A DNA stretch of 64,000 nucleotides from Telopea speciosissima (taxonomy: Eukaryota > Streptophyta > Magnoliopsida > Proteales > Proteaceae): the NCBI RefSeq assembly GCF_018873765.1, contig NC_057925.1, forward strand, positions 7,451,568-7,515,567, read 5' to 3'. Positions 1 through 64,000 of this stretch are shown piece by piece. Positions within the stretch are counted from its first letter, which is position 1. Every line of letters begins with the position of its first letter. The notes under the pieces were generated by a model. That model did no database searches and was not told where the DNA came from. It saw only the letters and a program-made list of their open reading frames with translations. Made by a program: the position numbers and the translations under genes.

Positions 1-271
1 TTAAGAATAAAACTCTAAATGGTGGATACATGCTTTCTTCAGAGTCCCATATCACACCTATGAGCTATATGAACTTGGTTAAAGTAATGCAGCGTACATA
101 GTTTTTCAAGTTGAATTTACAACTCACAATTTAAAGGAAAATAAATTCAGAAGTGCTTCGGCACTTGCCTAACACTCAAATGATACTTAACCATCATAGT
201 CAATCTCCCACTATCCATGGAGTGTTGTTCTCATATCCGAAGGTGTGGGGATGACCCTGGGTGTTGTCCCC

Positions 272-1750
272 ATATTCCTCATACATACTTAAGGTTCGGA
301 CAATTCCACACACACACCCCTTCAAAATTCCACGTACACCCCTTGCTTCTCAACCTATAGCCATTTAAGTCCACGCCGTAACATTCAGACGATGAATGCT
401 AACGTGATGAAAGTAACGTATAGTTATACCATTTTTAGGATATAATTACCAAAGTGCCCTCGTCTTCTCCAAATCATTTTCCCAAAATCCATCTTCCATT
501 GTGAATCATCGACCCTCTGTCGCTGCAATCGAATAAAAACGGAGAACAACATGAGGGCGGGTGCTAGGGTTTTGCAACAGGCAAAGAATCGATCCATGAA
601 GCTTATCAAGAACCTGAAAGCACGTAGAATCCAAGGAGATCTTCGCCGGTTGCATCAGATTCGTCTTCGACTCAGAATCCAGATTCAAGTTCACCAGAAT
701 CCCAATGGCTTCTGACCCAACGACATGGGAAGTGAAAGGACCAAGCAGAGAGGAGATCAGGTTGACACCACCACCACCACCCACCATCTTCCCCAAATTA
801 TTTTCTGCGGATCTGTTTCAGATGTCTTTTTCTTGTACACTTCTGTACATTGATTGGCATCGGGAACCATCGGTTCCTTTCCTTTCGTTCTCTGATTTAT
901 TTCTTGATTCAAAAAGCCAGTTTTTGAATTTGTATTCAATCGGATTCAAAGCTGACAAGTTCCTCACGGTTACCTAAACATTATGTAAAGCATATCTGAT
1001 GTTCTCTATAATCTAAACCTCCACTTCCTGTAATAGATATCCCCAATCTCTATTGGTAGCTTTTATTTGGGTCTTCCAAAATCCCAACTCCCACTCTCCA
1101 TCAGATCTAAATTCTGCTCAGTGAGAGTGAATCCAAAAACCACCAAATTAAATCCCCACACTTATTAAGGCCCACAGGCTCAAATAACATTAGGTTTGTA
1201 CTGCACCAACCTTCTCAAAGGTGAACCATTTGAGAATGTTAGATCTCTTATAAGTCTGACCGGTGCAAAGGGTCACAGGGTCTTGCATGAATTTTTATCG
1301 TATGCGGGATCGGTCCCGTTCCCTAGTGCCTCTCTCAAGAGGAGGGTGGATGGTGGACCCCACCCAGGTAGAGTGTTCGGTCAGGTGCCCTGGGTGGGTC
1401 CCACCCCTATTGTGAGAGGCACTAGGGAATCGCACCGGTCAGGAAACCATAGACGATAACGATTCGTCTTGGATAAGCCCAAGAGAGATAGGGCAGATGA
1501 AGACCGAGCAGAATGATGGGTGGTGGTGGTATTGGGGGTATCTACACTTGTAAAAGAAGAAGATGATTTGGGGAAGATAAAAAGGTTGGGCAAAAATGTT
1601 TTTTCAACTTATAGGGGTGGTTAGAAAAAAGGGTAGTTTGGTCAATAAAAGAATATTTTAAGCATTTAACGAGAAAAGTAGGAGGTGTATATGAAATTTT
1701 GAAAGGGTACATGTGGAATTGTCAAAATCTTAGGGATGCATGGGGAATAT
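272..1750. mobile_element. Non-autonomous element with imperfect terminal inverted repeats
   Basis: The left end (about 272-355, containing ggacaattccacacacac) and the reverse complement of the right end (about 1679-1750, containing gacaattccacatgtaccc) align over roughly 75-85 bp with mismatches. The sub-terminal parts also resemble each other (cttctccaaatcatttt near 463 against the complement of 1558-1575). The interior has only short unrecognised reading frames. I see no clear target-site duplication, so the superfamily is open. A Mutator-like or other DNA-transposon derivative is the likeliest reading. Confidence 0.4.
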
Positions 1751-1774
1751 TGAGTCCATTTTAGAGGGTATACA

Positions 1775-1876
1775 TATTTAACGCTTAAAATAACTCATCA
1801 TGTTGTAGACATGCATGTTGGGTATGTGTATTTAACCCTTAAAAATAATTCATCGTGCTGTGGACATGTATGTGGG
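1775..1876 (+). repeat. 54-bp direct repeat upstream of reductase copy 1
   Basis: Two diverged units start at 1775 and 1829, each reading tattta, then a block like cttaaaataactcatc, then a block like gtagacatgcatgt. The second part of the unit (ctgtggacatgtatg) recurs 5' of copy 2 near 15070-15090, so it belongs to the shared promoter region of this gene family and is not chance repetition. Confidence 0.5.
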
Positions 1877-1995
1877 TAGCTAATCCGGACTCTACTTATC
1901 CTTACCCTCGTTCAAATGTCTTGTTTAAGTGGAGGTAAGGCAATCATTGCGTACTTCATTGGGTCTAGGCTGCATGGTCCTACAGGCCAGCTGGA

Positions 1996-2096
1996 TCTGG
2001 ATTGCTCTACTTATGTACACCATTCATTTCCTCCTCTTTTCAACATTTCTTTTGTTCCATATCAGCAACCAAAGAGAGTAAGACCACAAGGAAACC
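1996..2096 (+). promoter_or_regulatory. Candidate core promoter and 5' UTR of reductase copy 1
   Basis: This stretch is conserved in front of all three copies: a TA-rich core (ctacttatgtacacc here, ctacttataccattc in copy 2, cttatttaaaccattc in copy 3), then a pyrimidine-rich stretch, ttcttttgttccatatcagc, and a common leader ending in aaggaaaccatgg. The start context ACCATGG is strong for a plant. Copy 1 has the poorest TATA match of the three. Transcription start is inferred only. Confidence 0.35.
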
Positions 2097-5000
2097 ATGG
2101 AATCAGAGACAATGAGCGGTACTGGGAAGACGGTGTGTGTAACAGGTGCTTCAGGGTATATTGCCTCATGGCTGGTGAAGCTTCTGCTCGCAAAAGGATA
2201 CACTGTTAAAGCTTCTGTTCGTGACCCAAGTCAGTATATATATATATCTTAATTTTGAATATCTCTATTCTTATTTCAGTTACTAAGCTTTATATTTACT
2301 GTCTCGTAGAGATGCTCTGTAATGTCTCTCTACTCCTGCATTGTGAGATTCATTTCTGGGCTACTTTCTACATACTTCAATTAGTTCTATTTCGAGTCTG
2401 TTTTGAATTATAGCATCACCCATTTCAAGGTTTTGCCTCAAATGTCATCCATTACTAGAGTATGCTGCTTTACTCTTCCTCATTGACATCGTAGAGATGC
2501 TCTGTTGTCTCTTTGCTCAGTCCTGAATCCAGGTAGTCTTATGGGGTCCGGCCCACAAATGATTTTTTGATCATATGGATTTCTAGTAATAGCACAGTTC
2601 CAGTTTGTTAACCCTAGCAATTTCAATACATATATGTATATATCTTGGAGATTGTTTCCCCTGTTTCTTTTGGTTTTGATGCACATAAAGCATATTAATC
2701 TCATCTGAGTACATTTCCTCCCAAATTAGATTCAAGATGATAGTCAACTTCTTTCATTGATTTCCTATTCTACATTAGGTGATAGAAAGTCCAAGTAAAG
2801 TTCATACTTCCAGGTTATGTTTTAAGGATGAACCACAAATAAAATGTCACTCAGCCATCGTCTCGCTATTCCATCATGACTGTTTAGTATCACACTTGTG
2901 ACACAATTAAACATTCGAATGCCTAACTTATCTTTGCAGGTCAAGGATGGCTGTGTTACTGTCGTTTAAATTCATTAAATTCGGTTTATATGCCATCGCA
3001 GATGATCCAAAGAAGACTGCACATTTACTTGCTCTCGATGGGGCAAAGGAAAGACTTCATTTATTCAAAGCAAGCCTATTGGAGGAAGGATCGTTTGATT
3101 CTTTAATGGATGGATGTGAAGGTGTTTTCCATACAGCATCTCCAGTTAATTTCGTAGACAAGAATCCACAGGTTCATTTCCATTACATCCTTGAGATAGT
3201 TTCAACTGCTATTTAGCATTTTATAACTTTTCTTAGCTACGAATTGTTACTGTCCATTTCTTTATTTTCTGATCTCCTCGATCTTGTGGTACTGCGCTGG
3301 ACTTCCTTCCCCACCCCCTTCCTATCTTGGCTTTGTTCTGCATGATTCTAAGCTTTTTCTCTTTTTTAATGGTCTGGGGGTAAGGCTGTGTACATTGTGA
3401 CCCACCCCAGACCCCGCAGTGCCAGGAGCCTCATGCATTGGGTCACTTTGAAAGTTACTCACACCCCCCCCCCCCACACACACACACTGGGTACACCCTT
3501 TTTTGTTCATTTGAAGGGAATGTTTGTGCAAGTTAGGAAACAAAGCTGCATGCAGAATAACTTTCAAAGTGATAAATTCAATAAACAACTTCTATATATA
3601 TATATTTGAAGTTGTTAAAGTTCCATCTGGCCTGACTCTACCTGATCTTGGGCATTACCTTATCTTTAGATTGATTTGGGAAGCACTTCTAGAACTCAGG
3701 TTTGCTTTTTCTAAAAATTTCCTTCAGACTTTGGGAACCAGAGCCTGACCATATGCGTTATGTGTTATAATTGCCTCCTTTATCAAATAAATTAATTGGT
3801 TTAGGGACAATTATGTTCTAAAGATTGATAAGATTTTAGTTCAAGCCTTTCCAAGCTCACATAATGTACTTTTAGCTTCTATGATATTGCAATTGCAATT
3901 GGAGTGGATATATATTCAGCCTACAACCTGATTGCTACCTGAGTTAAGGAATGAAATTCAATGCTTTTACAAATTGGTCCTGTTAGTTTGAATGAGTCAT
4001 GTTGCAAGAGGGAGTATTCATTTTTGTTGTGTGAGTTTTGCTGGAACTAATGAATGGGAGTACATTCAACTATTGTTCACTCACATGTGCAGTTTCCTTA
4101 TCTAGATAAGCATGATGGCACTTGAAAATTGTGCTTTCAATTATTGCTACTAATAGTAGCGCTTAAGCATTATCCTACATAGTAAGTGACACCTGAAAAA
4201 GTGATTGATTTTGCCATTTGGGGTTAGAGATACAGGGCTGAAACCTGCCTCATGGAAAGGGATAACTTGAGGAATGTGGTGACAAATTTTGAGCCGCAAA
4301 CTCAGATGCTGCATGTCAGAGCTAGGGAAAAAAAAACACTAGGAGTTGCTGCTCTGAACTACTTCGGACATGTGGCAGCTGAATATTCAAGTTAGGGACT
4401 TTTGTATTAATTCTGTTTTATTCAAACATAGGTCCATCAATTGGTTCTCAGGTGTGTTGAATAGTGAAAACAAAAGGGGAAAAAAAATACCAAGTTCTTT
4501 GTAGGATTTCAACCCAACAAGTGCCCACCCTTTTCATCAAGTTTTCCCCTTTCCATGTGGCAAGTTCCAGCCACTGCATGCTGTACTGAAGCACAAAAAC
4601 CGCAAACTTTTTAATCCTAACATATGTGTGCTTTTTATATGTTTGCACACATGTATATACTTGATTACATCCAAACACACGAAAGCCCACAAAAGTCATG
4701 CTTATGTGTAGATGTTAATTTATTGCATTAATATTTATGTAAAGTGGTGAACATGTGGATTGTGGAATATATGTTTATCACTGTACTAGAATGTGTGGGT
4801 CCTTTATCTCTCTTGGGGGGGGGGGGGGGGCTGACCAGACCAGACTCCTTGAGAAATTGGACTTTGATTCTTTTGTCAATGTCTTTGTTTTGAGACCAAT
4901 CCCGTTTCCAAGTCCATGCAGCAACCAAAAAATGAGATTTTACCCTCACTTAAGTAGCAATTGTGCACATGTTCATTAATGGTAATCGCATTAATGTCCA

Positions 5001-8000
5001 AAAATGATTTTTAGCCATAATGGTTAAATGACTCTCGATCTTATCATGGTCTTGCTATTATTCTAATTTATTTTAAATAGAAATGTAAATGATACCAAAC
5101 ACCTGCAAAAACGTGTTTTTTGTCAGAAAAAAAAATGATACCAAAGAGAGCCTAACATAAGCATGGAATTTTAGGTTGTATGATCAGAATAGATCTCCTT
5201 TGGATTTTTCTGTGGAAACTATAGAAAACCAACAATGTAGAATGGAGAGAAAAAGAAAGATAATTGAAATAGATCAGTGCTAGTCTGCAAGCCATAATCC
5301 TACCAAGTAGGTGACAAATGCTTTAATCAACTCAATCGTTAGTATAATGGGTGTGTATCTACTTGGTTTATCCTTATAACATCCTAGTTGCAGTGGATTC
5401 CCTAAAACATAGGATCAAAACTACACTGTACTTCCTGAACTTCTAGTCTGAAGTTCTATTGGCATTACAACATAAATAGTGACTAACTGTGGTTGTGGAA
5501 AAAACCTTCGATGTAAAAGCTGCTTAATCATGACTGGCTTCAAAGGTGGAAACTTTATCAGAACTTGACTCAGTTTTGCAACTAAAGATACTAATCTGAG
5601 CTACAATATGTACCCATCAATTGGCTTAAGTGACATTCAGTTGCTGAGAAATCGGGCCACTTGAGTTCATTGATTGAATCGAAGTAGGCCAAAATTCCTA
5701 GCTAAACTTATGAGCCCTAAACCCATATTGTGAGTAACAAGAAGGGAAGAGGTGTTTGGATTGTCCATGAACTTTTTGCATGGACTATTTTTGCCTGTTT
5801 AATGATGTTTGGCATCTCTATGTCTTCCTTGGCTCCATAATGGATTGTTGCTTCCTTTAAACTTTATGTTTGACTACCATCTCAGTAACCATTGCAATGA
5901 TGAAAATGGACCTGATGTGGTCTCAGGATTTTCATCATATAGTTAAATCATTCCCTTAGATATTTACTTTTTTAGTTCATAAGTATAAATGTTCTATATC
6001 CATATTAACCTTTTGTGGCTATTCTGATACATGTTCATTCTCTGTTTCACTATGCGTTTCAGGCCGAATTAATTGATCCTGCATTAAAGGGGACACTTAA
6101 TGTTCTTGGGTCCTGTGCAAAAGCTCCGTCTGTTAAAAGAGTGGTTGTAACATCCTCTGTAGCTGCAGTTGCATACAATAGAAAACCTCGAACTCCAGAT
6201 GTGGTAGTTGATGAAACTTGGTTTTCAGATCCAAAGTTTTGCAAAGAGATTGAGGTGGGTGTGGTTGTGAAGTGTTGTTTAGCTCTTATTGTCTGGGCCC
6301 TTTAGGCCTTGGACTTGGTTTTGTGAATGTCTTACTTTGACTCAATTTTCTATCCCACTTAAAGTTGTTTTGAAATTTCATTTTATGGATTTTTTTAGGG
6401 ATAAATATATATTTTAATCTAACTGTCCATAATGAAAATAGGGAGAGGGTTCCCTACACTGCTTCAGTGCAGTTTCGGGCGAATAAGGGAACCCCATTTT
6501 AAATCTGACAAAAGGGGGAGGGGCACTTATGGCATATCACCCCCTCACATGAACAGAGTGATATGTGGGGGGGGGGGGGTGCAATTTCATTTTTGAGTTG
6601 GCGTTGTATGAAACCTTTTCCCATGAAAATATTACTGTGTTGTGGATTTACTAATTTATTGGTCCAGTATATCTAATGAGCTTCTTATTCTCATATAGAT
6701 CATGGGTTGGTATTTAGCTTCGAAGACCTTGGCTGAGGAGGCTGCCTGGAAATTTGCAAAAGAGAAAGGGATGGACATGATTACAATAAATCCATTCATG
6801 GTGATTGGTCCTCTTTTACAGCCAACACTAAATGAATCTACAGGATTAATTCTGAAATTAATAAATGGTATGCTTTCCTATTATTGAAGTTTTTTTTCTC
6901 TCTGCTCCCATCCCCCTTAACCTCTCTTTTCTCTCACCCCCTTTTCTCCAATTGTGGAGGTTAACGTTTTCCCCAGTATATACTTATTCGCCTAAAATGA
7001 TTTCTATGAATGACTAGTATTCTTTTCAGGTTAGTCAAAGCCTGCTTCAGAATTTTAACATAGATAACACAATTGTCTAACAAACTTAATTGAACAAATT
7101 ATGGATCTATCTAAAATTAAACGTTACAGACCACTTCTATATAGAGGAATTGAAATTGAATACCACAAGCTCTTAGGAAAATGGAGCAACTAGTACCTTC
7201 AGAGATTCCTCGCTGTATGCTGTGTAAAAGAAATTTTCCTTAAGAGAAAAAAGCTAAACATCCTTACTATATGTCCTCACATGGTCGCGTCCTTGGCCCC
7301 ATGGCAAACATGGAAGATAGGAGGTCCATGTGATAGTGGATAGAACACCCATTTCACTGGTCAAACTTTAGCATGAAACAAGTAAAAAAAATTAAAGTTA
7401 ATGGTTTACAAAATTACAAGAATGCCATTTCATAATAATTCTAAGGCATTCTTGTAATTTGTCACATTTTAGACACTTCCCCTATTTTTTTAGGGCTGAA
7501 ACTTAACCATCGGGAAAGGTGTGGGGTCTTCTATCACATGGACCCACCAATCTTTGGTCATGGCAAGTTGTGATGGACATCACTCATCATATTGTGGTAG
7601 TTCATATTCAGTAAACTGATCACTATTATTTTTTTTTGTTTTTGTGGTATATTTTTGTTGACACACATAGTTCCTAAGCAGGCAGCATGTCTGTTATTTG
7701 AACATAGGCCTTAAAATTCGTAGGATGTTGTATACAATCACATTCATAGTTGTCATGGCAGAAGGACAAGCCGTGGCACTGGCCAGCTGGCTTCACAATG
7801 GATAGCTGACTTATCTAGATCCCTTGGCATAAAGGGAACTGGTCACCTTGGACCTGAGGGGGTACCCTGTTCTGTTGGCATCAACTTGACAACTATGATA
7901 AGATTTAATAGTTAGTTAAGGGAATATGTTACCTATGTGTTTTTAGAAAGAAAAACCAAAGTCTATTTTTTGACCTTATATTTTATTTTGTTATGTCACT

Positions 8001-10238
8001 CTTGTGATATAAGTGCCAATGTTTTAACTGCTGCAGGAGCACAAGTATTGCCCAATGAAACATTTGGATGGGTTAATGTTAAAGATGTTGCAAATGCACA
8101 TATTCAGGCATTTGAGATCCCTTCATCCAATGGAAGATATGTTTTAGCTGAGAGAGTTGCTCATTATTCAGAGATTGTGAAAACTTTGCATGAACTTTAT
8201 CCAACTTTGCACCTTCCCGAAAAGTAAGTTTTGCAATCTAGATAAGTCAATTGCTGGAATAGTAACTGAAATAAATAAGATGACACTAAATTATAGTTAC
8301 TTCTGGTGATATATTGGATCCCTTTTTGCTGACAACAATTTATCAAGTAAATTATGTTTTCCCTGTAATTTTACATTATGAACTTTGGTATATGAAGTGA
8401 GATTTGATATTTGACTTCTTGTAGTCACAAACTATATCATATTTCAATATAATTTGTTGGACACATCTCCCTGTAGGTTTTTACATACCCTTCCATGTAG
8501 TGTCAAAGATGTCTAGACACTCCTTTAGACCTCCTAAGGATTTCAACACTTGTCGCAATGGGGGCTAGGGTTTAAATCCCTAATCGCAATGGGGACTAGT
8601 GTTTAAAACCCTAATCGTAGGAGAAAAAAGAGAGAAATTCATAGCTCAAATCTCTTTGGATTGATCCATTGCCCTTCCCCTTAAGTTTCAATATATAGAT
8701 GAGGGAACCTTAATCCTAAGTGAGGCCCATAAGCCTAGTGGTGGGATCCTATTGGGAGATCCTACTAGGGTCTAATTTTTGTCTTCCTTTTATTTACCAA
8801 AAAATATTGCAATTTAAGTGATAAGTAAACTATTTACTTATTACAATACCCTAGCCACCGCCGCCATTGCCTAAATGTCATTCATTGTGTTTCTTTATTT
8901 TAAGGAAGTAGAGTTGTTTTTGAAGCTCCACTACACCCGCATCGTCCGACTCATATTCAAAGTTGTATCGTGCGATCTCATGTGTGGCCCTCATTATGTC
9001 AGATTTGGGTTGCCTGTAGTAAGAGAATCGCACGTAGAGGTTAACCTGTTAGTCTCTCCACTTTTGTAGTTATTGTGTTGTGTTCATTTTCTTTTACTTT
9101 TATTATTAAATTATTAATATGTTTTCTTCACAAGGACCCATGTAGCCGAACCCATTTAGTTGGGATAAGGCTGGGTTATTGTTGTTGTAGTCTCTCCACT
9201 TTACAATATCATAGATTAATGGGCATAGAATACTAATATTGTCTATAACCTTATTCTATCGGAAACATATAAACTTTAAAAAAAATTTAATATAATTATT
9301 AAAATAATATTAATTAATTAAAACCATTAAGTACTTTACAAAATAACCACCGAGCTCGGAATTTAGTTCTTTAAAGGTTAAGAATTTCTTCTTGATATTC
9401 TCTTTGAACAAGAAGTAGATTCCATATTGTGAATATCTCCCATTTGCTAATGAATGTTGTGAATCCAGTGCACCAATAATTAGCTAGTATTAGCATTAAC
9501 TTTTTGTACACCAAAACTGACGAGATTCAAATTGCAATGATGAGGAACTCTTAAATCTAGAATCCAGAGTATCAATGATGAGTGTTATGGCTAAATAACA
9601 ACAAATGACATTCCTTACAAGATTCACATAATGATTCAGTTTGATACATCATACACTTAACATATGAGTACTTACATTTATATTTCTGAAATCTCATTCA
9701 CTAGAAATATACAATGTAGCAACGATTGAACTGAATGCAAGTTCAATCCCTAGTTGCGATCAAGTTAAAAGTCTAACCTTAAGGCATATACAAACACTCA
9801 AAAATGACAAGAATTAATTCAATTTAAACTATTCAAATTGGTTTTAATTGACACACATATCCAACAATTACCCTTAGTTCGCTTTGTTGTCGACTTGCTT
9901 TTAACCTGTAATACATGATATATCTAAGGTAAATAAGGAAGAGCACCAATGTAAGATAAATGATCTTAACTCTTGGATTTCTTCCCCAGTGAGCCCTTTG
10001 AATGATTGTTGTTGGTTACGAAACCTATTTGGTGATTTAATGTGCACTGTTCTCTCTATTGAGAAGATAAATATTGATTTTCTTTGTTGGCAGGTATACT
10101 GATGACAAGCATTATGTGCCAACCTTCCAAGTTTCCAAGGAGAAAGCAGAAAGCTTGGGGATAAAATTCATCCCTTTCGAGTTGAGCTTGAAGGAAACCG
10201 TTGAAAGCTTCAAAGAGAAAGGCTTTTTAAGTTCTTGA
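2097..10238 (+). CDS. Cinnamoyl-CoA reductase-like / phenylacetaldehyde reductase-like NADP-dependent reductase, copy 1
   Basis: Six exons: 2097-2229, 3002-3171, 6063-6254, 6699-6867, 8037-8223, 10094-10238. All introns are GT..AG; the spliced frame is open, 331 aa. Seen: the N-terminal Rossmann motif TGASGYIA (residues 16-23); R42 and K48 in the R-x5-K spacing linked to NADPH preference in the CCR family; a TSS serine motif at 131-133; and the catalytic YxxxK as Tyr170/Lys174 within GWYLASK. The true CCR signature NWYCYGK is absent, so an aldehyde reductase of the phenylacetaldehyde reductase or aliphatic/cinnamyl alcohol dehydrogenase-like subgroup fits better than lignin CCR. Substrate cannot be read from sequence. 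No signal peptide or membrane segment; probably cytosolic. It differs from copy 2 at about 18 residues by my count. Odd: exon 4 starts with two extra codons relative to copy 3, just before the catalytic Tyr. Confidence 0.9.
6432..6631. mobile_element. MULE-type MITE in intron 3 of copy 1, with 9-bp target duplication
   Basis: The element 6441-6622 is flanked by the direct repeat ATGAAAATA (6432-6440 and 6623-6631). Its ends are inverted repeats: gggagagggttccctacac on the left, and gggaaaaggtttcatacaa as the complement of the right. The equivalent point in copy 3 (41490-41498) has a single ATGAAAATA and no insert, which is an empty site. A 9-bp duplication fits Mutator-like elements. Confidence 0.75.
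7299..7563. mobile_element. MITE in intron 4 of copy 1
   Basis: The ends are imperfect inverted repeats sharing ggtccatgtgatag (left near 7323, complement of right near 7530-7545) and starting with CCATG. An inner hairpin pairs attacaagaatgcc with ggcattcttgtaat (about 7426-7460). The same element occupies intron 4 of copy 2 (20224-20490). It is absent from the much shorter intron 4 of copy 3. Confidence 0.55.
9050..9202 (+). mobile_element. Short 5'-truncated RTE-type LINE tail (or SINE) in intron 5 of copy 1
   Basis: The insert 9065-9187 is flanked by a 15-bp direct repeat, TAGTCTCTCCACTTT (9050-9064 and 9188-9202). It ends with the plant RTE 3' signature tgtagccgaacccatttag, ttgggataaggctggg and a TTG-repeat tail. 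The same signature closes the RTE copies at 39440-39497 and 44450-44495. Copy 3 has an uninterrupted target here (near 45415-45430). Confidence 0.75.
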
Positions 10239-10347
10239 AGCTTGTTCAATAGATACCATTGTTATGTGTCCATCAAACTCGGTTCATATTAATGAAACAT
10301 TTATTTTATTTCGTGCATGACATGTATTTTATTGGGCTTGTAAGTTG

Positions 10348-10765
10348 TGTAAGATTTCCATAAGGTGGGCTGGCATAGTCCCACTTTTGTTTTTTAATAA
10401 AATCGGTTTAATTGTGTTGATGGGAGCTGCCTTAATAGTATGAGTCCAGTTGCTATGTGTAGACGTAAAATATTGTTTCCTTAATGGGAAGAAAACCCTT
10501 ATTCCTATGCAGGATTGGTCCCTATCATCACCACTATAAATAGTTGTCACTAGCCCATTAAGTGACTTCTTCTAAGAAAACCTAAAGCTAAGTGGAAGAG
10601 GGGAGACCAGACCAACGTTCTTGTGCGACAGGCATCGTAAAGAAAGTTGTCGGCTTCAAACCATGAATCTAGGTACACCATTCACACCTCCGTAATTTAT
10701 GTGTGTGCTCATTGATCTTCATGCATGTTCTGCATATATATTTTCCATTAAATGGTACAGAGCTT
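10348..10765 (+). mobile_element. Partial Copia-like LTR with primer-binding site, 3' of copy 1
   Basis: The 3' flanks of copies 1 and 2 match up to about 10347 and then diverge, which marks an insertion at TGTAAGATTTCC. Inside are a TATA box (tataaata, 10535-10542) and, just after a CCA at 10745-10747, TGGTACAGAGC (10753-10763). The latter resembles the initiator-tRNA-Met primer-binding site TGGTATCAGAGC with one base missing. No polymerase follows, so at most a 5' LTR and leader survive. Confidence 0.4.
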
Positions 10766-10816
10766 GATTATGGTTGTTGATATGTTATTATGTGAATAGA
10801 TCTAAACGATCAAACA

Positions 10817-10817
<1 letters not shown>

Positions 10818-10851
<34 letters not shown>

Positions 10852-11640
10852 TTTTTGTTAGAACAGTTTTGGGTTATCAGAATGCCTGCGAAGGCAGTTT
10901 TTTTTATTTTTTGGTGGCCGTTGGGTTTTACCGGGGCTAATAGACGCCCCATGGCTTGCATCTTCTAAACTCGTGGACCCAGTTTTTGAAATCCTAAAAA
11001 TAAAAAAATAAAAAAAAGAATTTCTTGGTTTTGCATCTAGGCATGGGGATTTCGTGGGTTTTTCAGTCAATCAGCCACGGAGTCATGATCGTTGGAGGAC
11101 GGCGGTCGTTCGCCGGTCATTTCAAACGCCACTAGCCCTCTGGCTCACCCGCCGCTAGAACCTGTAATGGTTTAAAAAAAAAAAAACTATGGTTGCCGTT
11201 CAGTTTACCGGCCATTGGGGCCGGGGGTTTTAATTTCCGGAGCCTGGCGATCGTTCGCCGGTAGGTTTTCTTCGCCATCGGCTTCTTTTTGCCCTCGGTC
11301 TGCTGGTTCGCCCACTGCAAACGGCGGTGATGGGTGTTTTTTAAAAACCCTAAATCTATTTTCCTGTTTTACGTTTTTGGGGAAGACGATGGGGGAATAT
11401 TCCCCTGTCTGATTCCCCTACTTTTTGGATTATTATTAAAAAAAAAAGTCAAAAAGGTTAAAGGTCAATGGGGTTATGCTATCTTGCACCAGTAAGCTTT
11501 GCTAACGTGCGCCAGGGTCGGGTCGACCTGACAACCGACCCTGGATTTTGACCTGACCCGATCCGGTTGATCGGTGACCACGGTCTTACCGTTTTTTTTT
11601 TTTATTTATCCGTTTCGGGTCTTGCCATGGTTTGACCGGT
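10818..11640. other. Non-coding stretch: 31-bp A-run and unidentified GC-richer DNA
   Basis: A run of A (10818-10848) is followed by about 790 bp that is GC-richer than its surroundings, with repeats of a cggtcgttcgccgg block (near 11103 and 11248). Only short overlapping frames occur and none resembles a known protein. It could be the remainder of the LTR element to its left or a separate transposon relic. Confidence 0.4.
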
Positions 11641-11649
11641 TCGATTCTA

Positions 11650-11935
11650 GTTCATTGAAACCGAAAAAAAAAAGAAGAAGAAACTGAAATAAGTTTGGTT
11701 TAGTTTTTCATTTCTGTTTTTATAAAGAGATATAAACAAAAAAAAAAACTGAAATAGAAACTGAAATTGATTTGGTTTATTTTTTTCTGTTTTATAAACA
11801 GAATCTACAAAAAAAAACAAGAGGGAGGAAAATAGAAATGGAAATTGATTTATTTTGTTGTTGTTTATAAACAAATACAGAAATGGATTTTTCTCTTTGT
11901 ATTTTGTTTTATAAATAGAAATAGATAACACAATT
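11650..11935. repeat. Degenerate tandem repeat, period near 77 bp
   Basis: A block of the form gaaactgaaat / gatttggttta / ctgttttataaacag recurs near 11680, 11758 and 11838, with a shorter version near 11880. Each unit contains an A-run and a T-rich half, so it can fold on itself. No protein is supported. Confidence 0.5.
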
Positions 11936-13029
11936 TGGATTTAATTCTGTTTATACTTGTGCTGTTCTGATCAATCACGATAGGGATCACACAACTTCTA
12001 ACTCTTAAAAAAAAAAAAATTGATGTGTTTTCAATTTTTCACATAATGAGATTTTGTGATTGTCATTGTGATAGTAAATTATTTACTTGTTGAATCTAGT
12101 AATAGCATGATGGAACACCTTGTATAGATATTAATTATTACATACTCTTGTGTTTCATAATATAGTACGAATTTTTGATGGTATACATTGTAGAATGACA
12201 TAAAGATTAAAAATTGAAGAATGAAATTTTGGATAAGAATGACGGGTAGAATAGGTAACTGAAAGATTTGCCACAACGTGCTTTTACATAATGGTATGAT
12301 ATATATATATAAAGCTTCTAACTCCAAAAAAAAAAAAACAAAAGTAAAGTTGTTTGTAACCAAGCCGGCTACAAAAAGATTTTGTAACATCTTTTTTCTA
12401 ACCCTGCTTCTCTCTTTTGTGCAAATTGGAATTGAGGACAAGATGAGTAATTTCACTTTTGAGCTCAATTGATTCATGCGGCTTGACTTGGAGAAACGGC
12501 TCAACTTGAGCTAAAGCCGCCACAAAAATCTCATCGACTCCTCCTACCCTTGGATTCTGTAAAAATAGAAATGGCATTCTTTCTCTGCTGCTCCTACTTC
12601 CTCCCTTCCCTCCCTCCGCCCTCTCTGTCTCTCTCTCTCTCCAAGATTGGTCTCATTGCCCTCCATGGTCTTCATTCCTTGTTAGAACAAAATCTTTGCG
12701 GTGGATGGACTGTCTAAATCACTTCTGAAGTTTTTTTTTTGTGGATTAAGAGCTTGTATAATAGGGGAAGGGGACTTAGGGGATGGGGAAAGTCCCCAAG
12801 GTTGTTTGATCTCATGACCTCTTATTTGAGGAGTTGATCTTTTGCCAACTGAACTGACCCCTTGGAGTGAAGTTTTTCTTTTATATGTCAGAGTAAGACA
12901 CACCAGATTCATGGATTCTTCTCCGAGGAAGATCCATCATTGTCGAGAATTTGAAATGAAATGGAGGATTATTTTGGAAATAAAAGTTTCCATTTTGGAC
13001 TTCATAACAAGTCGGCTCAAGCTTGATCA
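11936..13029. other. Intergenic DNA without recognised gene
   Basis: AT-rich sequence with several A/T homopolymers and a short CT microsatellite (about 12618-12642). Reading frames at 12079-12504 (- strand) and 12842-13081 (+ strand) show no domain, no supporting splice structure and codon content typical of random AT-rich DNA. I see nothing else here. Confidence 0.5.
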
Positions 13030-13481
13030 GGGAAAAACACTTAAAGTGAACTTTCCACATTTATCCCTCCATAGTCCATAATCCTAAATAATATAATACA
13101 TAATATATTCTTGTTTGATAGTAATCAAACAATTATTGTTTATAATCCATAATCTATTATTATAATTGATTAATATAAATATAAATATAAATAAAATTAT
13201 GCAAACGAGAGCGGATTTTATCGGTTGCTGTAATTGTAGCGTTGCTATACTCATCGTACGACATTGTAGGTGCCATGTGTGTCATGTGAGGCCTATTGTG
13301 CACAGATGGAACTTGTGGCACCGCACGATGAGTAAAGATCCAGAGCTATAAAAACCTATAATCCTTTAAATAATAGCTAAAAAACAAAGAAAAGATGTAC
13401 GGGTGGTTGGGAGGGGACCATATGGTATAGCGTTTTTAAATGATATAACTAAGCAGAGAGTAAGACCACAAGGAAACCATG
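13030..13481 (+). pseudogene. Orphan promoter and 5' UTR relic of the reductase family
   Basis: The segment aligns with the 5' region of copy 3 (about 31425-31884). Shared blocks include cacatttatccctccatag, aataatataatacataa, the ccataatctattattat block, gggtggttgggagggga, and finally gagagtaagaccacaagg and aaaccATGG (ATG at 13479). After the ATG all similarity ends, so no coding exon follows. It is a truncated duplicate or the broken edge of an earlier tandem unit. Confidence 0.6.
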
Positions 13482-13489
13482 GTCAAAGG

Positions 13490-14335
13490 GGAAAGAGGCT
13501 TAATATGATCATATTTATCGGTTGTCCGTGATTATATATGTCAGAATATGATATTTGGGGATACTTAAAACGTGTTAATATTTGTTCAAAAATATAAAAA
13601 ATTGGAGCGTTATGGTCATGCCATCCTCATTTGTTAATATGTAGTACCACCATCTATGCTTTGGGCACTCACAAATTATTTTATAAGTGTTAGGTACTTA
13701 GGTGTAATTTATCAAAATAAAATAGAAGGTCATATAATAAACGTTTTTTTTTTTGTCTTTTTAAAAACACGTAAGAATCATATGGGTAGCAGATCTGAAC
13801 TTAGCAGGCATTCGAATTAACTATCCACACGGGGACGGATGGGGACAGATCTAACCCCTCCATGAGATATGGGTCCCACACCCCCATGAAGGGTTCAGAT
13901 CTACCCCCCATCCCCATGTGGATAGCAGATCTGAACTTAGTAGCCTAGGTGACACCAAGGTGACTTAGATCCAAGGTGACCAATGTCATTCCTATCAAAA
14001 GGATCCAAAATATAAACCTGATGACCTTTGTGTCCATATTTATAAGTTTCAATCATTTTTCATTGATACCCTTGTATGATTTGATATCCCCATTTACGAA
14101 GCATCTAGGCTGCTGGCAAGTGTTGTGGTTTACCTGGTGTGATGACAACTATGAATTTGATTGTCTACGACATTCTATGAAATTGCGTGTCAACAAAGAT
14201 AGACCACAAAAACCAAAAAAGAAAAGAAAAAAAGGGTTAAACCTGAATATTGATTATCACAAGTTTCAGCTCCAAACAAGTAAACAAATTGTCTTAGTTA
14301 AAATTTTCAAATTGCAAGAATACCATTAAATCGTT
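13490..14335. other. Intergenic DNA without recognised gene
   Basis: AT-rich DNA with one short inverted pair (gatagcagatctgaactta near 13921-13939 repeats gtagcagatctgaactta near 13785-13802). The frame at 13976-14329 (117 aa) ends in a Lys-rich stretch encoded by an A-run and shows no domain. I do not call it a gene. Confidence 0.4.
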
Positions 14336-14339
14336 ATTG

Positions 14340-14514
14340 TATCGTCTCCTGTTCGTTGTCCGAACAGGATCGTTCTGTCCCCTCATATGGGGGTGCGAAA
14401 CAACAACCTAACCCCCTGACCGAACATACTGCTCGAGGGAGATTAAATCATCATTTCGCACCCCCATATGAGGGGACAGGATGGTCCTGTTCAGGCAACG
14501 AACAGGAGATGATA
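14340..14514. mobile_element. Fold-back MITE with about 60-bp inverted arms
   Basis: The left arm (14340-14400, beginning tatcgtctcctgttcg) and the complement of the right arm (14456-14514, beginning tatcatctcctgttcg) match nearly throughout, including cccctcatatgggggtgcg. Only about 55 bp separate them. No coding capacity. Target duplication is unclear because the flanks are AT-rich. Confidence 0.7.
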
Positions 14515-14924
14515 AAATTAGAATACCACTAGCAATTTGTTAAATTTAAATACGGATCGAGTTTTTACCAAAAAAATAAATAAGGATCGAGTTTCCCTCC
14601 ACCCATGGTGAATGGGATCTCATTCACCGCGGGGTGGGAGAGGGCTGGAAAAGGTATCGAGAGATATTTCGGAACATTCTAAAATCTTAAGAGCGGTTTG
14701 TGAACTCTAGGATGATGGGTGAACCGTTTTGTATGGATGGAGGGATACTTAGTCCTTTAAATAATAGATTAAAAAAAAGGATAAATTATATCTAAGATGC
14801 CCTAAATTTGCTGAAGGAGTTTTTTGGGTACCCTAAATTCAAAACAAGACTTCCACCAAAAAAAAAAAAAATTCAAAAAAGGAAGTTTGGAGTTCCTTCT
14901 TAGGGGATGGGCTCAGGTATGAAG

Positions 14925-14985
14925 GGATAGACACATGAGAGTACTGGCGTAGGCCACGCTCCCGACCAGAGAACTACTTCCCTTT
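14925..14985. mobile_element. Half of a fold-back MITE related to 31156-31324
   Basis: The stretch gatagacacatgagagtact, then ggcgtaggccacgctcccga, then gagaactacttccc matches the right arm of the complete element at 31156-31324. The left arm is missing here. Confidence 0.45.
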
Positions 14986-15039
14986 ACTTTATTTGGGGAA
15001 ACTTTTAATTCAAGGCTTCCACAGCCGTGCATTTTAAAA

Positions 15040-15190
15040 AACTCATAATGCTATTGACAATTGACATGTGCTGCGGACATGTATGTCGGTAACTGATCCG
15101 GACACTACTTATACCATTCATTTCCTACTCTTTTCAACATTTCTTTTGTTCCATATCAGCAAACAAAGAGGGTAAGACCACAAGGAAACC
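15040..15190 (+). promoter_or_regulatory. Candidate promoter and 5' UTR of reductase copy 2
   Basis: The sequence from ttttaaaaaactcataatgc onward parallels the region 5' of copy 3 (31740-31881), and the acatgtatg block parallels copy 1. A TATA-like acttata lies at 15107-15113, about 80 bp before the ATG. The leader caaggaaaccatgg is shared by all copies. Confidence 0.4.
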
Positions 15191-18100
15191 ATGGAATCAG
15201 AGACAATGAGCGGTACTGGGAAGACGGTGTGTGTCACAGGTGCTTCAGGGTACATTGCCTCATGGCTGGTGAAGCTTCTGCTCGCAAGAGGATACACTGT
15301 TAAAGCTTCTGTTCGTGACCCAAGTCAGTAGATATGTCTTAATTTTGAATCTCTCTATTCTTATTTCAGTTACTAAGCTTCATATTTACTGTCTCGTAGA
15401 GACGCTCTGTAATGTCTCTACTCCTTCATTTCTGTGCTACTTTCTACATACTTCAATTAGTTCTATTTCGAGTCTGTTTTGAATTATAGCATCATCCATT
15501 TCAAGGTTTTGCCTCAAATGTCATCCATTACTGGAGTATGCTGCTTTACTCTTCCTCATTGACATCGTAGAAATGCTCTGTTGTCTCTTTGCTCAGTCCT
15601 GAATCCAGGTAGTCTTATGGGGTCCTGCCCACAAATGATTTTTTGATCATATGGGTTTCTAGTAATAGCACAGTTCCAGTTTGTTAACCCTAGCAATTTC
15701 AATACATATATGTATATATCTTGGAGATTGTTACCCCTGTTTCTTTTGGTTTTGATGCACATAAAGCTTATTAATCTCATCTGAGTGCATTTCCTCCCAA
15801 ATTAGATTCAAGATGATAGTCAACTTCTTTCATTCATTTCCTATTCTACATTAGGTGATAGAAAGTCCAAGTAAAGTTCATACTTCCAGGTTATGTTTTA
15901 AGGATGAACCACAAATAAAATGCCATTCAGCCATTGTCTCCCTATTCCATCATGACTGTTTGGTATCACACTTGTGACACAATTAAACATTCGAATGTCT
16001 AACTTATCTTTGCAGGCCAAGGATGCCTGTGTTACTGTTGTTTAAATTCAGTTCATATGCCATTGCAGATGATACAAAGAAGACTGCACATTTACTTGCT
16101 CTTGATGGGGCAAAGGAAAGACTTCATTTATTCAAAGCAAACCTAATGGATGAAGGATCGTTTGATTCTTTAGTGGATGGATGTGAAGGTGTTTTCCATA
16201 CAGCATCTCCAGTTAATTTCGTAGACAAGAATCCACAGGTTCATTTCCATTACATCCTTGAGATAGTTTCAACTGCTATTTAGCATTTTATAACTTTTCT
16301 TAGCTACGAATTGTTACTGTCCATTTCTTTATTTTCTGATCGCCTTGATCTTGTGGTACTATGCTGGATTTCCTTCCCCACCCCTTCCTCTCTTGGCTTT
16401 GTTCTGCATGATTCTAAGCTTTTTCTCTTTTTTAATTGTCTGGGGGTAAGGCTGTGTACATTATGACCCTCCCCAGACCCCGCAGTGCCAGGAGCCTCAT
16501 GTACTGGGTACACCCTTTTTTGGTTCATTTGAAGGGAATGTTTATTGAATTTTATCACTTTGAAAGTTACTCAGAACCCCCCCCCCCCCACTCACACACA
16601 CACTGGGGACACTCTTTTTTGTTCATTTGAATGGAATGTTTGTGCAAGTTAGGAAACAAAACCGCATGCAGAATAACTTTCAAAGTGATAAATTCAATAA
16701 ACAACTTCTATATATATATATATATATATATTTGAAGTTGTTAAAGTTCCATCTGGTCTGACTCTACCTGATCTTGGGCATAACCTTATCTTTAGATTGA
16801 TTTGGGAAGCACTTCTAGAACTCAGGTTTGCTTTTTCTAAAAATTTCCTTCAGACTTTGGGAACCAGAGCCTGACCATATGCGTTATAGTTGCCTCCTTT
16901 ATCAACTAAATTAATTGTTTTAGGGACCAGTATGTTCTAAAGATTGATAAGATTTTAGTTCAAGCCTTTCCAAGCTCACATAATGTACTTTTAGCTTCTA
17001 TGATATTGCAATTGCAATTGAAGCGGATAAATATTCAGCCTACAACCTGATTTCTACGTGAGTTAAGGAATGAAATTCAATGCTTTTACATAGTAGCGCT
17101 TAAGCATTATCCTACATAGTGAGTTAAGGAATGAAAAAGTGATTGATTTTGCCATTTGGGTTAGAGATACAGGGCTGAAACCTGCCTCATGGAAAGGGAT
17201 AACTTGAGGACTGCGGTGACAAATTTTGAGCCGCAAACTCAGATGCTGCATGTCACAGCTAGGAAAAAAATACACTAGGAGTTGCTGCTCTGAACTACTT
17301 CGGACATGTGGCAGCTGAATATTCAAGTTAGGGACTTTTGTATTAATTCTGTTTTATTCAAACATAGGTCCATCAATTGGTTCTCAGGTGTGTTGAAGAG
17401 TGAAAACAAAAGGGGGAAAAAAAATGCCGAGTTCTTTGTAGGATTTCAACCCAACAAGTGCCCACCCTTTTCATCAAGTTTTCCCCTTTCCATGTGGCAA
17501 GTTCCAGCCACTGCATGCTGTGCTGAAGCTCAAAAACTGCTAACTTTTTAATCCTAACATGTCTGTGCTTTTTATATGTTTGCACACATGTATATACATG
17601 ATTACATCCAAACACACGAAAGCCCACAAAAGTCATGCTTATGTGTAGATGTTAATTTATTGCATTAAAATTTATGTAAAGTGGTGAACATGTGGATTGT
17701 GGAATATATGTTTATCACTGTACTAGAATGTGTGGGTCCTTTATCTCTCTTGGGGGGGGGGGGGGGGGCTGACCAGACCAGACTCCTTGAGAAATTGGAC
17801 TTTGATTCTTTTGCCAATGTCTTTGTTTTGAGACCAATCCCATTTCGAAGTCCATGCAGCAACCAAAAAATGAGATTTTACCCCCACTTAAGTAGCAATT
17901 GTGCACATGTTCATTAATGGTAATCACATTATTGTCCAAAAATGATTTTTAGCCATAATAGTTAAATGAGTCTCGACCTTATCGTGGTTTTTCTATTATT
18001 CTAATTTATTTTGAATAGAAATATAAATGATACCAAACACCTGCAAAAACGTTGTTTTATCAGAAAAAAAAAATTTGATACCAAACAGAGCCTAACATAA

Positions 18101-21100
18101 GCATGGAATTTTAGGTTGTATGATGAGAATAGGTCTCCTTTGGATTTTTCTGTGGAAACTATAGAAAGCCAACAATTTAGAATGGAGAGAAAAGGAAAGA
18201 TAATTGAAATAGATCAGTGCTAGTCTGCAAGCCATAATCCTACCAATACCCAGTATTTAGATGGCCAAGTAGGTGACAAATACTTTAATCAACTCAATCG
18301 TTAGTATAATGGGTGTGATTCTACTTGGTTTATCCTTATAACATCCTAGTTGCATTGGATTCTCGAAAACATAGGATCAAAACTATACTGTACTTCCTGA
18401 ACTTCTACTCTGAAGTTCTATTGGCATTACATCATAAATAGTGACTAACTGTGATTGTGGAAAAAACCTTCGATGAAAAAACTGCTTAATCATGACTGGC
18501 TTCAAAGGTGGAAACTTTATCAGAACTTGACTCAGTTTTGCAACTAAGGATACTAATCTGAGCTACAATATGTACCCATCAGTTGGCTTAAGTGACATTC
18601 AGTTGTTGAGAAATAGGGCCACTTGAGTTCATTGATTGAATCGAAGTATGCCAAAATTCCTAGCTAAACTTATGAGCCCTAAATCCATATTGTGAGAAGG
18701 GAAGAGCTGTTTGGATTGTCCATGAACTTTTTGCATGGACTATTTTTGCCTGTTTAATGATGTTTGGCATCTCTATGTCTTCCTTGGCTCCATAATGGTT
18801 TGTTGCTTCTTTTAAAATTTATGTTTGACTAGCATCTCAGTAACCATTGGAATAATGAAAATGGACCTGATGTGGTCTCAGGATTTTCATCATATAGTTA
18901 AACATTCCCTTAGGTATTTACTTTTTTAGTTCACTAGTATAAATATTCTATATCCATATTAACCATTCGTGACTATTCTGATACATGTTCATTCTCTGTT
19001 TTACTATGCATTTCAGGACGAATTAATTGGTCCAGCATTGAAGGGGACACTTAATGTTCTTGGGTCCTGTGCAAAAGCTCCGTCTGTTAAAAGAGTGGTT
19101 GTAACATCCTCTGTAGCTGCAGTTGCATACAATAGAAAACCTCGAACTCCAGATGTGGTAGTTGATGAGACTTGGTTTTCAGATCCAGAGTTTTGCAAAG
19201 AGATTGAGGTGTGTGTGGTTGTGCAGTGTTGTTTAGCTCTTATTGTCTGGGCCCTTTAGGCCTTCAACTTGGTTCTGTGAGTGTCTTTCTTTGACTCATT
19301 TTTCTATCCCACTTAAGTTGTTTTGAAATTTCATTTTATGGAATATTTTTAGGGATGAATATATATATATATATTTATATATATAATCCATCTGTCCATA
19401 ATGAAAATAAGGAGAGGGTTCCCTACACTGCTTGAGTGCAGTTTCGGGCGAATAAGGGAACCCCATTTGAAATCTGACATAAGGGGGAGGGGCACTTATG
19501 GCATATCACCCCCTCATATGAACAGAGTGATGTGGGGGGGTGCAATTTCATTTTTGAGCCGGCGTTGTATGAAACCTTTTCCCATGAAAATTTCTTTCTG
19601 TGTTGTGGATTTACTAATTTACTGGTCCAGTATATCTAATGAGCTTCTTATTCTCGTATAGACCGTCGGTTGGTATATAGTTTCGAAGACATTGGCTGAG
19701 GAGGCTGCATGGAAATTTGCAAAAGAGAAAGGGATGGACATGATTACAATAAATCCATTCATGGTGATTGGTCCTCTTTTACAGCCAACACTAAATGCAT
19801 CTACAGGATTAATTCTGAAATTAATAAATGGTATGCTTTCCTATTATTAAAGTTTTTTTTCTCTCTGCTCCCATCCCCCTTAATCTCTGCTTTCTCTCAC
19901 CCCCTTTTCTCCAATTGTGGAGGTAAACGTTTTCCCCAGTATATACTTATTTACCTAAAATGCTTTCTATGAATGACTAGTATTCTTAGATAACACAATT
20001 GTCTAACAAACTTAATTGAACAAATTATGGATCTATCTAAAATGAAACGTTACAAACCACTTCTATATAGAGGAATTGAAATTGAATACCACAAGCTCTT
20101 AGGAAAATGGAGCAACTAGTACCTTCAGAGATTCCTCGCTGTATGCTGTGTAAAAGAATTTTTCCTTAGGAGAAAAAAGCTAAACATCCTTACTATATGT
20201 CCTCACATGGTCGTGTCCCTTGCCCCATGGCAAACATGGAAGATAGGAGGTCCATGTGATAGTGGAAAGAACACTCATTTCACTGGTCAAACTTTAGCAT
20301 GAAACAATAAAAAAAAATTTAAGTTAATGGTTTACAAAATTACAAGAATGCCATTTCATAATAATTCTAAGGCATTCTTATAATTTGTCACATTTTAGAC
20401 ACTTCCCCTATTTTTTTAGGGCTGAAACTTAACCATTGGAAAAGGTGTGGGGTCTTCTATCACATGGATCCACCAATCTTTGGTCATGGAAAGTTGTGAT
20501 GGACATCAATCATCATATTGTGATAGTTCATATTCAGTAAACTAGTAAACTGGTATCACTATTATTTTTTTTGTTTTTGTTGTATATCTTTGTTGACACA
20601 CACAGTTCCTAAGCAGGCAGCATGTCTGTTATTTGAACATAGGCCTTAAAATTCGTAGGATGTTGTATACAATCACATTCATAGTTGTCATGGCAGCAGG
20701 ACAAGCTGTGGCACTGGCCAGCTGGCTTGAAGATGGACAGCAAGGCTAGATCCCTTGGCATAAAGGGAACTGGTCACCTTGGACCTGAAGGGGTACCCTG
20801 TTCTGTTGGCATCACCTTGACAACTATGATAAGATTTAATAGTTAGTTAAGGGAATATGTTACCTATGTGTTTTTAGAAAGAAAAACCAAAGTCTATTTT
20901 TTGACCTTGTCTTTTATTTTGTTATGTCACTCTTGTGATATAAGTGCCAATGTTTTAACTACTGCAGGAGCACAAGTATTACCCAATGAAACATTTGGAT
21001 GGGTTAATGTTAAAGATGTTGCAAATGCACATATTCAGGCATTTGAGATTCCTTCAGCCAATGGAAGATATGTTTTAGCTGAGAGAGTTGCTCATTATTC

Positions 21101-23215
21101 AGAGATTGTGAAAACTTTGCAAGAACTTTATCCAACTTTGCACCTTCCCGAAAAGTAAGTTTTGCAATCCAGATAAGTCAATTGCTGGAATATTAACTGA
21201 AATAAATAAGATGACACTAAATTATAGTTACTTCTGGTGATATATTGGATCCCTTTTTGCTGACACCAATTTATCAAGTAAATTATGTTTTCTCTGTAAT
21301 TTTACGTTATGAACTTTGGTATATGAACTGAGATTTGATATTTGACTTCTTGTAGTCACAAACTATATCATATTTCAATATAATTTGTAGGACACATCTC
21401 CCTGTAGGTTTTTACATGCCCTTCCATGCAGTGTCAGAGACGTCTAGACACTACTAGACACTCCTTTAGACCTCCTAAGGATTTCAACACTTGTGTAGTG
21501 TCTCCACACAGCAATCTGGAGGCTAGGGTTTAAATCCCTAATCGCAATGGAGACTAGTGTTTAAAACCCTAATTGTAGGAGAAAAAAGAGAGAAATTCAT
21601 AACTCAAATCTCTTTGGATCGATCCATTGCCCTTCCCCTTAAGTTTCAATATATAGATGAGGGAACCTTCATCCTAAGTGAGGCCCATAAGCCAAGTGGT
21701 GGGATCCTATTAGGAGATCCTACTAGGGTTTAATTTTTGTCTCCCTTTTATTCACCAAAAAATATTGCAATTTAAGTGATAAGTAAACTATTTACTTATT
21801 ACAATACCCTAGCCACCTCCGCCATTGCCTAAATGTCATTCTATGTGTTTACTTATTTTAAGGAAGCAAAGCTGTTTTTGAAGTTGCACTACACCTGCAT
21901 CATCCGACTCATATTAAAAGTTGTCTCGTGCAATCTCATGTGTGGCCCTCATTATGTCAGATTTGGGTTTCCTGTAGTAAGAGAATTGCCCGTAGAGTAT
22001 TTACCTGTTAGTCTCTCCACTTTTGTAGTTATTGTGTTGTGTTCATTTTCTATTACTTTTATTATTAATATGTTGTCTTTGCAAGGCCCCATGTAGCCGA
22101 CCCCATTTAGTTGGGATAAGGCTGGGTTGTTGTTGTTGTAGTCTCTCCACTTTACAATATCATAGATTAATGGGCATAGAATACTAATATTGTCTATAAC
22201 CTTATTCTGTCGTAAACATACAATCTGAAAATCTCGACCTTGGATTGGAAATAAACTTTATAAATTTTTTAATATAATTATTTAAATAATATTAATTAAT
22301 TAAAACCATTAAGTACTTTACAAAATAACCACCGAGCTCAGAATCTAGTTCTTTAAAGGTTAAGAATTTTTTCTTGATTTTCTTCTTGAACAGGAAGTAG
22401 ATTCCATATTGTGAATATCTCCCATTTGCTAGTGAACGTTGTGAATCCAGTACACCAATAATTAGCCGGTATTAGCATTAACTTCTTGTACACCAAAACT
22501 TACAAGATTCAAATTGTAATGATGAGGATCTCTTAAATCTAGAGACCAGAGTATCAATGATGAGTGTTATGGTTGAATAACAACAGATGACATTCCTTAC
22601 ACGATTCACATAATGATTCAGTTTGATACATCAGACACTTAACATATGAGTACTTACATTTGTATTTCTGAAATCTCATTCACTAGAAATATACAATGTA
22701 ACAACGATTGAACTGAATGCTAGTTCAGTCCCTAGTTGCGATCAACTTAAAAGTCTAACCTTAAGGCATATACAAACATTCAAAAATTACAAGAATTAAT
22801 TCAATTTAAACTATTCAAATTGGTTTGACACACATATCCAACAATCACCCTTAGTGTGCCTTGTTGTTGACTTGCTTTTAACCTGTATTACATGATATAT
22901 CTAAGGTAAATGAGGAAGAGCACCATTGTAAGATAAACGATCTTAACTCTTGGATTTCTTCTCCAGTGAGCCCTTTGAATGATTTTTGTTGGTTAAGAAA
23001 CCTATTCGGTGATTTAATGTGTACTATTCTCTCTATTGAGAAGATAAATATTGATTTTCTTTCTTGGCAGGTATGTTGATGACAAGCATTATGTGCCAAC
23101 CTTCCAAGTTTCCAAGGAGAAAGCAGAAAGCTTGGGGATAAAATTCATCCCTTTTGAGGTGAGCTTGAAGGAAACCGTTGAAAGCTTCAAAGAAAAAGGC
23201 TTTTTAAGTTCTTGA
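15191..23215 (+). CDS. Cinnamoyl-CoA reductase-like / phenylacetaldehyde reductase-like NADP-dependent reductase, copy 2
   Basis: Six exons: 15191-15323, 16069-16238, 19017-19208, 19662-19830, 20968-21154, 23071-23215; same phases as copy 1, 331 aa, no internal stop. It has the Rossmann motif TGASGYIA, the R-x5-K pair (R42/K48, within RDPNDTKK), the TSS serine motif at 131-133, and catalytic Tyr170/Lys174 in GWYIVSK. Differences from copy 1 are concentrated in exon 2 (residues 66-72), at the exon 3 start (DELIGP against AELIDP) and around the catalytic Tyr (TVGWYIVSK against IMGWYLASK). Those last changes line the active site, so substrate preference may differ. The introns match copy 1 closely, including shared MITEs, which shows a whole-gene tandem duplication. 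Its 3' end continues into the large inverted repeat, so read-through could make double-stranded RNA. Confidence 0.9.
19401..19592. mobile_element. MULE-type MITE in intron 3 of copy 2
   Basis: Same element and position as 6432-6631 in copy 1. The left duplication ATGAAAATA (19401-19409) is intact; the right one has decayed to atgaaaatt (19584-19592). It was inserted before copies 1 and 2 separated. Confidence 0.7.
20224..20490. mobile_element. MITE in intron 4 of copy 2
   Basis: Counterpart of 7299-7563, with the same CCATG ends, ggtccatgtgatag arm and inner hairpin. Absent from copy 3. Confidence 0.55.
22009..22153 (+). mobile_element. Short RTE-type LINE tail in intron 5 of copy 2
   Basis: Insert 22024-22138 between two copies of TAGTCTCTCCACTTT (22009-22023, 22139-22153). 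It ends with tgtagccgaccccatttag and (TTG)n. Counterpart of 9050-9202. Confidence 0.75.
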
Positions 23216-23884
23216 AGCTTGTCCAATAGATGCCATTGTTGGATATGTGTCCATCAAACCTGGTTCATATTAATGAAACATATATTTTATTTCGTGCGTG
23301 GTATGTATTTTATTGGGCTTGTAAGTTGTTCTATGGGTTTTTCACCTAAAACGGTTCTCGGCTAGGGACAAGACCATACATCCCGTTCATATGACCGTCA
23401 CATTGTATGTTATCAGAAATGAGTTTTTGATGTATAGATGTGGATACACATACTGTGTGTGTATAAAAAAGAATTTGGTAAGAATCTCACATGTGCTACT
23501 ACCAGTTGTGTGAGAACGAGATTTGTTCCTGTCATTTGACCTTCGACATGGGAGATCCTATTCATTGCAATGATGGGTTACTTCTTTTGGTAAGCCAATG
23601 GTTGACGTCCTACATACTATATATTGGTGCACTGGACACGTGATCATGCATTGTTAATGAAAGACATGCTCAATATGGAATCCACTACCGTTAATTCGAG
23701 AATATCAAGGAGAGAGAAAGTTTATGATTGATCGGACAAAAATTTGGTACCGGTATCTTTTTGGTAAATTATTTATAAAATTATTTTGCAATCTATGGTG
23801 GGGGATTCAAATATGAATTCTGATGAGGTGGCAGGGCAAAATATTCTCAGGATCTTCCCCTTATTCGCCCTTCTATTTTAAATT

Positions 23885-24317
23885 TAAACGCCAATGATGG
23901 GTTGACCCATAGTCTGAGGCGTGGGTCAGGTCGAGGGGGTATCATGCTTTGGGCCATGGCCGAGTTTTGGCTCATAGAGGTGGGTCTTCCTTGGGAGCTC
24001 GGGTGGCTTCTCCTCGTGGGGGAAGGCATGTTGGGGGTGCTTTCTCCTGTGTGGGTCAACTTGAGATGGATGTGTTGGATGCAGGGGGCAGTTTAGAAGT
24101 GGTTTTACCAGCGGGGGAGTCTCATGTGGTTGAGGATATAGCCCCTACATCTTTTCATGACGGTATGGTGATTGTGCAAGCAGCGGACGTGGTGGACATT
24201 GATAAGTCTGCTTTGACGACAAAGGAGGCTGCTCAACTATAGTCAAAGCAGCGTAGAGGGAAGAAAGTTCAGGAAGTGGAATTGCCTGGTTGCAAGCAGT
24301 CTAAGCACTTGGCTTCT
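23885..24317 (+). mobile_element. L1-type LINE fragment (ORF1 end region), left arm
   Basis: The frame 23949-24242 is open and ends with a Glu/Ala/Asp-rich tail, DIDKSALTTKEAAQL. The same protein is encoded on the - strand at 25662-25958, where an ORF2-like start follows. No known domain is visible in this ORF1-like piece; assignment rests on what follows it on the other arm. Similarity stops at cttggcttctta, exactly where the telomere-like array begins. Confidence 0.5.
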
Positions 24318-25050
24318 TACCCTAATCCCTAAACCCCATACCCTATACCCTAAATCCTATACCCTAAATCCTATACCCTAAACCCTAAACCATAAACGCT
24401 ATACCCTATACCCTATACCCTATACCCTATACCCTTTACCCTTATCCCTTACCCTAAACCCTAAACCATAAACCCTAAACCCAATACCCTATACCCTATA
24501 CCCTATACCTAAACCCTAAACCCTAAACCCTAAACCTTAAACATATATCGTATACCATATACCCTATACCATATACCTTATACCCTATACCCTATACAGC
24601 GTAGAGGGAAGAAAGTTTAGGAAGTGGAATTGCCTGGTTGCAAGCAGTCTAAGCACTTGGCTTCTTACCCTAAACCCTAAACCCCATACCCTATACCCTA
24701 AATCCTATACCCTAAATCCTATACCCTATACCCTATACCCTATACCCTATACCCTATACCCTATACCCTATACCCTATACCCTTCACCCTTATCCCTTAC
24801 CCTAAACCCTAAACCATAAACCCTAAACCCAATACCCTATACCCTATACCTAAACCCTAAACCCTAAACCTTAAACATATATCGTATACCATATACCCTA
24901 TACCATATACCTTATACCCTATACCCTATACCCTATACCTTATACCCTAATCCCAATACCCTAAACCCTAAACCCTATACCCTATATGGAATACCCTATA
25001 CCCTATACCTTCTACCCAATACTCTATACCCGAAACCCTATACCTTAATA
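24318..25050. repeat. Degenerate telomere-like array (CCCTAAA / CCCTATA)
   Basis: Heptamers CCCTAAA (plant telomere C-strand) are mixed with a variant CCCTATA, plus rarer CCCTAAT, CCATATA and similar. The array is interrupted near 24597-24667 by a second copy of the LINE border (cagcgtagagggaagaaag to cttggcttctta). The block is thus a higher-order unit of about 350 bp present twice. All repeats point the same way. Interstitial, not a chromosome end. Confidence 0.9.
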
Positions 25051-25074
25051 CCTCCGACAAAATAGATGAAATAG

Positions 25075-25505
25075 ACGAAAGTGCCACATAAGCAGCACTC
25101 TTCTTAATACCTCTAAGGTTCTAGAAGAGGACCTTCATTGGACAACTGCTGATTTAGAAGCCAATCGATCAAACCGCTTGCAACCAGGCTTCCTGAAATT
25201 TCTTCCCTCTATGCTGCTTCGACTAGACCGGAGCAGCCTCCTTCTCAGCCGCCAAAGCAGACTTAACAATATCCGCCACCTCCGCTGCTTGCACAATCAT
25301 CATACTATCGCGAAAAGATGTAGGGGCAATGGCCTCAACCACATGAGACTCCCCTGCCTATAAAACCACTTCTAAACTACCCCCTGCATCCAACACATCC
25401 ACCTCACATTGACCCACATAGGAGGAAGCACGCCCAACATGCGTTCCCCCACGAGGAGAAGCTGCCTGAGCTCCCAAGAAAGACCTGCCTCTATGAGCCA
25501 AATTA
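25075..25505 (-). mobile_element. L1-type LINE fragment, second tandem copy in the spacer
   Basis: On the - strand this repeats the content of 25506-26025 with about 430 bp periodicity: the ORF1-like end, then gcctggttgcaagcggtttg, then ggcttctaaatcagcagttg and the ORF2 start region, here frameshifted. It is more diverged than its neighbour. Confidence 0.5.
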
Positions 25506-26025
25506 GACGAAAGCGCCACATGAGCAACACTCTTCTTTAAACCTCTAATGTTCCAAAAGAGGACCTTCATTGGACAACTGCTGATTTAGAAGCCAAGCCT
25601 CAAACCGTTTGCAACCAGGCAATTCCACTTCCTGAACTTTCTTCCCTCTACGCTGCTTTGACTACAGTTGAGTAGCCTCCTTCTCTGCCGCCAAAGCAGA
25701 CTTATCAATGTCCACCACCTCCGCTACTTTCACAATCACCATACCGTCACGAAAAGATGTAGGGGCAATATCCTCAACCACATGAGACTCCCCTGCCTGT
25801 AAAACCACTTCTAAACTGCCCCCTGCATCCAACACATCCACCTCACGTTGACCCACATAGGAGGAAGCACGCCCAACATGCCTTCCCCCACGAGGAGAAG
25901 CCACCCGAGCTCCCAAGGAAGACCCACCTCTATGAGCCAAAAGCAGGCCATGGCCCAACGCATGATGCCCCCTCGACCTGACCCATGCCTCGGACCATGG
26001 GTCAACCCATCATTGGCTTTTAAAT
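25506..26025 (-). mobile_element. L1-type LINE fragment: ORF1 end and start of ORF2 endonuclease
   Basis: On the - strand an ORF1-like frame (25662-25958) is followed by MKVLFWNIRGLKKSV (from 25570), the typical opening of the plant L1 ORF2 endonuclease domain (WNIRGL). The endonuclease is cut off after about 23 residues and replaced by more ORF1-like sequence, so the element is a broken relic. It forms the inner end of the right palindrome arm. Confidence 0.6.
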
Positions 26026-26695
26026 TTAAAATAGAAGGCCGAATAAGGGGAAGATCCTGAGAATATTTTTCCCTGCCACCTTATCAGAATTCAATTTTGA
26101 ATCGCCCACCACAGATTGCAAATAGTTTTGTAAACAATTTACAAAAATGACACTGGTATCAAATTTTTGTCCAATCAATCACAAACTTTCTCTCTCCTTG
26201 ATATTCCCGAATTAACGATAGTGGATTCCATGTTGAGCATCTCTGTCATTAATAATGCGTGATCACGTGTCTAGTGCGCCGATATATAGTCTGTAGGACA
26301 TCAACCATTGGCTTACCAAAAGAAGTGACCCAACATTGCAACGAATAGGATCTCCTAGGTCAAAGGTCAAATGACAAGTACGAATCTCGTTCTCACACAA
26401 CTGGCAGTAGCACATGCGAGATTCTTATCAAATTCTTTTCTATACACACACAGTATGTGTACCCACATCTATGCACCAAAAACTCATTTCTGGTAACATA
26501 CGATGTAATGACCATATGAACGGGATGTATGGTCTTGTCCCTAGCCGAGAACTATTTTGGGTGAAAACCCATGGAACAACTTACAAACCCAATAAAATAC
26601 ATGCCATGCACGAAATAAATAAACGTTTCATTAATATGAACCGGGTTTGATGGACACATATCTAACAATGGCATCTATTGGACAAGCTTCAAGAA

Positions 26696-26828
26696 CTAAA
26701 AAAGCCCTTTGAAGCTTTCAACGGTTTCCTTCAGGCTCACCTCGAAAGGGATGAATTTCATCCCCAAGCTTTCTGCTTTCTTCTTGGAAACTTGGAAGGT
26801 TGGCACATAATGCTTGTCATCAGCATAC
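26696..26828 (-). pseudogene. Orphan exon 6 of a reductase, inverted
   Basis: Read on the - strand, an intact acceptor (ttcttggcag) is followed by a frame matching exon 6 of copies 1 and 2 ([13 protein letters not shown] near its start). A 6-bp loss near the 3' end changes the last residues and brings a TAG earlier (26696-26698). No other exon accompanies it, so it cannot make an enzyme. It could contribute antisense RNA to the paralogues. Confidence 0.85.
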
Positions 26829-27750
26829 CTGCCAAGAAAGAAAATCAATATTTATCTTCTCAATAGAGAGAACAGTACACATTAAATCACTAAATAGGTT
26901 TCTTAACCAACAAAAATCAATCAAAGGGCTCACTGGGGAAGAAATCCAAGAGTTAAGATCGTTTATCTTACATTGGTGCTCTTCCTTATTTACCTTAGAT
27001 ATATCATGAAATACAAGTTAAAAGCAAGTCAACAACAAATCAAACTAAGGGTAATTGTTGGATATGTGTGTCAATTAAAACCAATTTGAATAGTTTAAAT
27101 TGAATTAATTCTTGTAATCTTTGAGTGTTTGTATATGCCTTAAGGTTAGACTTTTAAGTAGATCGCAACTAGGGACTGAATTAGCATTCAGTTCAATCAT
27201 TGTTACATTGTATATTTCTAGTGAATGAGATTTCAGAAATATAAATGTAAGTACTCATATGTTAAGTGTATGATGTATCAAACTGAATTATTATGTGAAT
27301 CTTGTAAGGAATGCCATCTGTTGTTATTCAGCCATAACACTCATCATTGATACTCTGGTCTCTAGATTTAAGAGGTCCTCATCATTGCAATTTGAATCTT
27401 GTAAGTTTTGGTGTACAAGAAGTTAATGCTAATACCGGCTAATTATTGGTGTACTGGATTCACAACGTTCACTAGCAAATGGGAGATATTCACAATATGG
27501 AATCTACTTCCTGTTCAAGAAGAAAATCAAGAAAAAATTCTTAACCTTTAAAGAACTAAATTCTGAGCTCGGTGGTTATTTTGTAAAGTACTTAATGGTT
27601 TTAATTAATTAATATTATTTAAATAATTATATTACAAATTTTATAAAGTTTATTTCCAATCCAAGGTCGAGATTTCCAGATTGTATGTTTACGACAGAAT
27701 AAGGTTATAGACAATATTAGTATTCTATGCCCATTAATCTATGTTATTGT

Positions 27751-27905
27751 AAAGTGGAGAGACTACAACAACAACAACTCAGCCTTATCCCAACTAAATG
27801 GGGTCGGCTACATGGGTCCTTGCGAAGACAACATATTAATAATAAAAGGAAACGAAAATGAACACAACACAATAACTACAAAAGTGGAGAGACTAACAGG
27901 TAAAT
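27751..27905 (-). mobile_element. RTE-type LINE tail carried in the inverted arm
   Basis: Complement of 22009-22153. The flanking AAAGTGGAGAGACTA repeats lie at 27751-27765 and 27891-27905, and caacaacaactcagccttat marks the element end. Confidence 0.75.
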
Positions 27906-28219
27906 ACTTTACGGGCGATTCTCTTACTACAGGCAACCCAAATCTAACATAATGAGGGCCACACATGAGATCGTACGAGACAACTTCGAATATGCATCGG
28001 ACGATGCGGGTGTAGTGGAGCTTCAAAAATAGCTCTGCTTTCTTTAAATAAGGAAACACATAGAATGACATTTATGCAATGGCGGCGGTGGCTAGGGTAT
28101 TGTAATAAGTAAATAGTTTACTTATCACTTAAATTGCAATATTTTTTGGTAAATAAAGGGGAGACAAAAATTAAACCCTAGTAGGATCACCCAATAGGAT
28201 GCCACCAGTTGGCTAATGG

Positions 28220-28985
28220 GAGCAATATCTCTTAATCCAATCATCAGATTTTGGCGATCTAATATTGTCAGAAAGGTTTTCGCGAGTACTATCTGATGGC
28301 ATAGACATCGGTTGTAAATTATGTTGAAAATGTTCTGAAAATAAGAGAGAGATATAAATTAATTTTATAGGATGGAAAATGTGTTTTCTGGCGTACCTAC
28401 CTTAAGGATGCTGTCAAGCTTTTATTGGCAAGGCTAATTAAAGAGGGGCAAAATTTAGAGCCTACAGTGTCATAAATTTTTTTTGGGGGGGGGGGGGGGT
28501 GGGGTGTTGCTTAGAGGCGATTGTTATATACACAGACCTACACTGTGCAGCTAGGTGTTGTTTTTGAATTAGAAAATTGGGTTAGTATCATATTACACAG
28601 ACCTTCATTGTGCATTTAGATGCTGTGTCTGGATTAGAAAACTGGATTAGTTGAGGCTCTCTTTATTGCAATGTAAAATAGGAAAAGTTGAACCCAATTT
28701 TTTTTGGGCCAAATGTTCTCTGTGCCAGGGGCGCAGGCTACCCTGTGGCACAGAGAACATCAACCCTTTTTTTTTTTAAAAAAAAAAAGGTGTTTTATTG
28801 GAAGTAAAAGAAGAGATGTAATCACTTAAAGCTCTAAAGGGATCCACAATTATATACCCAAATACTGTAAAGTAGAAGTAAAATATTTCCTCTACTTTGG
28901 GTGAGGGGGGTTGTTTCTAAACAGTGGTGTAGCTGGGTGACATGTATGGTGGGCTAGAAAACTGGATTCAACTTGAATGGTAGCT
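28220..28985. other. Intergenic repeat-rich DNA between palindrome and solo LTR
   Basis: There is no gene. A long G-run lies near 28484-28498. A repeat unit, cacagaccttcattgtgcat then ctggattagaaaactgga, occurs twice (about 28535-28590 and 28597-28650), and its second half again at 47743-47767. A hairpin (28713-28727 with 28746-28760, atgttctctgtgcca) has the look of a short fold-back element. Confidence 0.5.
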
Positions 28986-29782
28986 AAGGCTGTTGCGTCA
29001 AGAAATCGTCGAGCGGTCCTGCGAGTGCCATCACCTGCAAGTGGACCAAAGGGGTCAATCAGAGAGAACCGGTGTGGTCCCGGCCTAGGGCTCTCCGATG
29101 CCAAAGTTAGGTCTCCTGGCGCAAATAGATGAATAGTGATTATTCAGTATGAGTTTTGATCTCCCCTGATGGGGTTGCGTACCTTGCCTTTTATAGTAGC
29201 ATATGGCGGTGTGGAGAGTCCCCGTTTGATGGCGATTGTGCCGTTGAGTGGATAGAGGCTCTGGGTAACGGGGCTCTATCCTGATTGGCCATCTCCCCGT
29301 GAGAGGGAGTGTCCTGGTGGCATCAGGATCCTTGGTGGATAGATACCCGTGTGTGGTGATAACGTCCTTGGTGCTTGAATCCCGTCTGGATGACGTGACC
29401 TCTAAGCGGCGGTCTAGAGTCCTGGTAGTGACATGAGTCTTAGCGATACGATCGGATCGTAGATGGGTGGCCCCCACCTCACGTGTCCACGATGTTGTGC
29501 CTGGGTGCAGGCTGCGCCTGGGTGAGGCTGCGCCTGGATGTGTGGCTGCGCCTAGGTGAGGCCGCGCCCAAGTGGTGGCCGTGCCTGAGTGAGGCCGCGC
29601 CCTGGTGAGGAGGCCGCGCCCTGATGCGGGGCCGCGCCCGAGTGGTGGCCGCGCCCCCGAGTGGTGGCCGCGCCCCCGAGTGGTGCTGGGACCCCGGTTC
29701 GTTCCCCTTAGCTATGGAGCGGGTTGTCTGTGACACGTGGCGGTCGTTGATTGGCCCGGTGAATATTGGATGTATCAAAGGC
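28986..29782 (-). mobile_element. Solo LTR with 5-bp target duplication
   Basis: The LTR 28991-29777 starts TGTTGCGTCA and ends TATCA (TG..CA), bounded by AAGGC at 28986-28990 and 29778-29782. Joining the flanks restores a sequence like that at 28652-28690. On the - strand a TATA box (tataaaagg, near 29190-29200) sits in the right place for an LTR, and the U3 part is GC-rich with irregular tandem units of the type ggccgcgcc (29500-29690). No internal coding region remains, so it is a recombination product of a full element, probably Gypsy-type. Confidence 0.8.
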
Positions 29783-30020
29783 TCTATTCATTGCAATGGT
29801 AAATGGGTAAAAGATTAACCCTAAGAAAAAAATGGATGTAAAGTTCTACCATGGATCCCACAATTTTGTGCCCCAAGAATGGAAAGTAAGGGAAGCAAAA
29901 TATTTCCCCTACTTCATCCTACTTCCAAGCATTTCACATCAAAATAAAAGCAGCCTAACTAGATTATCACCTGCCAATAGGAAACTCCTGTGCAATAGCT
30001 ATGGAATTGATTGAGTGCAG

Positions 30021-30140
30021 CTCAGGTTCTTGTACAAGAACCATTCTCATACGGCCTTAACCGCACAGATGGAATCTAAGATAGGTGGGACCCACACATG
30101 GATTCTATTTGTGCGGCTCAGGCCCTTACAAGAACCTGAG
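30021..30140. mobile_element. Short fold-back MITE
   Basis: The ends ctcaggttcttgta (30021) and its complement at 30127-30140 enclose a second inverted pair around ccgcacagatggaatc and gattctatttgtgcgg. Total 120 bp, non-coding. Confidence 0.65.
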
Positions 30141-30353
30141 TTAGCCTCAATGAAAATGGTCATGACAGAATGTTTCTTGTGAGAGATTTTTTTCTCAAAC
30201 CTTTTCAGAACACGTTCACATTGAATCACTTCTACATCTACCTTGTATCTTTACATGCCAATGCATTTCACCGTAAGTTAGATGAAATGAAAAATATAGA
30301 GAACTGATTCAATGTGAACAGGTGGAAGAAGCTTCATCCAACAGTGATTAAAA

Positions 30354-30566
30354 TCCTCTACAGTGCAGGCATCTTGTGTTGCACTACAGTGTAGACCTGA
30401 GAGCTCAACAGGTGGAACAAGCTTCATCCAACTATGCGAGCTCAATGCAAGGCAATTTTTTTTTTCTTTCCTTTCGAGCTCGGCACCGTTGGATATCGCA
30501 ACTTCCACGTGTCGAGTTCTCAGGTCTGCACTACAGTGCACCGCAAGATTAGGGCACTGCAGAGGG
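30354..30566. repeat. Imperfect inverted repeat, MITE-like
   Basis: The left arm (30354-30442: cctctacagtgcaggcatct, then gcactacagtgtagacctga, then gagctc) pairs with the complement of 30476-30566. The loop is about 33 bp and T-rich. The outer sequence aacaggtggaagaagcttca also recurs at 30408-30427. No coding sequence is supported. Confidence 0.55.
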
Positions 30567-31155
30567 TTTTTTCCCCCAAGGAAACAGCCTCTCCACACAC
30601 ATACACAAAAAACAAAACAAAAAAAAGGATTTAAGGCTATGAACATATGCCCCTCTCTAAACCCTGTTGTAGTGGGAGCCTCGTGCACTGAGTAAGCCCC
30701 TTTTATATATGTGATATTGCTCTGACCTCTTATGATTTCCCATTTTTTTAACTTTTTTTTTTAATCGAAGAAGTGTAATTATAGAGAAGAAATAAAAGAT
30801 TAACAACAATTTATTTGTACCTAATCATGTAATCAAGAAAATGTGGGTCTTGTTTGAATTCATGCTCATCTTTCTCCACATTTGAATTCATATGAAGAGA
30901 CAAAAATCCATCATTGATCTATATGATTGAGTATTTGCTGGGACATAAGGTACTTGTTGGGCTGGGGGTAACAAAAGCCATAGCAATGGATTGGGTAGGT
31001 ACTCTCAGTAGTCAGTACTAATGGCTTGAGAACGAATTGCAATAAAAGTGTTTTCAAAAATAACTTGAAAGTGATTTATCATAATGTCATTATCAAAAGT
31101 TGTCATTGTTTTACACATTTTTGGAGTACATATGTGAAAGTACTAATACTTTGTT
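30567..31155. other. Intergenic DNA, nothing recognised
   Basis: AT-rich, with A- and T-runs (30594-30630, 30743-30762). No frame resembles a protein and no repeat structure was seen. Confidence 0.4.
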
Positions 31156-31324
31156 GGGAAAAAGTTCTCTGTCCGGGAATGTGGCCTATGCCAGCACTCC
31201 CATGAGTCTATCTCTCTCCTCCCCATGTGAAAAGACACCTCTACCCACTTGTTTTAATGAGGAGAGAGATAGACACATGGGAGTGCTGGTGTAGGGCACA
31301 CTGCTGTACAGAAAACTGCTTCCC
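31156..31324. mobile_element. Fold-back MITE 5' of copy 3
   Basis: The left arm (gggaaaaagttctctgtcc, then gccagcactcccatgagtct, then atctctctcctc) pairs with the complement of the right arm ending at 31324. Inner spacer about 40 bp. A half copy lies at 14925-14985. Confidence 0.65.
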
Positions 31325-31424
31325 TACTTTGTTTTTTTGGGTAAACAAAAAAAATGTGTTATACTTTGTGAGCTGTGGTGCACTTCATGCCCATGCTCTC
31401 TAGGAGATCTCGAGTTTGAATGGA

Positions 31425-31881
31425 TGGATTTAAAGTGAATTTTCCATATTTATCCCTCCGTAGTCCATATATGTGAGTATAAGTAATGCTAAAGGACAAC
31501 TAAAGTAGGTTACAAATGGACCCCTAAATAATATGATACATAACATATTCTTACTATTGTTTATAACCCATAATCTATTACCATAATTGATTATTATAAG
31601 TTAAATATAAATATGAATAAAAATTATGCAAATGAAAGGTACAGTCCATTATATAATAGGTTAAAAAACAAAAAAAGGTGTAGGGGTGGTTGGGAGGGGA
31701 GAGATAAGAACTTAAATAATAGGTGGTGGAAGCCGTGTATTTTAAAAAACTCATAATGCTGTTGACAATTGACATGCAGGATGCACAAACGCCGCTTATT
31801 TAAACCATTCATTACCTCCTCCTTTCACCATTTCTTTTGTTCCATATCAGCAACCAAAGAGAGTAAGACCGCAAGGAAACC
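31425..31881 (+). promoter_or_regulatory. Promoter region and 5' UTR of reductase copy 3
   Basis: The best TATA candidate of the family, ttatttaaac, lies at 31796-31805, about 77 bp before the ATG. The leader tttgttccatatcagcaacc and aaggaaaccATGG is shared with copies 1 and 2. The upstream part resembles the orphan relic at 13030-13481. Confidence 0.4.
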
Positions 31882-34800
31882 ATGGAATCAGAGGCAATGG
31901 GCGGTGCTGCGAAGACGGTGTGTGTCACAGGTGCTTCTGGGTACATCGCCTCATGGCTGGTGAAGCTTCTGCTTGCCAAAGGATACACTGTTAAAGCTTC
32001 TGTTCGTGACCCAAGTCAGTATATATATCTTAATTTTGAATCTCTCTATTCTTATTTCAGTTACTAAGCTTCATATTTACTGTCTCGTAGAGATGCTCTG
32101 TAATGTCTCTACTCCTCCATTTTGAGATTCATTTCTGGGCTACTTTCTACATACTTCAATTAGTTCTATTTCGAGTCTGTTTTGAATTATAGCATCACCC
32201 ATTTCAAGGTTTTGCCTCAAATGTCATCCATTACTAGAGTATCCTGGTTTACTCTTCCTCACTGACATCGTAGAGATGCTCTGTTGTCTCTCTGCTCAGT
32301 CCTGAATCCAGGTAGTCTTATGGGGTCCTGCCCACAAATGATGTTTGGTCTACCATAATTTTGTTTTCATTACATGGATTTCTAGTAATAGCACAGTTTC
32401 CAGTTTTGTAACCCTAGCAATTTCGATATATATATCTTGGACATTGTTTACCCTGTTTCTTTTTGTTTTGATGCACATAAACGTCATAAAGCATATTATT
32501 CTCATCTGAGTGCATTGAAGGCTTTATATTTCCTTCCAATTCTTGGGTGAATAATAACTATTTCCTCCCAAATTAGATTCAAGATGATAGTCAACTTCTT
32601 TCATTGATTCTTTTTTTACATTAGGTGATAGAAAGTCCTTGTAAAGTTCATACTTCCAGGTCATGTTTAAGTATGAACCACAAATAAAATGTCACTCAAG
32701 CCATCATCACGCTATTCCATCATGACTGTTTGGCATCACAATTGTGACACAATTAAACATTCGGATGTCTAACTTATCTGTGCAGGCCAAGGATGCCTGT
32801 GTTTCCTGTTGTTTTAATTCATTAAATTCAGTTCATATGCTGTCACAGATGATCCAAAGAAGACTGAACATTTACTTGCCCTTGATGGGGCAAAGGAAAG
32901 ACTTCATTTATTCAAAGCAAACCTATTGGAAGAAGGATCGTTTGATTCTTTAGTAGATGGATGTGAAGGTGTTTTCCATACAGCATCTCCAGTTTATATG
33001 ACAGTCAAGGATCCACAGGTTCATTTCCATTACATCTTTGAGATAGTTTCAACTGCTATTTATCATTTTATAACTTTTCTTAGCCACGAATTGTAACTGT
33101 CCATATCTGGTTCATTCTTTGGAACCACATCACATCCTTGATCTGATGAAATAGGATGAATTAAGATGGTAATTTGTAAATACGAAATTATCTTCAATAT
33201 ATCAACCATTTTTTATTTTCTGATTGCCCGGATCCTATGGTACATTGGTACTACGCTGGACTTCCTTCCCTACCCCCTTCTTCGCTTGGCTTTGTTCTGC
33301 ATGGCTATAATCTTTTTCATGTTTTTAATGGTCTGGGGGTAAGACTGCGTACATTATGACCCTCCCCAGACCCTGCAGTGGCGGGAGCCTCGTGCATTGG
33401 GTACGGCCTTTTTTGTTCACTTGAGGGGAATGTTTATTGAATTTTATCACTTTGAAAGTTACTCTGCATGCAGTTTTGTTTCCTAGCTTGCATATATTTG
33501 AAGTTGTTAAAGTTTCTAGCTGGCCTGACTCTTCCTGATCTTGGGCATAACCTTATCTTTAGATTGATTTGGGAAGCATTTCTAGACCTCAGGTTTGCTT
33601 TTTCTAAAAATGTTCTTCAGACTTTAAAAACCAGAGCCTGAACATATGCACTATGTGCTATAATTGCCTCCTTTATCAATTAAATTAATTGGTTTAGGGA
33701 CAAGTATGTTCTAAAGATTGACAAGATTTTAGTTCAAGCCTTTCCAAGCTCACATAATGTACTTTTAGCTTCTATGATATTGCAATTGCAATGGAGGGAT
33801 GTATATTCAGCCAACAACCTGATTTCTACGTGAGTTAAGGAATGAATACATTAGATTTGGCTTGGGGTGGCTCATTGATGCTGGTCCAAGCACCCGCAAG
33901 AAGAAGAAGCAGCCCTAGAATAGGGCTGAATGTTAGAATGTTGGATCCTTAGTTTTAATTTTCAGTTTTCAGCTTTTATACTTAGTTTATTTTATATACT
34001 TAATTTGAACCATGGTCTGACCTGTTCAATTTAAGTGACTCCTTTCTATTGGCTAGAATTTGTTTTATTTCTATTGGTCCTTAGTGGATCTTTGAAGTTA
34101 TTTGTTTTTAAGCTAATTAGTCCCCCTCCACGATTTCTATTGAGGGCTGGATTTGTTTTGTATTAGGAATCATTCTTAGGACTGTTATTCCTAAGCTGAA
34201 TTGATGTAAGGCCATTGGCCATATTAGTATAAATAAAGCTCAATGTGGGAGGCTCCCCCACAGTTCAAATTTTGAAATTAATTCTCTGGTATTGCTGCCA
34301 TTGTTGCTGCTACTCTGCTCCAGTTGTGAGTGTTGCCTTGTGGATCTCAAGGTGAAGGGATTGGGGGATTACCAATCAACTGCTTGCTTCTGTTCAGATC
34401 GGGAGGCTCTCTTATTCATCTTCAAGCTGCTGCTGCTGTGGAAGATTAGTTCTACAAGTAAGTATTTTACAGATTTGCAAATAACCTTCTTCTTCTAATC
34501 CTCCAACCTAAGCCTACCTACCTTCCAGCTCTATTCCACCATCAGATCCATCCCAAACTCACACTACAGTTCCAGCAACTCATCCCCCTCACTTGATCTC
34601 CATTCCAGTCCCAACATAACACATAAACCCTAATTCCCCTTCATCTCTGTGAAACCTAAAACTCCTAAAACCTGTCCAGACCTAACCAACCATCCAATCC
34701 ACACCAAACTACAGCCCAACCACCCTCTCCCTTTCAGTAACACTCGACCAGAACCGGTTGCCCAATTTCCCCCTCTAAACCCTAGATCTCATCATCCCCT

Positions 34801-37800
34801 TCATTCCTAGAACCCAAAACCCAAAACCCTAATTTCCTATAATTCAAATCTTCACCCAAACCCTACCAATCCTACCTCATTAGACTCCATTGTCCTAACC
34901 CTAACCCTAGATTTTGACTTAAACCATCAAATCTGTCCAATCGGTCAGCAGGTTCTAAATCCTTGGTTCCTAGTAGACCCTTTGTCTATCTAGGACTACA
35001 TTACTCATAATCCAACTTAACTCGTCCAAGTTGCATCCTGGCAAATTGTGGTTCAAGGCTCTGTTCATGTGTTACTGGACAAGCTAGGTTGGTGTTTATA
35101 CTCCTTTTGGTCTTCATATATCTGAGATTTAAGGAATCTGGTAGTCAAGTTATTATTGCACTATAATTTGACCCAAGTGACAATTAGGAAAGAAAGCAAA
35201 GCATGGGGAATGTGGAATCATGTATGAATAAGCAACATCCATATTTTGCCAGAATGAGCACAGTTTGGTCCTGTTAGTTTGAATGAGCATAGAGGAAGTA
35301 TTCATTAATGTTGGGTGAGTTTTACTGGAACTAATGAACAGGAGTACATTCAACTACTGTTCACCCACATGTACAGTTTCCTTATCTAGATAAGCATGAT
35401 GGCACTTGAAAATTGTGCTTTCAATTCATGCTACTAGTAGTAACTCATAAGCATTATCCGACATAGCAAATGACACCTGAAAAAGTTGATTTTGCCATTT
35501 GGGATAGAGATATAGGACTGAATCCTGCCTCATGGAAAGGGATAACTTGAGGAATGGGGCAACAAATTTTGAGCTGCAGGCTCAGATACTGCATGTCAGA
35601 GCTAGTTTGAAGCAAGTTTACTGTTGTTAGAAAAAAAAAAAAAAACAGAAAAATCTATGGGTTGCTGCTCTGAACTACTTCGGACTTGTAGCAGCTGAAT
35701 ATTCAATTAGGGAATTTTGGTTAATTCTTTTTTATCTAAGAACTGTCTATTGGGTTTCTTCCAATTGGTTCTCAGGTGTATTGAAGAGTGAAAACAGAAG
35801 AAAAACAAAAATATACCGAGTTCTTTGTAGGATTTCAACCCAACAAGTGCCGACCCTTTTCATCAAGTTTTCCCCTTTCCATGTGGCAAGTTCCAGCCAC
35901 TGCATGGTTTGCTGAAGCACAAAAACTGCAACCTTTTTAATCATAATATCTCTGTGAATGTTATATGTTTGCACATATGTATATGCATGATTACATCCAA
36001 ACACATAAAAGCCCACAGAAGTCATGCTTATGTGTAGATGTTAATGTATTGCATTAATATTTATGTAAAGTGGTGAACATGTGGATTTTGGGAGGGGGAA
36101 AGGGGGTGACCAGACCAGACTCCTTGAGTAATTGGACTCTCATTCTTTTGTCAATGTCTTTGTTTTGAGACCAATCCTGTTTCCAAGTCCATGCAGCAAC
36201 AGAAAACGTGAGATTGAGGCTAAACAGTTTTAACTTTCAAGGCTCTCTTTGGTATCATTTATGCTTTTGTTTACGGCCTATTTAAAAAAAAAGCATTAAT
36301 GAAAACCTTTTTTATAAAAACCGTTTGCTAAACATTGGACATAATAGAGTATAGAATGAGAAACCGTTTGGTAACCACCTATGTGTAAATAATTTTAACT
36401 GGTGGGTGAAGGGATTCCCTCTTTTACCTATCTTCCTCCCCATTATATTATAATATTACTATGTATAATATAATATTAAATATAATATAATAATTATTAT
36501 GTATTATATTACTCATAATTTATAATATAATATATAACAGAAGCCTTCCATTTTATAATATAGCATATATATATTATATTTATAATATATAGTATATAAT
36601 ATATTATAGAATATATATTATATATTATATATAATATGATGCAGTATCAAGAGTGAAGAAGATCCCTCATGCTGTTTTGGTCCACATCAGAATTAGATCA
36701 AGCCGTAGGGCTAAGAACCAAGCCTAGCCATGGTGTATGCAAGCTCTCGTTTCGCGGGCCCATGTGGTCCAATCCTTGAAGCTTCCAAAATTTTGGAGTC
36801 TCTAGTTATGTGTGTTGTCTTTTCTTTTGGTACTTGTCTTTTTATATTCCTAGGTGTATTAATGTAACTTTTTAAATTCCTAGACTAGGAGTTTAAGGGT
36901 CAAAGTCTAAGTCTTTAATACTTTATTGGTATTAGTTTCTAGGTGAGTTCTCCTAGAATCATTTACCGATAAAGTGGCTCTACAAGAAAAGTGAAATTTT
37001 GAGGGAAATACTAACGAGATGTGGATTGAGATGACGACTTGTATTAAAAAGGTTGCTAAAGAAATCCTAGGAATTTCAAAGGGTATGTGTCTGGCCCCCT
37101 AGAGAGACTTGATGGTGGGATGACGAGGTCCAAGCAGCCATTAAGACTAAGAAAGATCGTTTTAAGACCTCGCAGTGAACTATAATCAAGCAGAGGATAA
37201 AGTGAGATATTATGCGACCAGAAAAGAAGCTCGAAAGATTGTGGGGAAAGCAAGAGCGAACAAATATGATGACCTTGATAAAAAACTTAATACAAAGGGG
37301 AAAATGCGGTTTATCGGATAGCTAAAATAAGAGAAAGGAAGAGCCGAGATTTGGACCATATTAAATGCATTAAGAGCGAGGATGGTAGAGTACTAATACG
37401 TGATGAGGACATTATGGAGAGATGGGGTGAATATTTTTACAACCTACTAAATAGAGCTACCTTGACTAATAGGATGGATTCGGAAGTCGAGAGTAGTAGT
37501 CTTGAAGCCAATACACGTCATAAACATCTACAACGAGTTGGCGAGGCCGAAGATAAAGAGGCCCTACGAAAGATGAAGGTGGGCAAAACACTAGGACCCA
37601 ATGAGATGAGATCTTAATTCAAGTGCGGAAGAACTTAGGAGTACATGGGGTATTGTCGAAACCGCTTCCTCTAAAAGGCCGACCTTGTAGGAAAGGGAGG
37701 AATCAATATGTATATCATACAAGAGCTTTTAACACGGCAGACTATCCAAAGGGGGACACGGGTGGATAAATAATTTTTTAACACCTGCCCGCTCCTAGGG

Positions 37801-39881
37801 GAACTCAATACCATGACCCCTGCTTGCTTTGATACCATGTAGAAACCGTTTCCTCTAAAAGGCCGACCTTGTAGGAAAGGGAGGAATCAATATGTATATC
37901 ATACAGGAGCTTTTAATACGGCGGACTATCCAAAGGGGGACACGGGTGGATAAATAATTTTTTAACAGGTATCTTGGCTAAGCAAGCTGTTTAACAAGAT
38001 TTTGAGTACAAAGAAAATGTCAAATGATCGGAGGAGAAGCACTGTAGTTCCGATTTATAAGAATAAAAGTGATATCTAAAACTGGAATAACTATAGAGGC
38101 ATAAAACTAATGAGTCATACCATGAAACTATGGGAAAAAATCATTGAAGTCCACCTAAGAGAAACTGATATATCGGAGAACCAATTTGGTTTTATGCCAG
38201 GGAGATCCACGACGGAAGCTATTTACCTTCTAAGGAGGCTTATGGAAACTTTTAGAGCTTACAAAAGGAACCTCTATATGATCTTTATTGACCTAGAAAA
38301 GGCCTATGACAGAGTCCCTAGAGAGCTCATTTGGCATGTCCAAGGGAAGAGAATGAGCTCAAGTAACTATGTGGATATAATTAAGGACATGTATGAGGGT
38401 GTGGTGACCAGTGTCAGAATTGCAAAGGGCCAAAGTAGTGAATTCCCAATTACAATTGGGTTATTCCAAGGATCAACTCTAAGCCCTTATTTGTTTGCAC
38501 TCATCAAGGATTATTTAACCAAGCACATCTAAGATGAGGTCCCTTGGTGTATGCTATTCGTTGATGATATTGTTTTGATAGATGAGACAGTGGAAGGGAT
38601 TAATGTAAAGCTGGAGTTATGGAGATCAAGCTTGGAATCAAGACGTCTTAAGTTAAGCAGAACAAAGACAATATATGATGTGTAACTTCAGTCAAACCAG
38701 GAAAGATAATGAAGTGGTGAAACTTGAGGAGTGAGAGCTACCACAAAGTAAATGCTTTAGATACTTAGGGTCAACCATTAACAAAGAGGGTGATATAAAG
38801 GATGATGTTTCCCACATAATTAAAGTAGGATGGATGAAGTGGAGAGGTGCATTGGGAGTGTTATGTGACAAATGCATGCTTATTAAGATTAAGGGGAAAT
38901 TATACAGGATAGTAATAAGACCTGCTATGACATATGGGGCAGAATGTTGGGCAGTTAAGAAAAGTAATATAGATAAGATGAGTATAGCGGAGATGAGGAT
39001 GTGCGGCAAGACTAGGAGAGATAGAGTAAGAAATGATTGTATTAGAACCGAATTGGGAGTTGCACTAATCCAGGACAAGCTCTGTGAGAGCCGCTTGAGG
39101 TGGTATGGTCATGTACAACGGAGACCCATGAATGCACCAGTAAGGAAGAGTGACCAGATTCAGTTTGACGGAGCTAAAACAGGTAAGGGCAGACCTAAAA
39201 TGACTATTGGAGAAGTGGTAAGAAAGGATATGCTTGTGGTAGGGCTTGATTCTAGTATGATCACTAAGAGAGTTGTTTTGGAGGATAAGGACCCGTGTAG
39301 CCGAGCCCTTGTAGGGGGATGTTCCTGGGATGTTGCTTTGACTACTGCTTTGACTTCTTCCTTTACATATTTTCCTTTTTACTTCCTTTTACTCCTTTTT
39401 ACTTCTTTTTACTTCTCTTCTACTATTGTCATAGCTTCTATCGGATCCATGTAGCCGACCCAATTTAGTTGGGATACGGTTATGGTTGTTGTTTTTTGTT
39501 TATTAGTCTAGGGAGTCCAATAGTTGTGTGCTAGGAATTAATTTTCTTGGAGTTATATTCTAGGCCTTTATTTAGTCAAGAGTTACATTTTCTTTAAATA
39601 CCTATTGTCATCCAATGTTTGTAGCAGTCTTGAAATGAATTGAAGCCTAGCTGGCCCAGAAAATGCATTGAGCATCCCCTCCCCTTCAGGTTTTGGTGAG
39701 TTCTTTTTCTCTCCCATATTTTCTTCCCCTTATCTTCTTTACTTTCTACCTATCATCTTCTTCTTCTGGAATTTGACCCTTCATCTTCCACCTGACCCAT
39801 CATCTTTCTTCATCCCTACGGCACCCCTTTGCTACCTCTAAACCAGAACCTGATCTATGATCTATTTCAAATCTTAGCCTC

Positions 39882-39916
<35 letters not shown>

Positions 39917-41437
39917 TGTTTCCAATTTTCATTAATTTTACCAGTTTACCCCACTTAAGTAGCAACTGTGCACATGCTCTTTAATGGTACCCACATTAAT
40001 GGCCAAAAACGATTTTTGGCCATAATAGATAAATGGGTCTTGACGGTAGTTTGGGTTTTCTATTATTCTGATTACTTTAAATAGAAACAGGGTGCCCAAA
40101 TGATACCAAACACCTGCAAAAAAATGTTTTTTGTCTGAAAAAAAAAATACAAATGATACCAAAGAGAGCCTAACATAAGCATGGAATTTTAGATTGTATG
40201 ATGAGAATAGATCTCCTTTGGTTTTTTCTGTGGAAGCTTTAGTAAATAGAAAATCAACAGTGTAGAATAGAGAGAAAAAGAAAGATAATTGAAATAGATC
40301 AGTGTTAGTTTGCAAGCCATAATCCTAACAATACTCAGTATTTAGATTGCCAAGTAAGTGACAAATACTTTAATCAACTCAATCATGAGTATAATGGGTG
40401 ACGTTCTACATGGTTTATCCGTATAACATCCTAGTTGCGTTGGATTCCCTAAAGCATAGGATCAAAACTAGACTGGACTTCCTGAACTTCTACTCTGAAG
40501 TTCTATTGGCATTACAGCTCAAATAGTGAATAGCTGTGATTGTGGAAAAAACCTTCGATGTAAAAACTGTTTAATCATGACTGGCTTCAAAGGTGGAAAC
40601 TTATCAGAACTTGACGCAGTTTTGCAACTAAGGAAACTAATCTTAGCTATACTATTTGCCGATCAATTGGTTTAAGTGACATTCAGAGCTGAGAAATAGA
40701 GCCGCTTGAGCTCATTGATTGAATCAAAGTAGGCCAAAATTCCTAGTTAAACTTATGAGCCCTAAACCCATATTGTGAGTGACAAGAAGGGAAGAGCTGT
40801 GTGGATTGTCCCTGAAGTTTTTGCATTGACTATTTATGCCTGTTTAATGCTATTTGGCATCTCTATGTCTTCCTTGGCATCATAATGGGTTGTTGCTTAT
40901 TCTGAAATTTATATTTGACTAGCATCTCAGTAACCATTAGAATGATGAAAATGGACCTAATTGTGGTCTCAGGATTTTCATTACTTGGTTAAATCATTCC
41001 ATTAGGTATTTACCTTTTCTGTATACAAGTATAAATATTCTATATCCATATTAAGCATTTGTGACTGTTCTGATACATGTTCATTCTCTGTTTCACTATG
41101 CGTTTCAGGCCGAATTAATTGATCCTGCATTAAAGGGGACTCTTAATGTTCTTGGATCCTGTGCAAAAGCTCCGTCTGTTAAAAGAGTGGTTGTAACATC
41201 CTCTGTAGCTGCAGTTTTATACAATGGAAAACCTCGAACTCCGGATGTGGTAGTTGATGAGACTTGGTTTTCAGATCCAGCGTTTTGCAAAGAGATGAAG
41301 GTGTGTGGTTGTGCAATGTTGTTTTACTATTATTGTCTGGGCCCTCTAGGCCTTGAACTTAGTTCTGTGAATGTCTTACTCTGACTCAATCTTCTATCCC
41401 ACTTAAATTGTTTTGAAATTTCATTTTATGGGTTTTT

Positions 41438-41476
<39 letters not shown>

Positions 41477-44400
41477 CTAACTGTCCATAATGAAAATATT
41501 ACTGTGTTGTGGATTTACTAAGTCACTGGTACAGTATATCTAATGAGCTTCTTGTTCTCTTATAGAGTTGGTATCAACTTTCGAAGACCTTGGCTGAGGA
41601 GGCTGCCTGGAAATTTGCAAACGAGAAGGGGATGGATATGATTACAATAAATCCAAGCGTAGTGCTTGGTCCTCTTTTACAGCCAACACTAAATTTTAGT
41701 GCCGAATTAATTCTGAACTTAATAAATGGTATGCTCACCTATTATTTAAAGTTGTTTTTTTTTTTCTCTTTGCTCCCATCCCTTTTAACCTTTCTTTTCT
41801 CTTACCCTTCTCTCTAGTTCTGGAAGTAAACATTCTCCCCGTACATATTTGCCTAAAATGCTTTCTATGAATGACTAATTGTATTCTTTTCAGGCTGGTC
41901 AAAGCCTGCTTTAAAATTCTAACATAGATAATGCAATGACAACTATGGAACATGTAAGGCACGTGATCTTTAAACATACAAGGGTATAAATGGGATAGGA
42001 TTGAAGTGTATAACACATGGACCCAGGTTATCAGGTTTTTAGTCTAGATCCCTTGGCATAAAGGGAACTGGTCACCTTGGACCTGAAGGGGTACCTTGCA
42101 GTCTTGGCATCGCCTTGGCAACACCTTTACAACTATGATCAGATTTAATAGTTATTTAAGGGAATAGTTTACCTACGTGTTTTTAGAAAGAAAAAAGAAA
42201 GTTTATTGTGTGAACTTGTATTTTATTTTTATATGTTATTTTTGTGATAATAAGGGTGGAGATTTTGACTGATGTAGGAGCACAATCATTTCCCAATGTA
42301 ACATTTGGATGGGTTAATGTTAAAGATGTTGCAAATGCACATATTCAGGCATTTGAGATTCCTTCAGCCAATGGAAGATATGTTTTCGTCGAGAGAGTTG
42401 CTCATTATTCACAGGTTGTGAAAGCTTTGGGTGAACTTTATCCAACTTTGCACCTTCCAAAAAAGTAAGTTTTTCGTACCAGATGAGGCAATTATTGAAG
42501 TATTAACTGAAATAAATTAGTTGTCACTAATTTATAGTTACTTCTGATGATATATTGGATCCCTTTTTATTGATTCCAATTAATCAAGTAAATTATGTTT
42601 TCTGGGTAGTTTTACATTTTAAACTTTGATATATGAACTGAGATTTGATATTCAAGTTCTATTAGTCACAAACTATATTCATATTTCAATATAATTTGTA
42701 GGACACAAAAGAAGGGGGAAAAGCTATATATAAGAGAGCTAAGATGAGAGAAAAGAAGAGTAGAGATTTTGATTAGGTGAGGTGTATTTAGGGTGATGAT
42801 GGAAAAGTGTTGGTAAGGGAGGAGGACATTGTGAAGAGATGGGATGAGTATATTTGTGATCTACTAAATGGAAATAGGTTGGGTAGAAATGACTCAGATG
42901 ATTATATTATCCAACAAGACACCAGGCCTAGACAAGATTCCGATAGAAGTGTGAAAAACCTTCGGAGGTTGGGGGTTTATTGGTTAACCAATCTGTTTAA
43001 CAGGATTATGAACACAAGGAAGATGCCATATGAATGGAGGAAAAACATTATTGTCTCGATCTACAAAAATAAAGGTGATATCCAAAGCTGTAATAATTGT
43101 AGAAGCATAAAGCAAATGAGTCACACTATGAAACTTTGGGAGAAGGTTATTGAAGCCCATTTGAGAAGAGATCTCAGTGAACCAAATTGGTTTTATATCA
43201 GGTAGATCCACGACAAAATCTATCTACTTATCAAGGAGGCTCATGGAACGATATAGAGAATGATCTCCATATGGTCTTTATCGACCTCGAAAAAGCATAT
43301 GACCGAGTCTTTAGAGATTTAATCCAGCATGTTCTCTTGAAGAGAGAGGCGTTGAGTAAATATGTGGATGTAATTAAAGATAGGTATGAGGGCATGGTGG
43401 CTAGCATGAGATCTATCGGAGGTCAGGGCAAGGAATTCCCAATTACGATTGGGTTACATCAGGGATTAGCTTTAAGCCCTTTCCTTTTTGTGCTTATCAT
43501 GGATGGCCTAACCACGAGCATTCAAGATGAGGTCCCGTGGTGCATACGCTTCGTCGATGATATCGTTTTGGTGGATGAGATAAAAGCAGGAATTAACGCT
43601 AAGTTAAAGGTATGGAGATCAACCTTGGAATCAAGAGGCTTTAGGATTAGTAGAACGAAGATGGAGTATATGATTTATAATTTTAGTCACACTATGATGG
43701 ATACTGACATGGTGCGAATTAAGGAAAAAGAAATACTGAAAAGTAACTATTCAATCATAAATAATGAAGTGACATAGACGATGGTTTTTCGCAAAGAATT
43801 AAAGTGGGATGGATGACAGGTGTGTCCGGAGTGTTGTGTGACTGACATATTGTTTTAAAGCTTAAGGGAAAGTTCTATAGGACTGTTGTATGGTTGGCTA
43901 TAATGTATGGGGTAAAATGTTGGGCAGTTAAGAAGTGTCATATTAAGAAGCTATATGTAGCATAGATGAGGATGTTAGGAAAAAACGTATTAGAGCTGAC
44001 TATGGAATTTCCTCAATCAACGACAAGTTTCGAGAGAGTCGTTTGAGGTGGTATGGTCATGTTCAATGGAGGCCTAGGGATGTCCCAGTAAGGAAGAGTG
44101 ATGTGATTTCGATTGAAGGGGCTAAAAGAGCTAGGGGCAGGCCTAAAATGACCATAGGAGAAGTTGTGAGGAAGGGCATGCAGGGTCTAGGTTTTGTACC
44201 AAGAAGACCTCGGATAGAGCTTATTGGAGGGCAAGGATCCATATAGCAAACCCCATTTAACTGAGATTCTCCCAACTTGTTGGGTTGTGCCTCTTTCCTC
44301 TTACTTTCATCTTTCATTTCTCATTTTTCTTTTATTTTGTCATTTTCCTTTTTTTCATCTCTTATCTCATGGCCCATCCCTCTTTTCCCATCTCTTCACT

Positions 44401-46304
44401 CCCCCTTTTTTGTTTAGACCTCAGTTTTACCTACTTTGTTTTGTTTGGATCCATGTAGCTGACCCCATTAAGTTGGGATAAGGCTGAGTCTGTTGTAGGT
44501 TTTTACATGCCCTTCCATGCAGTGTCAGAGACGTCTAGACATTGCTAGACGCTCCTTTAGACATGGCTGTTTTTCTCTTTCATAGAGATGTCCAACAATT
44601 TTTTTTTAGTACTTTGCTCTAATATGGTTCTAGTTTTATCTCTCTTCTCTGTCCTTAATTTCTTGTAGATGTCTTCCTTAACATGTGTTACAATATGCCA
44701 GTATATATATTTATGTGTATGTATTACTGTCATGGATTGGAGGATGCCAAATAAAAATTTGACCGTAGGAAACGATCTTCGCATGCATTAGAGCATCCAA
44801 AAATTAACCAATGAAGGGTTTAGGATTATCTTATTAGTGTCGCAAGCTCAACACCTCCTAAGGACTTCAACACTTGTGTAGTGTCTCCACATAGCAGTCT
44901 AGAGGCTAGGGTTAAAAACCCCTAATCACAATGGAGGCTAGTGTTTACACCCTAGTCGTAGGAGATATAAGAGAGAAATTCATAACTCAAATTTCTTTGG
45001 ATCGATCCATTCAATTTTCCCTCCCCCTACGCTCAGTATATAGGTGAGAGAACCCTAATCCTAAGTGAGGCCCAAAAGCCAAATGGTGGGATCCTATCGG
45101 GTGATCCTACTAGGGTTTAATTTTTGTCTCCCTTATATTTACCAAAAATATTGTAACTTAAGTGATAAGTAAACTATTTACTTATTACAATACCCTAGGA
45201 AGTGTTTAGCGGAGGGCCGCTGCTGCCATTGCCTAAATCTCATTCTATCTGCTTGCTTATTTTAAGGAAGCGGAGCTGTTTTTGAAGCTCCTCTACACTT
45301 GCATCGTCTGACTCATATTCAAAGTTGTCTTGTGCGATCTCATGTGTAGCCCTCATTATATTAGACCTGGGTTGCCTATGGTTACAGAATCACCCGTAGA
45401 GTATTTACCTCTTAGCCTTTCCACTTTACAATATCATCTGATAGATTAACGGGCTTGAAATATAATTATTTAAATAATAATAATTAATTAAAACCATTTG
45501 TAAACACTTATAAAATTGCCATAGAGCTTGGAATTTAGTCCAGTCGTCAATGAATTTCTTCTTGATATTCTCCTTGTATGGGAAGTGGATTTGATATTTA
45601 GAATATCTCCCATTCGCAGATGAACGTCATGAATCCAGTGCACCAATAATTAGCCAGTATTAGCATTAACATCTTGTATACCAAAACGCACAAGATCCAA
45701 ATTGTAATGATGAGGACCTCTTTGGTCTAGAGACCAGAGTATCAATGATGAGTCTTATGGCATTCCTTACAAGATTCACATAATGACTCAGTTTGATACA
45801 CTTAACATACTAGTACCTAGTCCCTAGTTGCGATCAACTTAAAGGTCTAACCTTAGGGCATATACAAACATACAAAAATGACAGGAATTAATTCAATGTG
45901 AAGTATTCAAATTGGTTTTAACTGACACATATCCAACCATTGCCCTTAGTTTGCTTTGTTGTTGACTTGCTTTTAACCTGTATTACATGATATATCTATG
46001 GTAAATAAGGAAGAGCACCAACGTAAGATAAACAATCTCAACTCTTGGATTTCTTCCCCAGTGAGCCCTTTGAATGCTTTTTGTTCATTAAGAAACCTAT
46101 TTGGTGATTTCATGTGTATTGTTCTCTCTATTGAAAAGATAAATATTGATTTTCATTCTTGGCAGCTGTGCTGATGACAAGCCTTATATGCCAACTTACC
46201 AAGTTTCCCAGAAGAAAGCAAAAAGCTTGGACATAAATTTCATCCCTATGGAGCTGAGCTTGAAGGAAACCGTTGACAGCTTGAAGGAGAAAGGATTTTT
46301 TTAG
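31882..46304 (+). CDS. Cinnamoyl-CoA reductase-like / phenylacetaldehyde reductase-like NADP-dependent reductase, copy 3
   Basis: Six exons: 31882-32014, 32849-33018, 41109-41300, 41566-41728, 42278-42464, 46166-46304; 327 aa, open throughout. It has TGASGYIA (16-23), R42/K48, TSS (131-133), and catalytic Tyr168/Lys172 in SWYQLSK. Without the two extra codons of copies 1 and 2 it looks like the ancestral form, and its C-terminal part ([15 protein letters not shown]) is closer to the family norm. The protein ends at GFF, two residues short of the others. Intron 2 is 8,090 bp and intron 5 is 3,701 bp, enlarged by LINEs, an LTR fragment and a TRIM, all within introns with intact splice borders. 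The exon 5 acceptor is a weaker gatgtag. It is likely functional, but expression may be lowered by the long introns. Confidence 0.87.
33846..35264 (+). mobile_element. 1.4-kb insertion in intron 2 of copy 3, LTR-like
   Basis: Copies 1 and 2 run without a break from gttaaggaatgaa to ttggtcctgttag; copy 3 carries about 1.4 kb between them. The insert includes TGTTAGAATGTTGG (33931), a promoter-like tataaataaagc (about 34231), CTG-rich DNA and a long pyrimidine-rich, stop-rich tract (34490-34930). This resembles an LTR plus untranslated leader of a Copia-like element. No protein is recognisable, and the exact ends are unsure. Confidence 0.5.
36970..39497 (+). mobile_element. RTE-clade LINE, 5'-truncated and degenerate
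   Basis: Protein pieces in order: a linker region (37351-37617, [19 protein letters not shown]); reverse transcriptase (38110 onward) with [25 protein letters not shown], the [14 protein letters not shown] box and the active-site FVDD near 38558-38569; then the C-terminal region (38834-39454) with [20 protein letters not shown]. Stops (for example a TAA near 38529) and frameshifts break the frame, and the endonuclease is missing. It ends with tgtagccgacccaatttag and gttgttg, the plant RTE tail. Not mobile on its own. Confidence 0.9.
37649..37972 (-). mobile_element. TRIM (SMART-like) retrotransposon with two LTRs and target duplication
   Basis: Two 130-bp LTRs (37654-37783 and 37838-37967), each TG..CA, differ at about five positions. 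The internal region is 54 bp. Read on the - strand, the right LTR is followed with no gap by TGGTATCAAAGCAAG (37823-37837), a close match to the initiator-tRNA-Met primer-binding site. The purine-rich aggagcgggcagg precedes the left LTR (polypurine tract). The target GGTAT is duplicated at 37649-37653 and 37968-37972 within the RTE LINE. It has no coding capacity; mobility would depend on proteins from other elements. Confidence 0.92.
42706..44497 (+). mobile_element. RTE-clade LINE, 5'-truncated and degenerate, in intron 5 of copy 3
   Basis: Frames at 42807-43205 and 43187-43777 carry [43 protein letters not shown] and [10 protein letters not shown]. The C-terminal piece at 44043-44246 carries [19 protein letters not shown]. 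The 3' end has ccatgtagctgaccccatta and gttgtag. Copies 1 and 2 lack it: there ggacacatctccctgtaggt is continuous. It is related to, but not recently derived from, the copy in intron 2. Confidence 0.9.
44566..44855. mobile_element. 290-bp insertion of unknown type in intron 5 of copy 3
   Basis: In copy 2 ctcctttagacctcctaagg is continuous; in copy 3 about 290 bp separate ctcctttagac from cacctcctaagg. The insert is AT-rich, non-coding, and shows no clear inverted ends. Confidence 0.5.
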
Positions 46305-46582
46305 TTCCTGAAGCTTGTTCAATATATGCCATGTAAGTAAGAAGGCACAATGTGCCGGTGTTTACAGGATATGAGTTGCCATTGTAATAAAAATGTTCAG
46401 AGAATTTTCTTTGTTCAATTTTTGCAGATAATTTTTTTTTTTGGTAAACAATTTTTGCAGATATTAAAGTTTAAGAACATGTGGATGCCGTGTAACTATT
46501 TGTGTCATAAGCCTTTTCCCTTTTTTTTTTTGTTTTTTGGGTGGGGGGCTGGGGTGTGTGGATATTTAGAGGGGTTGTGATA

Positions 46583-47703
46583 AGGGTGTCAGTCGGGCGG
46601 TTCTTTTATTTTTTTGGATTTAGGTGTGGCTTTTAGGGAAACCGAAACCGAACCAATAAGGGCTTTTCAGTTTCAGCTCAGGTTTGGTTCGGTTTGGGAT
46701 ATCAGTTTTACTTCGGTTTGGAACGTGGGTATAGGTTTGTTTTGGGTAGGGACTAGGTAGAGATCTTACGATTTGGGGGGTTGGTTTTAGAATTCAGTTT
46801 GGTTTGGATTGGGTTTGATCCTATCGGGCAGGTCAATCGGTGGCCCATCGGTATAACCAGGATCGAGGGGTGTCAATTTTGGACCAGAATCGGTAACCGG
46901 ATCGAAATTGGCCCGCTAGGAACTGGAACCAACCCACCCAATAGCTTATTGGTCAGGTTTTGGATCTACTGATAAGTTATTGGTCCGGTTCTGGATCTAC
47001 CAATTAGGAACCAGTAGAACTGGAATAAATTCACATCTTAACCTTAATTCTTAAGACTCAAGGTCATGAGAGCTTTTGTCAAACCATTTTATTTTTTTAG
47101 TTTTTCAATTTTGGCTGGTACCACTTGTCTCATATACTATTTTATCAAAGATTTGATTATAAAATTTTAAGGTCCATTTAGGAATGCTATCTTAGGAACA
47201 TACCTTAAAATAATCTTAACTTAGGAGGGTGGTGGTGTTCCTGCTTATTAATTAATACCAAACTAGAGGTAATATAGACTAGTTTTAATACCAAACTAGA
47301 GGTAATATAGACTAGTTATAACAAGAGAGAAAAAAAATGAATCATATCTCAAGTGATTGAAATTAGTGTGTTATTATAATATTATTAAATTATGTAGCAT
47401 GTGTTAGGGATTTTTCTTTTTTTATTAGACTGCTTGGAATCGTTTGGGAACTGAAACCGGCCCACCCATTAGTTAATGGTCTTGGATCCCAAGTTTGGAA
47501 CCGATTAGCTTATTGGACTGGTTCTGGTCTTGACCCCTTAGGACTAGATCCGTTAAGGAACTGGACCAATAGCCCAAAACCGGACCAATTGACACCCCTA
47601 TCCGAATCGAGCTGAACCGATAAGACCTTGGTTCGATTTGAAATAGGCTCAAATGGATCGGGTCGGGCCTATTTTATCGGTTTGGTTTAGGTTTTGACAC
47701 CCT
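46583..47703. mobile_element. hAT-like non-autonomous element, outer
   Basis: Ends AGGGTGTCA (46583-46591) and TGACACCCT (47695-47703) are short perfect inverted repeats of a type common in plant hAT derivatives. Sub-terminal DNA is rich in ggttcggttt-type repeats. I could not confirm an 8-bp target duplication. Confidence 0.45.
46866..47599. mobile_element. hAT-like non-autonomous element nested in the previous one
   Basis: Ends AGGGGTGTCAA (46866-46876) and TTGACACCCCT (47589-47599) are perfect 11-bp inverted repeats. The interior has inverted blocks around aaccggatc and ggaccaat, and an internal duplication (ataccaaactagaggtaata, near 47257 and 47289). Clear 8-bp duplication not seen. Confidence 0.5.
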
Positions 47704-47939
47704 CAGTTTGTTACATTAATAGACCTACAAAGTGCAACTAGGTGTTGTGTCTGGATTAGAAAACTAGATTTGTTTATGTAGATATACGACTCGGTTGTAC
47801 GCCTCTGTCCTTTAGTTGTTATTTGACGATTCTCGTGTTGGGAGATAGAGGGTCAAAGGTTCTTACTTTTGGGAGTTGCCAGCTAGCGGATAAGGGTTTA
47901 GGATCAATACATATGTCCCCTTTTAAAAGAGAAAATTGA

Positions 47940-48440
47940 CTAAAGATGGATAAGGCGAGGGCTACAACAGGGTCGGGTTGGGCTAGGTTTTTTAAAACCC
48001 CAGCCCAACTTGACTCAGGCCTAGAAAATTCAACCCTCACCCGCCCTCAAGGTCGGGTTGGGCTGACCTTGATTGGCCTTGATCGTGGGAGGGGGAATGG
48101 AGATGCACGGGTTGGACTGGGCTAGGGAGAAAATTATCAATTTACATAAAATAACATTAGAATAAAATGTAGTGTATCACTTATTATCTTAATATATAAT
48201 ATATTATCTAATAAAATGCGGGTGACATTTAAAATTTATAATAAATGTTATAGTATAACTTAACACAGGGTTGGGTCGGGTTTGGCCGGGCTCAGCCCAA
48301 AGCCTCAACTTTGGCCCCACCCGACCCTAACTCATGGCCAAATATTTTCAGCCAGGGCGGGTCAGGGTATCCCAGCCTAGGCTCTATTCGGGCTCAGGGC
48401 GGGTTCAGGTTGACAGGGCCAAATTTGCACCCTTAGATTA
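47940..48440. repeat. Fold-back-like repeat with GGGTCGGG motifs
   Basis: GGGTCGGGTTGGGCT-type blocks on the left (47970-48070) and their relatives and complements on the right (48260-48435, ending ccaaatttgcacccttag) suggest another non-autonomous element with ends of the type AAGGGTGCAAATTTGG. Left border is not fixed. Confidence 0.4.
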
Positions 48441-49080
48441 GGCAATGGTCTTCATAGATCTCTGAGTATGTTTAAAGTTACATGTTGGAAAGCTTTTACA
48501 CACCTAGCCCTCTCTGGCCAAAGATCGATCCTTTTCTATTTGGACCATTTACATTTATACTATTATTATTAACTAGTATGCATCATAAAGCAGTAAATCT
48601 AGTTTTAATGTAAGTTGACAGGTTGAGGCTTATATAAAGAAATATACAAAAAGGGGGGGGGGAGGGGTGGAAGAACAGAACCAAGGCATATATGTATAGC
48701 TGTCTAGACTCCAAACTATCTTTATTGAGGATCAGGTTGAACGTTGTTCAGAAGCATTTTGAAAGAAAAAAAATTAATTATTATACCATGCATGGCATGG
48801 TATTAAAAGTAAATAACATAAACCTACATACTTCATTTGTAGTTCAGAAGTGTACAGAATACCTTGATTATGTAGTCGAAGTAAAAGATTCTTTCTTGAC
48901 CTTCCTAGTCGGTACAGTGAAGCATGTTGGAGATTGGACATGATCTTGGATGTATAAGGAGTTATCTCACTTAATTAAGTAATCAAGGAATCCGTTGAAG
49001 ATGATCATGTGTCAAATGGGGTTCTCTAGAAAAGATTCCTATTGGGGCCAGGATTAGGACCTGCATATAACATATTTATT
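48441..49080. other. Intergenic DNA, nothing recognised
   Basis: Includes a G-run (48653-48661) and an unremarkable 83-codon frame at 48692-48943 without domain or splice support. I do not call a gene. Confidence 0.4.
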
Positions 49081-49084
49081 TCTG

Positions 49085-50063
49085 GGTCATGTTTCTATTC
49101 CATAAATGACTTTTTGTAATTTTGTTATTGGGCCAACTTTCTAGATAAAAAACGTGTTTGGTAACGCATAGTAATTTCTATTTCTGGGCCAAAAAAGAAA
49201 TAGAAACATGTTTGTTATTCAAAATAATTTCTATTTCTGGAACTCCTATAAATTTTCAAAAACACCATTGAATACCCAAAAATTTGGTGGAGGTTCTGGT
49301 GGTGGTGGTGGCGGTGGAGGTGGTGGTAGTGATGGTGACAGAGGTGGAGGAGGTGGTGGCGGTAGATGTGGCAATGGCGGTGTAGTGGTAGTGGTAGAAG
49401 TGGAGGAGGTGGTGGTGGTTTTATTTTGCTAAAAGTCAGCAATGTATTAATAGAAAATTAAACTGTGGTGGTGGTGGTTGAAGTTGTTTTGGAAGTTTTA
49501 TTTTGAACATGAGATTACTGCTTTGCCCATCAAATTAAGCATGTAGTCATTAAAGAGCAACTCCCCCCTTTATTTCTTCCTTATTTATGGGACAAGGAAG
49601 TTTCAAATTGGAGATTTTTTTTTTTTCTATTTCTCAGCTAATTTTTTTTTGACCCGGTTCATTCCTAGGAACAAAAAAATGAACTGTTATTAACAGACAG
49701 GTTTCTATTAATTTTTTGATCCCAGGAACAAAAAAACAGAGAAATAAGGAAACAACAAACAGGCCCTTAGGCTTTGTATGGAAACGTTTTTGTTCCAAAG
49801 TACTGTTTTTTACTCTGAAACAGATTTTTGTGTTTCTATGATTTTGGAGTAATTCTTATCAACAAATATTGTTTCTGCCATCAAAAAAAAAATGTATGAA
49901 TTGCATATTAAGAGAAGAATTTCTTCTATTTTGTGGTGTTGGTGGTGGCGATGGTAGTGTGGTGGTAGTGGAAGTGGTGGTGGTGGCGGTGGCGGACGAC
50001 GGCGGCGATGGTGGTAATACTATTGGTGGAGGTGGAAACGGTGAAGTTGGTGGTGGTGATTCG
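49085..50063. repeat. GGT-rich microsatellites in related non-autonomous elements
   Basis: Two (GGT)n / GGTGGAGGT tracts (49283-49428 and 49936-50063) are each flanked by sequence of the type tttggtaacgcatagtaatt, ttctatttctgg, and aacaaacaggccc. This suggests two related transposon derivatives carrying the repeat. The Gly-rich and His-rich frames across them are products of the triplet repeat. Confidence 0.5.
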
Positions 50064-52100
50064 TGAATATAGTGTTTGTACCATGCACATTTTTGCTTTC
50101 AATTTGTACTTTTTATTTTTCAGAGCTTCTTTTGGTGTTTCTCAAAAAATATAGGGGTTACACATGCAAGAGACTTTATAGGAAAGGAACTGCAAAAACA
50201 CCAAAGCAGGCTAATAAATGTAAGTGTTGAGGATCCATTTTGGAATTCTAGTAGTACTTTTGTTTCTATACTCATTCAATGGAAACCAAGGATTTTAGGT
50301 TCAGATTAAGGATCAAATTGATCCTTGTCGATTCCAATCTAAATCGGTTGGAATCGGTCTCCAAAATCCTAGAATTGGCCTCTCAGATTTGAGAACACAG
50401 CAATTCAGTCTGAAAAACCCTAGAATCAGCCACTTTGGAACATCCAATCAATCATGATCCAAATCCGCTGATTCGACCAATTGGATTCCGATTTTTGAAA
50501 CAATAGTGAAAACCAGTCAAATGGTCATAATAACCTCAATCAAACAGTGAGCATAAGAAAAGCTGGTGTAGAGTTTCTTGAACTTCCTCTTAGTTTTGAA
50601 TTTCCCTTGTTGGCATGTTCAGAAGTTCTACTCTCAAGTGAGTTCACTTACAACTTTACAAGAAAAGGAAGGAGCTCTTTGAATAAATCATGTCAGTTCC
50701 TAAGTTGCTGACTTGCACCGTATGCAGTTTCACTCATACCTATAAACTTTATGGCTCTGTTTGGTTGGAAGGAAAATTAAAAGAAAGTATAGTAAAAATT
50801 CTAAACCTAAAAAAGAAACTTTTGTAATTTTTACTTCACATGTTTATAATGTTATATATTACTAATTTGAAATTGTTCCATGTTTGGTTATAAAAATTCA
50901 CTCTAGTTCCAATCTAAATCCCTTGGATTTTGAAAAGTAAAATAAAAATTACATTTAAAAACATCATTACTAAATATAGTATAATAAGATATTTAACTTG
51001 GATTTGAAAAGTAAAATAAAAATTATATTTAAAAAGCGTCATTACTAAATATAGTAAGATATGTAACTAGTTTATGCAATCATGTTATATAATGATTACA
51101 AAAGTTTTTTTTTAAAGTTTAAAATTTTCACTTTCCTTATATTTGATTTCCCTTGCAACCAAATAAAGCCTATATATGTGGGGCTATCCTTTCACAGCGG
51201 GGCCATCTTCCCCTTGCATCACACGTGGGTTATGGCCATCAGATCCTTTGTACCCATTCTAACCCTATATTCGCCTGTATCAAGACTTCATAAATGACAC
51301 TTGGTAGGCCATGTGGACCCAAATGTTGACCACAATTAGAACCCCCGTCTTCTCAACGCAGGTGTCAAGTTTCAATAGAGCCTTAACATAGTGAAAGTGG
51401 GGAATTGGGCAAGACATCGCTGCCTGGTCGCATGGCTCTGCACCAACATGGGAGTCAATGAGAGCACGTGTAGGGCCATCAATATAAATAAGATTTCTTA
51501 TTTTATGGGGGTGGGGTGGTAATTTCGTGTGCTTTTGTGACTGCGTGATTGTCTCACGACCAAACAACGTTTTTTTTCTTATTATTCAAAATAGACGATT
51601 CTTTACTTTACTAATGGAAACACAAAGAAAAGAAATAAAAGAGGGTCAGCGATCGCTGTCTGATCGTGCAACGTCTGAACAATAAATTCACGTAATCCTG
51701 TATATAGGCACAAAAACCACGCGACTGATTAGCATTCTCTTTCCCAATAAAAAAAATATATGAAAAAGAATGGGTCATGGATTTAGTTCCGATATCGATA
51801 GTGATATGTATCCATCGTATCAATCCAATACTGGATTAAAAACATCATTTTTTCAAAAATATCAATACATATCAATTGATACAACCTATCCAATACATAT
51901 TCTTAACATATGACATATTTGAACCAACATGATTCCAAAAATAGGATTATAGTTTTTTCGTTTTTGGGTCAAGAGAATGTGGAGTTACTCCTCCACCAAG
52001 CGAGAATTAGAAATATTGATACGAGGGACATTTTTATAATTTTCACCCTCAGTCCAAATAAAACCAAACAAAGGATGACACAAAGTTGTTGAGTGTTACA
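50064..52100. other. Intergenic DNA with low-complexity repeats
   Basis: Contains aatcggttggaatcgg-type repeats (about 50300-50500), a duplicated block with aaaaattacatttaaaa and aaaaattatatttaaaa (about 50930-51060), and a gtatcaat / atcgata-rich patch (51790-51900). No frame shows a recognisable protein. Confidence 0.4.
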
Positions 52101-52119
52101 GATCAGGGTGGGCCATATG

Positions 52120-52640
52120 TTGTCTACTAATAAGGTTATGCATGCTCTTTCTAGGTGTACTTTACCTACTTTAGATTTTTCTGTTTTGTTATGTGCAGAG
52201 CTTGATTCCACAGACATAAGCTGTTTTGGATGAACTTTTGGCATTTTGTTAGATGACAAATTCATTTTGTTGATTTCAGGTTAGATTAAAATCAATCATG
52301 AGTTGGAACCTAAGCTGTTTGCTATTCTCGACGATCTTGATTGGACTAATTCGAGAGGTTTGAAACTGAAAGAAGTTTGGTGCTCCAACACGACGCTACT
52401 TGGACTTCTTCCAATTCCATCCCGTTCTCCTTGGCCTTTTGAAGTTTTAAAAAATTTCTTACAGATTTTGGATCGATCCAGAGATATTATGTTCAAACCT
52501 CTGACAGATCCCTCTCTTCTAACTTGGTTTAGATCTTTAGCAAAACAAACTACTACTATTGATGTACCCTGTGTCATTGAACACTGTACAAATTTGCCAT
52601 CCTGTTAATATATGATTTTCTGTTTTCATCAAAAAAAAAA
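52120..52640 (+). mobile_element. 3' end of an L1-type LINE (RNase H-like remnant with poly-A)
   Basis: The frame 52303-52608 carries the pattern of the plant L1 C-terminal RNase H-like domain: WCSNTTLLGLL (like SDSTTLVKLL), then SPWPFEVLKNFLQIL, then SLAKQTT (like the AD-LAKQ helix). It ends in a Cys pair, a short 3' UTR and an A-run (52631-52640). The reverse transcriptase is absent. Assignment rests on the pattern order and the A-tail, not on a database match. Confidence 0.55.
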
Positions 52641-52729
52641 GAGAAGAGGTGGGCCATATGTTCCCTACACAGCCAGAATCCTTACTATTATCAATCTATA
52701 CTATAGAGTCTAAAGTCTAGACTAGGGTT

Positions 52730-53340
52730 TTAGCAATCGGTATCGGTATGAGTATTAGTCTCTGTCAATATCGATCCGATACTGATACAGATCGATCATG
52801 GTTTTTTCAAAAACTTGATTTTTAAAAAATATTTTTATCCTTATTCGTATCGATCGTATCAAGGATTGATATCATTCTCCATTAGTACAAATACAAATCA
52901 ACCGATCCGATAAAGATTCCTCAAAACATGCTCTAGACTCTAGACTCTAGATCGAACAAGAGGATACAAAGGATCTGAACCCACCGAATTTGGGAGAATG
53001 CCTCTGTGAGAGGAGTGTTTCACTTCTATTTTTCTTCCCACAAGGCCTATGTGAGAGGAGTGTTTCATTTCTCTTTCTCTTTCTCTTTCCCACTAGGATC
53101 GGTATCAGAATCGGTATCGTTCTTGTCGATACCGATACTATATTGACCCATATCGGTCCAGATTGGATGGTTTTACCCTTAAATTTCAATAGAAACTGGT
53201 TTTATTTATATTTTTACCCTTGATCAGTACCCTTGGATCAATATCATATTGATCAGGAATCGATATCGATCTCCACCGATACTGATATGGATCAACTGGT
53301 CCGGTTGATTCGATACAGATTCCTCAAATCATGCCTCCCA
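52730..53340. repeat. Diverged repeats of the type atcggtatcg / gatccgatac
   Basis: Blocks such as gcaatcggtatcggtatg, cgatccgatactgatacag, ggatcggtatcagaatcggt and accgatactgatatggatc recur in both orientations. A duplicated segment containing gtgagaggagtgtttca appears at 53007-53024 and 53050-53067. Probably non-autonomous transposon remnants. Confidence 0.5.
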
Positions 53341-53470
53341 CCATAGAATCAAAACTCGACCGAAACCTGTCGTAACCGCCGAGACAACTCGGTTTCGACA
53401 GGCTCCGAGACGAATTGGGGACATACTTTAAAAAATCTACTAATCGACCATGTTTCAACCGTTTCGGCCA

Positions 53471-53515
53471 GGTTTCGACCGTTTTGGCCGAAACCTGGCC
53501 AAAACGGTCGAAACC
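53471..53515. repeat. Perfect palindrome with 19-bp arms
   Basis: Arms ggtttcgaccgttttggcc (53471-53489) and its exact complement (53497-53515), loop 7 bp. It lies in a tcgaccgaaacc-rich repeat, just upstream of the mTERF relic. It looks like part of a fold-back element rather than a terminator. Confidence 0.7.
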
Positions 53516-53581
53516 AAGGCCATAAGCTTACCTTTTGAATGGGCAGAACCTTATCTAACTTCATTTCACTTCCATTCCCAG

Positions 53582-55065
53582 GGCATTTTGAGCCTTAACC
53601 TCAGCAAAGAGCGAAGGGTCTTGTCCAATAGCTTAGAAAACCAAATCATCCCTGCTGTTAATTTCTTTAAGAGTTTAGTTGGGACTGTAGAGAATGTTGT
53701 TATTGGTCTAAAACGTCATCCTCGTCTCATCAAGTGTGATATACAAAATGTTGGAGATTTTCAACAATATTGATGTTGGGAATAGTCCCACATCGGAAAC
53801 GTAAAGGTCAATACTTGTGTATATTTAATAAAACACTATCTATTGTTTAAGTTAATAAACAAGGTGGATGCTATGGTGTATGTGCGAGGACTGTCGTCCG
53901 AGCGTGAGCACGCACGACGTGGGCAGTGGGCTATAGAGGTGTTAGTGGTGCACGCTTCGAGCAAGATCTGATTTGGACCGGTCCTTTTGATCTAGTGGTC
54001 CGATTTGAATCTTATGGCTATTATATTTTTGGACGGTACAGATCGTACAGTTACGATCTAATGGACCAGATTCAAAGTTAATCAACAGTTATGACTGTTA
54101 TGTATTTGGATGGTCTAGATCATACAGTTACGATCTAACGGTCCAGATTCAAAGATGGAAGAATCCATCTGTTGGGAACAGGTGCCAAGTGGCTTATTAA
54201 TATCTAGAGATATTTCAAATTTTGAAATATCCCAAAACGTTCTCTACTTCTCCTCTTTCTAAAAGTTTCTTGTAGGGAATCTGTTTTGTTGTAGGAACAG
54301 ATTTCTCTACTTCTGGCTTTTCTGCTTCTCAAAAGGCTTTCTGATATCGTTCCTGGCTTCGTTTGTGCAACATGCAGCCAAGATAATCAACTTTGTTTGA
54401 GGCTTCACTGTATCCTAGGAGACAATTCGTCTGCAACCTATTTGCATCAAACTATAGGGACGAATTTCGTCTTAAGGAAAGCGACTCTATAACGCACCTT
54501 GAAGTTTTGAGCCATCTCCTGTTCAAACACAAAATGTGGCTCAAAAAATTGCAATCTTGAGAGAAAATGGAGCACCTGATTCAAAAGTGTATGCGTGCTC
54601 TGTATGTGTTTACATCAGTGAGCAAATCGACATGGAAGCTGACATTGGACGCTTATAGAAGATGGGATTTTTCTCATAGCATTTAGGAGGTACCCTTGTT
54701 TTATGACAGTATCTGAGAAGAGGATAATGAGCCATATGGGATTTCTTTGTTAACAAAATGGGTTGGGAACGGGCAGTTATCATCATATACCCGCAACTTC
54801 TTGAGCTTAGCTTGGAGGAGAGGATTCTTCCAAGGTGTTCAGTTTTATGAGTATTGATATTGAAAGGTCCGGTGAAGGAAGATCTTGAATTGAGACATCT
54901 GTTGACAAAAAATGTAGCATTTCTTGGAGACCAATTGGTCCCATAACATGTCATGGGATACGTTTGCTGTGCATTCGGAGGAACGATTTCGTAATTTTTA
55001 GTGGTACGCTGCTTGTGGATAAAACCCACCAAGAAACTCCGCATGGATTTGAAGAAGGACAACTC
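53582..55065 (+). pseudogene. mTERF-domain gene relic, split by a solo LTR
   Basis: mTERF proteins are organellar transcription and RNA-processing factors made of helical repeats. Seen: after a possible acceptor (ccattcccag) the frame reads SNSLENQIIPAVNFFKSLVG and LKRHPRLIKCDIQNV. Removing the solo LTR (53749-54529 plus one target repeat) continues it in frame with AQKIAILRENGAPDSKV. Further on come STWKLTLDAYRRW, SEKRIMSHMGF, then in another frame FVNKMGWERAVIIIYPQLL, LSLEERILPRCSVL and LILKGPVKEDLELRHLL, the usual mTERF order. Stops, at least one frameshift and a missing middle repeat show it is dead. The N-terminal half and targeting peptide are not in the window. Confidence 0.82.
53744..54534 (+). 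mobile_element. Solo LTR inside the mTERF relic, 5-bp target duplication
   Basis: The LTR 53749-54529 begins TGTTGGAGATTTTC and ends GTTCAAACA; CAAAA flanks it at 53744-53748 and 54530-54534. Excision restores an in-frame mTERF reading. It contains aatagtcccacatcgg, a motif frequent at Copia-type LTR starts, and a repeated block (cagttacgatctaatggacc and cagttacgatctaacggtcc). Strand is inferred from that motif. Confidence 0.88.
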
Positions 55066-55739
55066 AATGTTTTATTTGGATAATATGTATTATTCAGGGT
55101 TCAAGTACTTTAAAATTATGTGAATTAAGTATTTATAATACTATTTTAGTGTCTATATCTGCGCATACATTTGTAAACTTGCGTCAATAACCACAAATAC
55201 CATTTTGAGTGATGTTTTAGTGAAATTGAAGTTTGGATAAACTTTAAAATATAAAAAATCGGGTTACCTGCAAAAATTCAGACCTGAAAAAACTGTTTTG
55301 GAATCGAAACCATGGTTTCTCCATCAATGAAAAAAAAATGGGAAATTTTCAGCACCCCCCCTGTGTTGGACCCCAGTATTAATGCCAACCCATTAAGTCC
55401 TAAAATTTGAGTTTGAACCCAAAAACTAACGGACATCACTCTGACTTAACTGAGTGGGATAAAATGTCAAAAATACCCTTCAAACCCCAACCCATCTTCA
55501 ACCTAAATTCTTACCGTTGGAACTTCTAACCTTGAAATACCTCATCTTCCCCAAATCGAACCTTCAACTCATCTTTACGACTTGCACACCAGAGAAGTAG
55601 CAACACAGGTTCAGACCTATGGCACCCTTGATTCCACATGCTTCCATCTTCTCCTCCTCTCCATTATACCTCCTTCTCTTTCTGCTGCTTTCTTCTCCTT
55701 TCTCCTGCACAACCGTAGAATCCATTGCTGTATAAACCT
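55066..55739. other. Non-coding flank of the minisatellite
   Basis: AT-rich up to about 55330, then pyrimidine-rich DNA starting gaaattttcagcacccccc, which looks like the terminal region of a Mutator-like element. I could not find the matching opposite end, and it may be hidden by the LTR inserted at 59639. Confidence 0.35.
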
Positions 55740-55915
55740 TGCTCAGCCCCTTGCTCTATCTGAGAACACCCACCCACCCCCCAACACACACACACTTACT
55801 CAGCCCTTTGCTCTACCTGTGAACACCCACCCACATAACCCTTGCTCTATCTGAGAACACCCACATACACACACATCCACACCCTTGTTCAGCCCCTTGC
55901 TCTACCTGAGAACAC

Positions 55916-55966
<51 letters not shown>

Positions 55967-57430
55967 CTACACACACCATACGACACACAAACACACCAAC
56001 AAAGAAACACACACCCCTGCCCCTTGTTGCACCATACCCACCCACACACACCTGATAGCACCCACACACGAGGGGCTTTGCCCCTTGCTGTACCTGAGAC
56101 CACACACACCTTGCTAAATCACACACACCTTGCTGAATCACACACCTCCTGCCCCTTGTTACACCACACACACACAACCCCCCTCCTGTACCTAAGAGCA
56201 CCCACACAGCAAGAGCTTTGCCCCTTGCTGTACCTGAGACCATACACACACACACACACACCTGCACCTACACACACCACACACACACACACACCCCTGC
56301 CCCTTGTTGCACCACACACACACCCCCTCCTGTACCTGAGAACACGCACACAGTAGGTGCTTTGCTCCTTGCTGTACCTGAGACCACACACACACACTCA
56401 CCTGCACCTACACACACACACACCTGCACCTACACACACCACACACACACACACACCCCTTGCCCCTTGTTGCACCACACACACACACCCCTCCCTCCTG
56501 TACCTGAGAGCACCCACACAGCAGGGGCTTTGCCCCTTGCTGTACCTGAGACCACACACACACACACAGCTACACCTACACACACCACACACACACACAC
56601 ACCACTGCACCTACACACACCACCCCACCCACACACAAACACACACCTGCACCCACATACACACCCCCTGCTGCACCCACCCACACACACACATTGGCTG
56701 CACTACACACACCACCCCTGCTGCACCTACACACCCTTACTGCACTACACACACCACCCCACCCCACCCACACAGCTGCACACACACACACACACACCTG
56801 CACACCCCCCTGCACACACACACACCACACACACCCCTACACACACCACCCCTGCTGCACTACACACCCCTGCTGCACTACACACACACCACCCAACCCA
56901 CCCACACACACACACACACCCCTGCACATGCACACCACACCACCCCACCCACACAGCTGCACACACACACACACCCCCTTGTACACACACACCACACCCC
57001 CCCGCACTACACACACCACCCCTGCTGCACCTACACACCCCTGCTGCACTACACACACCACCCCACCCCACACCCCACACACACATACACACACCTGCAC
57101 GCACACACCACCCCACCCCACCCACACAGCTGCACACACACACCCCCTGCACTATACACACCACCCCTATTGCACCTACACACCCCTGCTGCACTACACA
57201 CACCACCCACACACACACACCTGCACCCACACACACACCCCCCTACAGACACACACCACACCCCTGCTGCACTACACACACAACCCCTACTGCTCCCACA
57301 CACACACACCCTGCACCTAGCTACAACACACCATACACACACACACACCCTGTACCTAGCTGCATCACATCACACACCACACTCAGACACACACACACAT
57401 ATACACCCCTTGCTGCACCACACACAAATT
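55740..57430. repeat. 1.7-kb CA-rich minisatellite with higher-order units
   Basis: Almost free of G on the + strand outside a recurring core. Up to about 56560 the unit contains ccccttgctgtacctgagac followed by (CA)n and tgccccttgttgcaccacac. From 56560 on a shorter unit dominates (ctgcactacacacaccaccc, ctgctgcacctacacacccc). Long frames on both strands (His/Thr/Pro-rich on +, Cys/Val/Gly-rich on -) follow from the even-numbered repeat and are not genes. Confidence 0.9.
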
Positions 57431-57478
57431 TGACAACTTGAAATGAAATTCTAATATATTTTGGGTATTTTATAGATA

Positions 57479-57910
57479 ATGATGTCGGCATCAGCTAGTG
57501 TTAACAGTACGAATTCAAGGCCATTGAAATTTGAGAACTTGAAATGTGACTGTGGACTACGAGCTACAGTTAGAATTTCAGAGTCTGAGCAAAATCCAAA
57601 TAGGCTCTACTACAACTGTCCTAGAAAAGGCAAAGGAGGCTGTGATTTCTTTGCTTGGTGCTATCTAAAGGAAGACATGGGAAACCTGTCCATGTCTACA
57701 GCTATACCACGAAACAATAACATGATAGATGGGAACCTGTCCATGTCTACAGCTATACCACGAAACAATGACATGATAGATGGGAGTGGAATTCACCCAA
57801 ATGGAGTGTGTGTGATGAAGGATGACATGTCTGCCACAATATATCTTGTGAGTCTAATTGTACTGCTTCTCTGTATGGTGAACTTTGTACTGCTGGCTTT
57901 TAAAGTATGA
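57479..57910 (+). CDS. GRF-type zinc-finger protein with C-terminal membrane segment
   Basis: 143 aa. Residues 23-61 form a GRF zinc finger: C23-x-C25-G-x2-A, then a Ser/Asn-Pro-x-Arg-x-Tyr-Tyr core, C47-P, C55-x-F-F-x-W. This family is known for binding single-stranded nucleic acid in DNA-processing enzymes; small plant versions with a tail anchor are common and of unknown role. Residues about 119-141 are hydrophobic (IYLVSLIVLLLCMVNFVLLA), a likely single membrane span. In between, a 17-residue unit (GNLSMSTAIPRNNNMID) occurs twice, from an exact-looking 51-bp tandem duplication. A possible splice acceptor (gtattttatag) lies 4 bp before the first ATG, so a 5' exon may be missing. It faces the MULE transposase relic tail to tail and may belong to that element. 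Confidence 0.7.
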   Translation: MMSASASVNSTNSRPLKFENLKCDCGLRATVRISESEQNPNRLYYNCPRKGKGGCDFFAWCYLKEDMGNLSMSTAIPRNNNMIDGNLSMSTAIPRNNDMIDGSGIHPNGVCVMKDDMSATIYLVSLIVLLLCMVNFVLLAFKV

Positions 57911-58334
57911 TGTAACTTTGAAACTTGGTAATTAGAAGGTCATGGTCTGATCTTGTAAGTTGTTGGTATGGTCCTGTAAGTTGTTGGTATTAGGAATGAA
58001 ATGGTATTAGTAATGAAATTGTAAGTTGTTGGCTTTGAGTTGTTTTACTTTTTCAAAATTTTTGCTCATTCCAATCTATTAAAGGAACACACAGCTACAG
58101 AGCGTGTAGACAATCAAGATAATTATACTAAGATAATCCTATTCATTGGCATAATCATAGCATCCAATCCGTTCCATCACTAATATTACAACTTAAAAAA
58201 CATTCAAAACATTGGTTCATCGACTCCATTTGTTCCATCACAAATATTACAACTTCAAAAGTTCCCAAACACAGTTACAACTTCTCAAATTTCCCTAAAA
58301 ACACTCCTAACAGAAAATAAACCACTCACTAGAA

Positions 58335-59518
58335 CTATTGACCACTACCCTCTGTGGCTAAACTACTAGCAATTTTTGAATTCCTTCTAGATCTATAGGC
58401 CGCCATCTTTGATCTCACTCTCTCTTGTACAGACCCACTTGGAGACCCAGTAGATGCAGTGTTTGATCTTGTTTGCCTCTGGGAGTTACTTGTATCATCC
58501 TGATTGCTAGTTCCACTTTCCATTCTCTACACTAGAAAAACAAAAATTGAATATGAATATAAATATATAAATAAATATATAAATTTATCTAATGAATAAC
58601 TAGTTAGATTTATAATAAAAAAACCTTACCTCACTACCCCCTCTTTTCCTTTTTCCTTTCCCTTACTGATGATGATCTTTTTCTGAAGACTGGAGGGGCA
58701 CCTTCATCAATAGCTCTTCTTCTATTTTTGTTGGGTCTGTTAGGTCTCCTTCTCATAAGGGGGGCTGCACGACACCATACAAACTAGTCTCAGATAATCC
58801 AACTGTATCTGGCTGTGCATGGATCATCTCTCCATATGCTAGTTGATATCTCTGCACAGTATAGTATGGATCACAATAGTCATCAATGCTCTGGCTCTTC
58901 ACAGCAATAGCATGGGCTGCATGCTTACAAGGCAGCCCAGTTGCTTCCCATACTTTACATGTACAAGTTCTCTCATCCAACTTAAGCACAACAACTTTAT
59001 TTCCATCATTAACCTCAAACTCATACAATCCTGCTGCATGTGCAATGCATCCCCTTGCTGCCCTTTCAATAGAATCCAATTTCTTCTTAATAGCTGGTGT
59101 AATTATACCCATTAAACTGCATGCAGTAGCATACCTCAGTTGAAACCTTGTCATCAACTGCACCCTAAGTTGGTCAATCAGTGTCACTATTGGCTTGTCT
59201 CTATAAGGTGCAATCCATTGGTTGAATGACTCAGTCATGTTGTTAGTCACATGGTCACTCTTGGCACCATGATCAAAGGCATGTCTTGCCCAGCTTGCAG
59301 GTGAGTTTCTCATCAACCAGTCATGAGCTTCTACATTTATATCTTTCAGCTCCCCCATAGCTTTCTAAAAATCAGCGAGTAATGGATGCTTTGGCAGCGA
59401 TCCGTAGGCGTCCTCAACATTGCTCCAGGATAAACACCCTAAAGTTGGCATATAAATGCCTAAAACAATGTCTCTGATTACATCAAGGGAATTGTTGTTG
59501 AATTGAATCAATTAGACC
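58335..59518 (-). pseudogene. MULE (MuDR-type) transposase, C-terminal part, broken
   Basis: Read on the - strand: after an acceptor (ttcatttacag, exon from about 59518) come GLIDSIQQQFP, then RHLYANFR in another frame (the conserved CxxH-YANF end of the MULE DDE domain), then 59358-58753 intact (ELKDINVEAHDWLMRNSP, NNMTESFNQWI), then a SWIM zinc finger with CTCKVWEATGLPCKHAAHAI. Next come a one-base frameshift at VVQPPL / MRRRPNRPNKNRRRA, a stop near a GTAAGG donor, and a possible last exon (58523-58335) rich in Ser, Thr and Arg. Stops and frameshifts upstream of 59358 make it a pseudogene. The catalytic D..D region is absent, cut off by the LTR at 59639. Confidence 0.88.
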
Positions 59519-59638
59519 CTGTAAATGAAAATTAATATATATATTAATTTAAGCATATAAATGTAAAAATGGGAAGCACAACTATTAAATACACCACATT
59601 TACTAACCTTCTGTTTGTCAGACATAAAGGTCAAGTGG

Positions 59639-62515
59639 TGTCACACCCGTATCCCGACAAGGGATAAAATACAATATCAGGGTATGATTGGGGTGACACG
59701 CGTCATCCCACCTCACCGCCAGGATCTCGGCGATGGCCAACTCACAGTCATAAACCAATATTACAATACAATAATATCAGTAGTGCGAAAGACAAAGGTA
59801 TATTACATTTCCAACGATCATAAAATAAGCGGAGCGTTCTGATGAGTTACCTCATGTTCATACGGCTAAGTGATACGTAAATAGTTTGGATGGACATCCC
59901 GAATGACCATAGCATAACTATCCCAAAACAAATATAACAATAAATATTTATATAAGGCACGTGGCCCAAAAAAACAAAAGAAGGGAATAAGTCCCAAGTA
60001 TCAATACAGCCCGTAGGCACAATCATCATGGGCAACCATCGCCATGATCCTCGCCACGTCTCTCGGCTCCACGTAAAGCATCCGCATCAAAATCTAAAAA
60101 GAATGTGTACACGGGGTTAGCTCCACCGAGCTAGTGAGAGAGAAAAGGGGATGCACAATCACACAATCACAAATAGTCCATGGTGCATGCTATTATTAAT
60201 TTATTTACCACCTAACACACAATGCTAAGTCAATGGGTATATGCTCATGCAATAACTCGGGAAGACATTGTGGATCCTTCCATTCTCACCACAATGCAAC
60301 CTCAATTATTACTATGGAGCCCGCGCCGGTCGTAGTCATCACCACCCCAGGCGGACCCGATAACCATTACTACCCCTGGCCTGGCCTCTCTAACTCTCCA
60401 CAGGCGCAGGGTGCTGCGCTACCCAACACCTAAACCCCTGTTGGTAAGGGTCGTAGCATAGGAACGAGCCATTTACCACCTAACACACAATGCTAAGTCA
60501 ATGGGTATATGCTCTGCAATAACTCGGGAAGACATTGTGGATCCTTCCATTCTCACCACAATGCAACCTCAATTATTACTATGGAGCCGCGCCGGTCGTA
60601 GTCATCACCACCCGCAGGCGGACCGATAACCATTACTACCCCGGCCTGGCCTCTCTAACTCTCCACAAGCGGAGTGCTCGCTACCCAACACCTAAACCCC
60701 TGTTGGTAAGGGTCGTAGCATAGGAACGAGCCTAACCACGGATATACTACATGAATCCTATCGTGTTGAGAGGTACATCCGGGTGTGTCAACGCCCCATT
60801 CCATCTAACACCCGGGTACTAGCACAACACGGCGCATACAGACAAGAATGAGATGCAATATACAATTCCACGTAATTCGGGGTTCCGGTGCGATTTCCAC
60901 ACCGTAACCCAACACAAATCCATATCATCCAAATCATCATCATCGAATAAGAATAAATGCAAATATGCAATCATGCTTGAATGATAATGTCACAATATAA
61001 TTCATAAATGCATGAATAAGCAATAGTAAACAAGCTCAAACAATCACCCAAACCCACTCACCAATTACTTCAAGTGGAATTTGTATAAGCGCAACGATTC
61101 CCGCTTAAAATCACCCCATTGCACATATGTTGGCACCTATGGAAGTGAATAAGAGTGTGAGAGAGTGTAGGGGAGGCCTCATAGAGAAACCCCACCATTT
61201 ACATAAGTTATAAGCCTTAAAACGCATCGGAGGCAACGTCGGACTCAGCGAGGCTTGCCTCCGACCTTGCCTCCGACCTTCCCTCGCAGCTCGGGACACA
61301 TCGGAGGCAAACATCGGACTCACGCAGTCTTGCCTCCGATGCAACCCAAGTGTGATTTCAAGGTCTTTAAAAGCCCAGGGTTGTCCCATTTGGTTCTCTA
61401 AGCCTCAAGGGACAAGGGAGGGGTGTCTTGGAGTCTATTTGGGTCTTAGAAACACCCAACATTCAAAGATTTAAGGGGGTTTAAAGGATCAAAAGCTCAA
61501 AAATCCAGATTTGGGGTTTTCTTTGGTGGTTGAAGCTTTAGAATCAAATAGATTCAGCAAGAGGTCAAAATTGAGGTCTTTATAGGATTGTAATGAAAAT
61601 AGGAAAGCATCCTACAAGGGAAACTACACATGACTCGAGCTAACCCTTTGGGTTTCAAAAAGAAATCCCCATCTTGGGGCTGCAACCAACGAACCACCCA
61701 AGCTCAAACGAGCAAGGGGGAAGAGAGAAAATGGGGGAAAAGGGCACTTGGCTTACCTGGTTTGAGGTACACACGATGTACCCTCTTTAAAGCTCCAAAC
61801 CCAGTTTCCTTCTTCTTCTTTCCTTCCTTCTCCTCCTTCTCCTCCTTGCCGCCTCCTCTCTTCAAAGCTCTCCTCTCCTTTCACGATTAGGTTAGGAAAG
61901 AGAAAGAAAAAGAAAGACTAAGGAATAGTCTTACCCCTCTCTCTCATATAGAAAATCATTTTTAATGGCCTGTTTGGATAAGGCCTCATAAGTGTAGGCT
62001 AGGTCCTGTTTGGATAGGGTCAAACAACCATCCACCCTTACACAAGCTCTAAAAATCCTAACTTGGGCCCCAAGGCCCACATAAGGTCAAGTTAATAAAA
62101 AGGGGTAAGGGTAGGGTCAAACATGGCAGGACACCAATAGTACCTTAGCCACGGTGGTCTCACCCACAAGGGTCCTTGTCGCAGCATTGGATGCGGGTCG
62201 GAGGCAACCAGAACCTTGCCTCCGATGCGAGTGGGAAGGTGGTTCCCACCATAAGAGGTCGGGCCTTTGGACCACACTTCGAGGGCTTTGAGAGGGCAGT
62301 AAGCACACAATAAAATTTGGTCAACTACTTACCCCTGACACGTCAAGGGGCAACCTCCATGGTCCCGACTAGTTTCCACCGCAACCTCGTACATGGTCAA
62401 TATAGCTGGGTTTGACCACCAGTGAGAACAACTCACCGGCATAAGTGGCAGTGATAACTACACGTCACGGGGAAGAATTAATAATTAATTATACTCCCGG
62501 GGTGCGGGTATAACA
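59639..62515 (-). mobile_element. Large LTR of a Gypsy-type retrotransposon
   Basis: On the - strand it starts TGTTATACCCGCACCCCGGG (complement of the end at 62515) and ends GGGTGTGACA at 59639, a TG..CA LTR of 2,877 bp with similar inverted ends, as in Tekay/Del-type Gypsy elements. Just inside, on the - strand, lie atttcggggacgaaatttct and aaggtggggagaa, matching the usual end of Gypsy pol and the polypurine tract. The LTR contains cggaggcaa / ttgcctccg repeats (61225-61340, 62205-62225). The left flank is agtgg; the other side of the element lies outside the window. Confidence 0.75.
60203..60738. repeat. 268-bp tandem duplication inside the LTR
   Basis: Unit 1 starts atttaccacctaacacac at 60203, unit 2 at 60471. 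Both run to ggtcgtagcataggaacgag. The units differ mostly by single-base gains and losses clustered in C- and G-rich runs (60330-60420 against 60585-60690). Confidence 0.85.
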
Positions 62516-64000
62516 TTCTCCCCACCTTACAAGAAATTTCGTCCCCGAAATTTGAGGCGACTAGGGTCTCAAGTGATAAGGGCTGTTGGATAACAACATC
62601 CCAAGTCACCCACATCTTAAACTAAGTCAAAGGTCGGGTCAAGATGAGGAAGTGCCTACATGTCACAGCAAGTCGGTTCCACAATTCTCTTTTCCTTACA
62701 GGTCAAATTACCACAGGGTGTGGCTCACAATAACCCTAGGAAAACAGGGGTTCCAACTACTAAGTTAAGTCTCAAGGACCAAAGGTTCCCTAGATCTTCC
62801 GGATCAGGTGATACCACTCTAGCCTTCACTACTCTGGTCATTCTTGGGTTACGAGGATTTAACCTGTCCATGACCCAACATAGGGTTTACATTCTGAAGG
62901 CTTTCACATCCGGTTGTCTCATTACCTAACCCAACTTTAGAATGATTTAGAATATTGATGGAATCTCCTATTATTCACTCCCGATGACGGAGGGAACGCA
63001 TTTGGTGATCCATTACCCCATTCATATCTTCGTTGGAGAAGGTCTTGTTACATCCTTCGGTTTCAACTTTCACAACCTTTAAACCTACTACACGCTTATC
63101 CCACAAGGAAGAGTCCACATCGGTCCTCTTTCGAGAACCAATAACCCTTTAATAGTTTTGGTCCAAGTCAACTCTTCAAGCAGGTCTCAATAAATTAACC
63201 TACTCGGTCATTAAATTCATTATTCATTACCCTAAGGTTTGGTCAACCAAGGTCGGGCTCCAACTAGTTTCACAAAAAGGTCGAGGTAAGTCATACTTAT
63301 AGTACCAGAGAATCACTCTAGTCACACAAGTCCAAGGTTCTAAGGGATAACTATATATATATATCACACCAATATGTAGGCATAGATTCAATAATTACAT
63401 TCAAATTCCTATGGACATATCTGTCATCTAGGTCAATCCACCGAACAAGAAGTTCTCAGACGCGTTCGCTAAGTCCTTTCTTTGGAAAGTCGAAACACGG
63501 TGTAGGACTTTCTCTATGAGTCTAAACAAGGTTTGGATGGACCAAGTAAAGTCCAAATAGAGTCATCACTAGCTTGAGGTGTTATGAGTGACTTCCAAAT
63601 ACACGTGACCTTCATGGCTTACTCAAATAAACAGCCCAAACCAGCCTATTACTTTCCTTTCCTAGTACCTACCCACGAGTTTAGATTCTACGCACCCCTT
63701 AAGGGTCTCTACCCGCATAGATTTAGGTTTCCCTATCCATAAGGTTTGAGTCCTTACATTCATAGGGTCTAAGGATCTTCATCCTCAAGGGTAACTCTTC
63801 TCCTTTTAGGTAAGAGAGGAGTCACTGTTACCAATGCCTGCTAGTTCTTATTAGCTGGCCCACGACAAGTCCTAACCTCTTTCAATTTTTAGGTATTAAC
63901 TAGACTCATGTGGTCCCCACAAATGGGTCACACAATAGGGAGTGTCCGATCTAGGGTATAGGCACAAGATCATCACATATAGGTGTGGTCAAAAGGTCTC
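62516..64000 (-). mobile_element. Interior of the Gypsy-type element, 3' part, no intact frame
   Basis: Directly inside the LTR is the polypurine tract and the sequence typical of the end of pol. The remaining 1.4 kb has only short frames on both strands, and I recognise no integrase or chromodomain. It is either strongly decayed or a non-coding large derivative. The element continues beyond the window edge. Confidence 0.5.

Follow-up and report, generated by a model that had tools for sequence, protein, structure and literature searches.

An inverted partial duplication behind an intact reductase gene of Telopea speciosissima is probably a relic of break repair

Introduction

Among the described systems that resemble the locus reported here, all characterised below from excerpts of the cited papers, the PAI1-PAI4 repeat of Arabidopsis Ws is a tail-to-tail inverted repeat in which a gene leads into its inverted copy, with linked and unlinked relatives sharing the sequence (PMC3203196). 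The present locus has the same tail-to-tail arrangement with a gene leading in, intact here and expressed in the case of PAI, and relatives that share its sequence. However, its second arm comprises part of intron 5, exon 6 and repeat fragments, its arms differ by about 6%, and it is known from sequence alone. At the soybean I locus (CHS1-3-4), an inverted repeat likewise lies in a tandem gene family of the phenylpropanoid pathway, whose members are possible trans targets. Its arms are 10.91 kb long and perfect, contain whole genes and have been demonstrated to yield siRNAs (PMC3804491), whereas those described here are 2.6 kb long, imperfect and restricted to one exon. The Allen model of MIRNA birth by inverted duplication also involves an inverted target-gene segment adjoining a relative of the target (PMC3237417), but the stem considered here is far longer, has no Rfam match at gathering score within 15000-32000 and has been read only as genomic DNA. 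Finally, short telomere-like arrays are found at rearrangement joins as interstitial telomeric sequences associated with break repair in primates and rodents (PMC7215372); the array at our join, read in its final state only, is from a plant, degenerate and rich in CCCTATA. A literature search focused on reductases returned no title on such a locus among its best matches, a statement that we do not extend to a wider absence.

The window analysed here comprises 64,000 nucleotides of Telopea speciosissima (NC_057925.1, positions 7,451,568 to 7,515,567). The original prediction, made from the letters alone, had proposed that it contains a natural hairpin locus acting as a built-in regulator of an array of reductase genes.

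Results and discussion

The locus belongs to an array of ten forward-oriented reductase copies rather than the three first counted, and the right arm holds the sole inverted one of its 11 exon-6 places (Table 1). Copy 2 aligns over its full length with the solved structure 4qtz_A (residues 10-329, E 3.6e-155), with YIVSK opposite YVVSK. Judged by this full-length relation and the aligned YxxxK motif, whose usual meaning we presume to apply, its product would be a plant CCR/CAD2/DFR-like reductase. Copies 1 and 2 are intact and show an estimated pairwise dN/dS of about 0.45.

BLASTN of the window against itself aligned 21684-24317 with 28220-25588 on the minus strand (93.1% identity over 2642 columns, E = 0.0), and an ungapped repeat search recovered both arms as well, split into pieces. 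The inverted duplication is thus confirmed as real. With a left arm of 2634 bases, a right arm of 2633 bases and a spacer of 1270 bases (24318-25587), it agrees with the predicted arms of about 2.6 kb, copied from the 3' end of copy 2 and separated by about 1.3 kb. Rows excluded from the self-comparison were those shorter than 80 columns, those that began in the CA-rich array (55700-57400) and those within the telomere-like spacer. In all remaining long minus-strand rows, one of the reductase copies 1 to 3 was matched by the right arm or by the partial duplicate of it at 25156-25502, and unrelated inverted rows in the window reached at most 187 columns. The BLASTN homology of the right arm to copy 1 ends at the same point as the arm edge, at copy 1 position 8726.

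Table 1. Positions of the reductase genes, the two arms and their constituent elements in the window
Feature	Position	Strand	Remarks
Copy 1 reductase gene	2097..10238	+	331 aa; without inverted arm
Copy 2 reductase gene	15191..23215	+	six exons, 331 aa, uninterrupted
Copy 2 exons	15191-15323, 16069-16238, 19017-19208, 19662-19830, 20968-21154, 23071-23215	+	
Left arm	21684..24317	+	runs on from copy 2; distal intron 5, exon 6, 21 bases of native 3' end, LTR-like fragment, LINE fragment
Exon 6 of copy 2, within left arm	23071..23215	+	
LTR-like dispersed repeat fragment	23237..23792	+	3' end cut; sharp edges relative to dispersed copies
LINE fragment, end of ORF1	23793..24317	+	
Telomere-like array	24318..25068	+	CCCTAAA and CCCTATA units, single orientation
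Second partial copy of right-arm LINE end	25069..25502	-	tandem duplication, period 439; 88.5% identical to 25501-25941
LINE ORF2 start (MKVLFWNIRG...)	25501..25596	-	right side only
Right arm	25588..28220	-	left arm inverted; truncated within intron 5 at 28220
Exon-6 relic in right arm	26696..26828	-	5-base deletion near end; splice acceptor still AG
Copy 3 reductase gene	31882..46304	+	327 aa, provided that exon 4 begins at 41566

The two arms group as sisters, with bootstrap values of 86 for four sequences and 98 for eleven. In the four-sequence comparison, this grouping is backed by 9 sites, as opposed to 4 and 3; 7 of the 9 are clustered, and the grouping recurred in 768 of 1000 block bootstraps. 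As read from these alignments, the arms are shown to be each other's closest relatives and to have arisen after the split of copies 1 and 2. The sister grouping also led us to reject the notion that the right arm is part of another paralogue. A different concern is that the right arm was misjoined here through the telomere-like repeat, given that the join is a simple repeat, a place where assemblers fail. However, the arms differ at 164 aligned positions and by 17 gap columns and carry 23 private changes each, and this equal drift argues against a single molecule folded back during assembly. Moreover, the right arm has its nearest relative in copy 2, a member of the array in which it lies, the sequence continues into copy 3, and a third close copy is missing from the assembly. 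We regard such an artefact as very improbable; on the evidence of these alignments, the worry about misassembly is eased but not removed.

In the predicted fold of a read-through RNA, the right arm pairs with 137 of the 145 bases of exon 6, which bears out the proposed long hairpin from copy 2 as far as geometry is concerned. Perfect pairing extends over 21 or more pairs in 39 stretches of the stem, the longest comprising 171, and 58 of the 164 arm mismatches are so oriented that a G:U pair can still form. Exon 6 is the sole part of the stem able to target mature mRNA. It is paired no better than intron 5, the arms mismatching at 6/140 positions in the former and 65/1387 in the latter, and sliding arm identity is highest within intron 5 (22284-22483). 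Together with the equal numbers of private changes and the 5-base deletion, these mismatches offered no hint that the stem is under selection.

By sequence, the stem could pair with the mRNA of relatives, as at the CHS I locus: the right-hand exon 6 has perfect 21-mer matches in copy 1 (30/113), copy 2 (29/113) and four of the seven other array copies (14, 12, 6, 2, 0, 0 and 0 of 113). For copy 3, none of the 113 matches perfectly, no perfect 21-mer is common to it and the hairpin, and its exon 6 is 86% identical to that of copy 2 over 129 bases. The coding part of the stem, described earlier as close to all three paralogues, is therefore close to copies 1 and 2 but less so to copy 3. Inverted duplication of target genes has been proposed as the origin of young plant MIRNA genes (PMC3237417), and DCL1 might accordingly cut one short stretch of the stem precisely into a miRNA-like RNA directed against the array. 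The stem, however, is 2.6 kb long rather than a short foldback, and no conserved short segment was seen in it, arm identity peaking outside exon 6; an incipient MIRNA gene strikes us as extremely improbable.

The divergence between copies 1 and 2 jumps near the arm edge, with a change-point at 21841 (1 of 200 shuffles as high). On their branches, CHG-type changes amount to 7/76 in the arm region versus 5/328, a difference found among several uncorrected tests. Such changes are also raised on the copy 3 branch (7/38 versus 8/164), the change-point for CG and CHG changes combined lies at 19525, upstream of the arm, and copy 1 shows the raised decay of this region although it has no inverted arm. 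We therefore did not accept the extra decay as a methylation footprint of the hairpin; the pattern is suggestive of methylation, but apparently not of an arm-specific kind. Within the arms, the repeat half is more diverged than the gene half, with an excess in transitions (P = 1.8e-5), and none of the single cytosine contexts differed significantly between the halves (CG 0.84, CHG 0.19, CHH 0.11). A higher proportion of CG and CHG sites in the repeat half could account for its stronger divergence.

It is conceivable that the hairpin is active, with a minority of copy 2 transcripts reading through and the RNA being diced to 21-24-nt siRNAs that reduce the expression of copies 1 and 2 and of some paralogues or guide non-CG methylation to the 3' ends of these genes; this might happen in a single tissue. 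Consistent with this idea, the layout is PAI-like (PMC3203196), exon 6 is largely paired in the predicted fold, and perfect 21-mers reach copies 1 and 2 and, at 2 to 14 of 113, four other copies. In soybean, CHS targets with 82% identity are silenced via mismatched siRNAs (PMC3804491), and tobacco hairpins with one mismatch in four still silence, although their antisense strand matched the target perfectly (PMC9263138). In addition, the end of the gene derives from a repeat, and of five poly(A)-like words sought in 23200-25600, AATGAA alone occurs there, at 23272 and 23656. However, the stem lacks signs of selection, copies 1 and 2 are still intact, a perfect 21-mer is lacking in copy 3 and in three of the other seven copies, and the decay footprint is not specific to the arm, so that we consider an active hairpin unlikely, albeit worth serious thought. 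Alternatively, a decayed hairpin may still be working, its mismatches of about 6% escaping the self-methylation of perfect inverted repeats while its siRNAs tune the ten-gene array in trans. The transposon fragment would then have made the copy 2 gene end leaky, and the raised CHG decay in copy 1 would represent a trans footprint; we find this scenario highly doubtful.

Thus, the silencing proposal stood with regard to geometry, comprising an intact gene that runs into a tail-to-tail partial copy and a predicted fold. A role of the hairpin as a built-in regulator of the array is possible but finds no clear backing in the sequence tests bearing on function, which were negative or unspecific. 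An active hairpin would be a natural silencer of the PAI or CHS kind, directed at a phenylpropanoid-type reductase array in a woody species beyond the standard models, and would serve as a natural experiment on how much drift a hairpin tolerates before silencing stops. If inert, it would provide a dated control on hairpin drift, namely a 2.6-kb gene-derived inverted repeat kept beside intact genes.

In our view, the locus is probably a relic of break repair, in which the 3' end of copy 2 was partly duplicated in inverted, tail-to-tail orientation. Both arms carry one mosaic of distal intron 5, exon 6, LTR-like fragment and LINE fragment, and they meet at a one-way telomere-like array. As reconstructed from this final state only, a break within the LINE fragment would have been mended through fold-back or sister fusion, the arm sequence being copied a second time in reverse and the join acquiring telomere-like filler. 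The right arm occupies the position of the second PAI1-PAI4 arm, so that any copy 2 transcript running beyond the repeat-derived gene end would form a long imperfect hairpin, but such read-through is most likely rare. Small RNAs, if any, would stem mostly from the repeat half, making the relic perhaps a weak small-RNA source, and a strong and durable influence on the reductase genes is most likely absent.

In weighing a relic, we counted in its favour the sisterhood and equal drift of the arms, an exon 6 that is no better paired and has a 5-base deletion, the intactness of copies 1 and 2, the lone inverted exon-6 place among 11, the lack of an Rfam family, and the mosaic of cut repeats with a one-way array at the join. 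Counted against it were the long, well-paired stem, of a kind that makes siRNAs elsewhere, the change-point at 21841 and the CHG-type excess on the branches leading to copies 1 and 2, as expected from trans-methylation, the few and largely clustered sites (9 versus 4 and 3) behind the four-sequence sister grouping, and a repair route reconstructed from its end product.

The stretch 23237-23792, previously taken for 3' flank, turned out to belong to a dispersed LTR-like repeat, of which a fragment starts 21 bases past the copy 2 stop codon. At three places, two members of this family lie on the same strand at a distance of 7.2-7.4 kb, which suggests that they are LTRs. A complete solo LTR was rejected, as nine relatives among the matches listed continue beyond the endpoint of this copy. 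For the ORF1-end LINE fragment, no close copy was found elsewhere in the genome. The LINE pieces of the window matched no Pfam family, and neither did one LINE relative; a neighbouring frame of one relative reached E 0.00034 against Exo_endo_phos_2, below the curated cut-off. The LINE ORF2 start, whose MKVLFWNIRG we take to be an ORF2-like start motif, has 23 related places elsewhere in the genome. The telomere-like array, which fills most of the spacer, comprises 22 CCCTAAA and 31 CCCTATA units, none of them reversed, and this single polarity led us to reject a head-to-head telomere fusion. The 69-base end of the left LINE piece recurs inside the array, at about 24597-24665, and exact fourfold repeats of CCCTATA occur at only three places in the genome.

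Structure of the inverted duplication

The inverted duplication of the 3' end of copy 2, one of three forward reductase genes in the window, is genuine, old and uniquely placed. Comparison of the window with itself yielded a single long inverted pair (93.1% over 2642 columns), bearing out the sizes and coordinates in the original prediction, which had proposed a natural hairpin silencing the reductase array. An ungapped repeat comparison recovered the same pair, split in pieces. The remaining long minus-strand rows of the self-comparison matched the same right arm to copies 1, 2 and 3, and inverted rows unrelated to this arm spanned at most 187 columns.

Coordinates of the inverted duplication and neighbouring features (window positions)
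Feature	Position	Strand	Remarks
Copy 1	2097-10238	+	
Copy 2	15191-23215	+	
Copy 3	31882-46304	+	lengthened by insertions
Left arm	21684-24317	+	paired with 28220-25588
Right arm	25588-28220	-	
Centre	24318-25587		
Copy 2 exon 6	23071-23215	+	
Right-hand exon 6	26696-26828	-	relic
Dispersed repeat, LTR-like	23237-23792		left arm; matches elsewhere in genome
LINE fragment, ORF1 end			left arm, adjoining LTR-like repeat; also right arm
Tandem duplication, period 348	24249-24945		
Tandem duplication, period 439	25072-25941		
LTR-like-derived gene end	10260-10348, 23237-23329		common to copies 1 and 2; 21 bases past stop codon
Copy 2 versus copy 1	15105-23329, 2007-10348		noncoding divergence climbs from ~4% to 6% along gene; CHG-type changes up from ~19.5 kb
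MITE-like self-inverted pieces	14336-14518, 31153-31327		5' of copies 2 and 3; ~180 bases
GC-rich open frame	29085-29711	-	short tandem repeats
RTE-like LINE pieces	37291-39454, 42792-44246		among copy 3 insertions; RVT_1 match within 43181-43777
Minisatellite-like, CA-rich	55748-57382		~1.6 kb
SWIM and GRF zinc-finger frames	57476-59364	-, +	adjoining

Paired as RNA, the arms would form 2461 Watson-Crick and 58 G:U pairs, with 106 mismatched positions and 17 gap columns; perfect runs of at least 21 pairs number 39 and total 1528 pairs, the longest comprising 171. A fold computed on 22900-27000, which covers only the inner part of the arms, predicted pairing with the right arm for 137 of the 145 bases of copy 2 exon 6, 107/114 in 23216-23329, 429/457 in 23330-23786 and 499/531 in 23787-24317.

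Age and composition of the arms

Over the gene-derived portion of the arms (distal intron 5 and exon 6), the K2P distance between left and right was 0.049, compared with 0.064 (left) and 0.063 (right) to copy 1. Maximum likelihood on four sequences grouped the two arms (bootstrap 86; branch lengths: left 0.026, right 0.024, stem 0.007, copy 1 0.033), and bootstrap support was 98 with seven more paralogues added (821 of 2001 columns kept). Resampling recovered the grouping in 859 of 1000 replicates for single sites and 768 of 1000 for 100-column blocks; of the nine sites that support it, seven lie in a cluster, so that a conversion tract could contribute. Each arm carries 23 private changes. 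Judged by these distances and the sister grouping, the inversion took place somewhat later than the duplication that gave copies 1 and 2; the four-sequence tree puts it at roughly three quarters of the age of that duplication.

The arms differ by 8.65% in the repeat half and 4.70% in the gene half. Since this excess is confined to transitions (P = 1.8e-5) and does not extend to transversions (2.2% vs 1.8%, P = 0.48), both halves can share one age. No individual cytosine context was significantly faster in the repeat half than in the gene half, and its richer CG and CHG content may thus explain its divergence.

In copy 3 and the seven other array copies examined, homology to copy 2 ends at 23236 (23241 in one copy), about 21 bases past its stop codon. 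With 23330-24317 as the query and 40 of 556 candidates scored, 38 of the 42 matches listed lie elsewhere, spanning only its first part, and three times among them same-strand pairs lie 7.2-7.4 kb apart, a spacing that suggests LTRs. Copy 1 retains just the first 93 bases of the LTR-like repeat (to 10348); the repeat was therefore inserted before the copy 1/copy 2 split and subsequently truncated in copy 1. The gene end derived from it is absent from the other array copies examined. No further close copy of the ORF1 end was found in the genome, its 10 matches comprising four in this locus (85-100%) and six elsewhere (68-78%). The right arm additionally holds an ORF2 start, MKVLFWNIRGLKKSV; of the 25 related places listed for it, two belong to this locus and 23 lie elsewhere. 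One relative neighbours a frame whose endonuclease match is weak and under the Pfam cut-off, making the inner arm fragment a likely rather than a proven LINE.

The centre contains a CCCTAAA/CCCTATA array in one orientation, and the tandem duplications have copied the LINE ends. Four consecutive exact CCCTATA units are found in three places in the genome, this locus included. Read outward from the LINE end of the right arm, the array runs as TTTAGGG/TATAGGG, the orientation expected of a broken end to which telomere repeats had been added. Interstitial telomeric pieces were inserted during break repair in primates and rodents (PMC7215372); telomeric pieces may have entered in this way here too.

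Putative silencing

The layout of copy 2 and the right arm resembles the Arabidopsis PAI inverted repeat, at which a minority of transcripts continue into the second arm and the shared sequence is covered by methylation (PMC3203196). The duplication has the architecture of known silencing loci, and its PAI-like layout favours a hairpin that silences reductase relatives. The right-hand exon 6 shares perfect 21-mers with copy 1 (30/113), copy 2 (29/113) and four of seven other array copies (2 to 14/113), but none with copy 3 or the other three. At soybean CHS, silencing extends to targets with mismatches (PMC3804491), and mismatched transgene hairpins work, although the antisense strand in that case was a perfect match to its target (PMC9263138). 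However, exon 6 is paired no better than intron 5 (mismatches 6/140 vs 65/1387), the right-hand exon 6 has lost five bases, and copies 1 and 2 are intact (dN 0.026, dS 0.058), so that neither has been silenced over a long period.

As a proxy for methylation, we compared noncoding decay between copies 1 and 2, with uncorrected P values from several tests. Divergence was higher in the arm (94/1465) than upstream (229/5585; P = 0.0003), and its change-point, at 21841, falls close to where the arm begins (21684). The arm was likewise enriched in CHG transitions (12/55 vs 19/313; P = 0.0006), whereas CG transitions did not differ between arm and upstream (P = 0.58). However, the CG+CHG change-point lies at 19525, the arm region is faster on all three branches, and the polarised CHG excess on the copy 1 and 2 branches (7/76 vs 5/328) is also found on the copy 3 branch (7/38 vs 8/164), so that trans-methylation is not required, although it may have contributed; a regional property predating the hairpin would explain the pattern. 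Silencing is unnecessary to account for the sequence, and the duplication is most likely a relic, possibly a weak small-RNA source.

Reductase array and other features

Copies 1 and 2 each encode 331 uninterrupted residues, and copy 3 encodes 327 if its exon 4 starts at 41566. This exon lacks two codons at its start, and pairwise dN/dS for copy 3 is high (~0.78-0.85). Among solved structures, copy 2 is most closely related to 4qtz and 4quk, which are Medicago CAD2 entries deposited under the name dihydroflavonol-4-reductase, followed by cinnamoyl-CoA reductases. In the genome (822,943,500 bases, 1287 contigs), an exon 3 search found 12 places, 10 forward at 7.39-7.62 Mb and two at 57.2 Mb on the same contig. 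Exon 6 with its surroundings, with 40 of 52 candidates scored, gave at least 10 forward places and at least one reverse place, the right arm, at 7.39-7.62 Mb. The three copies in the window, which itself spans contig positions 7451568-7515567, belong to a 10-copy forward array of ~230 kb (contig positions 7392220-7623196). Elsewhere in the window, the GC-rich open frame has no Pfam match, and the GRF and SWIM frames resemble those of Mutator-like or FAR1-like elements.
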